This document shows positions 1-64,000 of a stretch of DNA of 64,000 nt, piece by piece. This DNA comes from Magnetococcales bacterium (GTDB taxonomy: Bacteria > Pseudomonadota > Magnetococcia > Magnetococcales > Magnetaquicoccaceae). The notes below the pieces were generated by a model. That model made no database searches and was not told the origin of the DNA. It saw only the letters and a list, made by a program, of their open reading frames with translations. A program made the position numbers and the translations under genes. The stretch is taken from positions 1 to 64,000 of the forward strand of contig JAANAU010000001.1 of assembly GCA_011089965.1 (NCBI GenBank), given 5' to 3'. The first letter of the stretch is position 1. Every line of letters starts with the position of its first letter.

Positions 1-133
1 AGGCGCTTATTGCGTCCTTTCATTCGAGGCCGTGGCCCGGTTGCGCAAGGAAGGATTTAAGGCCAGACGGTTGGAAGAGGGATTTCCGGAGTGGCAGAAA
101 GCCAATCTTCCAGTGGAACTGTATAGCAAATAA
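1..133 (+). CDS. Rhodanese-domain protein, C-terminal end only
   Basis: Only the last 43 codons are inside the window, read in the frame that ends at the TAA at 131-133. The peptide begins GAYCVLSFEAV and ends with an F-P-E-W stretch and LPVEL. This matches the end of a rhodanese domain, where the active-site YC loop is followed by a helix and a 'GFPEW' segment. In my memory this wording is typical of ArsR-type regulators with a C-terminal rhodanese domain, but the N-terminal part lies outside the window, so that is inference. The Cys of the YC pair would be the sulfur-carrying residue. It sits just upstream of an AT-rich restriction-modification island. Confidence 0.6.
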   Translation, partial: GAYCVLSFEAVARLRKEGFKARRLEEGFPEWQKANLPVELYSK

Positions 134-226
134 TAAAACTCTTTATTTTATCCATTAGGTTGCGAAAGGTTGAATTAAAATATCGGCCAGCATTGCAAGT
201 CGGCGCATAAAATTCTTAATCCTTAA

Positions 227-1027
227 TTATAGCTCATACGCCTTTCTGTCAGAAATAACTTTAAAATCTATTAATGATTTTTGAACCAAGCTATAATGTT
301 TTTCATCAACAACAGAAAGTTTCAATATATCATTAATTTCTTGAACAGATAATTCAAGAATAGCTACATCAGATTCTCCCAGAAACTGTACAGCTATTGG
401 ACGACAAATAGTCTGTGGATATTTCTTTTGACAAAGCAGCAAATCTTGCATAACTTGGACAATTCCAAATTTGTCACCGGGTGATTTAGCTTGACAAGGA
501 ATTGAAAAATGTGCTCCTCTTTTGTTTATTCCTAAATAAATTTCATCTACTTCAATTTGTCCAATAGATTCAACAGTCGTTCTTAAATGATTTTGAATTG
601 AATAACATGTTAATCCTAAAAACATATCAACCAATCTATTGTATCTAATTCTGGTTAGCAAAGATTGTTCATCAGTACCAGGAGCATATAATTTAACAAT
701 TTTAGGAGTTGCATCAGGAATGATAATCTTCACTCTATTATTTGTAGGTTCGATTTTTCCAGGTGATGCCAATCGAAATTCATATTTTGCTATCCCATTT
801 CCAGTAATAATCCATTCTGAACCTTCAGGAGCAGTCTTCTGAATATAATCTGGAAGATCCTTTCTAAAACGAAAACTGTATGGTATGTCCCCTATATTCT
901 TAATTCTTTCTATTTTTAACGTTGAACATGCTTTGACCAAATCCTCACGTTCAAACTGCAACCTTGGGAATCCAGGTTTGTAAACATCTTGAAAGACACG
1001 CACCATGACGGCTTCATAATGACTCAT
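227..1027 (-). CDS. Putative PD-(D/E)XK restriction endonuclease, partner of the adjacent methyltransferase
   Basis: A 266-residue protein with no signal peptide or membrane segment. Around residues 160-190 it reads VDEIYLG, then an 18-residue spacer, then PCQAKSPGDK. An acidic pair followed by a Q-x-K motif fits a PD-(D/E)XK nuclease core in which Gln replaces the usual second acid. A following helix (IVQVMQDL) with a conserved Q also fits. It lies 41 bases downstream of a C5-cytosine methyltransferase on the same strand, so I read it as the cognate restriction enzyme. Base composition is clearly AT-rich compared with the genes from 3 kb onward, suggesting lateral acquisition. The nuclease call is inference from the motif and neighbour. 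The start has only a weak ribosome binding site, and an ATG a few codons in is an alternative. Confidence 0.6.
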   Translation of the reverse strand: MSHYEAVMVRVFQDVYKPGFPRLQFEREDLVKACSTLKIERIKNIGDIPYSFRFRKDLPDYIQKTAPEGSEWIITGNGIAKYEFRLASPGKIEPTNNRVKIIIPDATPKIVKLYAPGTDEQSLLTRIRYNRLVDMFLGLTCYSIQNHLRTTVESIGQIEVDEIYLGINKRGAHFSIPCQAKSPGDKFGIVQVMQDLLLCQKKYPQTICRPIAVQFLGESDVAILELSVQEINDILKLSVVDEKHYSLVQKSLIDFKVISDRKAYEL

Positions 1028-1068
1028 TCTTATTTACCATAACCCTAAAAAAGTTCCAATAAGAGATT

Positions 1069-2352
1069 TTAACCAACCATTCTCTTTCTTGGAGGGATAA
1101 CATTTCTTGAAACACCCCAATAGTCTGACGCCTCTGACATGTCATTAACCAATAACGAACTGTTGTTAATAATCAATCTCCTGATAGGCCATGAAATATT
1201 TGACTTCCCTTCAGACTTAATAATTTCTAAAGCGATAGCACGGGCTAACAAAGGTGCAACCGCGTTACCAATTTGACGGAATCCGTGCCAAATAGTACGA
1301 TGAAACTGAAACCAATCTGGAAAACTATGAAGTCGAGCAGCCTCACGTATAGATATACATCTTGGCTGAGAATAATGTATTGGTCTTGGAGCGGTATGCG
1401 CCCCTCTATCACTAGCAGTTCCGGCACGAAGTGTATTGCATGGTCTATCAGGATGCAACCTATAGAATCGACTTACTGGCTCAGTTGAACCGGGAGGCGT
1501 GTTTGCAAATCTTTCAACAGAAAATGAAGCATGACGTGATCCGATGTGACCATAAACTTTATCAGTATCTAATATTCTTGCGTTACTCATAAAATAATTT
1601 CTATCAAATGAGAATATTTCGTTGTGTGCGGCGTATTTTATTTTTTCAACTTTTACTCCTGAATCACTGTCAACAAATATACCAATATCCTCAAGTGATG
1701 AAAGAGCAGATCTTGCCCCCACATGTGACAATCCATCATTGAATAAAACATTTTGCTCTGACAATGAGTAATGCGTACCCTTTGGGTATTGGACGATACT
1801 CCTTTTTGAACCAATCAATATTAAACGACGTCTTTTTTGTGGCACTCCGTAGTCGGCAGCATCTAATATTTGAAATGGCAGGGTGATTTTGTAACCAATA
1901 CCTTCAAATTCATTAATCAATTCGTACAAAAATTTTTTGTGGTCGCCAGATGCAAGACCCGGAACATTTTCAAAAATAAAATAGTTTGGAGATAAAATTT
2001 TCAAAGCTCGAACATATTCAAATACAAGCTTGTTTCTAGGGTCATCTAATTGTCTTTTGCCAATATTAGAAAAACCTTGACAAGGTGGGCCACCAACCAC
2101 AATATCTAAGTTTGTTATATTATTTCTATGCAGTAAATTTTCAAAATCTTTCTCAGTTACGTCAGAAATATTATTGCAAATGGTTTGCGTATACGGAAAA
2201 TTAATATGGTGAACTAAAGCGTGAATCGGGTCAACCTCAACAGCGCCTATAATATCAAACCCAGCAGATTCAAACCCAAGAGACATTCCTCCCGCACCAG
2301 AAAAAAGGTCTATAGCGGTCATTCTTCGTGAGGTAGTGTTTATTGTATTCAT
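1069..2352 (-). CDS. DNA (cytosine-5-)-methyltransferase
   Basis: About 427 residues. The order of C5-methyltransferase motifs is clear: AIDLFSGAGGMSLGF (motif I, SAM binding) near the N-terminus, GGPPCQGFS with the catalytic Cys (motif IV), FENVPG (ENV, motif VI), GVPQKRRRLILIG (motif VIII), PCNTLRAG, then REAARLHSFPD and IGNAVAPLLA (motifs IX-X) at the end. It methylates cytosine C5 in a target that cannot be predicted from sequence alone. The reading frame stays open for 168 codons further upstream, but family homology begins only just after the ATG at 2352. That ATG has an AGGGGA ribosome binding site 7 bases before it, so I chose it. It pairs with the downstream endonuclease as a type II system in an AT-rich segment. 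Confidence 0.9.
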   Translation of the reverse strand: MNTINTTSRRMTAIDLFSGAGGMSLGFESAGFDIIGAVEVDPIHALVHHINFPYTQTICNNISDVTEKDFENLLHRNNITNLDIVVGGPPCQGFSNIGKRQLDDPRNKLVFEYVRALKILSPNYFIFENVPGLASGDHKKFLYELINEFEGIGYKITLPFQILDAADYGVPQKRRRLILIGSKRSIVQYPKGTHYSLSEQNVLFNDGLSHVGARSALSSLEDIGIFVDSDSGVKVEKIKYAAHNEIFSFDRNYFMSNARILDTDKVYGHIGSRHASFSVERFANTPPGSTEPVSRFYRLHPDRPCNTLRAGTASDRGAHTAPRPIHYSQPRCISIREAARLHSFPDWFQFHRTIWHGFRQIGNAVAPLLARAIALEIIKSEGKSNISWPIRRLIINNSSLLVNDMSEASDYWGVSRNVIPPRKRMVG

Positions 2353-2684
2353 GATTGAGTCCCCTGAAAAAGCCGCCACGCAACGTGAGCCATCTACCCA
2401 TCCAACCAAAGTCACGTTAAACCACGAGCCAATCATATGATTGTGAACAAAACTTGCGCGTTTCGACATGCGATTCTTAATAAATACTACGAAATCAATA
2501 TGATGATTGGTCGTATCGGAACAAAAACAGGCTGAATCATGCCTCTGCCCGGCAGTGTTCAACCCGAGAACATCTCTGATGCGATCCGTCACCGGAGTGA
2601 AGGTCAATCCCACTGCTTCCGATCCAGACACACGCGCACGAAAATACTCCAGAATGCGCAGCGCCATCCCCGTCTCTTCCAGAG
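2353..2684. other. Region between methyltransferase start and toxin remnant, no gene recognised
   Basis: 332 bases. On the minus strand the frame of the methyltransferase runs open through it (the part just below 2684 reads LEETGMALRILEYF), but I recognise no domain there. The segment nearest the methyltransferase reads like non-coding sequence. It must contain the promoter and ribosome binding site (AGGGGA) of the methyltransferase. It may hold the decayed downstream partner of the higB remnant, but no HigA-type helix-turn-helix is visible. Confidence 0.5.
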
Positions 2685-2899
2685 TCACCCAAAAAGCGTA
2701 GTGAGAAGATATTTGTTGCCTGCTATATTCATTACAAATCTGTTGTTTGGTAACAATACTTGCGTAAAGAAATTGATTTTTGATACCAGAAGATCTGATC
2801 CAATTTGCACGTAATACCAAAGCATACCACGCTTCCAAAGGCCCTTTGGCATCCATATAAGCGGGATTGTTTTCCCGAAATTCTCGTAACGTAGATCAT
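2685..2899 (-). pseudogene. HigB-like mRNA interferase toxin, frameshifted remnant
   Basis: Two pieces in different minus-strand frames line up end to end with the HigB/RelE-superfamily toxin. The first piece reads STLREFRENNPAYMDAK and continues to PLEAWYALVLRANW and IKNQF.YASIV. The second, one frame over, reads NNRFVMNIAGNKYLL. An intact HigB has the 'L.AWY......W....IK..F..ASIV.NNRVVFNI.GNKYRL' order without a break. The break falls near 2745-2760. The start is also damaged: an in-frame TGA lies just before the STLREF codons, while the nearest ATG (2899) is in another frame. The C-terminal part of the toxin after GNKYLL is missing (stop at 2685). No antitoxin gene follows. It is probably a dead toxin-antitoxin locus next to the restriction-modification genes. 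Confidence 0.7.
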
Positions 2900-2961
2900 C
2901 GTAACCATCCGACGGCTGTGACGCAAGAGTCACTGGGCTGGTTGCGTTTCATCTGGAGAAT

Positions 2962-3504
2962 ATGCTACATAAAAATATTTTCACATCCCTCCTGCTGCTT
3001 GCGTCCGTCAAAATGAAACGATCCATCAGCGTGGAAAACTTTTTGCGGCAGATTGCTCAAGGCCAACAACGATACCGCATCATCGATTTGCGCGGAGACT
3101 ACCAGCGTGCCATACCGGGATCGATTCCGACACGCTTTCATTCGGATATGTTTTATGAAGAAGCGGGCTGGGTCCAGGACATGCTCGGGGTGCAATTCCA
3201 GGTCGGCGAGCCGGTGCTCCTGGTGTGCAATACCGGCAACTCCAGCCTGGAAGCGGTTGATCTCTTCATCCGCAAGAACCGTCGTTCCCCCTATACCCTC
3301 ATGAGCCTGGCCGGCGGCATCATGGCCTATGAAGAACAGATCACCCGTTGGACCGAAGGTTATCGCCGTCAGGAGCAGTTCCTGAGCGAACTGAACACAA
3401 TCACCACCCCCTCCAACCGCTTCCAGTTCCTGATTACCAGTTTGTGGCAACGACGCAAGCCCAAAGGGTGGCAACGGCTGTTCCATCCCTCCAGTTGGTT
3501 CTGA
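2962..3504 (+). CDS. Rhodanese-like domain protein
   Basis: 180 residues. From about residue 20 it shows a rhodanese fold: an IIDLRGDYQRA motif (the 'D.R...E...G.I' part), then PVLLVCNTGNSS, where the Cys of the CNTGNSS loop is the expected sulfur-accepting residue, then SLAGGIMAYEE, matching the 'L.GG...W' helix. About 50 residues follow, ending in a basic, aromatic tail (KPKGWQRLF) that I do not recognise. A hydrophobic start (LLLLASV) might be a weak signal or anchor if the ATG at 2962 is used. An internal ATG at 3013 would remove it. A GGAG lies only 3 bases before 2962, which is short. It is convergent with the chemotaxis receptor, with 3 bases between stop codons. The physiological sulfur donor or acceptor is unknown. 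Confidence 0.75.
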   Translation: MLHKNIFTSLLLLASVKMKRSISVENFLRQIAQGQQRYRIIDLRGDYQRAIPGSIPTRFHSDMFYEEAGWVQDMLGVQFQVGEPVLLVCNTGNSSLEAVDLFIRKNRRSPYTLMSLAGGIMAYEEQITRWTEGYRRQEQFLSELNTITTPSNRFQFLITSLWQRRKPKGWQRLFHPSSWF

Positions 3505-3507
3505 CGG

Positions 3508-5391
3508 TCAGACAGAATCGTCCAGGGTGAAAAAATTCATTTTTTCCACCAAATCATCGGCATGTTGACTCATTTCCCCTGCCATGGCATTCATCCGGTC
3601 AGCAGAGTCCGACACCAGTTGAATCATCCGATCCAACTCGTGAACCGCACGACTGACCTCGGCAGCCCCGCGATTCTGCTCCTCGGAAGCGGTCACGATC
3701 TCTTGTACCAGACTGGCCGTGCGTTGAATCTCCGGCACCATGCGCGCAATGATCGATCCCGCTTTTTCCGCAACCGTCACCGAATCATTGGAAAGGTGAT
3801 TGATCTCTCCAGCCGCCTCCTGTGAACGTTCCGCCAACTTGCGGACTTCGGCAGCCACCACCGCAAATCCTTTGCCATGCTCCCCTGCCCTGGCCGCCTC
3901 AATGGCCGCATTCAAGGCCAACAGATTGGTCTGACGGGCGATCTCTTCGATGATGCCGATCTTGCCCGCAATCTCCTTCATGGCAGATACTGCCTGGGCC
4001 ACCGCTTTACCCCCGGCCTCGGCCCCTTGTGCTGCCTGGTGCGCCAACACCCCGGTCGCACGGGCATTGTCCGTGTTCTGAGCAATGTTGCCCGACATCT
4101 GTTCCATGGTACGGGCCGTCACAGAGATGCTGGCCGTCTGTGCCCTGGAACCGGTAGCCAGCTTGTCCGATTCTGCACGCACCACACTGCTGCTCTCAAC
4201 CACCAGACCGGAAATGTGCCGGATCACACCCACCGTGTCCCGCAGATTGTCCACCATCTGATGCAGCGCCCCGTAAATCCCCTGCCCGGTATTGCACGCG
4301 GTAAAACGAACCGTCAAATCCCCCTTGGCCACTTTTTGACCAATCATCATCACATCTTCCAGATCGGCCATGTCGCAACCAAGCTGTTTCAGGATCTGTT
4401 TGCTGTATTTCAGGCTCAGGATGTTGGAGATCACCAGAATCACCAACACCGCCAGAACCATCATATACAAAGTATGTGTGGCCTGTTCCCTGAGTGCGCG
4501 CGCCCGTGCCTGCAACCGCTCGGCCACCACATCTTCCACCTGTTTGACCAGATCGATTTTCTGCGTGATGGTTGCAAACCAGTAGCCCGGATCGATACCA
4601 AATCCGCCCGTCCCCGCCTTGTCAAAGGCCAACTGACGCATCCGGTCCACCTCTTCGACCGCCTTGCCCTGGACCTTTTCCCTGAAGGTCGCCAGATCTT
4701 CAGAGCTGGCATTCCCAAGAAACACCAACAAATGGCTCTCCTGCCCGCCCATCAGTTGACCAAAACGCTGCAAAATCCCCGGAGCAAAACCATCCCGGGC
4801 AAAGGTGTTGGTCAAAGTGGCCCGTTCCAACCCCATGCGCTCCTTGGCATACAACAGATTGACATAGGCAATGGAACGGTTGGCCATCTCCACATCCGCT
4901 GCCAAACCATTCACCAACCCGATCACATCCAATAGCGCCTGAATGGTCCCGGTGTAATAAGCCAAGGCTTCCAATGCCGGAATGGCCAGTGAGTCCACCC
5001 GACCTCGGATCTCCTGAAGATTTTCCAGACGCTTCATGCCATCTGCCAGCTTGCGGACAAACAGATCTCCATGCAGCCCCTGATCAAACTTGCCGACAAA
5101 TTCACGCAATACGGATAATTTGGTATCGGTCTCCTCCTTGCGCAGTCTGGGGAGTTCATTCTTGAATTTCTCCCCTTTGCTGCCCAGAAAACCCGATGAC
5201 ATGCCCCGCTCTTTCTGGAGTTCATGCACCAATGCACCAATGCGTACCGACAACGATCCCAACGACTCCATGGCCGCCATGCGTCCGGCATAAGACCACT
5301 TCTCCAGGATGGTATTGCCACCAATCAGCAGCAAACCGATCATGGGCATCATCAGAATGATAATGAACTTTGTCCGCATACGCATTTGCAT
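3508..5391 (-). CDS. Methyl-accepting chemotaxis protein with NIT (nitrate/nitrite-type) sensing domain
   Basis: 627 residues with the classical transmembrane receptor layout. A membrane helix spans about residues 9-28. A helical periplasmic domain (about 45-290) follows, with [15 protein letters not shown] and an R-x-x-TD segment characteristic of NIT domains. A second membrane helix lies at about 303-323, then a HAMP linker ([18 protein letters not shown]). The signalling domain carries the invariant hairpin [20 protein letters not shown] followed by [16 protein letters not shown]. It should signal to CheA/CheW at the inner membrane. NIT domains are associated with nitrate/nitrite sensing, but the ligand here is not proven. 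There is no CheR/CheB pentapeptide tether at the C-terminus. It is divergent from the sigma-54-type promoter region upstream of 5670. Confidence 0.93.
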
Positions 5392-5560
5392 CTTGATTCT
5401 TTCTCCCCAAATCCATTGAATGACAAAATAAGAAAATCATGCAATCCTGGCAATCTTGCTGCCAGTGTGTAAAGGTTATCAAGGGGTTTTGTCAAGAAAA
5501 AAATTGGTAAATGTCAAATATAATAATTAATATTTTTGATCACTGGTATTTGTTGGATGC

Positions 5561-5575
5561 TGGCACAGGTGTTGC
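5561..5575 (+). promoter_or_regulatory. Sigma-54 (RpoN) type -24/-12 promoter
   Basis: TGGCAC at 5561-5566 and TTGC at 5572-5575 are separated by 5 bases, so the GG and GC dinucleotides have the invariant 10-base spacing of RpoN promoters. Only the base after TTGC (G instead of A/T) departs from consensus. Transcription would begin near 5587, about 80 bases before the ATG at 5670, driving the GAF/HD-GYP gene and probably the cyclase gene behind it. The upstream 100-150 bases are AT-rich and could hold an enhancer-binding site, but I see no clear inverted repeat there. Confidence 0.7.
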
Positions 5576-5669
5576 GAATAAATACATATGCAACCAGACC
5601 GAATTGATATATACTTCTCAATTCCAAAGAATTGGTTCATGGAACGCGATGCATGATTGAGGAGTCGAT

Positions 5670-7325
5670 ATGGATCAACAGCCACCCCCAGTAACCATCC
5701 CGGTTTCAGGTACGGATATTGTCCGACGGATCGAGCGTCTGAACGATATCGGGATTGCCCTGTCTGCTGAACGCAATGTCAACAGGTTGCTGGAGATCAT
5801 CCTGCTGGGTGCCAAGGAGTTGACCAACGCCGATGCCGGAACCATGTACAGCGTCACAGATCACCATACCCTCAAATTCGAGATCCTGCGTACCGATTCT
5901 TTGGGCATTGCCATGGGTGGCACGACCGGCATTCCGATCAATTTTCCGGAATTGCCCTTGTACAAAAATGGTCAGCCCAATCTGCAAATGATTGCCGCCT
6001 TTTCGGCGCTCCAACGCACCACGGTCAACATCCCCGATGCGTATGAAGCCGAAGGGTTTGATTTTTCCGGAACCCGTGCCTTTGATCAACGCACCCATTA
6101 CCGTTCCAAGTCCTTTCTGACCGTCCCTTTGAAGAATCACGAAAACGAAATCATCGGTGTCTTGCAACTGATCAATGCCAAAGATGCCAACACCCAAGAA
6201 ATCGTTGCATTCTCTGAAGAATACCAGAAGCTGGCCGAATCCCTGGCCTCCCAGGCAGCCATTGCCCTGACCAACCAGAAACTGATCTCGGATCTCAAGG
6301 CGCTGTTTGAATCCTTTATTCAGGCCATTGCCTCGGCCATTGACGACAAATCCCCCTACACCGGTGGGCACTGCCACCGGGTGCCGGTGCTGGCGGAAAT
6401 GCTCGGCCAGGCTGTCAATGACTGCGAAGAGGGGCCGATCAAAGAACTGCGCTTCTCCGATGAACAGATGTATGAACTGAAGATCGCGGCTTGGTTGCAT
6501 GACTGCGGCAAGGTGGTGACACCCACCGAAGTGGTGGACAAAGGGACCAAACTGGAGACCATCTTTGATCGGATCCATTTGATCGATACCCGCTTTGAAG
6601 TGCTGAAACGGGATGTGGAGATCGCTTTTCTGAAAGAAAAACTCGCAGCTCTGCAAAACAGGGTTCCTCCTGAAATCATCCGGGTCATGGAAGAGGAGTT
6701 TCATGCCGAGTTGACACGCATCGATGCGGACCGGGAGTTTCTGCGCGAAACCAACATCGGAGGTGAGTTCATGTCCCCGCAACGTCAGGATCGGGTGCGG
6801 GCCATTGCCAGACGGCGCTTTGTCGATGCCAACGGCCAGGAGCGTCCCTTTCTGTCGGACAACGAGGTCTATAATCTCAACATTCCCAAGGGCACCATCA
6901 CTCCGGAAGAGCGTCAGATCATCAACAACCATGTGTCGGCCACCATCAAGATGCTCGATGCCATCCCCTTCCCGAAACATCTCAAGCAGGTTCCGGAGAT
7001 TGCCGGCGGTCACCACGAACAGATCAATGGTCAAGGCTATCCCAAAGGTCTGACCGGCGATCAGATGTCCATTCAGGCGCGCATGGTGGCCATTGCCGAT
7101 GTTTTTGAGGCCCTGACCGCCCGGGACCGGCCCTACAAGAAGGGTAAAACCCTCTCTTCTTCCTTGCAGATCCTGGGTTTCATGAAAAAGGACGGCCATA
7201 TCGATCCGGATCTGTTCAAACTGTTCATCGACAAGAAGGTCTATCTGGAATATGCCCAGGAGTACCTCTCCCCTGAACAGATCGATGAGGTCAATCCGGA
7301 AAAGATCCCCGGATATGTGCCATGA
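5670..7325 (+). CDS. GAF and HD-GYP domain protein, putative cyclic-di-GMP phosphodiesterase
   Basis: 551 residues, soluble. A GAF sensor domain occupies roughly residues 20-200; it ends with VPLKNHENEIIGVLQLINA. An HD-GYP domain follows, with HRVPVLAE at about 233, the metal-binding HDCGKVVTP at about 274, and HHEQINGQGYPKGL near 450, containing the GYP signature. A long insertion of about 120 residues separates the HD pair from the GYP motif. HD-GYP enzymes hydrolyse c-di-GMP to GMP or pGpG. The start at 5670 has a GAGGAG ribosome binding site. The downstream cyclase gene begins 33 bases after the stop, so the two are likely cotranscribed from the sigma-54-type promoter at 5561. Confidence 0.88.
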   Translation: MDQQPPPVTIPVSGTDIVRRIERLNDIGIALSAERNVNRLLEIILLGAKELTNADAGTMYSVTDHHTLKFEILRTDSLGIAMGGTTGIPINFPELPLYKNGQPNLQMIAAFSALQRTTVNIPDAYEAEGFDFSGTRAFDQRTHYRSKSFLTVPLKNHENEIIGVLQLINAKDANTQEIVAFSEEYQKLAESLASQAAIALTNQKLISDLKALFESFIQAIASAIDDKSPYTGGHCHRVPVLAEMLGQAVNDCEEGPIKELRFSDEQMYELKIAAWLHDCGKVVTPTEVVDKGTKLETIFDRIHLIDTRFEVLKRDVEIAFLKEKLAALQNRVPPEIIRVMEEEFHAELTRIDADREFLRETNIGGEFMSPQRQDRVRAIARRRFVDANGQERPFLSDNEVYNLNIPKGTITPEERQIINNHVSATIKMLDAIPFPKHLKQVPEIAGGHHEQINGQGYPKGLTGDQMSIQARMVAIADVFEALTARDRPYKKGKTLSSSLQILGFMKKDGHIDPDLFKLFIDKKVYLEYAQEYLSPEQIDEVNPEKIPGYVP

Positions 7326-7358
7326 TCCTCGGGCAGGCGGACGTGGAGGGGTAAAAAG

Positions 7359-9569
7359 GTGTCACCTCTCCCTGTGATCCGACTGCTGGTTGGTTTGCTG
7401 GTTTTGTTGTTGTTTGTGTTGCACGCCTTTCAAATCCTGACACTTCCCGGTTTGGACCGCCTGGAGAAGATCGCTTACGATACCCGCGTGCGCATTGCCA
7501 TGTCGGGCAACCGCGATCCACGCATTGTCATCATCGATATCGATGACAAAAGCCTGAACCGTCTCGGACGCTGGCCCTGGGGCCGCGATCAACTGGCTCT
7601 GTTGACCGATACCTTGTTTGATCACTATCGCATTCTGACCTTGGGATTTGATGTGGTGTTTGCCGAACGGGACACCACCTCGGGTCTGGCAGTGCTGGAA
7701 CGCCTGGCTTCCGGTCCTTTGCAACATCAGCCAGGATTTCTGACCGAACTGAATCGGTTGCGTCCCTCCCTGGACCGGGATGACCGTTTTGCCAAAAGCC
7801 TCAAAGGGCGTCCGATCCACTTGGGATTCTATTTCCGGCAGGAGTCCGGATCAGACCAACCCCCCAATACCGGTCTGCTCCCTGAACCGGTCATCACTCT
7901 GGAAGAGTTGGGTCGCTCCAATCTGTCGTTTGTCAAGGCCACCGGATTTGGTGCCAACCTTCCAGGGTTGCAACAAGCTGCGCAGGGTGGTGGTTTCCTG
8001 GACAATCCTTTGATCGATACCGATGGAGTCCATCGCACCCTGCCTCTGCTGCGTGAATTCCAGGGAAAAATCTATCCATCTTTGGCCTTGAGTCTGGTCC
8101 GCACCATCCTGGGAGATCCGCCCCTGACCCTGGGGATCACCCCCCTGGCCAATAAACCGGGCGAGTTGGAAACCGGTCTGCACTGGGTGGGACTGGGTCC
8201 GCATCACATTGCTGTTGATGCCCGGGCAGCCGTTCTGATCCCCTATCGAGGTCCACCTGGAACCTATCCGTATATTTCGGCTGTCGATATCCTGGATCAA
8301 AACGCCCCTTTGGAGATGTTGACCGATGCCATTGTGCTGGTGGGTTCATCGGCACCCGGTTTGATGGATCTGCGTGTCACGCCGATTCATCCGGTTTTTC
8401 CCGGTGTGGAGGTGCATGCCAATGTCATCGGCGGCATTCTGGATGGCGCCATCAAACGTCATCCCGGATCATCGGTGTGGATCGAACTGATCTATTATAC
8501 CGGCATTGGCGTGGTGTTGCTGCTGGTTGCGCCGCGTCTGCCCCCGGCCTGGGGGGTTTATCTGGCGTTGTTGCTGACGCTGATCATCCTTTGGAGCAAT
8601 GCCGTGTTCTGGAAACGGAGCGATTTCGTGGTTCCTTTGGCCGCACCATTGCTGTTGACGCTGTTGCTGTTTCTTATCCATTTGCAGTGTGCATTGTTTG
8701 CCTTGGCCTGGCGCGACTCCCGTGGATCCCGGTTGCTGGCGCGCCATCTGGCTCCGTCCGTGCTGGAGGAGAGCCTGGCCGGTGGAAAAAAAATGATTCT
8801 GCACGGGGAACAACGCAATGTGACCGTGCTGACCATCAACATACGCGGTTTTTCTCTGCTGGTTGACCAGATGGCACCACAAGAGTTGTCCCAACTGTTG
8901 CACCGTTATCTGTCACAATTGACGACAACCATTCATGCCCACCAGGGAACTTTGGATCATCATACCGGAGATCGGATCCTGGCATGCTGGGGCGCTCCCC
9001 TCGACCAGCCCCATCACGCCCGCTCAGCCCTGCAATGCGCCTTGGAGCTGTTGCGGATCAATGATACGCTCAAGGATTCATTTCAGGCCAAAGGTTGGCC
9101 AACTCTGACGATATCCATGGCATTGAATACCGGTGCGGCCCAGGCGGGAGAGGTTGGTTCCGATTTCTGTAGCAGCTATTCCGTGGTGGGGGCTGTGGTC
9201 AGCCAAGCGTGGCGCATGGAGGCGGCAAGCAGACGTTTGGGGGTGTTGCTGGTCGCCGGAGAAGGCACCTGTCGGGCACTGCCGGAAGTGCTGTTCCGGG
9301 AGTTGGATCGCATGCGGGTTCCCGGCACCCGGGAGGTAGTTCCCATCCACGAACCCATTGGTTTCTTGGACGAACTCCATCCCGATATCCGCACCGAGGT
9401 GGATAGCTATCACCAGGCCCTGGCCCTGTATCGCGCCCAACAGTGGGAAGAGGCACAGCAACGGTTTCAATTGCTGCTGGAACGCGACCCCCTGCGGCAG
9501 ATCCATGCCATCTATCTGGCGCGCATGCAAAGACTGCGCGCCCATTCTCCGCATGGGGAATGGGGTTGA
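7359..9569 (+). CDS. CHASE2 domain, transmembrane, adenylate/guanylate cyclase-like protein
   Basis: 736 residues. After an N-terminal membrane helix comes an extracytoplasmic CHASE2 domain (about residues 25-330; IVIIDIDDKSLNRLGRWPW is diagnostic). Three closely spaced membrane helices follow (about 370-450), then a class III nucleotide cyclase domain (about 480-640). The cyclase motif is VTVLTINIRGFS: the first metal-binding Asp of the usual 'SDIRGFT' is Asn here. The second motif is HHTGDRILACWGAP, which keeps the GD Asp but lacks the usual adenine-selecting Lys of 'DK.IGD'. It may therefore have weak or no catalysis, or act through a partner. The start is a GTG at 7359 with a strong GGAGGGG site. 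A C-terminal stretch of about 50 residues looks TPR-like. It follows the HD-GYP gene in the same operon. Confidence 0.87.
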   Translation: MSPLPVIRLLVGLLVLLLFVLHAFQILTLPGLDRLEKIAYDTRVRIAMSGNRDPRIVIIDIDDKSLNRLGRWPWGRDQLALLTDTLFDHYRILTLGFDVVFAERDTTSGLAVLERLASGPLQHQPGFLTELNRLRPSLDRDDRFAKSLKGRPIHLGFYFRQESGSDQPPNTGLLPEPVITLEELGRSNLSFVKATGFGANLPGLQQAAQGGGFLDNPLIDTDGVHRTLPLLREFQGKIYPSLALSLVRTILGDPPLTLGITPLANKPGELETGLHWVGLGPHHIAVDARAAVLIPYRGPPGTYPYISAVDILDQNAPLEMLTDAIVLVGSSAPGLMDLRVTPIHPVFPGVEVHANVIGGILDGAIKRHPGSSVWIELIYYTGIGVVLLLVAPRLPPAWGVYLALLLTLIILWSNAVFWKRSDFVVPLAAPLLLTLLLFLIHLQCALFALAWRDSRGSRLLARHLAPSVLEESLAGGKKMILHGEQRNVTVLTINIRGFSLLVDQMAPQELSQLLHRYLSQLTTTIHAHQGTLDHHTGDRILACWGAPLDQPHHARSALQCALELLRINDTLKDSFQAKGWPTLTISMALNTGAAQAGEVGSDFCSSYSVVGAVVSQAWRMEAASRRLGVLLVAGEGTCRALPEVLFRELDRMRVPGTREVVPIHEPIGFLDELHPDIRTEVDSYHQALALYRAQQWEEAQQRFQLLLERDPLRQIHAIYLARMQRLRAHSPHGEWG

Positions 9570-9697
9570 TTCACGTTTGCTGACTTTGTTTGCTCGCTGA
9601 AGGGTCAATGCATTTCAACATTGAATTGCCGGGATCAGACTGCTACGATACATGGTACAAGTTGGTACCAATTTTGAAAAATAAAAAACTTTTGCTT

Positions 9698-9725
9698 TTG
9701 ACAGTCAATTATTTAAATTTATCAA
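9698..9725 (+). promoter_or_regulatory. Possible sigma-70 promoter for the RTX gene
   Basis: A perfect TTGACA at 9698-9703 is followed after 16 bases by TATCAA (9720-9725), a 4/6 match to TATAAT. It lies in a strongly AT-rich stretch about 85 bases before the ATG at 9811. Upstream, GGTAC and GTACC around 9656-9671 form a short inverted repeat that could be an operator. Confidence 0.4.
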
Positions 9726-9810
9726 TCGCTAATCTAAGGTTATACATCTGTCGATATTATTGTTTTTCCATGGATAATTCTGAAACAAAAAAGATTGGAG
9801 GAGTTGATCA

Positions 9811-10968
9811 ATGGCAAACATCATTCTGTCAGCAAACTATTCCGCTTGGGTTGATACGGGAATTGACGTTTCCACAGGGGAGACACTCGATATCACGTCA
9901 ACTGGCACATGGAATTTGGCCAATGGCGACAGTAGCTATACCTGCAACGCAAATGGCTTGTCATGGTTCACAACAAGACCGGGAGGTTTTCTTGTTGGAA
10001 CTGTATTGGGTAAAATCGGAACATCAGGTGAGAGCTTTTTGATTGGAACACATTATACAGGGAGATCTTCATCTCCTGGCCGTCTTTACATTGTTGTTAA
10101 CGATACAAATCATGCAAACAATTCTGGATCGATGTCTGTTTCTGTTGGAGTGAAAGGAAGAAACACCTTAGACGACGACGTCTTCGAAGGTTCTGAAAGC
10201 TCCGCCACCGTTTCCAACACCTTCCTTACCTCTGCTGTCACAATCGATCTGAATCTCACGGAAGAACAAAACACCCGTGGCGGAGGCCTGGACACATTCA
10301 TCAATATTGATCATCTGATCGGTTCCGATTATGCAGATATTCTGATCGGAAACGATAATAATAATACACTCGAAGGGAGTGGCGGTGACGATATTCTGCG
10401 AGGCAATGCCGGAAACGACACCCTGCGTGGCGGAAGTGAAAATGATACACTATATGGCAATTCCGGCACGGACATTCTGTATGGCGGAACGGAGAACGAT
10501 ACTTTATATGGTGGTTCCGAGGTGGATCAACTTTATGGGGAGTCGGAGCAGGATAACTTATATGGAGAAGCAGGAAATGATACATTGAATGGTGGAACCG
10601 GGGCGGATATGCTCAACGGTGGGACAGGACAAGATACGATGACCGGAGGAAGTGGTGCAGATCGCTTCAAATACACGAAGTCGAATGAAGGAAACGATAC
10701 AATCACTGACTTTGGTGTTAATGATAAATTAGTTTTCGTCAGTGTGAACTTTGGAAGACTCGCCACTGGAACCTTGCCATCCACGGCTTTCCGTGCCAAC
10801 AGCACCGGTACGGCCAACTCGAACTCCCAACGATTCATCTTCAACACCACCTCAGGCGTTCTCAAATACGATGCAGACGGCAACGGATCGGCAATCGGTG
10901 TCCCTATCGCCACCCTCACTGGCGTCACCCGCATGTCTGCCAACCAGATTTTGATTACCTCAAGTTAA
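9811..10968 (+). CDS. Secreted RTX (hemolysin-type calcium-binding) protein with N-terminal LecA-like lectin domain
   Basis: 385 residues. Residues 1-112 resemble the PA-I galactophilic lectin (LecA) fold: LDITSTGTWN, a GGFLVGTVLGKIG strand, then VVNDTNHANNSGSMSVSV, which parallels the LecA calcium/galactose loop (ND..NNSGS). Residues about 170-290 hold roughly eleven RTX nonapeptides of the GGxGxDxLx type, such as GNAGNDTLRGG, that bind calcium. The C-terminus (GNDTITDFGVNDKL and SGVLKYDADGNGSA) is typical of type I secretion substrates of the serralysin/RTX kind. There is no Sec signal, which is expected for type I secretion, and no transporter genes in the window. The start is fixed by a GGAGGAG site. 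No protease or other enzymatic domain is seen; an adhesin or lectin role is inference. Confidence 0.85.
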   Translation: MANIILSANYSAWVDTGIDVSTGETLDITSTGTWNLANGDSSYTCNANGLSWFTTRPGGFLVGTVLGKIGTSGESFLIGTHYTGRSSSPGRLYIVVNDTNHANNSGSMSVSVGVKGRNTLDDDVFEGSESSATVSNTFLTSAVTIDLNLTEEQNTRGGGLDTFINIDHLIGSDYADILIGNDNNNTLEGSGGDDILRGNAGNDTLRGGSENDTLYGNSGTDILYGGTENDTLYGGSEVDQLYGESEQDNLYGEAGNDTLNGGTGADMLNGGTGQDTMTGGSGADRFKYTKSNEGNDTITDFGVNDKLVFVSVNFGRLATGTLPSTAFRANSTGTANSNSQRFIFNTTSGVLKYDADGNGSAIGVPIATLTGVTRMSANQILITSS

Positions 10969-11002
10969 ACCAGATCATTTTGGAATTGTGTCATTTGTTT
11001 GT

Positions 11003-11050
11003 TGGAGCGCTGCCCCAAACTCTGCCATGGGGATAATCCCCCTGAACACC
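11003..11050. repeat. Short interspersed repeat-like element with hairpin
   Basis: The stretch GCGCTGCCCCAAACTCTGCC followed by ATGGGGATAATCCCCCTG resembles a short intergenic element that I remember as frequent in alphaproteobacterial and magnetotactic genomes (GCGCTGCCCCAAACCCCGCC, then a GGGGATAATCCCC hairpin). The second half can form a stem of GGGG and CCCC around ATAAT. Only one copy is evident in this window, so the repeat status rests on memory. Confidence 0.35.
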
Positions 11051-11106
11051 TAACACCTGAATACTGAGACAAGCCCACAGCTTCTTCCCTGGAGAAAAAC
11101 CGACCC

Positions 11107-11736
11107 ATGTCCAAAGCACTCACCTATCTGGCCAAAACCCGCCCCGAAGCAGCCACCCATCTGCTTGGTTTTTACAAACACAGCGTCCAGGCTTTGGATG
11201 AAAAAACCCGCCACCTGATTCAAATCGTCACCAAGGTCACAGTCGGCACCGAACGCGGATTGCGCCAATATGCGCCGAAAGCCCTCAAGGCCGGTGCCAG
11301 TCGCGAAGAGATTCTGGATGCGGTATTGATGGCTTTTCCGGCTGCCGGTCTCAACAAGGTACTGGATGCCATCGACATCCTGCGCGATATGGATCTGTTG
11401 CCGGAAGTTCCGGATGCCGCCCCGGCAGTCAACCCGGAAAAACGGCTGGGGAGATTGGAAGAGTTTCCGATCCAGAAAATGCACTGCCTGCAACGCCCGG
11501 AGGCCAACCTCATCATCTTCCGCTCCTCTCCGGAAACGGCCGTGGTGTACAGTGCCCGCTGCCCCCACTCCAAAGCCAACCTGTGCAAAGGGACGGATCA
11601 TGGCACAACGGTCGAATGCCGGGTACACAACTGGATCTTTGATCTGAACTCCGGTCAATGCATGGAGCCTCCCGGCAGTCCCGGTTTGGAACGCATTCCC
11701 TCTGTGCTGCGCGACGGAGAACTCTATCTCGCTTGA
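11107..11736 (+). CDS. AhpD/CMD-like domain fused to a Rieske [2Fe-2S] domain
   Basis: 209 residues. Residues 1-95 look like a carboxymuconolactone decarboxylase/AhpD fold: LDEKTRHLIQIVTKV, then ALKAGASREEILDAVLMAF. The redox Cys pair normally seen in AhpD is absent: the position reads VGTERGLRQYAPKAL. Residues about 115-209 are a Rieske domain with both ligand pairs, CPHSKANLC and CRVHNWIFDLNSG, that is C-x-H and C-x2-H. The fusion suggests an electron-transfer or redox-sensing role rather than peroxidase activity. It stands alone, with its own GGAGA site and a strong hairpin after the stop. The physiological partner is unknown. Confidence 0.8.
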   Translation: MSKALTYLAKTRPEAATHLLGFYKHSVQALDEKTRHLIQIVTKVTVGTERGLRQYAPKALKAGASREEILDAVLMAFPAAGLNKVLDAIDILRDMDLLPEVPDAAPAVNPEKRLGRLEEFPIQKMHCLQRPEANLIIFRSSPETAVVYSARCPHSKANLCKGTDHGTTVECRVHNWIFDLNSGQCMEPPGSPGLERIPSVLRDGELYLA

Positions 11737-11765
11737 CCCCCCCTGCCCTCGATTGCTTCTCTCCC

Positions 11766-11789
11766 ACGGTCGCGCTGCCACGCGACCGT
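11766..11789 (+). terminator. Strong 9-bp perfect hairpin after the Rieske gene
   Basis: ACGGTCGCG (11766-11774) and CGCGACCGT (11781-11789) are perfectly complementary around a 6-base loop, 29 bases after the Rieske stop codon. The tail is pyrimidine-rich (CATCTCCTCCTT) but not a pure T run, so it may be a weak terminator or a processing/attenuation structure ahead of the next gene. Confidence 0.5.
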
Positions 11790-11909
11790 CATCTCCTCCT
11801 TGGTCCCATGAGAAGAATCGTGCACCATTTGTATATATTGGCACGTTTTTCTCATGCGTCGTATCCTCGGAACCATTGGCTTCTCCATTTCGCACCGACG
11901 CATTCCACC

Positions 11910-14342
11910 ATGGATACCCTGATCACAGCACCCGCTCCTCAGCCAGAGTGTCCGGTCAAAACCGGATCCAAACCCATGGAAAAAAAAACGTTGACCAAAC
12001 GTCTCCGCGTCGAGTCACACCCTTTGACAGCCCCCAAATCGTCCCCCAATTCGCTCCCGGAACAGGCGCGCGCACTGGCAAACCAGGGGATGTTCAAAGA
12101 GGCTCTGCTGCTGTGGGAACGAGCGGTGCGTCAAGGAACCGGTCTCGTGTTGCACCCGGCCACCCCGTTGGTCTGGATGATCAATGCGCGTCAATACCCC
12201 AAGGCCGTGCGTCATCTGGCCCTGCATGAGGCGGTGGTACGTTATGACCATCCGGCACTCTGGTCGTTGGTGCGGGAGGTGTTGGCCATGGTCGCCATCA
12301 CCCTGGATCCGGAAACCCGACAAGCTTCCCCCTGGAACAATCCGCCCTGGCATCAGGCTACCACCTTGATCCAGGCTCTGCATGCGGTCGAGGCCGGAGA
12401 TGATTGGACTGTCGAGACCTTGTTGGCCACCATTTACGATGACTCGCCGTTTCTTCCTTTCCGACGGATTCTTGCCAGCCTGATCACGCAGGAACGTGAT
12501 GCCGACCGCATTCTGGCTTTGTTGGAAGAGATACCAGACAGCTCCCCCTTTGCCACCCTGGCCAACATGGCACGGATTCGGGCCTTCGCACCCCAGGAAC
12601 GCCCGGCAGCCCTGCTGGAGTTGCCGACAGAAGAACGCACCACAGCAGCCCGATTGTGTGGCGCACCGGCCAAATGGATCAAACTGCTTGCCAAACTGGA
12701 ACGCTCCATCTCTCCGGACGAGTTGGTGACCCTGTTGCTCAACCATGCCGACCACCTGCCCAAATCTGCCAACCGTGCCACCTGTCTGAACCTGTTGCCG
12801 GATTGTCTGGAGCTGCGCATACCATTTGAAAAACGTTTTGGAGCCTTGGAGGAGTGGGAACGGGATCGTTTGCTGGCCCTGCATCACGAACGGCAACAGG
12901 CCTTTACCAAAGCCATCGGCTATTGGCGCAAATGTATTCATCTGTTGGAAAACAACCAAGATGATCCATTCAACCGCAGCAAGATCGCCCTGCTTCATCA
13001 TCACATCGCCAGGATTGAACAAAAAGAGGCACATCCTTCGACGACTCTCATCATGGACCATCTGGAAAGGAGCCTGACCTATGATGCAGACGATCCTGCC
13101 GTATGGCTGGAACTGTTGCAAATCCGCAGCCGACTGGGTCGCGAGCGGTCCGCCTTTTTCCGTTGCGCCGAGCAGGCAGCCAAACGTTTTCCAGACCACG
13201 AAGAGATTCTGACCTTTGCTCTGACCGCCACCATGGAACGGGGCAGCTTCAAAAAGGCGGCGGGCATGGCACGCCGGATTCACCGACTCAATCCAGGGCA
13301 CCACGATATTCTGACCCACTGTTTAAGCGCCCATCTGCAACATGCCCGCCGCCGGATTCAGGAGGGTTCGTTCTCGATTGCACGTCGTGAACTATTGCGT
13401 GCCGAACGATTGCGGCTGGAAGGTTCTCAGCCCATTGGACTGTTGAGTGCCATGCTGGAATTTCTGGCCGGTGATCCGGAACGCGGAGAACATATTCTGG
13501 AAAACGGACGCCAGCAGGCCAGCCAGAAATGTGTGCATGCCGTGAAAGCCTTTCTGGAGGCATCCAGCTTGCGGGTTCCGCCTTTGGTTCTGGACAGCTT
13601 TCGTCGGGACTTGATCCGGTGTGATGCCCTCCCTCCAGAGCAAACAGAGTTGGTCTCTCTGGCCGGGATCATCACCCATCACCACCCGAGTCAACCCGAC
13701 AGCGTCACTGAGGTCGTGACCCTGTTGACCGGTTATTTCCGTGCCGGGGCCACACTGGAATTCCACCCTGACGAAGCGCGTCTGATCTGCGAGGCCTTGT
13801 CTCTGACGCAACGCTACCCTCTTCTGGCCCTCCATGGACGCATGGCCGAACGGCGCTGGCCTCATGATCCGATTTTTACCGCCTATCGTGCCAAGGGCGA
13901 GTGCGAGAATCAACCGTGGCGTCTGCAAACAGAGGACTACCAACGTCTGCTGACTGCCAGCCAACAACTCATGGAGCAAGACCCGGCCAGCGCCGCCATG
14001 ATTCAGGCATTGTTGGCCATCCCGCACAACCAACGTGCAGTGGATCCATTGCGTGGCGTGCCCCTTTCTCCGGCCCGCATTCCAAAACCATTGGAAAACA
14101 AATTGCTGCGTGAGTTGCGCTCCAGATTGCGTCATGAGATCCAACCCGGCGTCGATGATGCCGTGCTGCGGGAGACACGAAACCGTCTGCTGGAGACTTT
14201 GGCACCTACGGAATTCGGGCAACGGGGGCCGGCAGTGCTCGGTTATCTCCTGGATCGGGCCTTCAAGCTCAAACCGCAACGGCAACATGCCTCCCAGCCA
14301 CGCTCACCCAGACAACTTGAAATGGATCTGATGTCGGAATGA
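11910..14342 (+). CDS. Large helical-repeat (TPR-like) protein of unknown function
   Basis: About 810 residues from the ATG at 11910. No enzyme domain is recognised. Much of the protein is Ala/Leu-rich amphipathic helix in pairs, of the TPR/alpha-solenoid kind, for example QARALANQGMFKEALLLWERA near the N-terminus and KAAGMARRIHRLNPGHHDIL in the middle. No signal peptide or membrane helix is seen. The frame is open upstream to 11658, overlapping the Rieske gene, but that part looks non-coding and includes a hairpin, so I chose 11910; 11976 is also possible. The stop overlaps the start of the next small gene (ATGA), indicating translational coupling. TPR-like proteins usually act as scaffolds; the partner is unknown. 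Confidence 0.7.
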   Translation: MDTLITAPAPQPECPVKTGSKPMEKKTLTKRLRVESHPLTAPKSSPNSLPEQARALANQGMFKEALLLWERAVRQGTGLVLHPATPLVWMINARQYPKAVRHLALHEAVVRYDHPALWSLVREVLAMVAITLDPETRQASPWNNPPWHQATTLIQALHAVEAGDDWTVETLLATIYDDSPFLPFRRILASLITQERDADRILALLEEIPDSSPFATLANMARIRAFAPQERPAALLELPTEERTTAARLCGAPAKWIKLLAKLERSISPDELVTLLLNHADHLPKSANRATCLNLLPDCLELRIPFEKRFGALEEWERDRLLALHHERQQAFTKAIGYWRKCIHLLENNQDDPFNRSKIALLHHHIARIEQKEAHPSTTLIMDHLERSLTYDADDPAVWLELLQIRSRLGRERSAFFRCAEQAAKRFPDHEEILTFALTATMERGSFKKAAGMARRIHRLNPGHHDILTHCLSAHLQHARRRIQEGSFSIARRELLRAERLRLEGSQPIGLLSAMLEFLAGDPERGEHILENGRQQASQKCVHAVKAFLEASSLRVPPLVLDSFRRDLIRCDALPPEQTELVSLAGIITHHHPSQPDSVTEVVTLLTGYFRAGATLEFHPDEARLICEALSLTQRYPLLALHGRMAERRWPHDPIFTAYRAKGECENQPWRLQTEDYQRLLTASQQLMEQDPASAAMIQALLAIPHNQRAVDPLRGVPLSPARIPKPLENKLLRELRSRLRHEIQPGVDDAVLRETRNRLLETLAPTEFGQRGPAVLGYLLDRAFKLKPQRQHASQPRSPRQLEMDLMSE

Positions 14343-14554
14343 ACCCACACCACCCGTTATCCGCCTGCTCCCAGTCGGATCAAACCCAGGAGCTGCGTGC
14401 TGTATTGTCTCATCAACTGTTTGAGACCGATCCGCCCGATCTGGTGGCACTCCTGTCGCACGTTTCCTGGAGTGAACAGACTCCGCGTCCTGCGGTCCAG
14501 GAAGTGATCGCCCCACTCCACCGGGTGTTGAAGGAGTTTCAAATCTCCTGGTAG
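14339..14554 (+). CDS. Small hypothetical protein, translationally coupled
   Basis: 71 residues. The ATG overlaps the stop of the upstream helical-repeat gene by 4 bases, and a DNA glycosylase gene starts 26 bases after its stop, so it sits inside an operon. The sequence is mostly helical with hydrophobic heptad-like spacing (ALLSHVSW, VIAPLHRVLKEF). No motif is recognised and there is no membrane segment. Support is mainly context. Confidence 0.5.
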   Translation: MNPHHPLSACSQSDQTQELRAVLSHQLFETDPPDLVALLSHVSWSEQTPRPAVQEVIAPLHRVLKEFQISW

Positions 14555-14580
14555 AAAGTGCCAATCCGGAGCGACGTTGT

Positions 14581-15240
14581 ATGGACATGGTTACCCACAA
14601 TCTGCCCAGACTGTTTGATCTGTTGCTGGCCACCTACGGTCCACGTCACTGGTGGCCTGCCAGAAGCGTACCGGCCATGATGGCTGGTGCCATCCTGGTG
14701 CAGAACACGGCCTGGACCGGGGCGGCCAAGGCCGTGGCCCGTCTGGAACAGGAAGGGGCCTTGAACTCCTGGACCGGGCTGCTGGCCACACCGGAACCAC
14801 AATTGTGGGAGTGGATTCGACCTGCCGGTTACTTCCGGGTCAAAAGCCAACGGTTACTGGCTCTGGCCCGTTTCATGGAATCGTTTGGCGATCATGAGCA
14901 GTTGTTTCGCCTGGAGACGGCCCCCTTGCGTACGGCCCTGCTGGGTGTGTCGGGAGTTGGCAAGGAGACCGCAGATTCCATCCTGTGCTATGCCGCCAAA
15001 CGTCCCGTCTTTGTGGTGGATGCCTATACCCGACGCATTTTCGGGCGCATCGGCTGGACTGATCCTCAGGCCGATTATGACACCTTGCAACAGTTTGTCA
15101 TGCAGATCCTGCCAGAGGATGTGGATCTGTTGGGTGAGATGCATGCCCTGCTGGTGGAACACGCCAAAACCCGATGTCGTACCAAACCCCGTTGCAGCGA
15201 CTGTCCGGTCTCTTTTTGTGCCGAACGCCATGCGGTATAG
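14581..15240 (+). CDS. Endonuclease III-family DNA glycosylase, MagIII-like (3-methyladenine type)
   Basis: 219 residues, helix-hairpin-helix GPD superfamily. The hairpin reads GVSGVGKETADSILCYA and is followed by PVFVVDAYTRR with the conserved catalytic Asp. Classical endonuclease III has a Lys at the 'GRKTA' position for AP-lyase activity. Here that position is Glu (GKETA), as I remember for Helicobacter MagIII (GKESADAILCYA), which removes 3-methyladenine as a monofunctional glycosylase. Four C-terminal cysteines (CRTKPRCSDC plus one more in SFC) fit the [4Fe-4S] loop, although spacing is slightly shorter than in Nth. It acts in base excision repair. It lies third in an operon after two unknown genes and is convergent with rodA (4 bases apart). 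Confidence 0.82.
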   Translation: MDMVTHNLPRLFDLLLATYGPRHWWPARSVPAMMAGAILVQNTAWTGAAKAVARLEQEGALNSWTGLLATPEPQLWEWIRPAGYFRVKSQRLLALARFMESFGDHEQLFRLETAPLRTALLGVSGVGKETADSILCYAAKRPVFVVDAYTRRIFGRIGWTDPQADYDTLQQFVMQILPEDVDLLGEMHALLVEHAKTRCRTKPRCSDCPVSFCAERHAV

Positions 15241-15244
15241 CCAT

Positions 15245-16405
15245 TCACACAGATCGACCATGTTGTCGTGAATAGAGACTGACATGGGCCAGCAATCCCA
15301 TGGCGATCATCAGGGTCACCATGGAACTGCCACCATAGCTGATCAGAGGCAACGGCACCCCCACCACAGGCAACAGACCGACCACCATACCGACATTCAC
15401 CACCACCTGAATGGCAAACAACATCGTGGCCCCAACCACGATCAACAAGCCGAAGCGGTCATTGGCCATTTCCGCAATCATCAAACATCGAATGATCAAC
15501 AGAATATACAATGCCAGCAGGGTGAGACAGCCCAGAAACCCCCACTCTTCAGCCAACACGGAAAAAATAAAGTCTGTATGTCTTTCTGGCAGAAAATCCA
15601 ACTGGCTTTGACTGCCGGCCATGAACCCCTTGCCGGTGATCCCGCCTGAGCCAACGGCGATCTTGGATTGAATGATGTGATAACCCGATCCCAGAGGATC
15701 GCGTTCCGGAGAGAACAAGGTGATGATGCGCTGTTTCTGATAAGAGTGCAGACCGTTCCAGGCCAATGGCAGAGAAGCACCAAAACCGATCACCAGAATC
15801 AACAAGACCTTCCAGGAGATTCCGGCCACCACGATCATCGAGATCCCCACTCCACCCAACAGGACAGCGGTTCCCAGATCCGGTTGTTTGATGATGAATG
15901 CCACCGGAAACAGAATCATCGCAAACGGTACGCCCAGATCCCGCCATCCCAAGGTTCCGGCCTTGGCATGGTCATGAAAATAACGCGCCAGGGCCAGAAT
16001 CAGCGCAACCTTCATCAACTCCGAAGTCTGCAAACGAAAAAAACCCAATTCCAGCCAGCGTCTGGCACCCATACCCACGCTGCCCAGAAACATGGTCAAA
16101 GACAACAACAACAGGCTCAACGAATAGAACACATAGGCAAAACGGCGAAAGAGCTTCTCTCCGGCCACCAATGCCACACTGATCATCAGTCCCAGGCCCA
16201 ATCCGGACTGCATCACCTGGCGCCAGAACAACCACAGATTGTTCTCTCCCCCGACTGCCGAATAGAGTACGCCAAACCCAAAACAGATGAGCAAGAGCAA
16301 CAACAACAATAAAGTCCAGGGAAAGCGGCGCAGACGTTCGGTCCAACCCAACGCAGAGGAACTCCCCAGACTCAACCATGAATATCCGGTATCGGACGGG
16401 TTCAT
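15245..16405 (-). CDS. rodA: Rod-shape-determining peptidoglycan glycosyltransferase RodA (SEDS family)
   Basis: 386 residues with about ten membrane helices. Typical SEDS motifs are present: RRWLELGFFRLQTSELMKVA after the first third, KQPDLGTAVLLG with the conserved P-D-L-G-T, and near the end GVPLPLISYGGSSM. RodA polymerises glycan strands for lateral wall growth and works with the class B penicillin-binding protein encoded immediately upstream. The start codon overlaps the mrdA stop by 4 bases (ATGA). It is the last gene of the mreB-mreC-mreD-mrdA-rodA operon on the minus strand. The N-terminus is slightly extended with a soluble lead of about 25 residues. Confidence 0.96.
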   Translation of the reverse strand: MNPSDTGYSWLSLGSSSALGWTERLRRFPWTLLLLLLLLICFGFGVLYSAVGGENNLWLFWRQVMQSGLGLGLMISVALVAGEKLFRRFAYVFYSLSLLLLSLTMFLGSVGMGARRWLELGFFRLQTSELMKVALILALARYFHDHAKAGTLGWRDLGVPFAMILFPVAFIIKQPDLGTAVLLGGVGISMIVVAGISWKVLLILVIGFGASLPLAWNGLHSYQKQRIITLFSPERDPLGSGYHIIQSKIAVGSGGITGKGFMAGSQSQLDFLPERHTDFIFSVLAEEWGFLGCLTLLALYILLIIRCLMIAEMANDRFGLLIVVGATMLFAIQVVVNVGMVVGLLPVVGVPLPLISYGGSSMVTLMIAMGLLAHVSLYSRQHGRSV

Positions 16406-18219
16406 GTGCCGCTGCCTCCAGATTTGGAAAAGAAATACTCCAACACCCGTTTGGCCACAGGTGCGGCTGCCGAGCCACCATGTCCACCATGCTCCACAAT
16501 CACGGCAACGGCAATTCGGGGCCGCTCCACTGGGGCATAACAGACGAACAGGGCATGATCTTGCAATTTTTTGCTGGTCGATTTGATGATCTGACCGCTT
16601 TTTTCCCGTCGGTGCCGTGCCACTTGCGAAGTTCCGGTTTTGCCTGCCACACGGATTCCACTCTCCAGTCGCGCCTTGGCAGCCGTACCGGTGGGGTCGT
16701 AAACCACGGATTCCAGCGCCTGACGCAACACATCCAAATGATAGGCAGAAAAGTAGTTGCGGGTCAAAACGGCAGGATGTTGTCCAGATTCCAGCTTCAA
16801 CAAAGTGGGACGAAATACCGTACCGCCATTGGCAACCGTGGAGATCATCACCGCCAGTTGCAACGGCGTAGTCAACACATATCCCTGCCCGATGCCGGTG
16901 ATCAGGGTCTCACCCGGATACCAGGAGGCTTTGAACATTTTGCGTTTCCAGCTTCGGGAGGGAATCAGACCAGTGCGCTCGCCGTTCAGTTCCACACCCG
17001 TCGCACTTCCCAACCCCATCTTGTGCGCCTGACGCTCAATGGTATCGATCCCGAGTCGTTCGGCCAATTTGTAGAAATAGACATCGCAGGATTGGGTCAT
17101 GGCCTGATGCAGGTTGACGCTGCCATGGCCGTGGCGTCGCCAGCAGTAGAACCGCTGCTCTTCCTTGACCAGATAACCTGGACAAAAGACCGTCTCCTTG
17201 GGATCCAGTTTTCCGGCGATCAGTCCGGCCATGGCTGTCACGATCTTGAAGGTGGATCCGGGAGGATACTGGCCTTGGTGGGCCTTGTTGGTGAGTGGAC
17301 GGTCGGGATCACTGCTGACTGCCTGCCACTGGGCATGGGTGAAGCCGCGAATGAACTGATTGGGATCAAAGGTGGGGGTGCTGACCATGGCCAGAATCTC
17401 CCCGGTATTGGGATCCATGGCGACAATCGAACCGGTCTCTTCTCCCAATGCCTCCTGAGCCTCGCGTTGCAGAGCGGCATCAATGGTCAAATGGAGATCA
17501 GCCCCTGGTTCCGGGGGATTGCGGTGGAGTTCACGGACATGGCGTCCGACGGCATTGACCTCCATTTCCAAGATTCCTTCGCGTCCCCGCAACCGCTCCT
17601 CAAAATGTTGTTCCACCCCGCTTTTGCCCACCAGATCCCCGGAACGGAACGAAATGTTCGGAAACCGTTTGCGATCTGCATCGCTCGGTTCGCCCAGATA
17701 CCCCAGTACATGACAAGCCAGATGATCAAACGGATAGAAACGGACCGACTGATTATGCAGATCCACTCCTGGAAATTCATGGATGCGCACCTCGATACTG
17801 CTCACCTCATCCCAGGTCAAGTGGGATTTGACCCGTAACGGCAAAAAAGAGCGTTGCCGTTTGGCCATATTCAGAAGATGCTTGATCTCCTCTTCGGAGA
17901 GTTCGATATGACGACTGAGCTTTTTGAACAACATGCGCAATGGTCCGGCCAGCTCCGGAACCACCACCACCTCAAAATCGGGAATGTTTTCCACCAGAGG
18001 GTGGTTTTCCCGATCAAAGATGCGACCACGCGGGGCAGTGATGGGTTTGAGGCTGATGCGGTTGTCTTCGGCCAGGGTGCGGTATTCACCGCCACGCATC
18101 ACCTGGAGATGGAACAGTCTGCCTCCCAACACCACAAAACAGGCGGCCAATCCTGCTCCGACCAGAAACAGGCGGCGGCGCGCATCGCCCCGGAACTGTT
18201 CACGATCATCTGCGAGCAT
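16402..18219 (-). CDS. mrdA: Penicillin-binding protein 2 (peptidoglycan D,D-transpeptidase)
   Basis: 605 residues, close to the usual PBP2 length. One N-terminal membrane helix (about 20-38) is followed by the PBP dimerisation domain, with ITAPRGRIFDRE at about residue 57. The transpeptidase domain has all three active-site motifs: STFKIV (SxxK, about residue 321), SCDVYFY (SxN position occupied by SCD, as usual for PBP2), and AGKTGTSQ (KTG, about 525). It cross-links peptidoglycan during elongation with RodA, whose gene overlaps its stop. Its own start overlaps the mreD stop by 14 bases, showing tight translational coupling. Confidence 0.96.
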   Translation of the reverse strand: MLADDREQFRGDARRRLFLVGAGLAACFVVLGGRLFHLQVMRGGEYRTLAEDNRISLKPITAPRGRIFDRENHPLVENIPDFEVVVVPELAGPLRMLFKKLSRHIELSEEEIKHLLNMAKRQRSFLPLRVKSHLTWDEVSSIEVRIHEFPGVDLHNQSVRFYPFDHLACHVLGYLGEPSDADRKRFPNISFRSGDLVGKSGVEQHFEERLRGREGILEMEVNAVGRHVRELHRNPPEPGADLHLTIDAALQREAQEALGEETGSIVAMDPNTGEILAMVSTPTFDPNQFIRGFTHAQWQAVSSDPDRPLTNKAHQGQYPPGSTFKIVTAMAGLIAGKLDPKETVFCPGYLVKEEQRFYCWRRHGHGSVNLHQAMTQSCDVYFYKLAERLGIDTIERQAHKMGLGSATGVELNGERTGLIPSRSWKRKMFKASWYPGETLITGIGQGYVLTTPLQLAVMISTVANGGTVFRPTLLKLESGQHPAVLTRNYFSAYHLDVLRQALESVVYDPTGTAAKARLESGIRVAGKTGTSQVARHRREKSGQIIKSTSKKLQDHALFVCYAPVERPRIAVAVIVEHGGHGGSAAAPVAKRVLEYFFSKSGGSGT

Positions 18220-18712
18220 GCGGCTCCTCCAGCCAGGTTTGATGGATCGTGACCAACAGATGAATCACCATGGGAGCAATCAATACCGTAGCGATTGGAC
18301 GTCCGATCAGCAGTGACCAGCGCACTGCTGATCCCCATTTGACCATCACCAGTGACCACTGGATCGCCTCGGCCAGAGACACCAACAACAACAATACAAA
18401 CAACAAATAAACAAAATCAATCGAACGGATCAACCGTCCAAAATGGCTGATGATCAATACCAGAAGAATGTTGGACACCGCGTTCAAACCCAGGGGAGAT
18501 CCGGAAATGACATCCACCAGCAATCCGGACAGCAAGGCGAGAATGGGACCGCAACGATCTGCGCGATAGAGTCGCCAATAGAAAAGACAAATCAATACCA
18601 GATCCGGTCGGAACACGGCCCATGCTGCCATGGGCAAGGCCATCTCCTGGACCACGGCAGCCACGAAGATGGTCAGGGCTGGCAGCCAGGGCATCAGCAT
18701 CGAGGGCATCAT
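18206..18712 (-). CDS. mreD: Rod-shape-determining protein MreD
   Basis: 168 residues, strongly hydrophobic with five or six membrane helices (for example PMAAWAVFRPDLVLICLFYW and LLSGLLVDVISGSPLGLNAV). The 'RPDL..I.L.YW' and 'G.L.D...G.PLG.NA' segments are typical of MreD. It is an inner-membrane partner of MreC in the elongation machinery. The gene overlaps mrdA by 14 bases and begins 28 bases after the mreC stop. I kept the first ATG; an internal ATG six codons later would also be acceptable. Confidence 0.9.
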   Translation of the reverse strand: MMPSMLMPWLPALTIFVAAVVQEMALPMAAWAVFRPDLVLICLFYWRLYRADRCGPILALLSGLLVDVISGSPLGLNAVSNILLVLIISHFGRLIRSIDFVYLLFVLLLLVSLAEAIQWSLVMVKWGSAVRWSLLIGRPIATVLIAPMVIHLLVTIHQTWLEEPHARR

Positions 18713-18740
18713 GGCCGCATGGCACGCCTTTTTTCAGCCA

Positions 18741-19604
18741 TCAGGGGGCTGAAGCACCCTCTGACCGCGTACCTGTTGCCAGGGGCAACAGCAGATGGGC
18801 CTCTTCGATGCGGTCGAAATCGACCATGGGCTGGATCTGGGCCGCGCGGAACAGCCCATCCTTGCCCGATTCCAAAGCGGTCACCTTGCCAACAGCCAAT
18901 CCTTTGGGAAAGATGCCGCCGGTTCCGGAGGTGACCACCAGATCTCCGACCACCACATCGGCATCTTTGGGGAGGTATTCCAGGTGGAGGCGATGACCGT
19001 TCTGTCCGGCAGCCACGGCTTTGACGCGGGAACGCTGCACCAGCACCGGGATGCGTGAGTTGAGATCCAGCAAGGAGATGACCAAAGAGGCATTGCCGGA
19101 GGCGCGCACCACACGGCCCACCAACCCTTCCGGGACGGTCACCGGCGCATTCACGATCACGCCATCCTGACGACCGGCATTGAGAATGAAGGAGCGGGCA
19201 AATGCGGACGAGGAGTCTCCCACCACCCGCACGGCCAGGGCGCGGAAGGCCGGATCCGGGCGCATTTGCAGGAGTGCCCTGAGCCGTTGGTTCTCCTGTT
19301 CCAGCTCTTCCAGCCGGATTCCCATCGGACGCAACCGTTCCACTTCGGCCTTGAATTGACGATTCTCCCGATCCAAACGGGACAATTCCGTCAAGCGGTC
19401 CTGGAACCGTTCGACTGTCACCACAGGGCGCGCGAGCAAGGATTGCACCATGCCGGAGAGTTGCAGCACCGCCTCACGCATGCCGAGCCGATCCCCGGTA
19501 TGGGTGACACCTGCCATCAACAGCAGCACCATGGCTGTTGTCAAGGTGATGAAAACCGAGATGGCATTGCGATATTCTTTGATGAGGAGCAGCAGAGCAG
19601 ACAT
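18741..19604 (-). CDS. mreC: Rod-shape-determining protein MreC
   Basis: About 287 residues from the ATG at 19604. A membrane helix (about residues 12-32) is followed by a coiled coil (about 60-105, ending LRPMGIRLEELEQENQRL). The beta-rich periplasmic MreC domain has VIVNAPVTVPEGLVGRV and, later, VVGDLVVTSGTGGIFPKGL, both diagnostic. The frame is open 34 codons further upstream but would then overlap mreB, so I chose the ATG 29 bases after the mreB stop, where the protein begins MSALLLLIKEYRN as is usual. MreC scaffolds PBP2 and links it to cytoplasmic MreB. Confidence 0.92.
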   Translation of the reverse strand: MSALLLLIKEYRNAISVFITLTTAMVLLLMAGVTHTGDRLGMREAVLQLSGMVQSLLARPVVTVERFQDRLTELSRLDRENRQFKAEVERLRPMGIRLEELEQENQRLRALLQMRPDPAFRALAVRVVGDSSSAFARSFILNAGRQDGVIVNAPVTVPEGLVGRVVRASGNASLVISLLDLNSRIPVLVQRSRVKAVAAGQNGHRLHLEYLPKDADVVVGDLVVTSGTGGIFPKGLAVGKVTALESGKDGLFRAAQIQPMVDFDRIEEAHLLLPLATGTRSEGASAP

Positions 19605-19633
19605 GCCACAACCCTGTTGGAAAGGAGTGTGTT

Positions 19634-20677
<1,044 letters not shown>

Positions 20678-20843
20678 CTATGAAAAATCCTCACATTCGC
20701 CGCAACAGACCTCTCCCTGCCAGATCAACCATTGACCACAGCTTGCGACCGGCCACATCCTAACGGGCAAACGGATATTTGTCACCCCATTCCCAGGGCT
20801 GCCCATATCAAGTCGGTTCATTTCTCATCTGTGGTAAACAACG

Positions 20844-23555
20844 ATGGCCACCCCAAAGACCGCACGCCCAACCTTTTGCAAAGAAGAGATCCTTGACCTT
20901 GCTGATCTGGATCGCCAGATTCATGCGCTTCATGATGGATCCTCTCCGCTCATGGATGACCAACGCAATGAATTATTGCCCATTTTACGCACAGCCATGC
21001 GTTCCGGTCGCGAGCGTTTGCATCAGTTTCATCTGACCGGGGCCAGCGGACAGTTCATTGTCCAGGGCCATACCCATCTGGCCGATGCCATCTTGCAGCG
21101 CATCCATGACCTGGTGATGGCCGGTCAGGAGAAAGAGAAATCCTTCTGTCTGGCCGCCACCGGCGGTTATGGTCGCCGCGATCTGGCTCCCTATTCGGAC
21201 ATTGATCTGTTGTTCATCGTTCCAGACGACCACTCGGCCCAGCTTCCTCTGGTGGAGCGCATGCTCTACATCCTGTGGGACATCGGTATGGATGTGGGGC
21301 ACGCTGTCCGCACTGTTGATGAGTGCCTGCAACAGGCGCGCCAAGAATTACAGATTCTCACATCCATGCTGGAATCGCGTTATCTCGCTGGAAATCATGG
21401 TCTTTTCAATCACTATCGCACGACCCTGTTCGAACATGCCCTGCTGAATGACCCTTTGAGCTTTCTGCGCGCCAAGCTTTTGGAACAGAGCAAGCGTCAT
21501 GAACGGTTCGGGGCGTCGCTTTACTATCTGGAACCCAACATCAAGGAGAATCCAGGCGGGCTGCGTGATTTGCACACCTTTGCCTGGATCTCCAAATATC
21601 GCTATCAGGTCACGCGCATTCAAGAACTGATTCCCATGGGTATCATCACTCAGGAGGAATTCAACAATTTCAAAAATTGTCGCGCCTTTCTGCGCCGCGT
21701 GCGCAATGCCCTGCACTACCGGGCCGGACGGCGTGATGATCGGCTCACCTTCAATCATCAGGTCACCATCGCCCAGGAGTTCGGCTATCAGGATCTGCCC
21801 GGCATGCTGGCCGTGGAACAGTTCATGCGACGCTATTATCGGGTGGCGCGGCGGGTGGGGCATCTCTCCTGGATCTTTCTGCGCAAATATCAGGACGAAC
21901 ATCGCGAAGTCCTGGTTTGGGATCGTCGCCACCTGGAGGATTGTTTTGATGTCGCTGGCGGCAAGTTGCTGGTCAATGCGGAGGATGTCTTTGTCCAGAA
22001 TCCGATGCGCCTCATGCAGTTGTTTGAAGTCGCCCAACGCCATCTGCTCTCAATCCACCCCGACACCATGCGCCTGATCACCCGCAATCTGCACCTGATC
22101 AACCGGGAGTTCCGGGCCAATCCGCGCATCACCGCCATTTTCCTGCAAATGCTCAATGGCAAACGTGCCGTGGCCTGGGTGCTGCGCCGCATGAATGATG
22201 CCGGTGTTCTGGGACGCTACATCCCCGAGTTCGGTCGGATCATCGGTCAGACCCAACACGACATGTACCACATCTACACCGTGGACGAACACACCATTCT
22301 GGCCGTCGAGGCCCTGCGCCACATCAGTTCCGGCAAGTTTGCCCAGGAGTTGCCCATCTCCACCAACCTGATGCAGAAACTGACCAATCCGGCCATCCTC
22401 TACCTGGCCGTCATGTTCCATGATATTGCCAAAGGACTGGGTTCCGGACACCATATCCGAGGAGCCGCCATCGCTCGCAACATCTGCGAACGCATGGAAC
22501 TCCCGGAACAGGATGTGGAAATGATCTCCTGGCTGGTGGAGAACCATCTGATCTTCTCCCGTACCGCGTTTCGCCGCGATCTCAACGACCCGGAAACTCT
22601 GGCCTCTTTTGCCAAACAGATCGGTACGGTGCGCAAACTGAACCTGCTGGTCTTGCTGACCGTGGCCGACATTCGTGCCGTTGGTCCCGGAGTCTGGAAT
22701 CAGTGGAAGGGCAATCTCCTCCGGCAACTCTATGAACGCAGCCTGGATACCCTTGCCAAGGGAATCATCTTCACACCCGAAGAGATCGCCCTGCGTGCTG
22801 CCAATCTCAAGGAGGCCACCTTCAACATTCTTTCCAAAGAGCACGACCCGGAGCAGGTACGGCACCATCTCGACCGGTTCTATCACGACTACTTCACCCA
22901 CTACGATTCGGAGATGCTGGCCGAGCACTTCATTGCCCTGCAATCCGTTGCGGATCAACCGCTGGTGATCGTCTTCAAACAGGCCCCCAAGATCAATGCC
23001 ACCCGCATGCTGGTTTACACACCGGATCATCCCGGTCTCATGGCCCGCATCTCCGGCAGTCTTGCGGTGGCTGGTGCCAATATTCTGTCAGCCGACATCA
23101 CCACCACCAAGGATGGCATGGCCCTCGATACCTTTGTCATCCAGACCTTCAACGGTGAACCGATTGAATCCGAAGTGCGGCTGAAACGGATCGAAACCAC
23201 CCTGACCCAGGTTCTGGAAGGCAAACTGCGTCCTCACATTTTACTGGCCAATCCCCCTCAGTACCCCCTGCGTCGCCAACCATTCGACATCCCCTTTGCC
23301 CTCGAAGTGGACGATTCGCTGGATACCTACACCGTCGTCGAGATCACCTCTCTGGATCGTCCAGGATTGCTGTTCGCCATCACGCGGGTGCTGCAAAACC
23401 AAGGGGTGCAGATCCGTGCGGCCAAAATCACCACCTACGGGGAACGGGTGGTCGATGTCTTCTATCTGCGCGACATGTTCGGTCTCAAACTCGACCCCCG
23501 CAAACTCCAAACCGTCACCAAAATGTTGCAACAGGCGGTGGATAAACTGGAATAA
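20844..23555 (+). CDS. glnD: [Protein-PII] uridylyltransferase/uridylyl-removing enzyme GlnD
   Basis: 903 residues, the normal GlnD length and domain order. The nucleotidyltransferase motif GGYGRRDLAPYSDIDLLF lies at about residue 106. A central HD domain (HTILAVEAL, then VMFHDIAKG at about 522, then VENHLIFS) removes UMP. Two C-terminal ACT domains start near residue 721 (TPDHPGLMARISGSLA) and 827 (SLDRPGLLFAITRVL) and sense glutamine. GlnD adds UMP to PII under nitrogen limitation and removes it when glutamine is high. It is divergent from mreB and convergent with the porin gene, with 9 bases between stop codons. Confidence 0.97.
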   Translation: MATPKTARPTFCKEEILDLADLDRQIHALHDGSSPLMDDQRNELLPILRTAMRSGRERLHQFHLTGASGQFIVQGHTHLADAILQRIHDLVMAGQEKEKSFCLAATGGYGRRDLAPYSDIDLLFIVPDDHSAQLPLVERMLYILWDIGMDVGHAVRTVDECLQQARQELQILTSMLESRYLAGNHGLFNHYRTTLFEHALLNDPLSFLRAKLLEQSKRHERFGASLYYLEPNIKENPGGLRDLHTFAWISKYRYQVTRIQELIPMGIITQEEFNNFKNCRAFLRRVRNALHYRAGRRDDRLTFNHQVTIAQEFGYQDLPGMLAVEQFMRRYYRVARRVGHLSWIFLRKYQDEHREVLVWDRRHLEDCFDVAGGKLLVNAEDVFVQNPMRLMQLFEVAQRHLLSIHPDTMRLITRNLHLINREFRANPRITAIFLQMLNGKRAVAWVLRRMNDAGVLGRYIPEFGRIIGQTQHDMYHIYTVDEHTILAVEALRHISSGKFAQELPISTNLMQKLTNPAILYLAVMFHDIAKGLGSGHHIRGAAIARNICERMELPEQDVEMISWLVENHLIFSRTAFRRDLNDPETLASFAKQIGTVRKLNLLVLLTVADIRAVGPGVWNQWKGNLLRQLYERSLDTLAKGIIFTPEEIALRAANLKEATFNILSKEHDPEQVRHHLDRFYHDYFTHYDSEMLAEHFIALQSVADQPLVIVFKQAPKINATRMLVYTPDHPGLMARISGSLAVAGANILSADITTTKDGMALDTFVIQTFNGEPIESEVRLKRIETTLTQVLEGKLRPHILLANPPQYPLRRQPFDIPFALEVDDSLDTYTVVEITSLDRPGLLFAITRVLQNQGVQIRAAKITTYGERVVDVFYLRDMFGLKLDPRKLQTVTKMLQQAVDKLE

Positions 23556-23564
23556 ACGACCCGG

Positions 23565-24944
23565 TCAGAAATCAACCTGCAACCGCATGGTGAACAGTTG
23601 CGGATCATTCCGGAGAGTCGTGGCATCCACCCACAGATAATTGGCCATCCAACGCAAACGGGAGTTGGGATACCAATTGAGGGCCAGGGTGGTATTGCGT
23701 TCCACGCCACCGGTCACGCTCTGATCGGTCAGATCCAGAACGCTGTAACGGGCTGCCACCTCCCAGGCTCCCCAACCTCCGGAACCGGGGGCAAACTCCT
23801 GCACAGGATATACCCGGCCAAAAGCACCCTCTTTGGCCTGATAGCGTCGGGATTCGCCCGTGAGAAACCAACTCAGGCTGGTATAATAGCCGCTAAAAAC
23901 AACATCCTCGCGGCCTGCCTCCCGTTCCACCCGGGTGCGGAACACCTCTCCTTCCACAGACCAGGGACCATGCACGGCAGCCAGTTCCAACCCCGCCGTC
24001 TGCCAGGCATCCACATCGGACAATGAACCGGTATCCACCAACCTGCCCTGATTCACATGGACCTCGGGACGGGCACGAAAACGGGCCATGCGGACCACCT
24101 CTCCGGTCAGGCCATCCCCATCCAGATCCTTGTTCCCTTCGGCCAAACTGTCGGCCACCTGATAGAGCCAGGAACCGCCGACATGCAACACCCCATCCGG
24201 ATGGACATAAGGTGCCCAGGTCAAACGCACGGCCAATCCACGCGCTTCGTCATCCACCTCATTGGAGCCGGCATTTTCGCCAAACAGTGCCACAAATGCG
24301 GACCACGCTTCCCCTCCGGCCTCCCAACCAACCCCAATGCGATCATCGGGTTTAAAAGCATTCACCACCATGGCCTCTTCCATGAAGGTGGCATGCAAGG
24401 ATCCTGTGGCTTCGCTCAAGCCGAACGGAATCGAAAACAGTCCCACTTTGAGCGCCCCCACCCCCAATCCTTCATACTGGATGACCGCGGTTTTATCATC
24501 CACCTTGTTGTCTGCAAAATCATAGGCCAGCTTGAACTTCCAATCGCGGGCCACCCGACCAGACAGATCGAGCCGGGCACGACGCAATTCGCTCCCGTCA
24601 GCCAGATCCAGATCCCCGTCTTGAAAGAAACCGGCATCCAGCTGCAACCGGCCACCAAGTTGCAAGGCGTGCGCACCATCCGCAGAACGTATGGCCACCC
24701 CCCCACTGCTCTTGACCTCTGGAAGCGGAACAGCAGGTGCGCTTTTCGCTGGCTCGGAGAGCGGGGGCGAGCCAGTCGCAGCCCCCATCAACTGACGATA
24801 TTCGTCATCACCCAGCGTTCCTTTTTTATGCAAGATCTCAATCAATTCCAGCAGCTTGTCCCGGTCGGCCCAGGCGGTTGGCACCATCTGGGAACACAGA
24901 GACATAATGAAAATTAATATTATACTAATTATTTTCATAATCAT
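23565..24944 (-). CDS. Phosphate-selective porin O/P family outer-membrane protein
   Basis: 459 residues. A signal peptide (to about residue 26, ...VPTAWA) is followed by a short helical segment (DRDKLLELIEILHKKGTLGD). The barrel domain begins at LQLGGRLQLDAGFFQD and shows LRRARLDLSGRVARDWKF, GLSEATGSLHATFMEEA and AVRLTWAPY, all typical of the OprO/OprP porin family. It ends in F (LQVDF), the usual barrel C-terminus. Such porins favour phosphate or polyphosphate, but many family members are uncharacterised. The start overlaps the stop of the upstream kinase by 4 bases, so it is cotranscribed with a PhnD-like binding protein and a hybrid kinase. That context supports an oxyanion or phosphonate-type role by inference. 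Confidence 0.88.
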   Translation of the reverse strand: MIMKIISIILIFIMSLCSQMVPTAWADRDKLLELIEILHKKGTLGDDEYRQLMGAATGSPPLSEPAKSAPAVPLPEVKSSGGVAIRSADGAHALQLGGRLQLDAGFFQDGDLDLADGSELRRARLDLSGRVARDWKFKLAYDFADNKVDDKTAVIQYEGLGVGALKVGLFSIPFGLSEATGSLHATFMEEAMVVNAFKPDDRIGVGWEAGGEAWSAFVALFGENAGSNEVDDEARGLAVRLTWAPYVHPDGVLHVGGSWLYQVADSLAEGNKDLDGDGLTGEVVRMARFRARPEVHVNQGRLVDTGSLSDVDAWQTAGLELAAVHGPWSVEGEVFRTRVEREAGREDVVFSGYYTSLSWFLTGESRRYQAKEGAFGRVYPVQEFAPGSGGWGAWEVAARYSVLDLTDQSVTGGVERNTTLALNWYPNSRLRWMANYLWVDATTLRNDPQLFTMRLQVDF

Positions 24945-27900
24945 CCCTGGCGTTTCCTCACGTGCTGCTCTGCCGCCAGCCTCTGTGCCAACTCCTGATA
25001 AATCATCATGGCTCCATCAAAATCACACTGTTTAATCCGTCCCTCCAGATCAACCAGAAGCTCTTGATGGCGTGTTCCGGTCAACAGATTCTTCAAAGGC
25101 GTGATGCATGATTCCGATCCCATATCATGCAACTCCAGACAGTGCAACAATGACTCCATCCATTCACAAAGATCTTCGTCCAGGATCTCCACGGGGGTAT
25201 CAATCTCGATATCACGCGGTCCGATCACTCCATGTAAATGGAAAATGGCGTTATCCAGCATGACAAAACAGCTCTCCAACCGCTCCACCCCTGGCAGTCG
25301 CTCTCTTGGAGCAGACCCGGTTTTGATTGCATCTTCCAACTCCCTGGCCACTGCGAACAGTTCATCAGCCCCCAGATTGCCTGCCAACCCCTTGATGGCA
25401 TGCAAGGAGTTGGCAGCTTCATCCAGCAAATCGACCTCATCGGTGCGCAGCGCGGCACACAGGTTGGGCAACCGTACGGAAAAATGGTGGCGAAACTCTT
25501 CCAATAAGTGCAAATATAATGATAAATTACCGTTAAGACGCTGGCGCACACCCTCCATGTCCAATCCTGGGAGAGATGGCCAGATCAGGCTTGGGATACG
25601 TTGTGGAGCAACATCCGTAACCTCCACAGCTGCCGATGCCCGGTCTTTCGGAATCCAACGCAACAAGGTCTCGTACAGCTTGCGACGATCAATCGGTTTG
25701 GTCAGATGATCATTCATCCCGGCATCCAGGCTCTTTTCCCGATCCCCGCTCATGGCATGGGCGGTCATGGCGATGATCGGCAACCCATCCCGTCCTTCAA
25801 GCTCCCGGATGCGACGGGTTGCGGTATATCCATCCATGCCTGGCATCTGGATGTCCATCAAGACCGCATCAAACTCTGAACCGATCACGGCTGCCACCGC
25901 CTCCTCACCGCCAGCAACACAAGTGACCTGCAATCCAAGAGCCTGCAAAATCTCGCGGGCAATGATCTGATTGATGGCATTATCCTCCACCAACAATACC
26001 CGTGCCCCCCCGAGACGGGCACGCAATTCACCGAGATTTTCCGTATCGCATCCGGTGTATCGATAGGCCCGCGCCATTTCCACGCCAAACAGATCCATGA
26101 TGCCGTCAAACAGCAACGAACAGTTGATCGGTTTGACCAGCAATCCATCCACCTCCAGATTGGAAGCCGAGACCGGACTCTCCCCATCGGGGGTCTGGTC
26201 GATCATCAACATCACTTTGGGCACCAATGAGCCGGTCGGCAGGAGCCTGCGTACGGCGTGGGCCAACTGGGGACCATCCAGATCCGGCATCCACCAATCG
26301 GCCAACAGCAACATGAACGGCTCACCCTGACTGGCAGCCTGCTCCAACTTTTGCAATGCTTCGGTCCCGCTCCCGGCCACCATGACCAGAAACTGGAACC
26401 CGGACAACATGTTCCGCAAAGCCGTGCGCGTGGTCGGGTTGTCATCCACGACCAGCACCCGCCCCCCGCGCAACTCGTCCGGAGGACGCAACGCCACCTC
26501 CTCAGCCCCGATCAGACGGTCCAACACGACGGTAAAATAAAAGGTCGTTCCGTGACCTGCCAGGCTCTCGACCCAGATCCGCCCCTGCATCATCTCGGCA
26601 AGCCTTTTGCAGATCACCAACCCCAAACCGGTGCCACCATACTTGCGCGCAATGGAACCATCGGCCTGTGAAAACGGCGCAAACAGATGGGTACGTTGCC
26701 CTTCCGTCAAACCAATGCCGGTATCGCGAACCGAAAACAGCAATACCACCTGTTCTCCCAGCGACTCTTCCAGACGGACGGTCACTTCGATCTCACCAGA
26801 CTCCGTGAACTTGATGGCATTGCCGATCAGGTTCATCAGGATCTGCTCCAGACGCAAGGCATCCCCCACCAGATGATACCCGCATTCGGTCCCCATATTG
26901 ACCACCAACTCCAGCCGTTTTTCGGCCAGGCGGGCGCGAAACAGATCCAGGACATGATCAAACACGTCGCGCAACAAAAAGGAGCCTTCCTCCAACTCCA
27001 GTCGTCCGGCCTCAATTTTGGAAAAATCGAGAATGTCATTGATGATCCGCAACAAAGAACGGGCAGCATGCACACTTTTGATCAAATAGTCCCGGGTGCG
27101 TTCCGAATGGGCACCCTGCAAGGCCAATTCGGTCAGACCAATGATGGCATTCATCGGGGTACGGATCTCATGACTCATGCTGGCCAGAAAATCACTTTTA
27201 GCCTGACTGGCCTCCAGAGCAATCTTGCGGGCCGTTTCCAGTTCAACAGTCCGTTCGGCCACCTTCTGGTCCAGAGAAACATTCAACTCCCGAAGCTGCT
27301 GTTGCGAAGCGCGAATGCGGGCAACCATCTGTTCCAGGGATAAAGAAAGAGTCAAGATCTCGTCATTGCCGATAATCGGGATCTCCACGCTCTCATCCCC
27401 GGAACGAATGCGGTTGGCCGCCTGGGTGAGGGTCATGATGGGAGTGGTAAAATGAATCGCCAGCACCCAGGCCAAACCCATGCCCAACAGACCACAGATC
27501 ACTGCCACCAGCAGTTGTTCACGCAAATGGCGGCCAAGACGCCGGTGCAGATCATCCAAAGAGAGGCCCAGAGCCAACCAGCCCAACGGTTCGGTCCCCT
27601 CCACAGTGACCGGTGCCCCCACCCACAACACTTTTTCGTCGCTGAAGTTGACAACCTGCTTTGACCGTATCAATCCGCGCAGAAACTCCCCGCGCGGCTC
27701 CTGCCCACGGGTGGTGTTGTTCTCTGATCCATCCACCAGTACACGACCAAACCTGTCCAACAATACGGATTCAGCGATATCGCGGTTCTTGCGTATGGCC
27801 TGGATGTGTTGACGCAACTCTTTGATATCCAGCCTGTACAGATCATCCAGAATGGTTTCGGTCAAGGTCGAAAGCATCTGTTCGGCCTCGATCTGATACC

Positions 27901-28012
27901 GCTCCAGCATCTGATCGTGGTGTTCGATGATCGACAGGCTGATGAGCACTCCGGAAACCAATAGAATAATCCCGGAGATGAATCCCATCAATTTGAGACG
28001 AATGCCGGACAT
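24941..28012 (-). CDS. Hybrid sensor histidine kinase (HAMP-HisKA-HATPase-REC-REC-Hpt)
   Basis: 1023 residues. N-terminal membrane helix (about 8-28), a periplasmic region of about 130 residues, a second membrane helix (about 167-187), then HAMP. HisKA has phospho-acceptor His in [14 protein letters not shown] (about 279). The ATPase domain shows the G boxes GTGLGLVICKRL. Receiver 1 has DDNPTTR and ADWWMPDLDG (about 569); receiver 2 has EDNAINQ and LMDIQMPGMDG (about 719). A C-terminal Hpt domain has HAIKGLAGN (about 872). It is a BarA/TorS-like phosphorelay kinase. It starts directly after the stop of the PhnD-like binding protein gene and overlaps the porin gene, so I infer that the binding protein presents a ligand to this kinase. 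No matching DNA-binding regulator is adjacent. Confidence 0.93.
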   Translation of the reverse strand: MSGIRLKLMGFISGIILLVSGVLISLSIIEHHDQMLERYQIEAEQMLSTLTETILDDLYRLDIKELRQHIQAIRKNRDIAESVLLDRFGRVLVDGSENNTTRGQEPRGEFLRGLIRSKQVVNFSDEKVLWVGAPVTVEGTEPLGWLALGLSLDDLHRRLGRHLREQLLVAVICGLLGMGLAWVLAIHFTTPIMTLTQAANRIRSGDESVEIPIIGNDEILTLSLSLEQMVARIRASQQQLRELNVSLDQKVAERTVELETARKIALEASQAKSDFLASMSHEIRTPMNAIIGLTELALQGAHSERTRDYLIKSVHAARSLLRIINDILDFSKIEAGRLELEEGSFLLRDVFDHVLDLFRARLAEKRLELVVNMGTECGYHLVGDALRLEQILMNLIGNAIKFTESGEIEVTVRLEESLGEQVVLLFSVRDTGIGLTEGQRTHLFAPFSQADGSIARKYGGTGLGLVICKRLAEMMQGRIWVESLAGHGTTFYFTVVLDRLIGAEEVALRPPDELRGGRVLVVDDNPTTRTALRNMLSGFQFLVMVAGSGTEALQKLEQAASQGEPFMLLLADWWMPDLDGPQLAHAVRRLLPTGSLVPKVMLMIDQTPDGESPVSASNLEVDGLLVKPINCSLLFDGIMDLFGVEMARAYRYTGCDTENLGELRARLGGARVLLVEDNAINQIIAREILQALGLQVTCVAGGEEAVAAVIGSEFDAVLMDIQMPGMDGYTATRRIRELEGRDGLPIIAMTAHAMSGDREKSLDAGMNDHLTKPIDRRKLYETLLRWIPKDRASAAVEVTDVAPQRIPSLIWPSLPGLDMEGVRQRLNGNLSLYLHLLEEFRHHFSVRLPNLCAALRTDEVDLLDEAANSLHAIKGLAGNLGADELFAVARELEDAIKTGSAPRERLPGVERLESCFVMLDNAIFHLHGVIGPRDIEIDTPVEILDEDLCEWMESLLHCLELHDMGSESCITPLKNLLTGTRHQELLVDLEGRIKQCDFDGAMMIYQELAQRLAAEQHVRKRQG

Positions 28013-29014
28013 TTAGGGAATGCCCAGGATGTTCAAAACCGTGGGACGCATCTGTTCCAACTGCCGCTCCAACCCCACAGGAATCGCATCAAAGCGGGTG
28101 GTGTTCTCGAACTTTTCGAGAATTCTCCGGTCCAACTCATTGCGATCCATGGAGGTGAGAAGTTCCAGCAAGCGGCTTTTCAACTCCTCAGACATGTCGG
28201 CACGGAAGCTGACCACATGGCGTGGAATCGGGGTGGTTGTGTGGATCACACGCAACCGATCCCGTTCGGATTTGGCTTTGATCACAAACTCATCCTGCCC
28301 AATGGCTCCGGCATCAACCTTGCCATACAAGACCCAGACAATGGTATTTTCATTGCCCTGGGTAAACAGATAACCGACCTGACCAGACTCCACCAGGGGT
28401 CTCTTCTGGTTGGCGACCGGGACAGAGGTCAATCCGGCCTCGGTCAGGGCAATGCGTGGCAGCAGATAGCCACTGGAGGAAAAGGGATCCTTGAATCCGA
28501 TCACCTGTCCGGACAGATCCGCCAGGGAGCGGATCGGGCTGTCACTCTTGACAAAAAAAACCGCAGCGTATTCGGCAATATCATGTTTCCAGCGTCGCAG
28601 CAGCATCTGGGCACCGCTCAGATGATTGACTGCCAAAGAAGGCAAGGGACTGTCGATATACAGATCGACCTGACCGCTCTTGAGCAGTTCGGCCATATGG
28701 GTGATCGTGTCGGCAATGACCACCCGCCCTTGCTGCAACTCAGGCATGCCCAGACGTTGGACCAGGTGGGCGGCAAAAGGTGAGAATTGACGAATCTCCC
28801 GAACCGGGGCATGATTGATCGTACCGAGGGTCAGAGTGGCTGCCCGCACGTCAGAGATCGATACAAATGCCAACACGACTGCCCAACCCATCCATAGCGA
28901 GCGCATCCAACCCGCGACCCAAATGGCGCATGGTTGGCGGACCCATGGGAAATCCCGATGGCGCAACAGGTCAGAGTTGCCAGTATCCATATTTGAATCT
29001 CGCAGTTTTGGCAT
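28013..29014 (-). CDS. PhnD-like periplasmic substrate-binding protein
   Basis: 333 residues from the first ATG. A hydrophobic segment with a plausible signal cleavage (WAVVLAFVSISDVRA) ends at about residue 59, so the true start may be the internal Met at 28906 or 28990. The mature part has the phosphate/phosphonate-binding (PhnD) family pattern: LTLGTINHAPVREIRQFSPF, GQVDLYIDSPLPSLAV, then SLADLSGQVIGFKDPFSSSG, where the SSSG loop normally binds the oxyanion. No ABC permease or ATPase gene is nearby. Instead the stop abuts the start of a hybrid kinase and a porin gene follows, which suggests a sensory rather than transport role. The ligand (phosphonate, phosphite, phosphate or other) cannot be told from sequence. 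Confidence 0.85.
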   Translation of the reverse strand: MPKLRDSNMDTGNSDLLRHRDFPWVRQPCAIWVAGWMRSLWMGWAVVLAFVSISDVRAATLTLGTINHAPVREIRQFSPFAAHLVQRLGMPELQQGRVVIADTITHMAELLKSGQVDLYIDSPLPSLAVNHLSGAQMLLRRWKHDIAEYAAVFFVKSDSPIRSLADLSGQVIGFKDPFSSSGYLLPRIALTEAGLTSVPVANQKRPLVESGQVGYLFTQGNENTIVWVLYGKVDAGAIGQDEFVIKAKSERDRLRVIHTTTPIPRHVVSFRADMSEELKSRLLELLTSMDRNELDRRILEKFENTTRFDAIPVGLERQLEQMRPTVLNILGIP

Positions 29015-29166
29015 CTGCCAATCCGTGCTACGTTATGTCGGATACGAAAACGCACGACCGGTATGGCACACCGCATGCGTATGCCGGGCACGTTGCATCA
29101 TTCACTTCCAAGCCCGTCAATCACGGGGTAACTCCCGTGGTTCGGCCCGTTTGCAATGAGAACTCA

Positions 29167-29379
29167 ATGGACCATTTTGCCAGACTTTTTACATTGCAAC
29201 TGCAACTCGGGGAGTCCAAGCTTCCCACCCACCGCTGCACTGCCGAGGAGCAGTGGCGCATCATTGATCGCACCATTGTACTGTTTGGTCCCCCGGCGAT
29301 CATCAACCAGGCGTGGTCGCTCGGGATGCTGGACCTCCCCTGTCTGGAAGAGGAACCGGTGGAGACATGGCTGGAGTGA
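29167..29379 (+). CDS. Small hypothetical protein
   Basis: 71 residues from the ATG at 29167; the frame is open further upstream (ATGs at 29035 and 28867), but that part overlaps the divergent binding-protein gene and looks non-coding. The sequence (HRCTAEEQWRIIDRTIVLFG, then IINQAWSLGMLDLP) is helical and protein-like, with no recognised motif and no membrane segment. It is convergent with the proline-rich protein gene. Existence is supported only by composition and spacing. Confidence 0.4.
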   Translation: MDHFARLFTLQLQLGESKLPTHRCTAEEQWRIIDRTIVLFGPPAIINQAWSLGMLDLPCLEEEPVETWLE

Positions 29380-29388
29380 ACACCAGAC

Positions 29389-30078
29389 TCACCAACCGGG
29401 CATGGGCATGCCTCCACCCTTGGGATCGCAGGTCACTCCCTGGAATCGACGCTCCAGACCCCGATAGTAGTCCAGGCAGTTCTGACGCATGTATCCGGCC
29501 TTGGGGCACTGCCCCAACCCATCCTCGACCATCCGTTTTCCCCAGGCGAGCCGTTCCTGACAAGCTCTCTGCCACTGTGCCACCGGTGAAGAGTCTCTGG
29601 GCATGGCGGCAGGGGGCGCTGGAGCAGACCCTGATGCTGCTGCCGGAGGTGCCGGAGGTGTAACCGGTGCCGGAGTCGGGACACTGACCATCTTCTGAAC
29701 AACGGGTGGCGGTGGCGTGGCAGCCACAACAGGCGCAGGGGGAGAAGCAGTGACCAGAGGCGGGTCGTTGGCAATCACCGCCACAGCCGGTCCGCTCGGC
29801 TCTTCCACCGGTGCCACGGCCTCCAACGGTGCTGGAGGCGAGGGTAATGGAGCTGGTGTGGATTTTTCGGCCATACTCTGAACCTTGGGAGCTGTTTTCT
29901 CCTGTCCGGACGCTGGCAAGGAAGGAGGCGCAACCACGGCCATGGCACCGGGTTGCGCAGCTTTCGTCGGACGTGGCATGGCAGAAAACTGATTGAACAA
30001 AAAGAAAAATCCAACTCCAACCCCAATCCCGATGACAAATGGAGCAAAAGTCCGCAACAACCATTTAACAAATCGCAT
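29389..30078 (-). CDS. Single-pass membrane protein with long Pro/Ala-rich linker and Cys-containing C-terminal domain
   Basis: About 229 residues from the ATG at 30078, chosen because AAGGAGT precedes it by 8 bases. Residues 8-30 form one membrane helix (FAPFVIGIGVGVGFFFLF). A Pro/Ala/Val-rich, low-complexity linker follows (about 40-165), of the kind that spans the periplasm in TonB-like or cell-wall-associated proteins. The C-terminal ~60 residues contain four cysteines (in CQERLAWG, GQCPKAGYM, QNCLDYY and VTCDPKGGG), perhaps two disulfides. No TonB motif is recognised. It stands divergent from the RelA/SpoT homologue and convergent with the small gene at 29167. Function unknown. Confidence 0.7.
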   Translation of the reverse strand: MRFVKWLLRTFAPFVIGIGVGVGFFFLFNQFSAMPRPTKAAQPGAMAVVAPPSLPASGQEKTAPKVQSMAEKSTPAPLPSPPAPLEAVAPVEEPSGPAVAVIANDPPLVTASPPAPVVAATPPPPVVQKMVSVPTPAPVTPPAPPAAASGSAPAPPAAMPRDSSPVAQWQRACQERLAWGKRMVEDGLGQCPKAGYMRQNCLDYYRGLERRFQGVTCDPKGGGMPMPGW

Positions 30079-30280
30079 CAATCGGCACTCCTTAGGCTGA
30101 TTTCGCCTGTACAAAACGCTCTTGGTATAGATTAACGGATTGTATCCATTGCATCAATGAAAAGCCAACAACAAAAAAATTTTCTCCCTTTGCTGCAATG
30201 CGAGAAAGACATATTGTAGACTTTCTAAAGGATCGACATAGGCTCCCCACGACCGTCAGCCGCAAGGGATCAATGCCACC

Positions 30281-32197
30281 ATGGAGCTTGCTCACCTGAA
30301 ACAGGAGTTACTGGACCGCACACGGCAGCGCCTCGGAAGCGAAGCCGTGGCCCTGGTGGCCCATGCCACCGAGATGGCTTGTCAATTTCATGCCGGACAG
30401 GTGCGCAAACTGGATCGCGCTCCTTATGTCACCCACTGTCTGCATGTGGCCATGAGCTGTCTGGAATGGGGATTGACCGACCCTCAGGGGGTCTGTGCCG
30501 CCTTGTTGCATGATGCCCTGGAAGATGCTCCGCCAGAGTTGGAGGCAGAACGGAATATTGGTGAGTTTGATCCGGTGGTTCTCAATCTGGTTGGGGCGGT
30601 CTCCAAAATTCGCAACCTGCAAACCGGCAGCGGGGATCTGCCTGCCACCTACCGCAAAATCCTATCCGCAGCCTCTCAAGATTTGCGTGTATTATTGATT
30701 AAAACTTTTGATGTGTTGCACAACTCGCAAACCTTGGGGGTCCATGGCCCCAACAAGGCCAAAAACAAGGCCAGTCTGGCGTTGATTTATGTCGGTGTAA
30801 CCCGACGCCTGGGGATCATGGAGCTGGCCGACGCATTGATTGAGTTGACCCTGCCCCATCTGATGCCCGTACAATACCGGCGTGCCCAGAAAACCATTGA
30901 GGATCTGCGCACCCGGGGCGCACCGAGCATGCAACGTTTGGCCCAAAACCTGGACATGGTGGTGGGCAACGGCTTGGCCGACAGCTACGTGATCGAATCA
31001 AAACGCATTTCCGACTTTTTTTATCTTACTGAAAAACCAGGAACCGGACGACTTCTGTTGATCGGTTGGCCGGTTTACCGGCTGCGGCTGTTGGTGGAAG
31101 ATGATGATACGGCCTGGCGGGTGCTCGGCAAGATGCATTCGATCTTCGGACCTTTGCCGCGCCATGTGCGGGATTATCTCAATGCCCCCCGCGTCAATGG
31201 TTTCAAGGCATTGACCACGCGCATCATCTGGGATGGTCACCCCCTGAACATCCATGTGGTCCGCAAATGCGATGAATTGGCCAATCGTCTGGGGGTGTTG
31301 GCACAATGGGGGGTGAGCGGTCCGGATCCCACCCGGTACATGCGACTATTGGCCACGCTTGGGGACAGCGATCTGCGCATGTCCGAGGTTCATGCCCATG
31401 TCCTGCCGGATATGCTGGATGTCTACACCCCGAAAGGAGACCGATTCACCTTTCCGGTGGATTCCGTGGTGGTGGACTTTGCCTACATGGTCCACACCGA
31501 ATTGGGAGAACGGTGTATCGGTGCCAAGGTCAACGGAATTCAACGCCCGCCGGAATACCCGATGTCCGATGGCGATGTGGTCCGCATTCTCACCTCCAAA
31601 GGGGCGCGTCCCCAACGCTCCTGGCTCGATCACGTCAAAACCGCCCGTGCCCGCACACTGATCAAACAAGCCCTAAAAAATCAAGAAGCTACCGTTCGAG
31701 GCATCAATCGCAATCCGGCCACCAGCACTTTTCAGTTGACCTCTTTGACTGGCAAGGACATCCTCTGGTCCACCTGTTGTCTGGCTGTTCCCGGCATGCC
31801 GATTGTCGGACGCCTGTCGGAAGATGGGCGCTGGATTGTCCATTGTGCCAACTGCATCAAAATTCAAGGTGCCCAATGGGAAAAAGGACAATGGGCCATC
31901 CAACCCGGTTCCGAGGCTTTGCAAATCACCTTCACGGTACGTCATCGCGCGGGTGCATTACTGGAAGTATTGGAACTGCTGGCCAAAATGGGGGTCAATG
32001 GCCAGACCATTCAGGGAAAAGGACGCACTGCTGATATTTATGTTATCAGCATGGAGATGGACGGCAAAAAACCAGTTGTCCTTGGCAAGGTCTTGCATGA
32101 ACTGCTGCGGGTGAGCGCCGTACAAGAGATCTTGAGTTACGGCTGGCGGCAACCGTATGATAGCGGTCCAGTAAATACCACCCGTTCCGAAGAATGA
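30281..32197 (+). CDS. RelA/SpoT homologue with intact-looking hydrolase but degraded synthetase motifs
   Basis: 638 residues with the long RSH order: HD hydrolase (about 25-160), synthetase-like (about 225-330), TGS (about 385-450, DVYTPKGDRFTFPVDS) and C-terminal ACT (about 560-630). In the HD part the metal ligands appear kept: YVTHCLHVA, ALLHDALEDA and KTFDVLHN. In the synthetase part key features are altered. The usual 'DYI..PK.NGY.SLHT' reads DYLNAPRVNGFKALTT, and the usual 'EVQIRT' reads NIHVVRK, so the catalytic Glu and Gln are missing. I therefore expect it to degrade but not make (p)ppGpp, or to be regulatory. A canonical Rel/SpoT presumably exists elsewhere in the genome. A receiver gene follows 20 bases after its stop. 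Confidence 0.85.
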   Translation: MELAHLKQELLDRTRQRLGSEAVALVAHATEMACQFHAGQVRKLDRAPYVTHCLHVAMSCLEWGLTDPQGVCAALLHDALEDAPPELEAERNIGEFDPVVLNLVGAVSKIRNLQTGSGDLPATYRKILSAASQDLRVLLIKTFDVLHNSQTLGVHGPNKAKNKASLALIYVGVTRRLGIMELADALIELTLPHLMPVQYRRAQKTIEDLRTRGAPSMQRLAQNLDMVVGNGLADSYVIESKRISDFFYLTEKPGTGRLLLIGWPVYRLRLLVEDDDTAWRVLGKMHSIFGPLPRHVRDYLNAPRVNGFKALTTRIIWDGHPLNIHVVRKCDELANRLGVLAQWGVSGPDPTRYMRLLATLGDSDLRMSEVHAHVLPDMLDVYTPKGDRFTFPVDSVVVDFAYMVHTELGERCIGAKVNGIQRPPEYPMSDGDVVRILTSKGARPQRSWLDHVKTARARTLIKQALKNQEATVRGINRNPATSTFQLTSLTGKDILWSTCCLAVPGMPIVGRLSEDGRWIVHCANCIKIQGAQWEKGQWAIQPGSEALQITFTVRHRAGALLEVLELLAKMGVNGQTIQGKGRTADIYVISMEMDGKKPVVLGKVLHELLRVSAVQEILSYGWRQPYDSGPVNTTRSEE

Positions 32198-32217
32198 ACC
32201 TACCAGGATGCTGCCCC

Positions 32218-32616
32218 ATGAAAATCTTGATCACTGATGATGAGGCCCACAATCGACTGTTGTTGGAAAAGATCCTCTCCCCCCATGGGCAGTGCGACCT
32301 GATGAACAACGGTCTGGAAGCTGTGGAAGCCTTTGAGATGTCCCTGCTCGACGGCACACCCTATGATCTGGTATGCATGGACATCATGATGCCGGTGATG
32401 GATGGACAGGAGGCTTTACGCAAAATCCGCGAGCTGGAACGGACCCACAACATCGATGAGACCGAAGAGTCGGTCATCATCATGGTCACGGCCCTCAATA
32501 CCGAAGAGCATGTGGTGCAGGCATTCTTCCGTGGCGGTTGTACCGATTATCTGGCCAAACCGGTGACACGGGACAAAGTGCTTGACAAACTGCGTCATTA
32601 CAGTCTGATCGCCTGA
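32218..32616 (+). CDS. Single-domain response regulator (CheY-like)
   Basis: 132 residues, a receiver domain only. It shows the acidic pair ITDDEAHN, the phospho-acceptor Asp in CMDIMMPVMDG (about residue 59), the Thr in MVTALN and the Lys in LAKPVTRDK. It lacks any output domain, so it must act through a protein partner or in a phosphorelay. The ATG at 32218 is preferred over 32194 because the domain starts at once (MKILITDDE) and an AGGA lies about 9 bases upstream. It follows the RelA/SpoT homologue by 20 bases on the same strand and is probably cotranscribed with it. Confidence 0.9.
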   Translation: MKILITDDEAHNRLLLEKILSPHGQCDLMNNGLEAVEAFEMSLLDGTPYDLVCMDIMMPVMDGQEALRKIRELERTHNIDETEESVIIMVTALNTEEHVVQAFFRGGCTDYLAKPVTRDKVLDKLRHYSLIA

Positions 32617-33041
32617 TACAGCGCATCAATGCGCGGATATGCATCCCTGACACAGATCACCGCGCCAGCCCCGATGACAAACCGTTGGATGGGGATGTTG
32701 TCCATCGGGGCAGCGTCGCGTGCCTGGAATCACATGGTCATGCAGCCCCTGATGAATCCGACGGGCCATCCCGCCCCACACATCCCGTTTCCAACGCCGC
32801 GAAGCCAAGACCAGTCGGGCAATGGCAGGCGTGGCAGCCGTCAGATTGAACACGCCCATTTGCCAGAATCTGGATACGCCACCTTTCCGGTGGACCGTTG
32901 AAGATGCATGGAACGAAAGTTTGGAATGCATGGGTCGTACTCCGTGGAATGCCAGGAAAAAAAATCCGCGACAGCAGGACAACACTCCGCTGAGTTATTC
33001 TTCTAGCATCAAACATGCCAGTTGTTTGACGTTTCGGGCCA
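32617..33041. other. 425-base gap, no gene supported
   Basis: The response-regulator gene and the HD-GYP regulator gene converge on this stretch. Open frames exist on both strands (about 90-120 codons), but none resembles a known protein and no ribosome binding site is convincing. On the minus strand one frame contains a C-H-A-C-H sequence, as in haem c sites, but stops and frame changes surround it. It may hold a decayed gene. No hairpin plus T-run terminator was found. Confidence 0.5.
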
Positions 33042-34220
33042 TCAACCAACAGCACTCCCGATGATGCGTTCCAACTGCTCCTGTTTGAGCGCCATGTCAC
33101 GGTCCGAATCGGCATAACGGGCGGCGATGACCTGAAACGTCTCCTGAAGCGCCAGAAAGGCATCGATCATATCCGGATCAAAATGGCAACCACGTCCCTC
33201 CACCATGACTTGAATCGCCTTTGCATGGGACATCCCTTCCTTGTAGATACGCCGACTGACCAATGCATCAAACACATCTGCGACAGCCATCAAGCGCGCA
33301 GATACAGGAATCGCCTCCCCCCTCAATCCCTGTGGATAACCGGTCCCATCCCACTTTTCATGATGAAAATGGGCAATCTCTTTGGCCATGGCCAGAAACG
33401 CGACACTCGTGCCAAGCTGCCGTTCGGCGTGATCGATGGCCTCCACCCCCAGGGTGGTATGGGATTTCATGATCTCGAACTCATCCGGAGTGAAACGACC
33501 CGGCTTCAACAGAATCCGATCCGGAATCCCCACCTTGCCAATATCATGCAACGGAGCGGATTTGAACAATAACTGAATCGCAGCATCATCCAACTGGTTC
33601 GCAAACCGCACATGCTCGCGCAAATGTTCGGCCAGGGCTTTGACATAATACTGGGTGCGTCGAATGTGGTTGCCGGTATCCGAATCCCGGGTCTCGGCCA
33701 GAGAGGCCATGGCCAGAATCGTCACATCCTGGATGGCCATCACCTCGCGTGTTCGTTTGTTGACCTCCTGCTCCAAATAATCGTTCTTGCTGCGCAGAAA
33801 ATCGGCAGAGGCCTTGAGTGTCAAATGGTTTTTGACCCGTACCAACACAATGGGAGGACTGACCGGTTTGGTCAAATAGTCCACAGCCCCCAACTCCAAT
33901 CCCAACCGTTCATCCTCCACTTCCGCTTTGGCCGTGAGAAAGATCACCGGAATCCTCCTTCCCAAAGGATCGGCCTTGAGGTGGCGACACACCTCATAGC
34001 CATCCATCCCCGGCATCATGATATCCAACAGGATCAAATCCGGTGGGGTCTCGGACAGGGCAATACGCAGGGCACGTTCTCCGCTGTTGGCCACCTTGAC
34101 CTTGTAATGCTCCTTCAACAGGCTGCTCATCAAGGCCAGATTGTCCGGGGTATCATCCACCACCAACACGGTGGGACGAGGCATCAGATCTGAATCAGGA
34201 TTCATGGTATTTATTATCAC
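33042..34220 (-). CDS. RpfG-type response regulator: receiver plus HD-GYP
   Basis: 392 residues. The N-terminal receiver has DDTPDNLAL, LLDIMMPGMDG (phospho-acceptor about residue 62), FLTAKAE and LTKPVSPP. A short helical linker leads to an HD-GYP domain with HDIGKVGIPD and HHEKWDGTGYPQGL, keeping all metal ligands and the GYP signature, so it should hydrolyse c-di-GMP when phosphorylated. It is the last gene of a seven-gene minus-strand operon. Its start is 8 bases after the stop of the large hybrid kinase, which is the likely phosphodonor. The ATG at 34220 gives a short lead before the receiver; 34202 or 34184 are alternatives. Confidence 0.93.
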   Translation of the reverse strand: MIINTMNPDSDLMPRPTVLVVDDTPDNLALMSSLLKEHYKVKVANSGERALRIALSETPPDLILLDIMMPGMDGYEVCRHLKADPLGRRIPVIFLTAKAEVEDERLGLELGAVDYLTKPVSPPIVLVRVKNHLTLKASADFLRSKNDYLEQEVNKRTREVMAIQDVTILAMASLAETRDSDTGNHIRRTQYYVKALAEHLREHVRFANQLDDAAIQLLFKSAPLHDIGKVGIPDRILLKPGRFTPDEFEIMKSHTTLGVEAIDHAERQLGTSVAFLAMAKEIAHFHHEKWDGTGYPQGLRGEAIPVSARLMAVADVFDALVSRRIYKEGMSHAKAIQVMVEGRGCHFDPDMIDAFLALQETFQVIAARYADSDRDMALKQEQLERIIGSAVG

Positions 34221-34228
34221 ATAAAAAA

Positions 34229-37200
34229 TTATAATCTAAACCCGTACAGGGCAACGGCTGCACGCAACCGTTGCAAAGCACTTTCCAAGTCGTAGCCACG
34301 GATATCTTCCCCGATCTCATGCCAATGCTCTGGCAATGTGGCGCGAAATTCCCCATGCCGTTCTTCCCACAGATCCAAGGCCTCGGAATTGTCGTCTGCC
34401 AACAGACGGGCCAATATCTTGACCGTGGGAACAAAAGCCTCCCAATCCACAGCCCGTGGTGTCTGCTGTACCGCCGTCGGCTCCGGCTGCAAGGCCACGC
34501 TCAGGGCAGCCACCAACGCTTGCAGGGGTTGGTCAACGCTGGTCATGAGGTCTGCGACCACTGCATCCGACGCACCTTCTCTGATCGCTGTCTCCAAGCG
34601 GGCAGCTTCCTCTTGTATGATCACCGCCCCTATATTGCCAGCCGTCCCTTTCAATGTATGGGCCATCCGTTCTGCGGTGGTGCGATCCCCAACGGCCAGT
34701 GCAGTGCGCACCTGTTCCATGGCCTGGCTCTGACCGGCAACAAACTTGCGCAACATGGAAAGATACAATGCACGCTTGCCAATCACCCGCTTCAGACCCG
34801 TCACCGTATCCAACCCGGCGATTCCGTGCGGGATCTCGTCCACTCCAGGCTGCCATCCGGCAACCGGCTGCTCCGCAGCCACAGAAGGCCGCCCCGGTAT
34901 GATCCATCTGGCCAGCGTCACAAACATCTCATCCACATTCAACGGTTTGGCGATGTGATCGCACATTCCGACCGCCAGCACCTTTTCCCGATCCCCAGCC
35001 ATGGCATTGGCGGTCATGGCAATCACCGGCAACCGGTCCCAGGCCGGATTGTTGCGAATGGTGCGGGTGGCCGTATACCCATCCATCACCGGCATTTGAC
35101 AATCCATCAGGATGCCGTCAAAACGATCATCCTGCGCCAGACATATCAATGCCTCATTTCCATTGGTGGCCAATACCACCTCGATTCCGGCTCCGGCAAG
35201 AAGTTCCATGGCCAGCTCTTGATTCAGATCATTGTCCTCCACCAAAAGAATCCGTGCGCCACGCAGTTGCTGCATGGCATCCTGACGCCAATCAGTCGGT
35301 TTGTCGCTCTTTCTGCCCCCCTCCACCACGGTTCCCCGTCCCAAGGCTTCACCGATGGTCTCCAGCAACACCGATGGCGTGACCGGCTTGGTCACCACAG
35401 CCCGCACAGCCACCCCCTGCCTGTGCGCTGCGCTCAACGCCTCGTCACGTCCATAGGCAGTCACCATGATCACCGACACCGGATGGCCAGACCCCTCCAA
35501 CTGCACACGACGGGCACACTCCACCCCATCCATGATCGGCATCTTCCAATCCATCAACACCAAATCATACGGCCTGCCCGCCTGATCCGCAGCCACGACA
35601 TATGCCAATCCCTGCGCGCCATCCGGTGCCACATCCACCTGCAAACCAAATGTGCGCGCCATTCCGGAAAGAATTTCCCGTGCCGCTTCATTGTCATCCA
35701 CCACCAACACCCGCAACCCGTTCAACTCATCCGCTCGAAACATCCGACGCGGCATGGGGGTGGCCTGCAAACCGAAACAGGCCTGAAAATGAAAAGTCGA
35801 ACCCTGCCCTTCCATGCTTTCCACCCAGATGCGTCCGTCCATCAACTCCACCAGACTCTTGGAGATGGCCAGGCCCAATCCGGTTCCACCATATTTGCGT
35901 GTCGTTGAGGTGTCGGCCTGGGTAAAGGAATGAAACATCTTGCCCAGTTGCACCTCGGTCATCCCGATGCCGGAGTCTTTGACCCAGAAATGCAACTCCA
36001 CCACACCATTCCGTTCCGCCACCTGGCGGATGCCGATCACAATCTCCCCTTGTTCCGTGAACTTGACGGCATTGTTCCCCAGATTGACCAGAACCTGACC
36101 CAGCCGCAACGGATCCCCAATCAAGGCAGTGGGCAGACCAGGATCGGTATCGAACAGCAACTCCAACCCTTTGTGTTCGGCTTTGATCCCCACCAGATTG
36201 GCCAAATGATCCATGACATCTTCCAACCGGAAATCGATCCGTTCCATGGTCAATTTCCCGGCTTCGATCTTGGAAAAATCCAGGATATCATTGATGATTC
36301 CCAATAGATTTTCCGCAGAGCGGTTGACTTTTTCGATATAGTTGCGTTGTTTTGCATCCAGTTCGGTCTTCAAAGCCAGATGCGACATGCCGATGATGGC
36401 GTTCATGGGGGTGCGGATCTCATGGCTCATATTGGCCAGAAAATCGCTTTTGGCCTTGGTCGCCTCTTCGGCAGCGCGCCGTGCCTCGGCCATGGCCTGT
36501 TCCACGGCTTTGCGTTCGGTGATGTCCCGACCAATCCCCAACAATCCCAGCAAACGACCCTGGGCGTTATAAAAAGGTGCCCGGACCGTGTCGAGCAGTA
36601 CCTTGCGACCATTGGCATAACAGACCCACTCCTCCTCGGCGTGACGTTTCAAGGAGGCCATCAACTCCTGATCGCTCTGCCGGATCGCAAACGCTGCCTC
36701 AGGCGGAAAAATATCAAAATCATTGCGCCCGACAATCTCTTCAACCGGTTTTCCCAACCGTTCGGCAAAGGCAGCGTTGCATCCCAGATAGACCCCTTCA
36801 CTCTCCTTGTAATAAATCAGGTCTGGAATCGCATCGATCAAGGCGCTCAGGGTGGCCCGCTGCCGTTCGATCTCCTCATGCGCCCGTTTCTTTTCCGTGA
36901 TATCCTCCAGGGTGAACTGCAACAGTTGCCGTCCCTGAAATTGAAACAGCATCAAATGGACCTGGGCATCCCAGATCTCCCCATTGGGACGCTGATGCCG
37001 CCACTCGAACACTTGTGGACCGATGATCAGTGCCTGATATTCGATTTGCCGCAAGGCACTCCGGCTGGGAGAACCATCGTATTGGGTCGGTGCCGAAACA
37101 TCGAGCGGTGTCTTGCCGATCAACTCCTCACGACTGGCATAGCCGTACAGGCACACAGCTGCCGGATTGCAATCGATGAAACCCTCACCACGCGGATCGT

Positions 37201-38602
37201 GAATGACAATGGGCCGTGCCGACTCCTGAAACAGCATCTTGTTGTAGGCTTCACTATCCCGCAACGCCGCTTCCGCTGCCTTGCGTTGGGTGATGTCACG
37301 CACCGAAGCGCAGATGCAGATCCCGCGTCCTCCCAAAGCCGGCAGCCGCGACAAAGCCACCTCAACGGGAAATGTGCTGCCATCCAGACGCAATCCAATG
37401 AAATCCCGATCCCCAGCCGCTACAGGACGGATGGGAGCGGCCACGCTGAACTCCTCGCAACGGGCCAGGCTCTCCTCCTGAAAGGCATCCGGCACCAACT
37501 CTCCGATGCGGCGACCGATCAATGCCTTCGGCGCATAGCCGAACATGACATCAATCCGGGGATTGGTCAGAATGATCACCCCATCCTGATCCGCCACCAC
37601 CATGCCATCCGGAGCCGACTCGATGATGCCACGATACCACTCTTCCGTCGCCTGCAAGGCATTGCGACGCTCTTCCAACTCCACGGTCTGGGCAGCCAGT
37701 TGGGTGGCTTGCGCCTCCATGGTATAGGCCTGTTCCCGGGTCTCGTCCAACAGTTGCCGGGTGCGCAGATTGCGCTCCAGAATCTCAATGCTCATGGCCA
37801 GCAATGGAATCAATCCATCCACCAGCGCCTGTTCATGTACATCGAATGGTTTGAAAGCTGCCAACTCCACCACGGCCAACAGTTGATCGTTGCGCAGCAC
37901 CGGCAGAACCAGAATCATCTGCGGTGTGGCCTCCCCCACGCCGGAACCAATCCGTACATAGTCCGCTGGTGGCCGATGAATCAGGATCGGACTCTTTTCC
38001 AGGGCGCACTGCCCGATCAACCCCTCGCCAATTGCAAACACGGGATAAAACCCGTTTCGTTCGCGAAAGGCATACCCACCCAACAGCCGCAAACGTCCTG
38101 ACTCATGCAGATAAAACGCCCCCTGACCGATCTGCAACAACGGCGCGATCCCAGAAAGGAACTTGCGCGCCAGATCGGCAAAATCCACTGCCTCCTGCAA
38201 TACCTGGGAGAGCGCAGCCTGATTGACCTTGACCCAGCGTTGCGCCTCCATCTCTCTGGCCCCGGTACGCAGCACGGCAATGGATCGGGCCAACGCCCCC
38301 ATTTCATTGGGATGCCCGGTGTTGGGCACGGCAATATCAAGCTGACCAGCAGCCAACTGCTCCACCACCACCCGCAACCGTTCGGTCGGACGGCGAATCG
38401 ATGCGCTCACCAACCATCCCAACCCGATCCCCACACAGCCACTGCCGGCCAGTAAAAATAAAGGAACCGGACTTGTCAACAGGTTATACGTGTAAAAATA
38501 ATATAATAATGGAGAGAGGGTCACAACCCAGAATCCGATAAAACCAAACATCAACTTGCCGTTGAGCCGACGCTCTTCCAACAGGGCAACCAGGCTCTTC
38601 AT
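34229..38602 (-). CDS. Large hybrid histidine kinase (TM-GAF-PAS x3-HisKA-HATPase-REC-REC-Hpt)
   Basis: 1457 residues. Two membrane helices (about 18-40 and 45-68) lead to a HAMP-like stretch, a GAF-type domain (about 140-280; [16 protein letters not shown]) and a coiled coil. Three PAS domains follow (about 325-445, 455-570, 585-700), with PAC ends such as SVRDITQRK and IGRDITERK. HisKA has [14 protein letters not shown] (His about 727). The ATPase has [12 protein letters not shown]. Receivers carry [11 protein letters not shown] (about 1017) and [11 protein letters not shown] (about 1167). The C-terminal Hpt has [10 protein letters not shown] (about 1314). All phosphorelay residues are present. 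The gene overlaps the stop of the upstream dCache/GAF/PAS sensor by 4 bases and precedes the HD-GYP regulator by 8, so a relay ending in c-di-GMP turnover is the simplest reading. Confidence 0.94.
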
Positions 38603-40698
38603 GACTCCGCCCTCAAAGAGTAGGGAGGGGGCTGTCCGGCGGCCAAGGCAAAGGCATTCACCTCGTTTTGCAGCACACGTATGCGCTCCTCGCAGCTTTT
38701 GGCCAGACTCTTGAATCCGCGATCCGACATGCGCATCAATTTACGTTCTGTGGCGCGCAGTTCGCTGATATCAACAAAGCTGCCCAGAATCCCTCCGGAA
38801 GAGCCGTCTGGCAAACGAAAACCCGATGCATAATACAAGGTCTCGCGAATGCTGCCATCGGCAAAGGGGAGCAGGATCTCACGACGCACCACACTGCCAT
38901 CGGTCATGATCCGTTCGTCATCGTGCTGAAATGCCTTGCATTCGGATTCGGGAAACAGGGTCAACTGAGCCACCTTTTGACCCAGCAATTGCGCCTGTTC
39001 CACCTGAAAACTCTCCGAAAAGGCACGATTGCATCCCAGAAAACCACCATCCATCCCCTTGTAAAAGATGGGATAAGGAAGGGTATTCACCAGGGCCTGG
39101 TGCAAGGCCAACTGGCTGGCCATCGTCCGTTCTGCACGGGTTGTGGCGCTCAGAAGCTGTTCCGCGTCCCGGTTGCGTCTTTGGATCTCCAGATTCAACG
39201 CCAGCATGGCCACCATCTCGGCGCGCAGATCGGCGCTCTCTTCAAACCGGGATCGGTCCACAAAGGCCATTTCGACCACACCCAACACCAGGTCGTTCAA
39301 CAGCACGGGCATCAGGGCCACCTGTGCCGGTCGCATCTCCCCCAGTCCCGAACGTACAATCTCCAAATGACCTGCCGGGGCAGCAAAAGTCAGTACACGT
39401 CGTTCCAGACAGCACTGCCCGAGCAATCCCTGACCTGGCAGCAACCGTTCCGGCAAATCCCGATTGCAGGCAAAACGGGCTGCCAACCGCATGACATCAC
39501 AACCAGGCGTATAATAGGCATAGATCACCCCCTGCATCATACCCAACAACACATGGGAATCACGCAGAAAAATCTGTCCCAAATCCTCAATTCCCTTGGC
39601 CTGCTGCATGCGCACCGAGGCCTGAGCCAGCCGGGATTTGCGACCTGCACTCTCTTCCTGATGTGTGGCATAGGCGTGCAGTTTGGCAGTGGCCAGATCC
39701 TGGGCATGGTGCCCCCGCAACAGGATCAAAATCAGAACCAGCATCAAAAAGGAGGCAACACCCGCCACCACCATCTCCCGCACCCGCCAACTCAACGGGA
39801 TGGTGCGGGTCAAGTCCTCTCCCAACACCACCAGCCAATCGCCATAAGGATCATTCCAGGTGACCCGGGAGGAGGCTACGGCATGTCGCCGTCCTTCAAA
39901 GACGATCACTCCCGGCTCCACAGACATGGGCAAAGGGTCGGGTTGCTGCTCTTCAAACAGCTTCCCAAACTGCTTCAACTCACGAATCGCCTGCACGCGC
40001 TCCGGAGTCGGCGTGCCTGCCAGCAGTCCGATCCACTCCGAACGGCTGGCGGCAAACACCACCCCTTGAGGAGAAAGCAGCAGAGACCAGTCCGACAGAT
40101 CGGCCAACAACCGGTCGATTTTGTCTGGACCGGTGCGTGACACCATGGCACCGATGCGCTCTGAAGAGGCCACCGGTTCGGCAAACACCGGAGCAGCAAA
40201 ATAAATCGCGCGTCTGTTCGTGGCCAGACTGATGGCAGCATAGATCGATGACTGACCCTGCATGGCCCTCTGGAAATAGGGACGAAACCGGACATCAATC
40301 CCGGTGGAAGGACGACCGGCATTGTCCCAGGAGCTGTGGACCCGTCCGGTGCCGTTCACCACAAACACCCCTTCGGCTTCGTAGGGCAGACCGACACTCT
40401 CCAGCCTGCGCAACAGTTCGGGATCATTGGGGGGATCTTTTTGCATGGCATCACGTTTGATTTTGGGATCGATCAACCCCAACATGGCGACAGATCCCAT
40501 GGCGCTGCCATTCAGAGTCAGGGAGAGCAACTCCAAAGCTGCGCGTTCCACCTTGGTGCCCAAATGGATCAAACGTGCCCGTTCATGTTCGCGGCACAAA
40601 TATTCGCCCGTTGTTCCGGCCATGATCACACTCAAGGCAACGATGCCCACCCAGGCCAGAGCTTTCCTTCTGGACACCCATGCTGCCAATCCAGTCAT
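38599..40698 (-). CDS. Membrane sensor with extracytoplasmic dCache-like, GAF and PAS domains, no output domain
   Basis: 699 residues from the ATG at 40698, chosen because GGAG precedes it by 8 bases; the upstream ATG at 40737 lacks a site and overlaps the preceding gene. Membrane helices at about residues 13-30 and 315-338 enclose a periplasmic sensor of dCache type (FRPYFQRAMQGQSSIYAA is typical). In the cytoplasm comes a GAF domain (about 375-520; GQGLLGQCCLERRVLTFA), resembling that of the downstream kinase, then a PAS domain (about 545-660; GSFVDISELRATERK) and a short coiled coil. No kinase, cyclase or methyl-accepting domain follows, so it probably feeds the hybrid kinase whose start codon overlaps its stop. 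Ligand unknown. Confidence 0.85.
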   Translation of the reverse strand: MTGLAAWVSRRKALAWVGIVALSVIMAGTTGEYLCREHERARLIHLGTKVERAALELLSLTLNGSAMGSVAMLGLIDPKIKRDAMQKDPPNDPELLRRLESVGLPYEAEGVFVVNGTGRVHSSWDNAGRPSTGIDVRFRPYFQRAMQGQSSIYAAISLATNRRAIYFAAPVFAEPVASSERIGAMVSRTGPDKIDRLLADLSDWSLLLSPQGVVFAASRSEWIGLLAGTPTPERVQAIRELKQFGKLFEEQQPDPLPMSVEPGVIVFEGRRHAVASSRVTWNDPYGDWLVVLGEDLTRTIPLSWRVREMVVAGVASFLMLVLILILLRGHHAQDLATAKLHAYATHQEESAGRKSRLAQASVRMQQAKGIEDLGQIFLRDSHVLLGMMQGVIYAYYTPGCDVMRLAARFACNRDLPERLLPGQGLLGQCCLERRVLTFAAPAGHLEIVRSGLGEMRPAQVALMPVLLNDLVLGVVEMAFVDRSRFEESADLRAEMVAMLALNLEIQRRNRDAEQLLSATTRAERTMASQLALHQALVNTLPYPIFYKGMDGGFLGCNRAFSESFQVEQAQLLGQKVAQLTLFPESECKAFQHDDERIMTDGSVVRREILLPFADGSIRETLYYASGFRLPDGSSGGILGSFVDISELRATERKLMRMSDRGFKSLAKSCEERIRVLQNEVNAFALAAGQPPPYSLRAES

Positions 40699-40720
40699 GG
40701 CGTGCGCTCCGCAAAACCTG

Positions 40721-43459
40721 TCATGCCGATTTGCCATCCCGGGGAAGCAGGAACGTAAAGGTCGCCCCCTGGCCCAATCGGCTCTCCACCCAGATGCGTC
40801 CCTGATGGCGTTCGATGATTCTCTGACAGATGGTCAGACCCAGGCCGGTTCCCAACGGCACATCCCGTCCCTCATCCCGGGCCTGATGGACCTGATGGAA
40901 CTTTTCAAACACCTTTTCCAGATCCTCTTCCGGAATGCCCGGTCCATTATCCACCACAGCCATTCCCACCTCTTCCGGTGTGGCACGCATCTGCACCTCC
41001 ACCACGCCAATACCGGACTCACAAAACTTGACCGCATTGGAGAGCAGATTGATCATCACCTGAATGATCTTGTCCCGATCTGCCAGCAACATCACCGGTT
41101 GCTCCGGGGAATGAAAGATCAAACGCACGGATTTGTTCTGAAACAACTGCAAGATGGCATCCATGGCATCGCGCATCAACTCCACCAGATCGACCCGACT
41201 CACATGCCACTCCATCTTGCCGGATTCGATGCGGGCCAGATCCAGGATCTGATTGACCAGACGGGTCAACCGTTCGGCCTCCTTGATGATGATTTCGGTA
41301 AAACGGCGGCGATCTCCAGCCTCCATCTCTTCATTATCGCGCAGGATTTCGGAAAACGCGCGGATCGAGGTCAAAGGGGTGCGCAATTCGTGACTGACCG
41401 TGGAGATGAATTCATCTTTCAGACGGTCCAACTCCTGAAGGCGTTCATTGGCCTCCTGCAACTGACGGGTGGCTGCCTCCAGTTGTCGCGATTTCAACTC
41501 CAGCCTTTGGCTGTATTCGATCACCTGACTGGTTTCATCCAGGATGCGCATCACCCCGTGCAAATCCAGCTCTTCACCTTTGACCACGGAGGAGACCATC
41601 ACCCGGGCTGAGGCCGAGCCGATGGCACCGGTCAAACGCTTTTCGGCAAAGGCCACCAGATGGGCTGGTGCCTGGGCCATTTCATCCAGTTTCAACAAAC
41701 GGTGCTGCAAATAGTTGGCAAAGTCCAGTTCTGCCTGAATCGGACCAATAAAACGGGCCAGCAGTTTCTTCAGATCTCCCACCGAGACAAAACCGCTCCA
41801 CAGATATTCGTTGCCGCCGCGTGCCCCTTTTTCAAAGACATTGACAAAATTCAATGCCTGGATCTGTTCAACAGCGTTCTGACGATCAAAAAGAGAGACC
41901 AGTACCAGCAATCCGGTATTGGCCAGCATGCTCCAGAAGACCGAATGGGTGATGGGATCAAACACGGTCAGACCGAACAGGGCCTGCGGCTTCAACCAGG
42001 CCATGCCCCAGGGTCCGTGGGTCAGAAAGCTTTCTGCAATCCAACCCGACTTGGCAAACGAGGCCAACAGCAACGTATGGGTCCAGACCGCAAATCCCGC
42101 CACCAGACCTGCCAGGGCCGCGCGTCTGCTCACCCCCTGCCAATAGATCCCGATCAGAATGGGCGGGGCAAACTGGGCCACGGCAGCAAACGAGATGATG
42201 CCGATACTGACCAGGGTGTGAGACTCCCCCAGCAGACGAAAATAGAGATAACCCAATAGCATCAACACAACGATGATCCCGCGCCGCAACGTCAGAATCA
42301 TGCCGGACAGATCCTCCCGGAAAGCGGAGCGGAACCGCAGCAACAACGGCAGAATCAGATCATTGCTCACCATGGTGGACATGGCAATCACCTCGACGAT
42401 CACCATGCTGGTGGCTGCGGACAAACCGCCCAGATAAACGAACAGAGCCAACCAGACCTGATCCCCATGGATCGGCAGGGTCAGGACATAGGTATCCGGA
42501 TCCATGCCCTGCCCGGCAAAGATCAAACGTCCGGCCAACGCAATCGGCAGCACAAACAGATTGAAGGCCAATAAATACAAAGGAAACAGCCAGGATGCCT
42601 GACGGATGTGGGCAGGGTTGACATTTTCCACCACCAACACCTGAAACTGGCGTGGCAAAAACATGACCGCCATCATCGCCAGCAAGGTCATGGAGAACCA
42701 CGACACATATCCCCCCGGCATGGCCTCGAAGGTCATCAAGCGCCTGAGCTGCGGATCGGCCAGGGTGCGGCGGAACAGATCGCCAAAACCATCGAACAGA
42801 CCATAGGTCACGAAAAGACCCACGAACAGGAAAGCCCCGAGTTTGACCAGGGACTCGAAGGCAATGGCCGTGACCATCCCTTCATGGCGCTCGCTGGCAT
42901 CCAGATGGCGCGTTCCGAACAGAATGGAAAAAAGGGCCAGAATCATGGCCACATACAACGCGGTATCGCTCCAGGGGGCAGCAGGGCCATCCCAGGACAA
43001 CTCCTGATCCAGATGATGCACCAACACATCCAGGCTGACTGCCACGGCTTTCAGTTGCAAGGCGATATAGGGCATGATTCCGATGACCACAAACAAGGTC
43101 ACCAGCCCCCCCAACAGCGGGCTTTTGCCATAGCGCGAAGAGATGAAATCGGCAATCGAGGTGATGTGGTTCACCTTGGAGATGGCAATGATCTTGCCCA
43201 AAAGAAACCACCAGATGGCCGCAATCAACGTTGGCCCCAGAAAGATCGGCAAGAAACCGATCCCGGTCTCTGCTGCCCGTCCGACACTGCCATAATAGGT
43301 CCAGGAGGTACAATAAACGGCAATGGAAAGGGTATAGATGGTTGGATTGTTGACCAGAGAGCGTCCGGCAGACGCCCGTCGGTCGGCGTGATAGGCAACG
43401 GCAAACAGCAACCCCAGATAGAGAACAGAAACGATGGGAACAATCCATTGCCAGCCCAT
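40721..43459 (-). CDS. Sodium/solute symporter-histidine kinase fusion (CbrA-like)
   Basis: 912 residues. The first ~500 hold about 13 membrane helices of the sodium:solute symporter family; NPTIYTLSIAVYCTSWTYYG and RYGKSPLLGGL are typical of CbrA-type proteins. A cytoplasmic helical/STAC-like and coiled-coil linker follows (about 530-670). HisKA has STVSHELRTPLTSIRAFS (His about 690). The ATPase domain has NAVKF, VVDNGPGIPEED and GTGLGLTICQRI. CbrA-like kinases link transport-like sensing of carbon or amino-acid sources to gene expression. The nearest receiver gene on the same operon is the small one at 45842, a plausible partner. The start lies 1 base after the stop of a small membrane protein. 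Confidence 0.94.
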   Translation of the reverse strand: MGWQWIVPIVSVLYLGLLFAVAYHADRRASAGRSLVNNPTIYTLSIAVYCTSWTYYGSVGRAAETGIGFLPIFLGPTLIAAIWWFLLGKIIAISKVNHITSIADFISSRYGKSPLLGGLVTLFVVIGIMPYIALQLKAVAVSLDVLVHHLDQELSWDGPAAPWSDTALYVAMILALFSILFGTRHLDASERHEGMVTAIAFESLVKLGAFLFVGLFVTYGLFDGFGDLFRRTLADPQLRRLMTFEAMPGGYVSWFSMTLLAMMAVMFLPRQFQVLVVENVNPAHIRQASWLFPLYLLAFNLFVLPIALAGRLIFAGQGMDPDTYVLTLPIHGDQVWLALFVYLGGLSAATSMVIVEVIAMSTMVSNDLILPLLLRFRSAFREDLSGMILTLRRGIIVVLMLLGYLYFRLLGESHTLVSIGIISFAAVAQFAPPILIGIYWQGVSRRAALAGLVAGFAVWTHTLLLASFAKSGWIAESFLTHGPWGMAWLKPQALFGLTVFDPITHSVFWSMLANTGLLVLVSLFDRQNAVEQIQALNFVNVFEKGARGGNEYLWSGFVSVGDLKKLLARFIGPIQAELDFANYLQHRLLKLDEMAQAPAHLVAFAEKRLTGAIGSASARVMVSSVVKGEELDLHGVMRILDETSQVIEYSQRLELKSRQLEAATRQLQEANERLQELDRLKDEFISTVSHELRTPLTSIRAFSEILRDNEEMEAGDRRRFTEIIIKEAERLTRLVNQILDLARIESGKMEWHVSRVDLVELMRDAMDAILQLFQNKSVRLIFHSPEQPVMLLADRDKIIQVMINLLSNAVKFCESGIGVVEVQMRATPEEVGMAVVDNGPGIPEEDLEKVFEKFHQVHQARDEGRDVPLGTGLGLTICQRIIERHQGRIWVESRLGQGATFTFLLPRDGKSA

Positions 43460-43460
43460 G

Positions 43461-43670
43461 TCAGCTCCTTTCCGCTGGTCCGCGCCGCATGACCAACGCG
43501 ATCATGACCACAAATCCCAACCAGAACAAAAACAGATACAACCACAAAACCGGAATGCCCCATACAGTTCGAGGCTGACTGAACAGAGAAAGCATCGGGA
43601 AATTGATCGCCAGGACTCCCAAGACGATCAATACGACCAGGCGCTCTTTACGTTGTTTTTTGATGGTCAT
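43461..43670 (-). CDS. Small two-helix membrane protein upstream of the symporter-kinase
   Basis: 69 residues: a basic N-terminus (MTIKKQRKERL), two membrane helices (LVVLIVLGVLAINFPMLSLF and LWLYLFLFWLGFVVMIALVM) and a short basic tail. The stop lies immediately before the symporter-kinase start, so they are coupled. Small two-helix proteins often accompany sodium:solute symporters (compare YjcH/DUF485 with ActP at 50214), so an accessory subunit role for the symporter-kinase is inferred. Confidence 0.8.
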   Translation of the reverse strand: MTIKKQRKERLVVLIVLGVLAINFPMLSLFSQPRTVWGIPVLWLYLFLFWLGFVVMIALVMRRGPAERS

Positions 43671-43705
43671 GGATGGTACTCTTTATGGCAGATCTGCCAA
43701 TGATT

Positions 43706-45835
43706 TCAATAATTCGCCTTGGCCTGCTGTCGCCGGATCAGGACCATGCTGTCTGATGCCTGCATGGCCAGACCAAGGGTCGAGATTCCACGGGCCTTGA
43801 ACAGTTCAAGCAGTTTCAGGAAGACTTCGGCAGTCACCATGGCATCGCCCATGGCCGTATGACGCAAATGGGTCGGGACATCCACCCCGAGCCGTTCGGC
43901 AATGGCATCCAGGGTGTGGTCGGTCACTTCGTCATGCAGATAGACCGACAGCAGCAGAGTATCCAACACCGGGTTGTCAAACCGGACCCCGCAACTCTCC
44001 TCTTTCAGTTGCAGGAAACGCATATCAAAGGCGGCATTGTGCGCCACCAGCACCGCATCCCCCACAAAGGCCTTGAACTGGGGCAGAATCTCTTGAATGG
44101 TCGGCTTGTCCCGCACGTCTTCATTGGTGATGCCATGAATGCGGATCGACTCCACCGGAATGGTGCGTTGTGGATTGATCAACCGTTCGAACCGTTCGCC
44201 CAACAACACGCGACCGTTGACAATGCGCACCCCGGCCAGCGAGATGATCTCATCCCCTTTGGAAGGGTTCAAGCCGGTGGTTTCGCTGTCAAACACCACA
44301 TAGTTCAATCCAGACAGGGGCATGGCCAACCGGGCACCCAGGGAGGCAAAACCGCTCATCAGGGAGAAATCATAAAACTCCGGACGCTCAGGAATGGTCT
44401 GCACCGGATAGCGCCACTGACGCGAGGAAGGGGCCACCGGCAGCCGCAACATGGCATGACCGAGACGACGATGGGGTTGACTCCAGATTTCGCAGCCATG
44501 CCGCTCCAGAATCTCATCCAGTCGGATGGTGGCATTGCCATCCCCGAGATGCATCGCATGCCAGGATTCCACTTCCGTGGCCGAAATGGGGTTTCCCGGC
44601 CAGATCAGGTCGAGATAGATGCGGTGGTTGCCCATCAAGGCTTCCAGTTCGATCCGGACCGGCCCCACCTGATCGCGAATCTTCAGCAACACATACTCCA
44701 ATGCCAGCAGCAAAGCCGGGGCATCGGCCTGAATCCACAAGGGTTCACCAATGGCCTGCAATCCAATCCCGCTCCCATGGTGGCGTTCCAAACGCCGGAT
44801 CAACGCCTCGATCAAATCGGAAGTCAATACATCGTTCAACACCCAGTGTTCCGCAGCCAGGGTATCGGCTTCGGTGACAATGGTGTCCAGACGCACGGAG
44901 AGTTCGGCCACCTCATCGTGCATCACCCGGACAAACCGTTCCCGCGCTTCGGACTCCATGTCCGGGTATTCGATCAAGGTTTCGCTGGCTGCGCGCAGAT
45001 TGGCCACCGGCCCCCGGATGTTCTCCAGGGCATGGCGGATCAGACGATCACTGCGCCGCAATCCGGACACCCTTCGGGTCGCCTCTTCAAAGGTGATCAG
45101 ATAGTAATGGTGATCACTCTGACGGCTGGGAAACAGGCTCATGGCACAATCGAGCATCACGTCGTCATGCAAAGCAGCACAAAAGAAGCGCGCATCGCCC
45201 TTGCCTACGCATCCATCCGGAGTTGCGTGACAACGGTTGAGAAACTCCATGGTGGTCTCAAGCGGGGTGCGGGCACAAAGTTCATACAGCGAACGCCCCA
45301 AACCCAAGGCATCCATGCGATTGCGAAAAAGGTTCTGGGCAGCCAGATTGTACAACACGATGCCCGCATCGGAGTTGATGACGATCAGACCGACATTCAG
45401 GTGTTTGATCACCTTTTCCAGCCGTTCCACCCCTTCGACGTGGTTGGCCAAAGTCTCTCCGATCTGGCGTCGGGCTTGCAGCAAGGCGGTGCCGAGCTGA
45501 CGGGCCGCTTCCGGCAGGGTGCCGAGCAGATGTTCGGATTCCAGTTGCATCTCATGGGCCGGATCGGCATTGGCAATGATCGACAAATCGCGGCTGACAT
45601 GGACCAAAGGCATGATCAACACCTTGTCCAACCAGGCCCAGATCTGCACCAAAACGAACAAAATCAAAAATGAGAGCGCCAACCCATAGAACAGACGGGT
45701 CTGGAACCATGCGAGGGTGTTGCCATCCAACTCCGGAAGATCCTGGGTCGCATACCAGGCAAAGCCTCCCCAACAACCCATCGCAATCAGGAAGAACAGC
45801 CCGAGGATCAACCAGAAACGGGTACGGATGCTCAT
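43706..45835 (-). CDS. Membrane-bound PAS/degenerate kinase domain fused to a DnaQ-like 3'-5' exonuclease
   Basis: 709 residues. Two membrane helices (about 7-29 and 46-69) and a HAMP-like helix precede a PAS domain (about 135-250; LNVGLIVINSDAGIVLYN). A HisKA-like helix pair follows, LENIRGPVANLRAA, in which the usual phospho-acceptor His of 'SHELRTPL' is replaced (E aligns). An ATPase-like region lacks the N and G boxes, so it is a pseudokinase. From about 510 to 690 is a DEDDh exonuclease: FDSETTGL, GITNEDV, HNAAFDMRFL and HTAMGDAMVT supply all acidic residues and the His. It resembles the epsilon proofreading subunit but is tied to a membrane sensor. It follows the receiver gene by 6 bases. 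Similar exonuclease genes near acs/actP occur, to my memory, in gammaproteobacteria. Confidence 0.9.
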   Translation of the reverse strand: MSIRTRFWLILGLFFLIAMGCWGGFAWYATQDLPELDGNTLAWFQTRLFYGLALSFLILFVLVQIWAWLDKVLIMPLVHVSRDLSIIANADPAHEMQLESEHLLGTLPEAARQLGTALLQARRQIGETLANHVEGVERLEKVIKHLNVGLIVINSDAGIVLYNLAAQNLFRNRMDALGLGRSLYELCARTPLETTMEFLNRCHATPDGCVGKGDARFFCAALHDDVMLDCAMSLFPSRQSDHHYYLITFEEATRRVSGLRRSDRLIRHALENIRGPVANLRAASETLIEYPDMESEARERFVRVMHDEVAELSVRLDTIVTEADTLAAEHWVLNDVLTSDLIEALIRRLERHHGSGIGLQAIGEPLWIQADAPALLLALEYVLLKIRDQVGPVRIELEALMGNHRIYLDLIWPGNPISATEVESWHAMHLGDGNATIRLDEILERHGCEIWSQPHRRLGHAMLRLPVAPSSRQWRYPVQTIPERPEFYDFSLMSGFASLGARLAMPLSGLNYVVFDSETTGLNPSKGDEIISLAGVRIVNGRVLLGERFERLINPQRTIPVESIRIHGITNEDVRDKPTIQEILPQFKAFVGDAVLVAHNAAFDMRFLQLKEESCGVRFDNPVLDTLLLSVYLHDEVTDHTLDAIAERLGVDVPTHLRHTAMGDAMVTAEVFLKLLELFKARGISTLGLAMQASDSMVLIRRQQAKANY

Positions 45836-45841
45836 GGAGAA

Positions 45842-46219
45842 TCAATCGCTCTTCAGGCCCAACATGTCCCGCACCTTGAGTACCAACTCACGGGTGGCAA
45901 ACGGCTTGGTGACATAATCATCAGCTCCCAGGGCCAATCCTTTCTCTTGTTCCACCTCGCGTCCTTTGGCCGTGAGCATGATGATTTTCACCTCCCGGTT
46001 GGCCGGATCGGCCCGGATCGCCTCGCACACCTCGTAACCATTTTTTTTGGGGATCATGACATCCAGCAGCACCAGATGGGGTTTTTTCTCTTCGACCGCC
46101 TGCAAGGCAGCCTCGCCATCCCCGACCGAGCGCACGGAAAATCCTTCTTTTTTCATCAGGAATTCCAGAGACAACACAATATTGGGCGCATCATCCACGA
46201 TCAGAATTTCAATCGACAT
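45842..46219 (-). CDS. Single-domain response regulator (CheY/DivK-like)
   Basis: 125 residues from the ATG at 46219 (MSIEILIVDD). The receiver residues are complete: VDDAPNIV, LLDVMIPKKNG (phospho-acceptor about 53), MLTAKG and VTKPFATRELV. No output domain. The frame is open upstream to 46393, but that part reads as non-coding. It is the first gene of a seven-gene signalling operon; the exonuclease fusion starts 6 bases after its stop. It may take phosphate from the symporter-kinase two genes further on. Confidence 0.92.
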   Translation of the reverse strand: MSIEILIVDDAPNIVLSLEFLMKKEGFSVRSVGDGEAALQAVEEKKPHLVLLDVMIPKKNGYEVCEAIRADPANREVKIIMLTAKGREVEQEKGLALGADDYVTKPFATRELVLKVRDMLGLKSD

Positions 46220-46544
46220 CCCCCACTCTCCCACCCCCCTTGCACATCTGTCGTTAACTGCATCTGATCCATTCCTTCTGACCTTATGGATCACTCCATG
46301 AATATACGGTAAACAAGCCATTCTGCAAAGGTTTGGCAATGTCATTGTTCGGCGTGTCCGCAGGGCCGGGAGAAAAGATTCGAACCGGTTCAACCCTTTT
46401 TCTATTGCGCTGCAAAATTATACAGCATCCACATCGTTTCCATGGTATAATACCAAACCAATTGTATAACGGCATAAATATTGCATAAATCTATTTTTTG
46501 GAACACCCCATCCCAACTCACCCACCCAGGCGAGGTGCGCCAAC
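46220..46544. other. 325-base divergent intergenic region with promoter-like palindrome
   Basis: No gene is supported. It separates the signalling operon (minus) from the cNMP/CBS gene (plus) and should carry both promoters. At 46443-46455 TGGTATAATACCA is a perfect 13-base palindrome (6-base arms around A) containing a TATAAT -10-like hexamer; a matching -35 is not clear. The stretch around 46410-46500 is AT-rich. The palindrome could be an operator over a promoter. Confidence 0.45.
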
Positions 46545-48416
46545 ATGAATGTCGATACCGAAGAGATCATCCATTTCCTCGCCAGCCATCCCCCCTTTGC
46601 CCTGCTCTCCCGCGAACAACTGGCAGCCATCGCAGCACGTCTCGATATCGTCCAAACCCGACGGGGACACGAAATCCTCGCCCCGGGAGGCAAGACCAAT
46701 GTCTTGCATCTGATTCGCAGCGGTGCCGTGGACGTGCATGGTCCTGGTGGCAAATTACTGCTGCGCCTCGGTGAAGGGGAGATTTTCGGTGCCGAAGCCC
46801 TCCTGCGCGGCGGCAAGGTGCGCAATCGGGTCACGGCCATTGAAAAAACCTTGCTCTATCTCCTGCCGCAGCAGGAGTTTCACCGCCTCTGCCAGGAAGA
46901 GGACGCCTTTGCCGAATTCATCGTGCCCTTGGGTGCCGAACGGCTGCGCAGCGCCTTGCAACGCCAGGATCCGCCGGATCTGACCCTGGCACTCAATCTC
47001 GGAGCCTCCCTGGTGCGCGATCTGCCGATTCAACCCATGGTGCTGGCCCTCCCAAACCTCACCATCCGCGAGGCCGCCCAATGGATGCAGGACCGCACGG
47101 TGCCAGCCCTGTTGATCTCCGATGGCGAACGATTGCTGGGCCTGGTCACGGACCGGGATCTGACCACACGGGTGGTGGCAACGGCCATGGATCCATCCCA
47201 ACCCGTGGCACAGGTGATGACCCCGGATCCGGTGACCATCGGCATCGACGATCAGGCCAGCGATGCCATGCTGCTGATGGTTGAGAAAAACATCAAACAT
47301 CTGCCGGTACTGGATGGGGAACGCCCGGCAGGTCTGCTGACCAGCCAGGATCTGACCGTGCGCCAATTGGGCAGCACCCCTGTCTATCTGATCAGCACGA
47401 TTGCCCGCATGGAGCGCCTGGAAGATCTGCGCGCCGTGGCCCGAGAGGTGCCCAATCTCCTGGTCACCATGACAGCCGCCAATGCCACTGCTTTGAGCAT
47501 GGGCAAGGCCATGGCCTTCATGACCGATGCCTTTACCAAACGGCTGATCCGCATGGCCGAAGAGCGGCTGGGCGCACCACCGGTGCCCTATGTCTGGCTG
47601 GCCGGGGGTTCTCAAGGGCGTCAGGAACAGATGGTTGGAGGGGATCAGGACAACTGTCTGATTCTCGATAATGGATACGACCCCCAATATCACGGACTCT
47701 ACTTTGAGGCCTTGACCCGTTTTGTCTGCGACTCTCTGGATCTGTGCGGCTATGATCACTGCCCGGGCAACATGATGGCCAGCAATCCCACCTGGCGTAC
47801 CACTCTGAGCGAGTGGCAACAAAACTTTACCCAATGGATCTCACAACCAGACCCCAAAGCCCTGATGCTGGTCAGTGTCTTTTTCGATCTGCGTCCCATT
47901 CATGGTGAAATGACATTGGCCGATGAACTGCGCACCTATATCCTTGACAAAGCACGCGGGGCTACGGTCTTTCATGCCCACATGTCGGTCAATGCCTTGA
48001 GTCGCACTCCGCCTTTGGGATTTTTTCGCGATTTCGTGTTGCGTCAGGGAGGGAAATATGCCGACACCCTGGATCTGAAACTGACCGGGGTGATTCCTGT
48101 CGTGGACTTGGCGCGCGTCTACGCCCTGGAGTCTGGCGTGGAGGCGGTCAACACCCATGAAAGATTGGCCGCCGCCGGACAACAAGGGATCATCACCGAA
48201 TCATCGGCACGGGATCTGCGCGATGCTTTGGAGTTCATCGCCTTTACCCGCTGTCGCCACCAGGCCAGGGCAATCAAAGCCAGCAGAATCCCCAACAACC
48301 ATCTTCCACCCACGGAACTGTCGGAATTCGAGCGTCGCCATCTCAAGGATGCCTTCCGGGTGGTGCAGGTGATGCAACGCTCCCTGGCCAGTCGGCATCA
48401 CATTGATCGGATGTAA
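46545..48416 (+). CDS. Cyclic-nucleotide-binding/CBS/nucleotidyltransferase (DUF294) protein
   Basis: 623 residues. A cNMP-binding-fold domain (about 15-130) has a short phosphate-binding cassette region (LRLGEGEIFGAEALL). Two CBS motifs follow (about 155-280; VPALLISDGERLLGLVTDRD and KHLPVLDGERPAGLLTSQD). A DUF294-type nucleotidyltransferase (about 330-400) has GGSQGRQEQMVGGDQD, with the G-S and D-x-D metal residues, then a C-terminal helical domain. By analogy with GlnD-like transferases it may nucleotidylate a protein in response to adenine nucleotides; the target is unknown. The head-on-divergent neighbour is the exonuclease operon and the next genes are actP/acs, an association I recall in other proteobacteria. 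An intrinsic terminator follows 2 bases after the stop. Confidence 0.88.
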   Translation: MNVDTEEIIHFLASHPPFALLSREQLAAIAARLDIVQTRRGHEILAPGGKTNVLHLIRSGAVDVHGPGGKLLLRLGEGEIFGAEALLRGGKVRNRVTAIEKTLLYLLPQQEFHRLCQEEDAFAEFIVPLGAERLRSALQRQDPPDLTLALNLGASLVRDLPIQPMVLALPNLTIREAAQWMQDRTVPALLISDGERLLGLVTDRDLTTRVVATAMDPSQPVAQVMTPDPVTIGIDDQASDAMLLMVEKNIKHLPVLDGERPAGLLTSQDLTVRQLGSTPVYLISTIARMERLEDLRAVAREVPNLLVTMTAANATALSMGKAMAFMTDAFTKRLIRMAEERLGAPPVPYVWLAGGSQGRQEQMVGGDQDNCLILDNGYDPQYHGLYFEALTRFVCDSLDLCGYDHCPGNMMASNPTWRTTLSEWQQNFTQWISQPDPKALMLVSVFFDLRPIHGEMTLADELRTYILDKARGATVFHAHMSVNALSRTPPLGFFRDFVLRQGGKYADTLDLKLTGVIPVVDLARVYALESGVEAVNTHERLAAAGQQGIITESSARDLRDALEFIAFTRCRHQARAIKASRIPNNHLPPTELSEFERRHLKDAFRVVQVMQRSLASRHHIDRM

Positions 48417-48417
48417 C

Positions 48418-48448
48418 AAAAAAAGCCGGGACAAGATCCCGGCTTTTT
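48418..48448 (+). terminator. Bidirectional intrinsic terminator between the CBS gene and actP
   Basis: A perfect 7-bp stem, GCCGGGA (48425-48431) and TCCCGGC (48437-48443), with loop CAAGA, is followed by five T on the plus strand. Seven A precede it, giving a seven-T run when read on the minus strand. It can end the cNMP/CBS transcript and also the actP transcript coming the other way. Confidence 0.9.
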
Positions 48449-48522
48449 CATGCAAACCATTTTTCGTCTTGTGCGGATCTCCAGGTCAGCCTCCCCTCTG
48501 ACCTGGAGCGCCGTGACATCAC

Positions 48523-50217
48523 TCAGTGCGCGGAAGCACCGGAAGCACCGATACCCGTTTCGCAACGGACGTTCTGGGCATCATACAGGCTGCGCTCTGC
48601 CTTGGCACGATCACTGAAGTCGAGCTTGGAGAAGATCCAACTGCCGACAAAGGCCAGAGTCATCGAGAAGATGGCCGGATCCTTGTAGGGGAACAAAGGA
48701 GCCTTGTTGCCCAACACATCCACCCAGACGGTCTTGGAGAGCACCACCATGGTGATGGTGGCAATCAACCCCATGGCGCTTCCCATCACGGCACCGCGCG
48801 TGGAGAGGTTTCTCCAATAAACCGACAGGATCAGGATCGGGAAGTTGGCCGATGCCGCAATGGCAAATGCCAGACCGACCAGGAAGGCCACGTTCTGCTT
48901 TTCAAACTGAATTCCCAGGAAAATCGCGATCACACCGATTACCAGGGCAGCCATCTTGGAGATACGCATCTCCTTCTTTTCATCCGCATTACCGCCACAA
49001 ATGGCACTGGCATAGAGGTCATGCGAGACCGCCGAAGCTCCGGCCAGAGTCAGTCCCGAAACCACGGCCAGGATGGTGGCAAAAGCCACGGCAGAGATGA
49101 AGCCGAGGAACAGGTCGCCACCTGTGGCATGGGCCAAGTGAATGGCGGCCATGTTGTTGCCACCGTTCAGGGTACCCTTGACCGCATCCACATACTGCGG
49201 ATTGTGGGAAACCAGCAGCACGGCACCAAAACCGATGATGAAGGTGAGGATATAGAAGTAGCCGATGAAACCCGTGGCATAGAAGACCGACTTGCGGGCC
49301 TCTTTGGCATTGGCCACAGTGAAGAAGCGCATCAGGATGTGCGGCAGACCTGCGGTACCGAACATCAGGGCCAGACCGAGAGAAATGGCCGAAAGTGGAT
49401 CAGAGATCAATGCACCAGGTGCAAAGATGTCCTGATTGGTTGCCACGATCTTCTTGTGATCGGCCAGGGCACTGGTCTTGATCCCTTCCTGGGCCATGCT
49501 GAAGAACTGCTCCATGTTGAAACCGACATGATTGAGCGCGCCCAGGGCAATGAAGGTGGCACCGCTCAAGAGCAGCACAGCCTTGATGATCTGCACCCAG
49601 GTAGTGGCGATCATGCCGCCAAAGGCCACATACAGAATCATCAGCACACCCACCAGCACCACTGCCACCTCATACGGCAAACCAAACAGGGTCCGGATCA
49701 ACTGACCTGCACCCACCATCTGCGCAATGAGATAGAGGATCACGGTACAGATCGTGCCGATGGCCGACATGGTGCGGACCGGAACACGGGCCAAACGGAA
49801 CGAGACAATGTCGGCAAAGGTGTAGCGTCCCAGATTGCGCAACTGCTCGGCCATCAGGAACAGGATGATCGGCCACCCCACCAGCCAACCGATGGAGTAG
49901 ATCAATCCGTCGTATCCCTTGGCAAACACCATGGAGGAGATACCCAGGAAGGAGGCTGCCGACATGTAGTCACCGGCAATGGCCAAGCCATTCTGAAAAC
50001 CGGTGATTCCGCCACCAGCGGCATAGAAGTCCTTGGTGGATTTGGTGCGGGCTGCTGCCCAATAGGTGATTCCCAGGGTCACGGCAACAAAGATGAAGAA
50101 CATGATAATGGCAGTCATGTTCATCTTGGACTCCGCCTTGGCCGGCTCTGCAGCCCAGAGGAGCGTGGTCCAGGTTCCGGCAACGAGCGCGGATGCGAGG
50201 GCCGTCAATTGCTTCAT
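48523..50217 (-). CDS. actP: Cation/acetate symporter ActP
   Basis: 564 residues. After a probable signal-like helix (to about 23) come some 13 membrane helices of the sodium:solute symporter family. Typical ActP wording includes [56 protein letters not shown] and [17 protein letters not shown]. It imports acetate and related short-chain acids with sodium or protons. The start overlaps the stop of the DUF485 gene by 4 bases. It is downstream of acs on the same strand, although a terminator separates acs from this pair. Confidence 0.95.
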
Positions 50218-50543
50218 TTCGTCTCCTCCTTGATCTGGCGATTCATTTCGTCGAATTCGCTATTGGCACGACGGACATAGATTCCGGTCAAAATGAAGGC
50301 GGAAACGATGACGCCGACTCCAATGGGAATACCAATCGAAATCACGCTGCCTGCGGCGATCTTTATGCCAAGGAACTTGGGCACAAAGGCCACGATCAGA
50401 ATGAAGGCGTAGTAGATCAGGAACATCGTGATGCTCAAGGACCAAGAGAACTTGGAACGCTTGGCCACCAGATCCTGATATTTGGGGTTATTGTGAATCC
50501 TCTCGATGAGTTGTCGTTCCGCTGCATCATTACTCATGGGCAT
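50214..50543 (-). CDS. DUF485 (YjcH-like) small inner-membrane protein
   Basis: 109 residues with two membrane helices ([19 protein letters not shown] and [20 protein letters not shown]) and charged ends ([20 protein letters not shown] at the start). This is the YjcH pattern found between acs and actP in many proteobacteria, probably an accessory component of the symporter. It overlaps actP by 4 bases. A GGAGA site lies just before its ATG. Confidence 0.93.
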
Positions 50544-50665
50544 TCTCCTGTTTGGGTGGTTGGACGGCTCATGGCTCCCCCCTCAACCCGCGTTTTATGC
50601 GGTCCACACGCCACAAACGTGGTCCAGATTAACGCCCGGATCTGCCGCAATCCGGACGCGCATTC

Positions 50666-50721
50666 CCGGGGTTGCCCCCGGAGAAAATGGAGAGAACGGC
50701 AAGAAAATCCGCTCTCTCCAT
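50666..50721 (-). terminator. Intrinsic terminator of acs, with adjacent second hairpin
   Basis: Reading from the acs stop on the minus strand, ATGGAGAGAGCGG (50721-50709) pairs with CCGTTCTCTCCAT (50699-50687) over 13 positions, with one G-U pair, around a 9-base loop. The run TTTTCT follows. Directly beyond, CCGGGG and CCCCGG (50666-50681) form a second stem with a 4-base loop. The pair should stop or attenuate transcription between acs and the DUF485-actP genes. Confidence 0.85.
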
Positions 50722-50730
50722 GGATCATGC

Positions 50731-52671
50731 TCAGTTGGTCGGCTGACGCTCGTCGATAAGCTTTTGCACCACACTGGGATCTGCCAGGGTGGTGGTATCG
50801 CCCATACTGTCGAGTTCGTTGGCTGCGATCTTGCGCAAAATGCGGCGCATGATCTTGCCGGAACGGGTCTTGGGCAGGCCCGGTGCCCATTGCATCACAT
50901 CGATATGGGCAATCGGTCCGATCTCTTTGCGCACCAAGGCACCCAACTCCTTGCGCAAGGCATCGGATGGCTCTTCACCGACCATCAAGGTGACAAAGGC
51001 ATAGATGCCTTGACCCTTGATTGCATGGGGATAACCCACCACGGCAGCCTCTGCCACCTTCTCGTGCAAGACCAGTGCGGATTCGATTTCCGCCGTACCC
51101 AGATTGTGGCCAGAGACGATGATGATGTCATCCACGCGCCCGGTGATCCAGTGATACCCATCTTCGTCACGACGGCAGCCGTCACCCGGGAAGTAACGTC
51201 CGGGATAGGCGGCAAAATAGGTGTTGAAGAAGCGTTGATGATCGCCATACACGGTGCGCATCATGCCAGGCCACGGACGGGCAATGGTGAGAATGCCGGA
51301 GGTGGCTCCCTCTTGCAAAACACCCTTCTCGTCCACGATCTCCGGAAGGATGCCGAAGAATGGCAGCGTGGCTGAACCCGGCTTGGTGGCAATGGCACCC
51401 GGCAACGGGGTGATGAGGATGCCCCCGGTTTCGGTCTGCCACCAGGTATCCACAATCGGGCAACGCCCTTGACCCACGGTGTGATAATACCACTCCCAGG
51501 CTTCCGGATTGATCGGCTCGCCCACGGAACCGAGCAGACGCAAGGAAGCGCGGCTGGTGCAGTTCACGAACGATTCGCCCTGGGCCATCAGGGAACGGAT
51601 GGCAGTGGGCGCGGTATAGAAAATGTTCACCTGATGCTTGTCGATCACCTGCCAGAAACGGGAGGCATCGGGATAGGTGGGAATCCCTTCAAAGATCAGG
51701 GTAGTAGCCCCGTTGGAGAGCGGACCATAGACGATATAGCTGTGGCCGGTGATCCAACCCACATCTGCCGTACACCAGAAGATCTCGCCGTCATGATAGT
51801 CGAAGATGTAACGGAAGGTGATATTGGCATACAGGATGTAACCGCCAGTGGTGTGCAACACCCCTTTGGGTTTGCCGGTCGAACCGGAGGTGTAAAGAAT
51901 GAAGAGCGGATCTTCCGCATCCATGGGTTCTGCCGGGCAGACCGGATCCGCAGCCGCCACGGCTTCATGATACCAGACATCGCGGGCCGGATCCATGGGC
52001 ACGGCACCGCCGGTCAGACGGATCGTGAACACCGTATGGACCGAAGGGCAGGACTTGATCGCTTCATCCACATTGACGCGCAGCGGAATCTTTTTGGCAC
52101 CGCGCACCCCTTCATCTGCCGTGATCACGGCACAGGACTGGGCATCCTGGATGCGATCCTTGAGAGATTCCGGCGAGAAGCCGCCGAAAACCACCGAATG
52201 GACCGCACCAATGCGGGTGCAGGCCAGCATGGCCACGGCTGCTTCGGGGATCATCGGCATGTAGATGCAAACCCGGTCTCCCTTTTTGATGCCGCGCGCC
52301 TTCATGGCATTGGAAAAGCGGCACACCTCGGCATGCAGTTCCCGGTAGGTGACTTTTTTCGACTGGTTCGGATCATCCCCTTCCCAGATGATGGCGGTCT
52401 GATCCCCCCGGCTCTCCAGATGCCGGTCCAGACAGTTGTAGGAGACATTGAGTTGCGCACCCTCAAACCAACGGATATGGGCCTTGTTGAAGTCCCAATC
52501 CATCACCGTATCCCACTTCTTGAACCAGTGGATCAACTTGTCCGCCTGCTCGCCCCAGAACCCTTCCGGATCCTGAATCGAACGGGCATACATGGCATCG
52601 TATTGTTCACGATTGATCCATGCATTGGCAGCAGCCTGGGGTGGAACGGGATAGATTTTGTCACTGCTCAT
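50731..52671 (-). CDS. acs: Acetyl-coenzyme A synthetase (acetate-CoA ligase, AMP-forming)
   Basis: 646 residues, normal length. The start at 52671 is fixed by AAGGAGATTCAGGT before the ATG and by the usual start of the Acs domain. Motifs: [19 protein letters not shown] (AMP-binding P-loop), [30 protein letters not shown] and [13 protein letters not shown], with the Lys whose acetylation controls Acs. The hinge region reads [10 protein letters not shown], where nearly all Acs enzymes have Arg (GHRLGTAE or GHRMGTAE). It activates acetate via acetyl-AMP to acetyl-CoA, feeding citrate synthase encoded nearby. A terminator follows; DUF485 and actP lie beyond it. Confidence 0.97.
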
Positions 52672-53242
52672 ACCTGAATCTCCTTGATAACGTTCTTTGC
52701 TCGGGTGGTGTTTGTTGGAAATACCATTCCTCGATACATACCAGCAGTGCTGACGTGGAAAGATCTTTATGGTGCATTGCAATATATTAATCCAGCTCTA
52801 TTATGTGCAACGCAACATAACCCCCTTGTGTCCCCCTCCGGGAGTAGTTGGCCTTCCCGACCTTACTGCCTGGAAATGCCATCGACTGGACAAGCCAGCG
52901 AATATCCCGCCCTTACAGGATGATCAATACGGGAAGATTATTGGTTTGTCAAAGTCAAATCGTGTCACCTCCTTTCCATCAATACGGAAATTCATGGCTG
53001 GACAGGTTGCAAACCGTGCCAATGACACAGAAAGAACGCCTGGATATAACTTTCCTTAAGCAGCGATCCGTGCCGAATCTCAAGTTTTTTCAAGGCGTCT
53101 GAATCGTTGGAGTTTCCGGTGCATCCAGGCCCCGGCAACCGCCATTTGACATTCATCCGGGACATCATCCCGTGAAAAAAAATTGCCCACCGCCCCTCCG
53201 GTGTGCAAGGCAAGCGACTTTCTTAAACTTTCTGCTGGACGC
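52672..53242. other. 571-base gap upstream of acs, no gene supported
   Basis: Several short open frames exist on both strands but none is recognisable or has a good ribosome binding site. The part nearest acs is AT-rich. On the minus strand TTGCAC near 52810 and an ATATAT/TAATAT element about 17 bases later could be a weak sigma-70 promoter for acs. A small stem, CGGGA and TCCCG (53158-53172), has no T run on the correct side. The length suggests complex acs regulation or a decayed gene. Confidence 0.5.
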
Positions 53243-53878
53243 TCAAGACACTCTGCCCCACTCCTCACGAAGAGCAAGGAAGTACCGCCCAGCCAGACAG
53301 ATCATACCAAACACGATAAAAATCAAACTGCCTCCAGCCGATGGCGTGGACTCCAGGACGGCATCGGAGGGAAGATCGGGATTGAGAATCACGGCAATCG
53401 ATTTGCCCACCGGATAACGTTGCCTGATCCGTTCGGCAAACTCTTTGGCAAAAAAAAGCTGATCTCCGATTCCGAATTCGATGCGGGTGCCGCGATAGCG
53501 GCGTTTTTGAAATGTATAGAGATATTCGATGCGGGTTTGATGCATCTGACGTTCGATCCAGCCCCCCTGGCGTTCTTCAGTCACCAGCAGGCTGGAGTGG
53601 GTGATCTCGCCATCGGCTACCGGCCAACTCTTGCTCATCCATGAACGCTGCCAGGGATGCAAGCCGATGGCGAGAAGCAGGATCCCCAAGATGAGCAGCA
53701 TACTGCGCATCACCTCGGAGATCCTGGAAGATTCCCGATCAGAGGGGGGAACACGGGGAGCGCGCTTTTGAGAGGAGCTTCCAGGAGGCGTAACCCGTGG
53801 TCCGGCATGGAGATCCCCCATGCGCACCCGGAAACGCCTGTCGACCGGATCGAGTCCACGAAATTCCTGCGAGATCAT
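53243..53878 (-). CDS. DUF3592-type membrane protein
   Basis: 211 residues from the ATG at 53878, chosen for the AGGAGT site 7 bases upstream. A basic, Ser/Pro-rich cytoplasmic lead (about 1-55) precedes a membrane helix (MLLILGILLLAIGL, about 58-73). The DUF3592 core has SWPVADGEITHSSLLV, IEYLYTFQKRRYRGTRIEFG and VGKSIAVILNPDLPSDAVLE, the usual 'P...VYY.P..P..A.L' pattern. A second helix (SLIFIVFGMICLAGRYFL) ends the protein. Function of the family is unknown. Its start lies 60 bases after the citrate synthase stop on the same strand. Confidence 0.85.
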   Translation of the reverse strand: MISQEFRGLDPVDRRFRVRMGDLHAGPRVTPPGSSSQKRAPRVPPSDRESSRISEVMRSMLLILGILLLAIGLHPWQRSWMSKSWPVADGEITHSSLLVTEERQGGWIERQMHQTRIEYLYTFQKRRYRGTRIEFGIGDQLFFAKEFAERIRQRYPVGKSIAVILNPDLPSDAVLESTPSAGGSLIFIVFGMICLAGRYFLALREEWGRVS

Positions 53879-53938
53879 GGCCTGACTCCTGAAATAAAAA
53901 CGACATGCCCCTCCCCTGTCGGGATCCACAGCCTCACC

Positions 53939-55240
53939 TCATCCCCGGGCATCCAACCCGGGAACATCACGACGTTTGTGTCCGATATACAGTTGTCTCG
54001 GACGCCCGATCCCTTCATCGGTACCGATCATTTCGTTCCACTGGGCAATCCAGCCAATACAACGCGAAACGGCAAAGATCACGGTGAACATGTTGGTGGG
54101 AATACCCATGGCCGACAGAATCACCCCAGAGTAGAAGTCCACATTGGGGTAGAGTTTCTTGCGTACGAAATAGTCATCTTCCAGAGCGATCCTCTCCAGC
54201 TCCTGAGCCACATGGAAGAGCGGATCATCGCTGTGGCCCAACTGTTCCAACACCTCTCTGGCGGTTTTATGAAGGATCTGGGCGCGCGGATCGTAATTCT
54301 TGTAGACCCGATGACCAAAACCCATGAGCCGGAAGGGATCGTCCGGATCCTTGGCCCGTTTGATGAATTCGGGGATCCGTTGGACCGTACCGATTTCGCG
54401 CAGCATCTTGAGGACCGCCTCGTTGGCACCGCCATGGGCCGGTCCCCACAAGGAACCCACACCCGCAGAAATGGCGGCAAACGGATTGGCCTGGGAAGAG
54501 CCGGCCAGACGGACGGTGGAGGTGGAAGCGTTCTGTTCGTGATCGGCATGCAGGATCATGATCTGATCCAGGGCCTTGGCCATGAGCGGCGATACCTTGT
54601 ATTCGGCGCAGGGCACGGCAAACATCATGTGCAGGAAGTTCTCTGCATAGCCCAGTTCATTGCGCGGATAAACAAACGGTTGCCCCAGATAATACTTGTA
54701 TGCAGCCGCTGCAATCGTTGGCATTTTGGCAATGATCCGGAAGGCCGAAATCAGACGATGACGGGGATCACGGATATCCAGAGAGTCGTGATAAAAGGCC
54801 GACAATGCCCCAACCACCCCCACCACAATCGCCATCGGATGGGCATCCCGGCGGAAACCCCGATACATCTGCAAGAGCTGCTCATGCATCATGGTGTGGT
54901 TGGTCACGATCTTGCGAAAATCGCAATTCTGCGCCTGGGTCGGCAACTCTCCATTCAAAAGCAGGTAGCACACCTCCAGGTGATCGCATTGATCGACCAG
55001 CTGTTCCACCGGATAGCCCCGATAGAGCAGGATTCCCTTTTCCCCATCGATGAAGGTGATTTTGCTCTGGCATGAAGCCGTGGAACGAAAGCCCGGATCC
55101 AGGGTGAACAGTCCCAAATCCGAATAAAGACGGGTGATATCGAAGACATCCGGCCCCTCGCTTCCGTGCAGGATCGGAAATTCGGCTTCACGATTGGTGC
55201 GATTGTCACGAACGGTTACAGTATCTTTGAGCATCAACAA
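53939..55240 (-). CDS. gltA: Citrate synthase (type II, hexameric)
   Basis: 433 residues, the type II bacterial length. Recognised segments: [48 protein letters not shown]-like [14 protein letters not shown] with the active-site His, [16 protein letters not shown] with the second His, [15 protein letters not shown], and [10 protein letters not shown] with the catalytic Asp. It condenses acetyl-CoA and oxaloacetate to citrate. The neighbourhood (acs 1 kb away, 2-oxoacid:ferredoxin oxidoreductase and SdhA/FrdA 5-8 kb away) fits a TCA-cycle cluster that could run oxidatively or, with the ferredoxin enzyme, reductively. It lies 45 bases downstream of the ZapE gene stop. Confidence 0.97.
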
Positions 55241-55285
55241 CTCTCCTCCAAAGGGACACGAACGAAGAATCAGATCAAGAAACGG

Positions 55286-56422
55286 TTACGCTTCGGGATG
55301 ATCTCCCAGACGGCTCAACTCATGGACCCGGGAGACCGAACGTCTCCAGGCAAAGGCTGCCGGACCATCGGGACAGGCTTCATCCAAAGCCACCAGGCCA
55401 TGCACCCTCAACGGGATGCGATGTTCGTATAACAGATCCACCAGAACAACGAAACGCATGGCCGCATCGGCATCGTCGGCAGTCAGGCCGGGCACCCCGG
55501 AGATGATCACGATTTTGGCCTGATGACACAGTTTCATGTATTCGGCCCGGCCCAGCATGGTGTTGCACAATGCCTCGAAACCAAACCAGAACACACCGTT
55601 CTCCATGCCGCGCACCGGCACGTCCGTATGGCGCAAGGTGATGGATGTCGGCTTGGGAGCATGTCCGGTCAGACGGGAAAAAGACTCTTCAGGGGTGGGG
55701 GTCAAACCATGCAGCGGACCCGGAATGCGGCGGCGCCAATCCACTCCGTGGCCCAGTTCACACACCTGGATGCGACTTTTCAACCGCTCGATGAAGGGCA
55801 GGACGCTGGCGCGGTTGTAACCATCCTGGAACAGATGATCCGGTGCCCAGTTGCTGGTGGCGCACAAGGTGACACCGCAGTGATGCAAGGCCGACAACAG
55901 ACGCCCCAACAGCACGCCATCGGCAATGGTCGTGATATAGAATTCGTCAAAGCACAACAGCCGCGCTTCGGCAGCGATCTGACTGGCCACATACAGCACC
56001 AGATCCACCCCGCCCGGCGGTTTGGCCTGGTGAAGGCGATGATGGATCTCCTCCATGAAGGGGTGAAAATGGACGCGCCGCTTCTCGGCTATCGGAATGC
56101 TGTCAAAGAGCCATTGCATCAGCAAGGATTTGCCACGCCCCACATCGCCGTGCAGATAGACCCCGCGCACATCCGGCAACTCCCCGCTCTCTCCGCGCCA
56201 CACCTCCACCCCGCGCCACAGCACCCGGCGCACCGGTTGACGCACGGCAGCAGCCACCTGATCCAACAACGGCAGGATCGACTCCTGGACCGGGTCGCGC
56301 TGAATCAGCCCGTTCTCAACCGCCCGCAGCCAATAACGGCTTGGCCGGTCGCAGGATCTCTCCTCCCCATGATCAGTCGGTTGCAATTCCCACGGAAATA
56401 GTGCTCGCGCATAACCGGTCAT
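55286..56422 (-). CDS. zapE: AFG1/ZapE-family ATPase
   Basis: 378 residues. P-loop GDVGRGKSLLMQWLFD with the preceding GVYLHGDVG, Walker B LLCFDEFYITTIADG, and sensor segment CATSNWAPDHLFQDGYNR are all typical of the AFG1/ZapE family of AAA-like ATPases. The 'FIERLKSRIQV' segment follows as usual. ZapE acts at the division ring under stress in E. coli and AFG1 in mitochondria handles respiratory proteins; the role here is unknown. The ATG at 56422 is chosen because GAGGGAG lies 5-10 bases upstream; a GTG two codons earlier is possible. It precedes gltA by 45 bases and may share its transcript. Confidence 0.92.
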   Translation of the reverse strand: MTGYARALFPWELQPTDHGEERSCDRPSRYWLRAVENGLIQRDPVQESILPLLDQVAAAVRQPVRRVLWRGVEVWRGESGELPDVRGVYLHGDVGRGKSLLMQWLFDSIPIAEKRRVHFHPFMEEIHHRLHQAKPPGGVDLVLYVASQIAAEARLLCFDEFYITTIADGVLLGRLLSALHHCGVTLCATSNWAPDHLFQDGYNRASVLPFIERLKSRIQVCELGHGVDWRRRIPGPLHGLTPTPEESFSRLTGHAPKPTSITLRHTDVPVRGMENGVFWFGFEALCNTMLGRAEYMKLCHQAKIVIISGVPGLTADDADAAMRFVVLVDLLYEHRIPLRVHGLVALDEACPDGPAAFAWRRSVSRVHELSRLGDHPEA

Positions 56423-56940
56423 GAACACTCCCTCGCAAAGTTTACATTGAACACCTAAAAGCTGTATAAAATCATTAACACTGTTATCAAACCTTCACAC
56501 ACTCAATTTATCGCCATAAAAGCAGGACTGATTGCTATAAAAGACAAACCCGACCTGTTGCAAATATTAGATTGGGCTAATATCAATAAGATCGAATATT
56601 AGAGAAGACTGATAATGACTTATTCGTAATCCAGGTTTCGATCTTGTCCGCATTTGGCGGCTCTGTCTGGGATGATACAGGAACTCCTCTTCGATTTGAA
56701 GGAGTTTATTGCGACGCAGCACAATTTTTTCTTGCTCAATTCCATTTTCATTGGCATGATGCATGGCACTCCTGAGGGGCCACACACACAAGCCTTGGGG
56801 AGCATACCGGGTGTCGAGAAAATTTTTTGCGGTGCATCATAGTTCTGCTTGACAATCTTCTCCTCCCACTGTTAGGCTCTGGGCGCCTCCACTCGGCTGG
56901 AAGCGAAACGACCCGTCCCTATTGTCTCTGGATGGTAACC
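56423..56940. other. 518-base divergent gap with AT-rich inverted repeat
   Basis: No gene is supported, though short open frames on both strands (about 60-75 codons, 56567-56842) look mildly protein-like. ATATTAG (56564-56570) and CTAATAT (56577-56583) form a perfect 7-base inverted repeat with a 6-base spacer; a third ATATTAG follows near 56597-56603. This looks like an operator cluster, perhaps for the carbon-metabolism operon starting at 56941 or for zapE-gltA. The first 200 bases are strongly AT-rich. Confidence 0.45.
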
Positions 56941-58752
56941 ATGCGCGGTGAACACGAAAGTTTAACAACGCTCACCTCCTCCCAAGACCCTTCCGGCCAG
57001 GGGGTCATTCACTACTCTGATGATCCCCGCGATGCAGGCTGGGTGCGACAGAACATTCCCTGTCAAACCGCCTGCCCGGCAGGAACCAATGTTCCGGCCT
57101 ATATACGCGCCATTGCCGAAGGACGGCATGGACAGGCGTACGAAATCAACCGGGAGGCCAATGTACTCCCCGGGGTGCTGGGACGGATCTGCTCTCGCCC
57201 GTGCGAATCGGCCTGCCGGCACGGCTGGTCTGGCAACGGGGATCCGGTGGGAATCTGCCATCTGAAACGGTCTGCTGCCGACATCAAGGATGCCAGCCAT
57301 CGCATCACCGAACGGCTCTATGCCCCAACCGGCAAGAAAGTCGCCGTGGTCGGTGCCGGTCCGGCAGGGGTGGCTGCGGCTCACGATCTTTCGCTGCTCG
57401 GTCACGACGTGGTGATCTTCGAGCGCGAAGAGCGGCCAGGGGGCATGCTGCGGTACGGCATCCCGGAGTTCCGTCTGCCCCGCAACATGCTGGATATCGA
57501 ACTGCACAACGCTTTGCGGCTCGGGGTGCAACTGCGCACCGGCACCGCTGTGGGTGCGGGAAAAGGGGCGGTCCGGGTCTCTACACTTCTGGCCGACTTC
57601 GATGCCGTCCTGCTGGCAACCGGTTGCATGGCACCGACGGCCCTGCCGTTGCGCGGCATCCCCGACGGGGAAAACCTCTCGCGCCACTGCCAGGATGTGG
57701 AGTATGGACTCGACTTTTTGATGGAGATCCATCGAGGTCAGAACAAGCGGGTGGGACGCCGTGTGGCTGTGGTCGGTGCCGGGTTCACGGCGCTCGATTG
57801 CGCCCGTGTGGCCCGTCGGCTCGGTGGCCAGGAGGTCACCATCCACCTGCGCACCAGCGAAGAGTACATCCCGGTCACCAGCGAGGAGCTGTTCGAGACC
57901 AAACGCGAAGGGATCCGCATCAAAGGTCTGCGCACCCCGGTGGGGCTGCGCACCGATGAGAATGGCCGCCTGACCGGGGTGGAGTTTGTCCAGAACCGTC
58001 TGGGTGGCTGGCGCGAAAACGGTCGGCGTCTGGCCACGCCCATCGAAGGCTCCGAGTTTGTCGAGCCGTGCGACACCTTGATCATTGCCATCGGCCAACG
58101 CACGGTCAACGACTTTTTGGACATGCGGGTCGAAGTGAACCGCTCCGGCAATGTACGCGTGGCCGAAAACGGCATGACCTCGGTCCACGGCCTGTTTGCC
58201 GCCGGGGACTATGTGGGGGGTGCCTCCACGGCCATTGAAGCCATCGGACATGCCCGCCAGATCGCCGACAAGATCGACACCTGGCTGGTAGGCCGCAAGC
58301 GGCGTCAGGTGGTGCGCATGGAACCGGTGGCAGCCCCACCCCGCGAACCGGCCCACGACTTCATCCCCAGACAGCACATGCCGACCATCCCCTTGCAGGA
58401 TCGGCAGCAACTCACCCGCGAGGTGGAGTGCGGTTATAATCGGGATCTGGCCGGAGAAGAGGCCAAACGGTGTTACCTGTGCGATCTGCGCTACCAGATC
58501 GATGTCAATCGCTGCATCTATTGCCGGGCCTGTATCGAGGTGGCACCACGCAACTGCATCAAACTGGTCAGCGACGTGGAGATGAAGGCAGACGGCACGC
58601 ATGGCACCCTGCAAGAGACCAAGGAGTGGCAGCGCGTGGCCGCCATCTGGATCGACAACAACGAATGCATCCGGTGCGGTGCCTGCTTCAAGGTTTGTCC
58701 CGTCCGCTGCATCTCCATAACCCGTAACCATTTCGTCACCGTGGATGGATGA
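56941..58752 (+). CDS. GltD-like FAD/NAD(P) oxidoreductase with C-terminal ferredoxin domains
   Basis: About 603 residues from the ATG at 56941 (56932 also possible). The N-terminal Fer4-type domain carries NIPCQTACPAGTNVPAY and GRICSRPCESACRHG, as in glutamate synthase small subunits. Two Rossmann motifs follow, VAVVGAGPAGVAAAHDL (FAD) and VAVVGAGFTALDCARV (NAD(P)H), then GLFAAGDYVGGAST. The last 120 residues add two ferredoxin-type cluster sites: CIYCRACIEVAP, where the fourth Cys is Ala, and a complete CIRCGACFKVCP. No glutamate synthase large subunit is adjacent. Because the 2-oxoacid:ferredoxin oxidoreductase genes lie downstream in the same operon, I infer it passes electrons between NAD(P)H and ferredoxin or the oxidoreductase. 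Confidence 0.88.
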   Translation: MRGEHESLTTLTSSQDPSGQGVIHYSDDPRDAGWVRQNIPCQTACPAGTNVPAYIRAIAEGRHGQAYEINREANVLPGVLGRICSRPCESACRHGWSGNGDPVGICHLKRSAADIKDASHRITERLYAPTGKKVAVVGAGPAGVAAAHDLSLLGHDVVIFEREERPGGMLRYGIPEFRLPRNMLDIELHNALRLGVQLRTGTAVGAGKGAVRVSTLLADFDAVLLATGCMAPTALPLRGIPDGENLSRHCQDVEYGLDFLMEIHRGQNKRVGRRVAVVGAGFTALDCARVARRLGGQEVTIHLRTSEEYIPVTSEELFETKREGIRIKGLRTPVGLRTDENGRLTGVEFVQNRLGGWRENGRRLATPIEGSEFVEPCDTLIIAIGQRTVNDFLDMRVEVNRSGNVRVAENGMTSVHGLFAAGDYVGGASTAIEAIGHARQIADKIDTWLVGRKRRQVVRMEPVAAPPREPAHDFIPRQHMPTIPLQDRQQLTREVECGYNRDLAGEEAKRCYLCDLRYQIDVNRCIYCRACIEVAPRNCIKLVSDVEMKADGTHGTLQETKEWQRVAAIWIDNNECIRCGACFKVCPVRCISITRNHFVTVDG

Positions 58753-58756
58753 TGCC

Positions 58757-59815
58757 ATGAACGCTTCAGTCTCCTCCTCGACCTCACGCCGTTATGTGAT
58801 CATCGGCAATGGCGTGGCCGGCAACCAGGCCGCTGAACTGCTGCGTGACCGGGATCCGGACAGTCGGATCACCATCTTGACCAACAGTCGACTGCTTTAT
58901 TACAACCGTTACCTGTTGCCCCAACTCTTCAAGGGCGAGCAGAGCTGGCAGGCGTTTCTGGCCAATCCGGCAGAACACTATGTCAAGCGTCGCATCCAGG
59001 TGCGGCGGGACAGCCGGGTGGTTTCTGTGGATACCCGCAACAAGCTCATCAAGCTGGCCCACAACGAAACGATTGGTTACGACTCTTTGCTCGTTGCCAC
59101 CGGCGGAGTCAGCCATCTGCCCGAAGAGTTGGCCGATTGTCGCAAGATGTTTCACTCCTTTGGCAGCTACGAAGCCGCAATGGCCACCCGCAAGGCATTG
59201 CCGGAAAAAGGGACCGTGGTTTTACTCGGCGGCGATATGATCGGCCTAGATCTGGCGCGCACCCTTTTGGCCGTCGAGTGCCGGGTGATCCTGGTCACCC
59301 ATGAATCGACTTTCTGGCCCCACAAACTGACTGCCGAAGAGCGTGCCGATGCCTTGGCCACTCTGGAAAAGATGGGCATTGAATTGATCGATGGCGAAGC
59401 CCGGGGCGGGGTGGTCTCGGTGCAGCAGGGGGCCTCCGGTTTGCCAGCCCGGCGCGTGGTGTTCCGCCAGGGTGGAGATCTTTACGGAGACGTGGTCATG
59501 TCCTTTTATGGCCTGACCCCGCTGGTCGAATTCATGGTGGGAACCGGCATCGATATCGAACGCGGCCTGCTGGTCAACACCAATCTGCGCACCAGCGATC
59601 CTTCGATCTATGCTGCCGGGGATGTATGCCAGATCTGGTCCGAACAAGAGAATATCTATCGGTTTTACTATGGTTATCAAAACGTCCGCGCCATGGGTGC
59701 GGTAGCCGCGATCAACATGACAGGGGGCCATGAACACTTTGCCACCACCCAGGAAGAGACGCTCGGTCGGGACAGTCAGGGCTTCATCGACTCACCCTTC
59801 TGGTCCTACCAATGA
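58757..59815 (+). CDS. FAD-dependent NAD(P)H oxidoreductase (NirB/rubredoxin-reductase-like)
   Basis: About 352 residues. It shows RYVIIGNGVAGNQAAELLR (FAD-binding), LLVATGGVS, GTVVLLGGDMIGLDLARTL (NAD(P)H-binding) and SIYAAGDVCQI, the pattern of pyridine-nucleotide oxidoreductases without the redox disulfide. The start is either 58745, overlapping the upstream stop by 8 bases, or 58757; neither has a strong ribosome binding site and coupling is likely. It ends 49 bases before the oxidoreductase alpha gene. Together with the GltD-like protein it probably supplies or withdraws electrons for the ferredoxin-linked enzyme; the actual partner is not visible from sequence. Confidence 0.85.
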   Translation: MNASVSSSTSRRYVIIGNGVAGNQAAELLRDRDPDSRITILTNSRLLYYNRYLLPQLFKGEQSWQAFLANPAEHYVKRRIQVRRDSRVVSVDTRNKLIKLAHNETIGYDSLLVATGGVSHLPEELADCRKMFHSFGSYEAAMATRKALPEKGTVVLLGGDMIGLDLARTLLAVECRVILVTHESTFWPHKLTAEERADALATLEKMGIELIDGEARGGVVSVQQGASGLPARRVVFRQGGDLYGDVVMSFYGLTPLVEFMVGTGIDIERGLLVNTNLRTSDPSIYAAGDVCQIWSEQENIYRFYYGYQNVRAMGAVAAINMTGGHEHFATTQEETLGRDSQGFIDSPFWSYQ

Positions 59816-59864
59816 GCCTGTTGTTATGGAAACATCCACTCTTCCTTTGAACGGGAGATCGATC

Positions 59865-61661
59865 ATGAATGCCACCGACATCCAAATCGCCATCTGCGGC
59901 TCGGCGGGCGATGGCACCATCGCTGCCGGAGACATCCTGCGCAATGCCGTGGCCGCAGCCGGCTATCGGGTGATCTGTTTTGATGTCTATCCCCCGGAGA
60001 TTCGCGGCTTTGGCAAGTGCATCTCCCGTCTGCGCATCACGACAGAGCAATCCTACTCGCTGAAACGGCAGTCCGATGTGTTGATCTCGCTCGACGACAG
60101 CCATGCCATTCCCCATGCCGGTGAAGTGCGGGACAACGGGGCTGTGATCTTTGAATCCCAGCCGATCTCCCCGTGCGCCGAAGGGGAACACATGAGCGCC
60201 CATGTGTTGCCCGGTCAGATCCCGTATGGCTTTCCGATTCGGGAGATGGCCCAAAAGGCCACCGGCGGGGCACGTTCGCGCAACCTGGTGGTGCTCGGCT
60301 TCATTGCCGGTCTGCTCGGTTTGGCACCGACGAGTTTCCAAAAGATCATCGAGAAGAAATTCGCCAAACAGGGAGCCAATGTCACGGCCAAAAACTATGC
60401 CGGCTTCAAGGCCGGGTACGACGCCGGAGCTGCCACCTTCAAGCTGGATGATGCCACCTTTGGCCCACTGGCCAAGAGCGGAGATTCCGGCAAAGTGGTG
60501 ATGCTGTCCGGCAATGCTGCCGTGGTGCAAGGGTGCATGGATGCGGAACTGAACACCTTCTTCGGCTATCCCATCACCCCGGCCACCACCATCATGGAGC
60601 GTCTGGCCTCGGAAATGCCCAAGCGCGGTCGGCGTTTGTTGCAGACCGAAGATGAAATTTCGGCCATTGCCGCCACCATCGGTGCCGGTTTTGCCGGTTC
60701 CCGGAGCGCCACCGCCACCTCTGGCCCTGGTTTGGCCTTGATGGCCGAAATGCTGGGATTGGCCACCATCACCGAAACCCCCTGCGTCATCTTTGTGTCG
60801 CAGCGCGGCGGTCCTTCGACCGGCATGCCCACCAAAACCGAACAGTCTGACCTGAACGCTGCCCTCTATGGCAGTCCCGGCGACTCGCAGCGCATCGTCA
60901 TCGCCCCCACCAATGTCGAAGGGTGCTATCGCTGCGCAGGCAAGGCGTTTGAAATGGCCGAACGCTATCAAACGCCGGTGATCGTGCTGCTGGATCTCTA
61001 TCTGTCCAACCGTTACGAAACCGTGACCCTGACCGCTTCAGGACCGCCGTTTGTCCTTGATGCCAACAAACCGCTGCGGCGCATGGAACCCGGAGAAGCA
61101 TATCAACGCTATGCCCTGACCGCGGATGGGGTCAGCCCACGGGCTGTCCCGGGCGATGTGGGTTGCATGCATGTGATCACCGGTCTGGAACACAATGAAT
61201 TGGGCCGTCCCAACGACAGCGCGGAAATGCATACCGCCATGAGCAATAAACGCCATGACAAACTGCAAGCTGCCCTGGAACACCCGGATTTTACCGTGAC
61301 CAAACGGTTCGGGGCGCAGGGGCGCGTCAAAGTGGGCATCCTGGCGTGGGGATCGACCTTTGGCGAATGCCTGGAGGCGATGTTCATGGCCCAGGCCGAA
61401 GGGATCTCGTGCGCTGCCATGAAGGTGGTCATGCTCTCCCCCTTCCCCACCAAAGCGATTTCGGCCTTCATGGACGATTGCGATGCGGTGTTGGTGCCCG
61501 AGGTCAACTACGAAGGCCAGTTCGCCCAATTGGTCCAGGGCACTTTGGCCCGTCCTGTGGTGCGACTGAGCCGGGTGCCCAGTTCGCCCATGCCTGTGGA
61601 ATTGATCCTCGGAGAGATCCGACGGTTGGCAGGCGTTGCTGCCGCGTCCGCAGCTTCCTAA
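59865..61661 (+). CDS. korA: 2-oxoacid:ferredoxin oxidoreductase, gamma-alpha fused subunit
   Basis: About 598 residues from the ATG at 59865, preceded by GGGAGA. The N-terminal gamma domain (about 1-200) starts IQIAICGSAGDGTIAAGDIL, with PEIRGFGKCISRLRI. The alpha domain follows: LNTFFGYPITPATTIMERL, LQTEDEISAIAATIGAGFAG, TATSGPGLALMAEM and SQRGGPSTGMPTKTEQSDL. The C-terminal part has AWGSTFGECLEAM and PEVNYEGQFAQLV. This gamma-alpha fusion is typical of 2-oxoglutarate:ferredoxin oxidoreductase (Kor), but related enzymes act on pyruvate or other oxoacids, so the substrate is inferred. With ferredoxin it can carboxylate succinyl-CoA in a reductive TCA cycle. The beta subunit gene starts 27 bases after the stop. 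Confidence 0.9.
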   Translation: MNATDIQIAICGSAGDGTIAAGDILRNAVAAAGYRVICFDVYPPEIRGFGKCISRLRITTEQSYSLKRQSDVLISLDDSHAIPHAGEVRDNGAVIFESQPISPCAEGEHMSAHVLPGQIPYGFPIREMAQKATGGARSRNLVVLGFIAGLLGLAPTSFQKIIEKKFAKQGANVTAKNYAGFKAGYDAGAATFKLDDATFGPLAKSGDSGKVVMLSGNAAVVQGCMDAELNTFFGYPITPATTIMERLASEMPKRGRRLLQTEDEISAIAATIGAGFAGSRSATATSGPGLALMAEMLGLATITETPCVIFVSQRGGPSTGMPTKTEQSDLNAALYGSPGDSQRIVIAPTNVEGCYRCAGKAFEMAERYQTPVIVLLDLYLSNRYETVTLTASGPPFVLDANKPLRRMEPGEAYQRYALTADGVSPRAVPGDVGCMHVITGLEHNELGRPNDSAEMHTAMSNKRHDKLQAALEHPDFTVTKRFGAQGRVKVGILAWGSTFGECLEAMFMAQAEGISCAAMKVVMLSPFPTKAISAFMDDCDAVLVPEVNYEGQFAQLVQGTLARPVVRLSRVPSSPMPVELILGEIRRLAGVAAASAAS

Positions 61662-61688
61662 AGAACATCAGGAGATTGGAGATCCGTC

Positions 61689-62552
61689 ATGTCCATTCCC
61701 ATCCAGCCGGTTTACGTTGATGTCAAGCTGCGCGAGGTGCAAGAGAGCGGTCGTTTGGACTACCGCTCCCGCTCCCTGCCCACCTGGTGTCCCGGATGCG
61801 GCTATTTCTCCATCGTCGAAGGGTTGACCCATGCCTGCAATGAAATGGGCATCCCCAAAGAGCAGGCCGTTGTGGTCTCTGGCATCGGCTGTTCCTCCCG
61901 TTTTCCGTTTTTTGTCAATCTGTACGGGTTTCACACCCTGCATGGCCGGGTTCTGCCCGTGGCCACCGGCATCAAGACCGCCAATGACCGCCTGACCGTG
62001 ATCGGCGTGGGCGGCGATGGGGACGGCTTTGCCATTGGCGGCGGACACATCTCGCATGCGGCCAAACGCAACGTGGATATCACCTATCTGCTGTTCGACA
62101 ACGGCATTTACGGATTGACCAAGGGGCAGACCTCTCCAACCTCGGCAGTCGGGCTGCGCACCACCACCACCCCGTTCGAGAACCCGGAACGCCCGTTGAA
62201 CCCCTTGATGATGCTGCTCTCCTATGGCGCAAGCTGGGTCGGACAAGCCTATGCAGGAAACCCGGACCATCTGCGGGAGATGATCACCCAGGCATTGGCC
62301 CACCGGGGTTTTTCCTACCTGCACATTCTCAGCCCGTGCGTCACCTTCGACAAAACCAGCAAAACCTACACCAATCTGGGTCTTTCCGTGCGTGATCTCC
62401 CGGAAAATCATGATTCCAGCGATCTCATGGCCGCCATGCATCAGGCCCAGGATCAGGAACATCCCGCCCTTGGTCTCTTTTATCAGCAATTCCGCCCCAC
62501 CCTGGGAGACACCTTTGAACAGGTGATCGCCAAAGCCGGTGGCAATAACTGA
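61689..62552 (+). CDS. korB: 2-oxoacid:ferredoxin oxidoreductase, beta (thiamine diphosphate) subunit
   Basis: 287 residues. TWCPGCGYFSIVEGL carries the Cys pair for an iron-sulfur cluster; VSGIGCSSRFPFFVNLYGFH follows. The thiamine-diphosphate motif is GVGGDGDGFAIGGGH with DNGIYGLTKGQTSPTS (GDG...N). LHILSPCVTF is typical of the beta subunit end. It pairs with the alpha subunit encoded 27 bases upstream. No separate delta (ferredoxin) subunit gene is present; the ferredoxin domains of the GltD-like protein may fill that role. Confidence 0.92.
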   Translation: MSIPIQPVYVDVKLREVQESGRLDYRSRSLPTWCPGCGYFSIVEGLTHACNEMGIPKEQAVVVSGIGCSSRFPFFVNLYGFHTLHGRVLPVATGIKTANDRLTVIGVGGDGDGFAIGGGHISHAAKRNVDITYLLFDNGIYGLTKGQTSPTSAVGLRTTTTPFENPERPLNPLMMLLSYGASWVGQAYAGNPDHLREMITQALAHRGFSYLHILSPCVTFDKTSKTYTNLGLSVRDLPENHDSSDLMAAMHQAQDQEHPALGLFYQQFRPTLGDTFEQVIAKAGGNN

Positions 62553-62618
62553 AAATCAAAATAATATCCATACCCCGAATGTATGGATGCAGGTGTCCGC
62601 CAACTGGAGAATAGAGGA

Positions 62619-64000
62619 ATGAAGAGCCACGATCTGATCATCGTCGGTGCAGGACTGTCCGGGATGCGCGCGGCCTTGGAAGGGGCCAAAGCTGGTATCA
62701 ATGTCGCAGTGGTCACCAAGGTTCACCCGTTGCGCAGCCACTCCTGTGCTGCGCAAGGGGGCATCAATGCCGCCATCAACCCCAACGACAAGTGGGAGGT
62801 GCATGCCTATGACACGGTCAAAGGTTCGGACTACATCGGTGACGAGGATGCCATTGACCTGATGTGCCGCGAAGCCCCGATCATCATCCATGAGATGGAT
62901 CGCATGGGCACTCCCTTCTCCCGCAATGACGATGGCGATATCGCCCAACGTCCCTTTGGCGGTGCCAGCTTTGACCGGACCTGCTATGCCGCTGACCGCA
63001 CCGGCCAGGTGCTGCTGCACACCTTGTGGGAACGGCTGGTCCATTCCGGAATCCATGTCTATGAAGAGTGCCACGTGTTTCGCCTGGTTCTGGCCTCCGA
63101 TGGACATGTCGCGGGTCTGGTCGTATATGACATCAAGACCGGTGAAATTTTTGGTATCCGTGGCAAAGGAATTCTCTTGGCCACCGGCGGGTATGGACGG
63201 GTCTATCTCTCTTCCACCAATGCCACGACCAATACCGGTGACGGCATGGCCTATGCCCTGCGCGCCGGTTCGCCGTTGGGCGACATGGAGTTCGTCCAGT
63301 TCCATCCCACGGGTCTGCGCACCTCCGGCATCCTGGTCACCGAAGGGGCACGCGGCGAAGGTGGCTACCTGATCAATGCCGAAGGGGAACGGTTCATGGG
63401 CCGCTACGCCCCGAAAAAATGGGAATTGGCCTCCCGCGATGTGGTCTCCCGCGCCGAACAGACCGAAATCCTCGAAGGTCGGGGCACAAACGGAGCGATC
63501 TTTCTGGATCTGCGTCACCTCGGACGTGAAAAGATCCTCGACCGTCTGCCCCAGATCCGTACCCTGGCCCTGGATCTGGAAGGGGTGGATCCGATTGATG
63601 CCCCGATCCCGGTCCGTCCGACGGTCCATTACTCCATGGGGGGAATCCGCACCAATAAATATGGGGCCTGCCCGGTGCCAGGCCTGTTTGCAGCCGGCGA
63701 GGCAGCCTGTGTGTCGGTCCATGGGGCCAACCGCCTGGGTGGCAACTCCCTGCTGGATACCATTGTCTTTGGCAAAATCACCGGTGCCCACGCCTGTGAA
63801 TATGTCCACGGCCAGAAGCTGCGCGATTTCCCGGAAAACACCATCTCCGAAGAGAAAGAGCGGGTGCGCGAACTGAAAAATCGTCCCAATCGCGGCATGC
63901 GGCCAGCCATGCTCCACCACCAGATGGCCGAAGCCATGAATACCTATTGCGGGGTCTACCGCGAACCCAAGGGCATGGCCACCCTGGCCGGAAAATTCCC
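62619..64000 (+). CDS. sdhA: Succinate dehydrogenase/fumarate reductase flavoprotein subunit (partial at the window end)
   Basis: 460 codons are visible before the window ends. FAD-binding [19 protein letters not shown] is at the N-terminus. [15 protein letters not shown] contains the His that covalently carries FAD in this family. The capping and active-site regions show [22 protein letters not shown], and [13 protein letters not shown], followed by [15 protein letters not shown] with the conserved Arg. It interconverts succinate and fumarate. The ATG at 62619 follows GGAG and AGAGGA. It lies 66 bases after korB on the same strand, so in this organism it may belong to the same carbon-cycle operon. 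Whether it works mainly as Sdh or Frd cannot be decided without its B/C subunits. Confidence 0.93.

Follow-up and report, generated by a model that had tools for sequence, protein, structure and literature searches.

A membrane-anchored DEDDh exonuclease fused to a predicted pseudokinase beside a lone receiver gene in an acetate-use gene cluster of Magnetococcales

Gene cluster and domain layout

The window, meaning the whole stretch of 64,000 nucleotides that was analysed, comes from a magnetotactic-type bacterium and contains, in a gene cluster for acetate use, a gene whose product joins two membrane helices, a PAS-like domain and a kinase-like core to a DEDDh exonuclease domain. The first-pass annotation had placed this gene at 43706-45835 on the minus strand, and the open reading frame lies exactly there, with an ATG start and a length of 709 aa; the receiver and the CbrA-like kinase that it had assigned to the same operon are likewise present, the latter being CrbS-like. 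The main genes of the cluster are listed below.

40721..43459, minus strand: CrbS-like kinase, an SLC5-type transporter part followed by HisKA-HATPase; no C-terminal receiver, no Response_reg found
43706..45835, minus strand: TM-TM-PAS-pseudo(HisKA+HATPase)-DEDDh exonuclease, 709 aa
45842..46219, minus strand: single-domain receiver, 125 aa; Response_reg E = 1.5e-29, no output domain; separated by 6 bp from the exonuclease start downstream of it
46545..48416, plus strand: cNMP-binding/CBS/DUF294 nucleotidyltransferase, divergent from the receiver; PF03445 E = 6.8e-45, PF10335 E = 1.7e-45
48523..50217, minus strand: ActP-type cation/acetate symporter; NF006903, 890 bits
50214..50543, minus strand: small membrane protein, presumably DUF485/YjcH-like, as judged in part from its actP-adjacent position; conserved beside actP in relatives
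50731..52782, minus strand: presumably acetyl-CoA synthetase, start codon uncertain; relatives have copies of 88-90% identity next to this cluster

Just beyond the acetyl-CoA synthetase gene, positions 53939-55240 (minus strand) hold what is taken to be a citrate-synthase-like gene, which fits an acetate-use region. On the other side, CrbS is followed with overlapping ends by a Cache-GAF-PAS protein that lacks a kinase domain (38599-40737, minus strand), and this, again in the same direction and with an overlapping end, by a hybrid kinase of 1457 aa with HAMP, GAF, PAS repeats, two receivers and an Hpt (34229-38602, minus strand). The parts of the fused protein are as follows.

45755..45817, minus strand: TM helix 1, about residues 7-27 (Kyte-Doolittle maximum; model helix 3-31)
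45638..45700, minus strand: TM helix 2, about residues 46-66 (Kyte-Doolittle maximum; model helix 38-89)
45080..45427, minus strand: PAS-like domain, residues 137-252 (PAS-like strands and helices in the model)
44846..45079, minus strand: pseudo-DHp (HisKA-like) hairpin, residues 253-330 (helices 253-289 and 295-330 in the model; hhalign to CrbS)
44426..44845, minus strand: pseudo-HATPase, residues 331-470 (hhalign alone; W412)
44315..44425, minus strand: linker with an R-P-E-x-Y-D-F motif, residues 484-490 (72-sequence alignment)
43820..44299, minus strand: DEDDh exonuclease domain PF00929 (Pfam; catalytic residues; PolC/epsilon structure match)

The exonuclease profile PF00929 covers residues 513-672 with E = 2.7e-39 and 135.8 bits, over the curated cut-off of 24, and all five D-E-D-H-D residues are in place, so that the domain belongs to the DEDDh (DnaQ-like) family. 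The PAS domain gives a weak Pfam sequence match (E = 0.013), and HisKA and HATPase give none when the fused protein of the window is searched singly; a HisKA match was obtained for 13 of 53 homologues. In an alignment of 72 sequences, L161, N163, G178 and G180 of the PAS-like domain are conserved, the last three being invariant, as are R484, D489 and F490 of the linker. The AlphaFold2 model built from the same alignment, as one chain without the receiver, has a mean pLDDT of 89.4 and shows, in this order, two long N-terminal membrane helices, the PAS-like region, the DHp hairpin, the ATPase-like domain and the nuclease. An antisense ORF of 604 aa (43859-45673, plus strand) traverses the gene; it is probably a composition effect, since similarly long antisense ORFs oppose other genes of the window.

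The kinase-like core and the exonuclease domain

Residues 240-480 align with the core of the neighbouring CrbS kinase over both HisKA and HATPase (hhalign profile alignment, E = 4e-20), and the ATPase half taken alone does so with E = 5.6e-8. The initial description of a HisKA-like region that has lost its acceptor His therefore stands, but not its restriction to HisKA, a pseudo-HATPase also being present. In the window's protein the phospho-acceptor is replaced by Glu271; this column holds Glu in 67 and Asp in 13 of 97 homologues, and an intact acceptor His, which would have spoken against the first reading, was found in none of the 97. The Asp of the G1 box (DxGxG) of the ATPase has become Trp412 in 97/97 and the ATP-lid region is shortened, so that, of the marks of an active histidine kinase, the acceptor and an intact G1 box and lid are lacking and the kinase-core fold is present. 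His268 was considered as an alternative phospho-acceptor and dropped, being neither conserved nor within the HisKA register. The pseudo-ATPase has conserved residues of its own (W412, W425, H446, W451 and R464), and Arg274, three positions after the acceptor site, is kept in 95 of the 97 homologues. In DivL the acceptor+3 residue, R553, is indispensable if DivK is to bind; the protein senses DivK~P and needs no kinase activity to do so (PMC4211667).

Foldseek matches of the model to complete histidine kinases include the WalK model 9a5d (E = 3.7e-19), VicK, ThkA-TrrA, HK853-RR468 and DivL, in superpositions whose rmsd over the full chain is near 20 Å, too coarse for exact geometry but informative on domain order and fold; searching the PDB by sequence with a profile built from the pseudokinase region likewise yields kinases, including DivL 4q20 (E = 4.6e-8). 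Judged from alignment and model, the core is complete in fold and appears dead in chemistry. The conserved fold, the lost acceptor and G1 residues and the kept nuclease residues together suggest that selection has retained the fold and the catalytic residues of the nuclease while removing the kinase chemistry.

Full-length homologues are found in Alpha-, Beta- and Gammaproteobacteria and in Magnetococcia, where many, not all, Magnetococcales have them, as well as in MAG entries named Nitrospirota, Desulfobulbaceae and Chloroflexota, labels that are no proof of host. The sample includes MAG contigs, and among 249 genomes sampled evenly across the phylum a minority have full-length forms. PDEN_RS25415, from the complete genome of Paracoccus denitrificans PD1222, shares the whole architecture and the gene neighbourhood, the overlapping genes running DUF294-like / small protein / SLC5-kinase / receiver / nuclease, and the transporter part of the window's CrbS is 57% identical to its counterpart there. 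Because full-length homologues occur across phyla and classes and in this complete genome, the fusion is not a chance event or an assembly accident. One locus was rejected as evidence (L128, G015 contig C118): its ORF of 802 aa at 1445-3850 joins the first 318 residues of an exonuclease homologue to residues 154-638 of an acetyl-CoA synthetase, and, since the same fragmented MAG also holds a full-length copy, the join is likely a misassembly or a deletion.

All 97 homologues have the catalytic residues of the nuclease (D516, E518, D604, H659 and D664), which bears out the first-pass picture of a pseudokinase in the membrane joined to an intact nuclease. The nuclease domain of the model matches PolC and epsilon exonucleases at 1.5-2 Å rmsd (Foldseek), and these are also the closest solved nuclease domains, as might be expected if the protein were an ordinary DNA-processing exonuclease, acting like epsilon in proofreading or in repair and tethered to the membrane incidentally. 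Such a role is nevertheless highly improbable: with 132.5 bits the fused protein falls far below the curated cut-off of 222.7 for DNA polymerase III epsilon (TIGR01406), its genes lie in acetate-metabolism clusters, and loss of a DUF294-linked relative that stands alone affects growth in a way that depends on the carbon source (PMC9927547). Proofreading in particular, against which the first reading had already argued, is unlikely because a separate epsilon-like gene of 250 aa exists elsewhere in the same genome.

The association with acs, DUF294 and a receiver does recur: of the 82 loci that bear a DHp and have 4 kb or more of flank, the receiver is adjacent in 72, a DUF294-like gene is found in 62 and acs in 35. 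DUF294 also neighbours the TM-PAS-nuclease forms without a kinase core in 33/33 loci with enough flank. Stand-alone exonucleases of family NF006602 were found in 30 of the 249 genomes, 19 of them scoring above the curated cut-off, with a same-strand DUF294 gene adjacent in 30/30 and about 25-33% identity to the exonuclease domain of the fused protein. As for the objection that the nuclease part might be expressed separately as an ordinary epsilon subunit, relatives that stand alone were indeed found, but these belong to the DUF294-linked family and not to the replicative epsilon. Within Magnetococcales the two forms look mutually exclusive, 17 sampled genomes having the fused form only, 8 the stand-alone form only and 5 neither (Fisher p = 2e-4, relatedness ignored).

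In Pseudomonas putida the exonuclease pp_0353 forms an operon with pp_0354, which has a CBS domain and whose promoter is bound by ErdR; deletion of pp_0353 delays growth on pyruvate, deletion of pp_0354 does not, and neither deletion affects growth on acetate, the authors offering mRNA degradation as one possible role (PMC9927547). In P. aeruginosa, PA3232-PA3235 are induced about 16-fold on propionate (PMC9765439). The fused nuclease may therefore act in the same pathway as the DUF294-exonuclease pair and on the same kind of substrate. The substrates put forward in the first-pass annotation (small RNA, an oligonucleotide or a signalling nucleotide) are hypothetical candidates. The work on the stand-alone relative (PMC9927547), the pseudo-ATPase and the receiver link described below all go beyond the first-pass annotation.

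Association of the receiver gene with the pseudo-DHp

Among 115 paired homologues, 114 have the receiver's phospho-site, Asp53. A total of 174 loci with enough flank were scored for the state of the pseudo-DHp, taken as present when at least 50 of 69 columns were filled, and for the receiver, taken as adjacent within 600 bp on the same strand. The receiver is adjacent in 120 of 133 loci with the DHp and in 0 of 41 in which the DHp is absent or shrunk (Fisher p = 9e-29, relatedness ignored); the 41 comprise 34 TM-PAS-nuclease forms without the kinase core and 7 in which the ATPase-like part remains. Within a single alphaproteobacterial family (f39) the contrast is 27/28 with the DHp versus 0/40 without, and CrbS is rarely adjacent there. 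The 13 DHp-bearing loci that have no adjacent receiver speak against docking of the receiver on the DHp.

Six Accumulibacter loci (L083, L084, L086, L088, L091 and L105), all DHp-bearing and without an adjacent receiver, showed neither a receiver nor CrbS nearby; a partner gene may lie elsewhere in these genomes, unless the link has been lost. Stripped-down TM-PAS-exonuclease versions without the kinase core, many of about 475 aa, are found at loci L164-L167 and L235-L264. A paper on the receiver PXO_RS20535 was set aside as belonging to an unrelated context.

Since the short TM-PAS-nuclease forms lack the kinase part altogether, the receiver is dispensable for the basic function. The existence of the 34 loci of this kind, which keep their DUF294 neighbour, together with the invariance of N163, G178, G180, D489 and F490 in the PAS and linker regions, is what would be expected if the kinase-like core were a mere dimerising transmission linker, the TM/PAS part sensing a ligand for the nuclease and the receiver acting elsewhere. 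Neither the conservation of DHp length and of Arg274 over great distances nor the complete absence of an adjacent receiver where the DHp is gone or shrunk is predicted by a mere linker, which makes this explanation unlikely.

Whether the association could be a by-product of operon history, a few ancestral events having removed both parts before vertical spread, bears on the same counts. Most DHp-less loci belong to one family. A tree of the nuclease domain yields 4 supported independent pairs, or 7 when all branches are counted; in 3.8 of the 4 the receiver changes in the same way as the DHp and in none in the opposite way, which with so few events gives a non-significant sign test (p = 0.125), a result that also weighs against docking. 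On this tree the DHp state must nevertheless have changed no fewer than 7 times, with 4 of the changes forced by supported branches. In addition, one locus of Magnetococcales (locus L161), the most clear-cut case for the link between DHp and receiver, has the order DUF485-ActP-DUF294-nuclease, lacks residues 253-325 and has no receiver between DUF294 and the nuclease, where relatives of the same order have a receiver between DUF294 and a DHp-bearing nuclease; two events are needed here, because the TM and PAS parts, which are retained, separate the two missing parts, and a single deletion cannot explain both. CrbS moreover lies upstream or downstream in varying gene orders while the receiver stays attached to the nuclease, so that a purely historical origin of the association is distinctly unlikely. 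Covariation between receiver and nuclease protein, computed as APC-corrected mutual information with low power (about 70 effective sequences), showed no enrichment in the DHp, with 0 of the 20 top pairs in helix 1, and this too counts against docking.

The pseudo-DHp was also compared with the histidine kinases of the genome, 88 of 90 fetched stretches yielding a DHp. CrbS ranks first of the 88 in likeness, with a score of 71 against 55 for the next and a median of 26, and a genome search with residues 240-480 gave CrbS as the only significant kinase match (E = 0.002). Given this closeness of the two DHp regions, the likeliest receiver for the pseudokinase would be one that also recognises CrbS. 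The same ranking would suit a pseudokinase that serves as partner or inhibitor of CrbS, pairing with its DHp or competing for the receiver as a sink, with the nuclease as a separate output, and a form of the histidine kinase ChrS that is a pseudokinase has been reported (PMC9491836). The family that keeps the receiver-DHp link although CrbS is rarely adjacent, and the full conservation of the nuclease residues, argue against this arrangement, which is regarded as quite improbable.

Proposed signalling route and comparison with known systems

The reading favoured here, and considered probable with some reserve, is that of a membrane exonuclease governed by a receiver that docks on it, in a reverse signalling of the DivL/DivK kind. 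At the level of sequence it can draw on a core that looks dead, intact nuclease residues, a receiver with an apparently intact phospho-site and a conserved linkage between them. The CrbS-like transporter-kinase would sense acetate or another monocarboxylate and, as the operon and the DHp similarity suggest, phosphorylate the stand-alone receiver. Having no output domain of its own, the receiver would then dock on the dead DHp of the fused nuclease in the manner of DivK~P on DivL, and the docked receiver, together with the protein's own TM/PAS input, could gate the DEDDh nuclease across the conserved linker. The gene neighbourhood points to a pathway shared with the neighbouring DUF294 nucleotidyltransferase, probably through a common substrate, and nuclease and DUF294 protein may together form part of the adaptation to acetate or pyruvate.

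A broader interpretation, advanced tentatively as a possibility, is that this represents a new two-component output, in which a carbon-source sensor controls a membrane nuclease, not transcription, via a lone receiver on a dead kinase. If true, sensing of acetate or another monocarboxylate would be coupled directly to the turnover of nucleic acid or of a nucleotide-tagged substrate made by DUF294; the receiver-on-pseudokinase switch of the DivL kind would be a widespread driver of enzymes and not a peculiarity of the Caulobacter cell cycle; and the DUF294-exonuclease pair of the Pseudomonas acetate regulon would gain a direct regulator and a testable function. PD1222, a laboratory strain, carries the kinase (PDEN_RS25405), the receiver (PDEN_RS25410), the nuclease (PDEN_RS25415) and the DUF294-like protein (PDEN_RS25395) in one gene run. 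The homologues are annotated as 'exonuclease domain-containing protein', without mention of the pseudokinase or of the receiver link, and the regulatory half has been overlooked because the annotation records the exonuclease only. The parts are known and their wiring appears to be undescribed: among open-licence PMC papers, none was found on DUF294 with an exonuclease and acetate, or on pseudokinase-exonuclease fusions.

The closest regulatory likeness is to DivL/DivK of Caulobacter crescentus, which shares the PAS domain, the dead HisKA-HATPase with its replaced His, the acceptor+3 Arg and the single-domain receiver partner; what marks a DivL-type protein, namely a dead core with a conserved docking residue and a genetic link to a single-domain receiver, is found here as well. 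In DivL, however, the acceptor position is Tyr and the target is the kinase CckA, whereas here this position is mostly Glu or Asp and the output would be the fused nuclease; docking of DivK on DivL is known, and the corresponding receiver interaction is here a putative one. The SLC5-type transporter-kinase, with acs, actP, DUF485 and DUF294 nearby, resembles CrbS/CrbR (MxtR/ErdR), but CrbS as described so far is a hybrid kinase (PMC5715377) and that of the window has no receiver domain; the cluster contains no equivalent of CrbR, because the neighbouring receiver has Response_reg only and lacks a DNA-binding domain. The pair pp_0353/pp_0354 (PA3232/PA3233 in P. aeruginosa) offers a further parallel, an RNase_T-type exonuclease beside a CBS/DUF294 protein in an acetate regulon (PMC9927547), with the differences that pp_0353 is described only as an RNase_T protein and that the stand-alone NF006602 members found here have no kinase core. 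Finally, DNA polymerase III epsilon and PolC have the DEDDh fold and residues in common with the fused protein, which differs from them in its fusion to membrane helices and in its gene neighbourhood.
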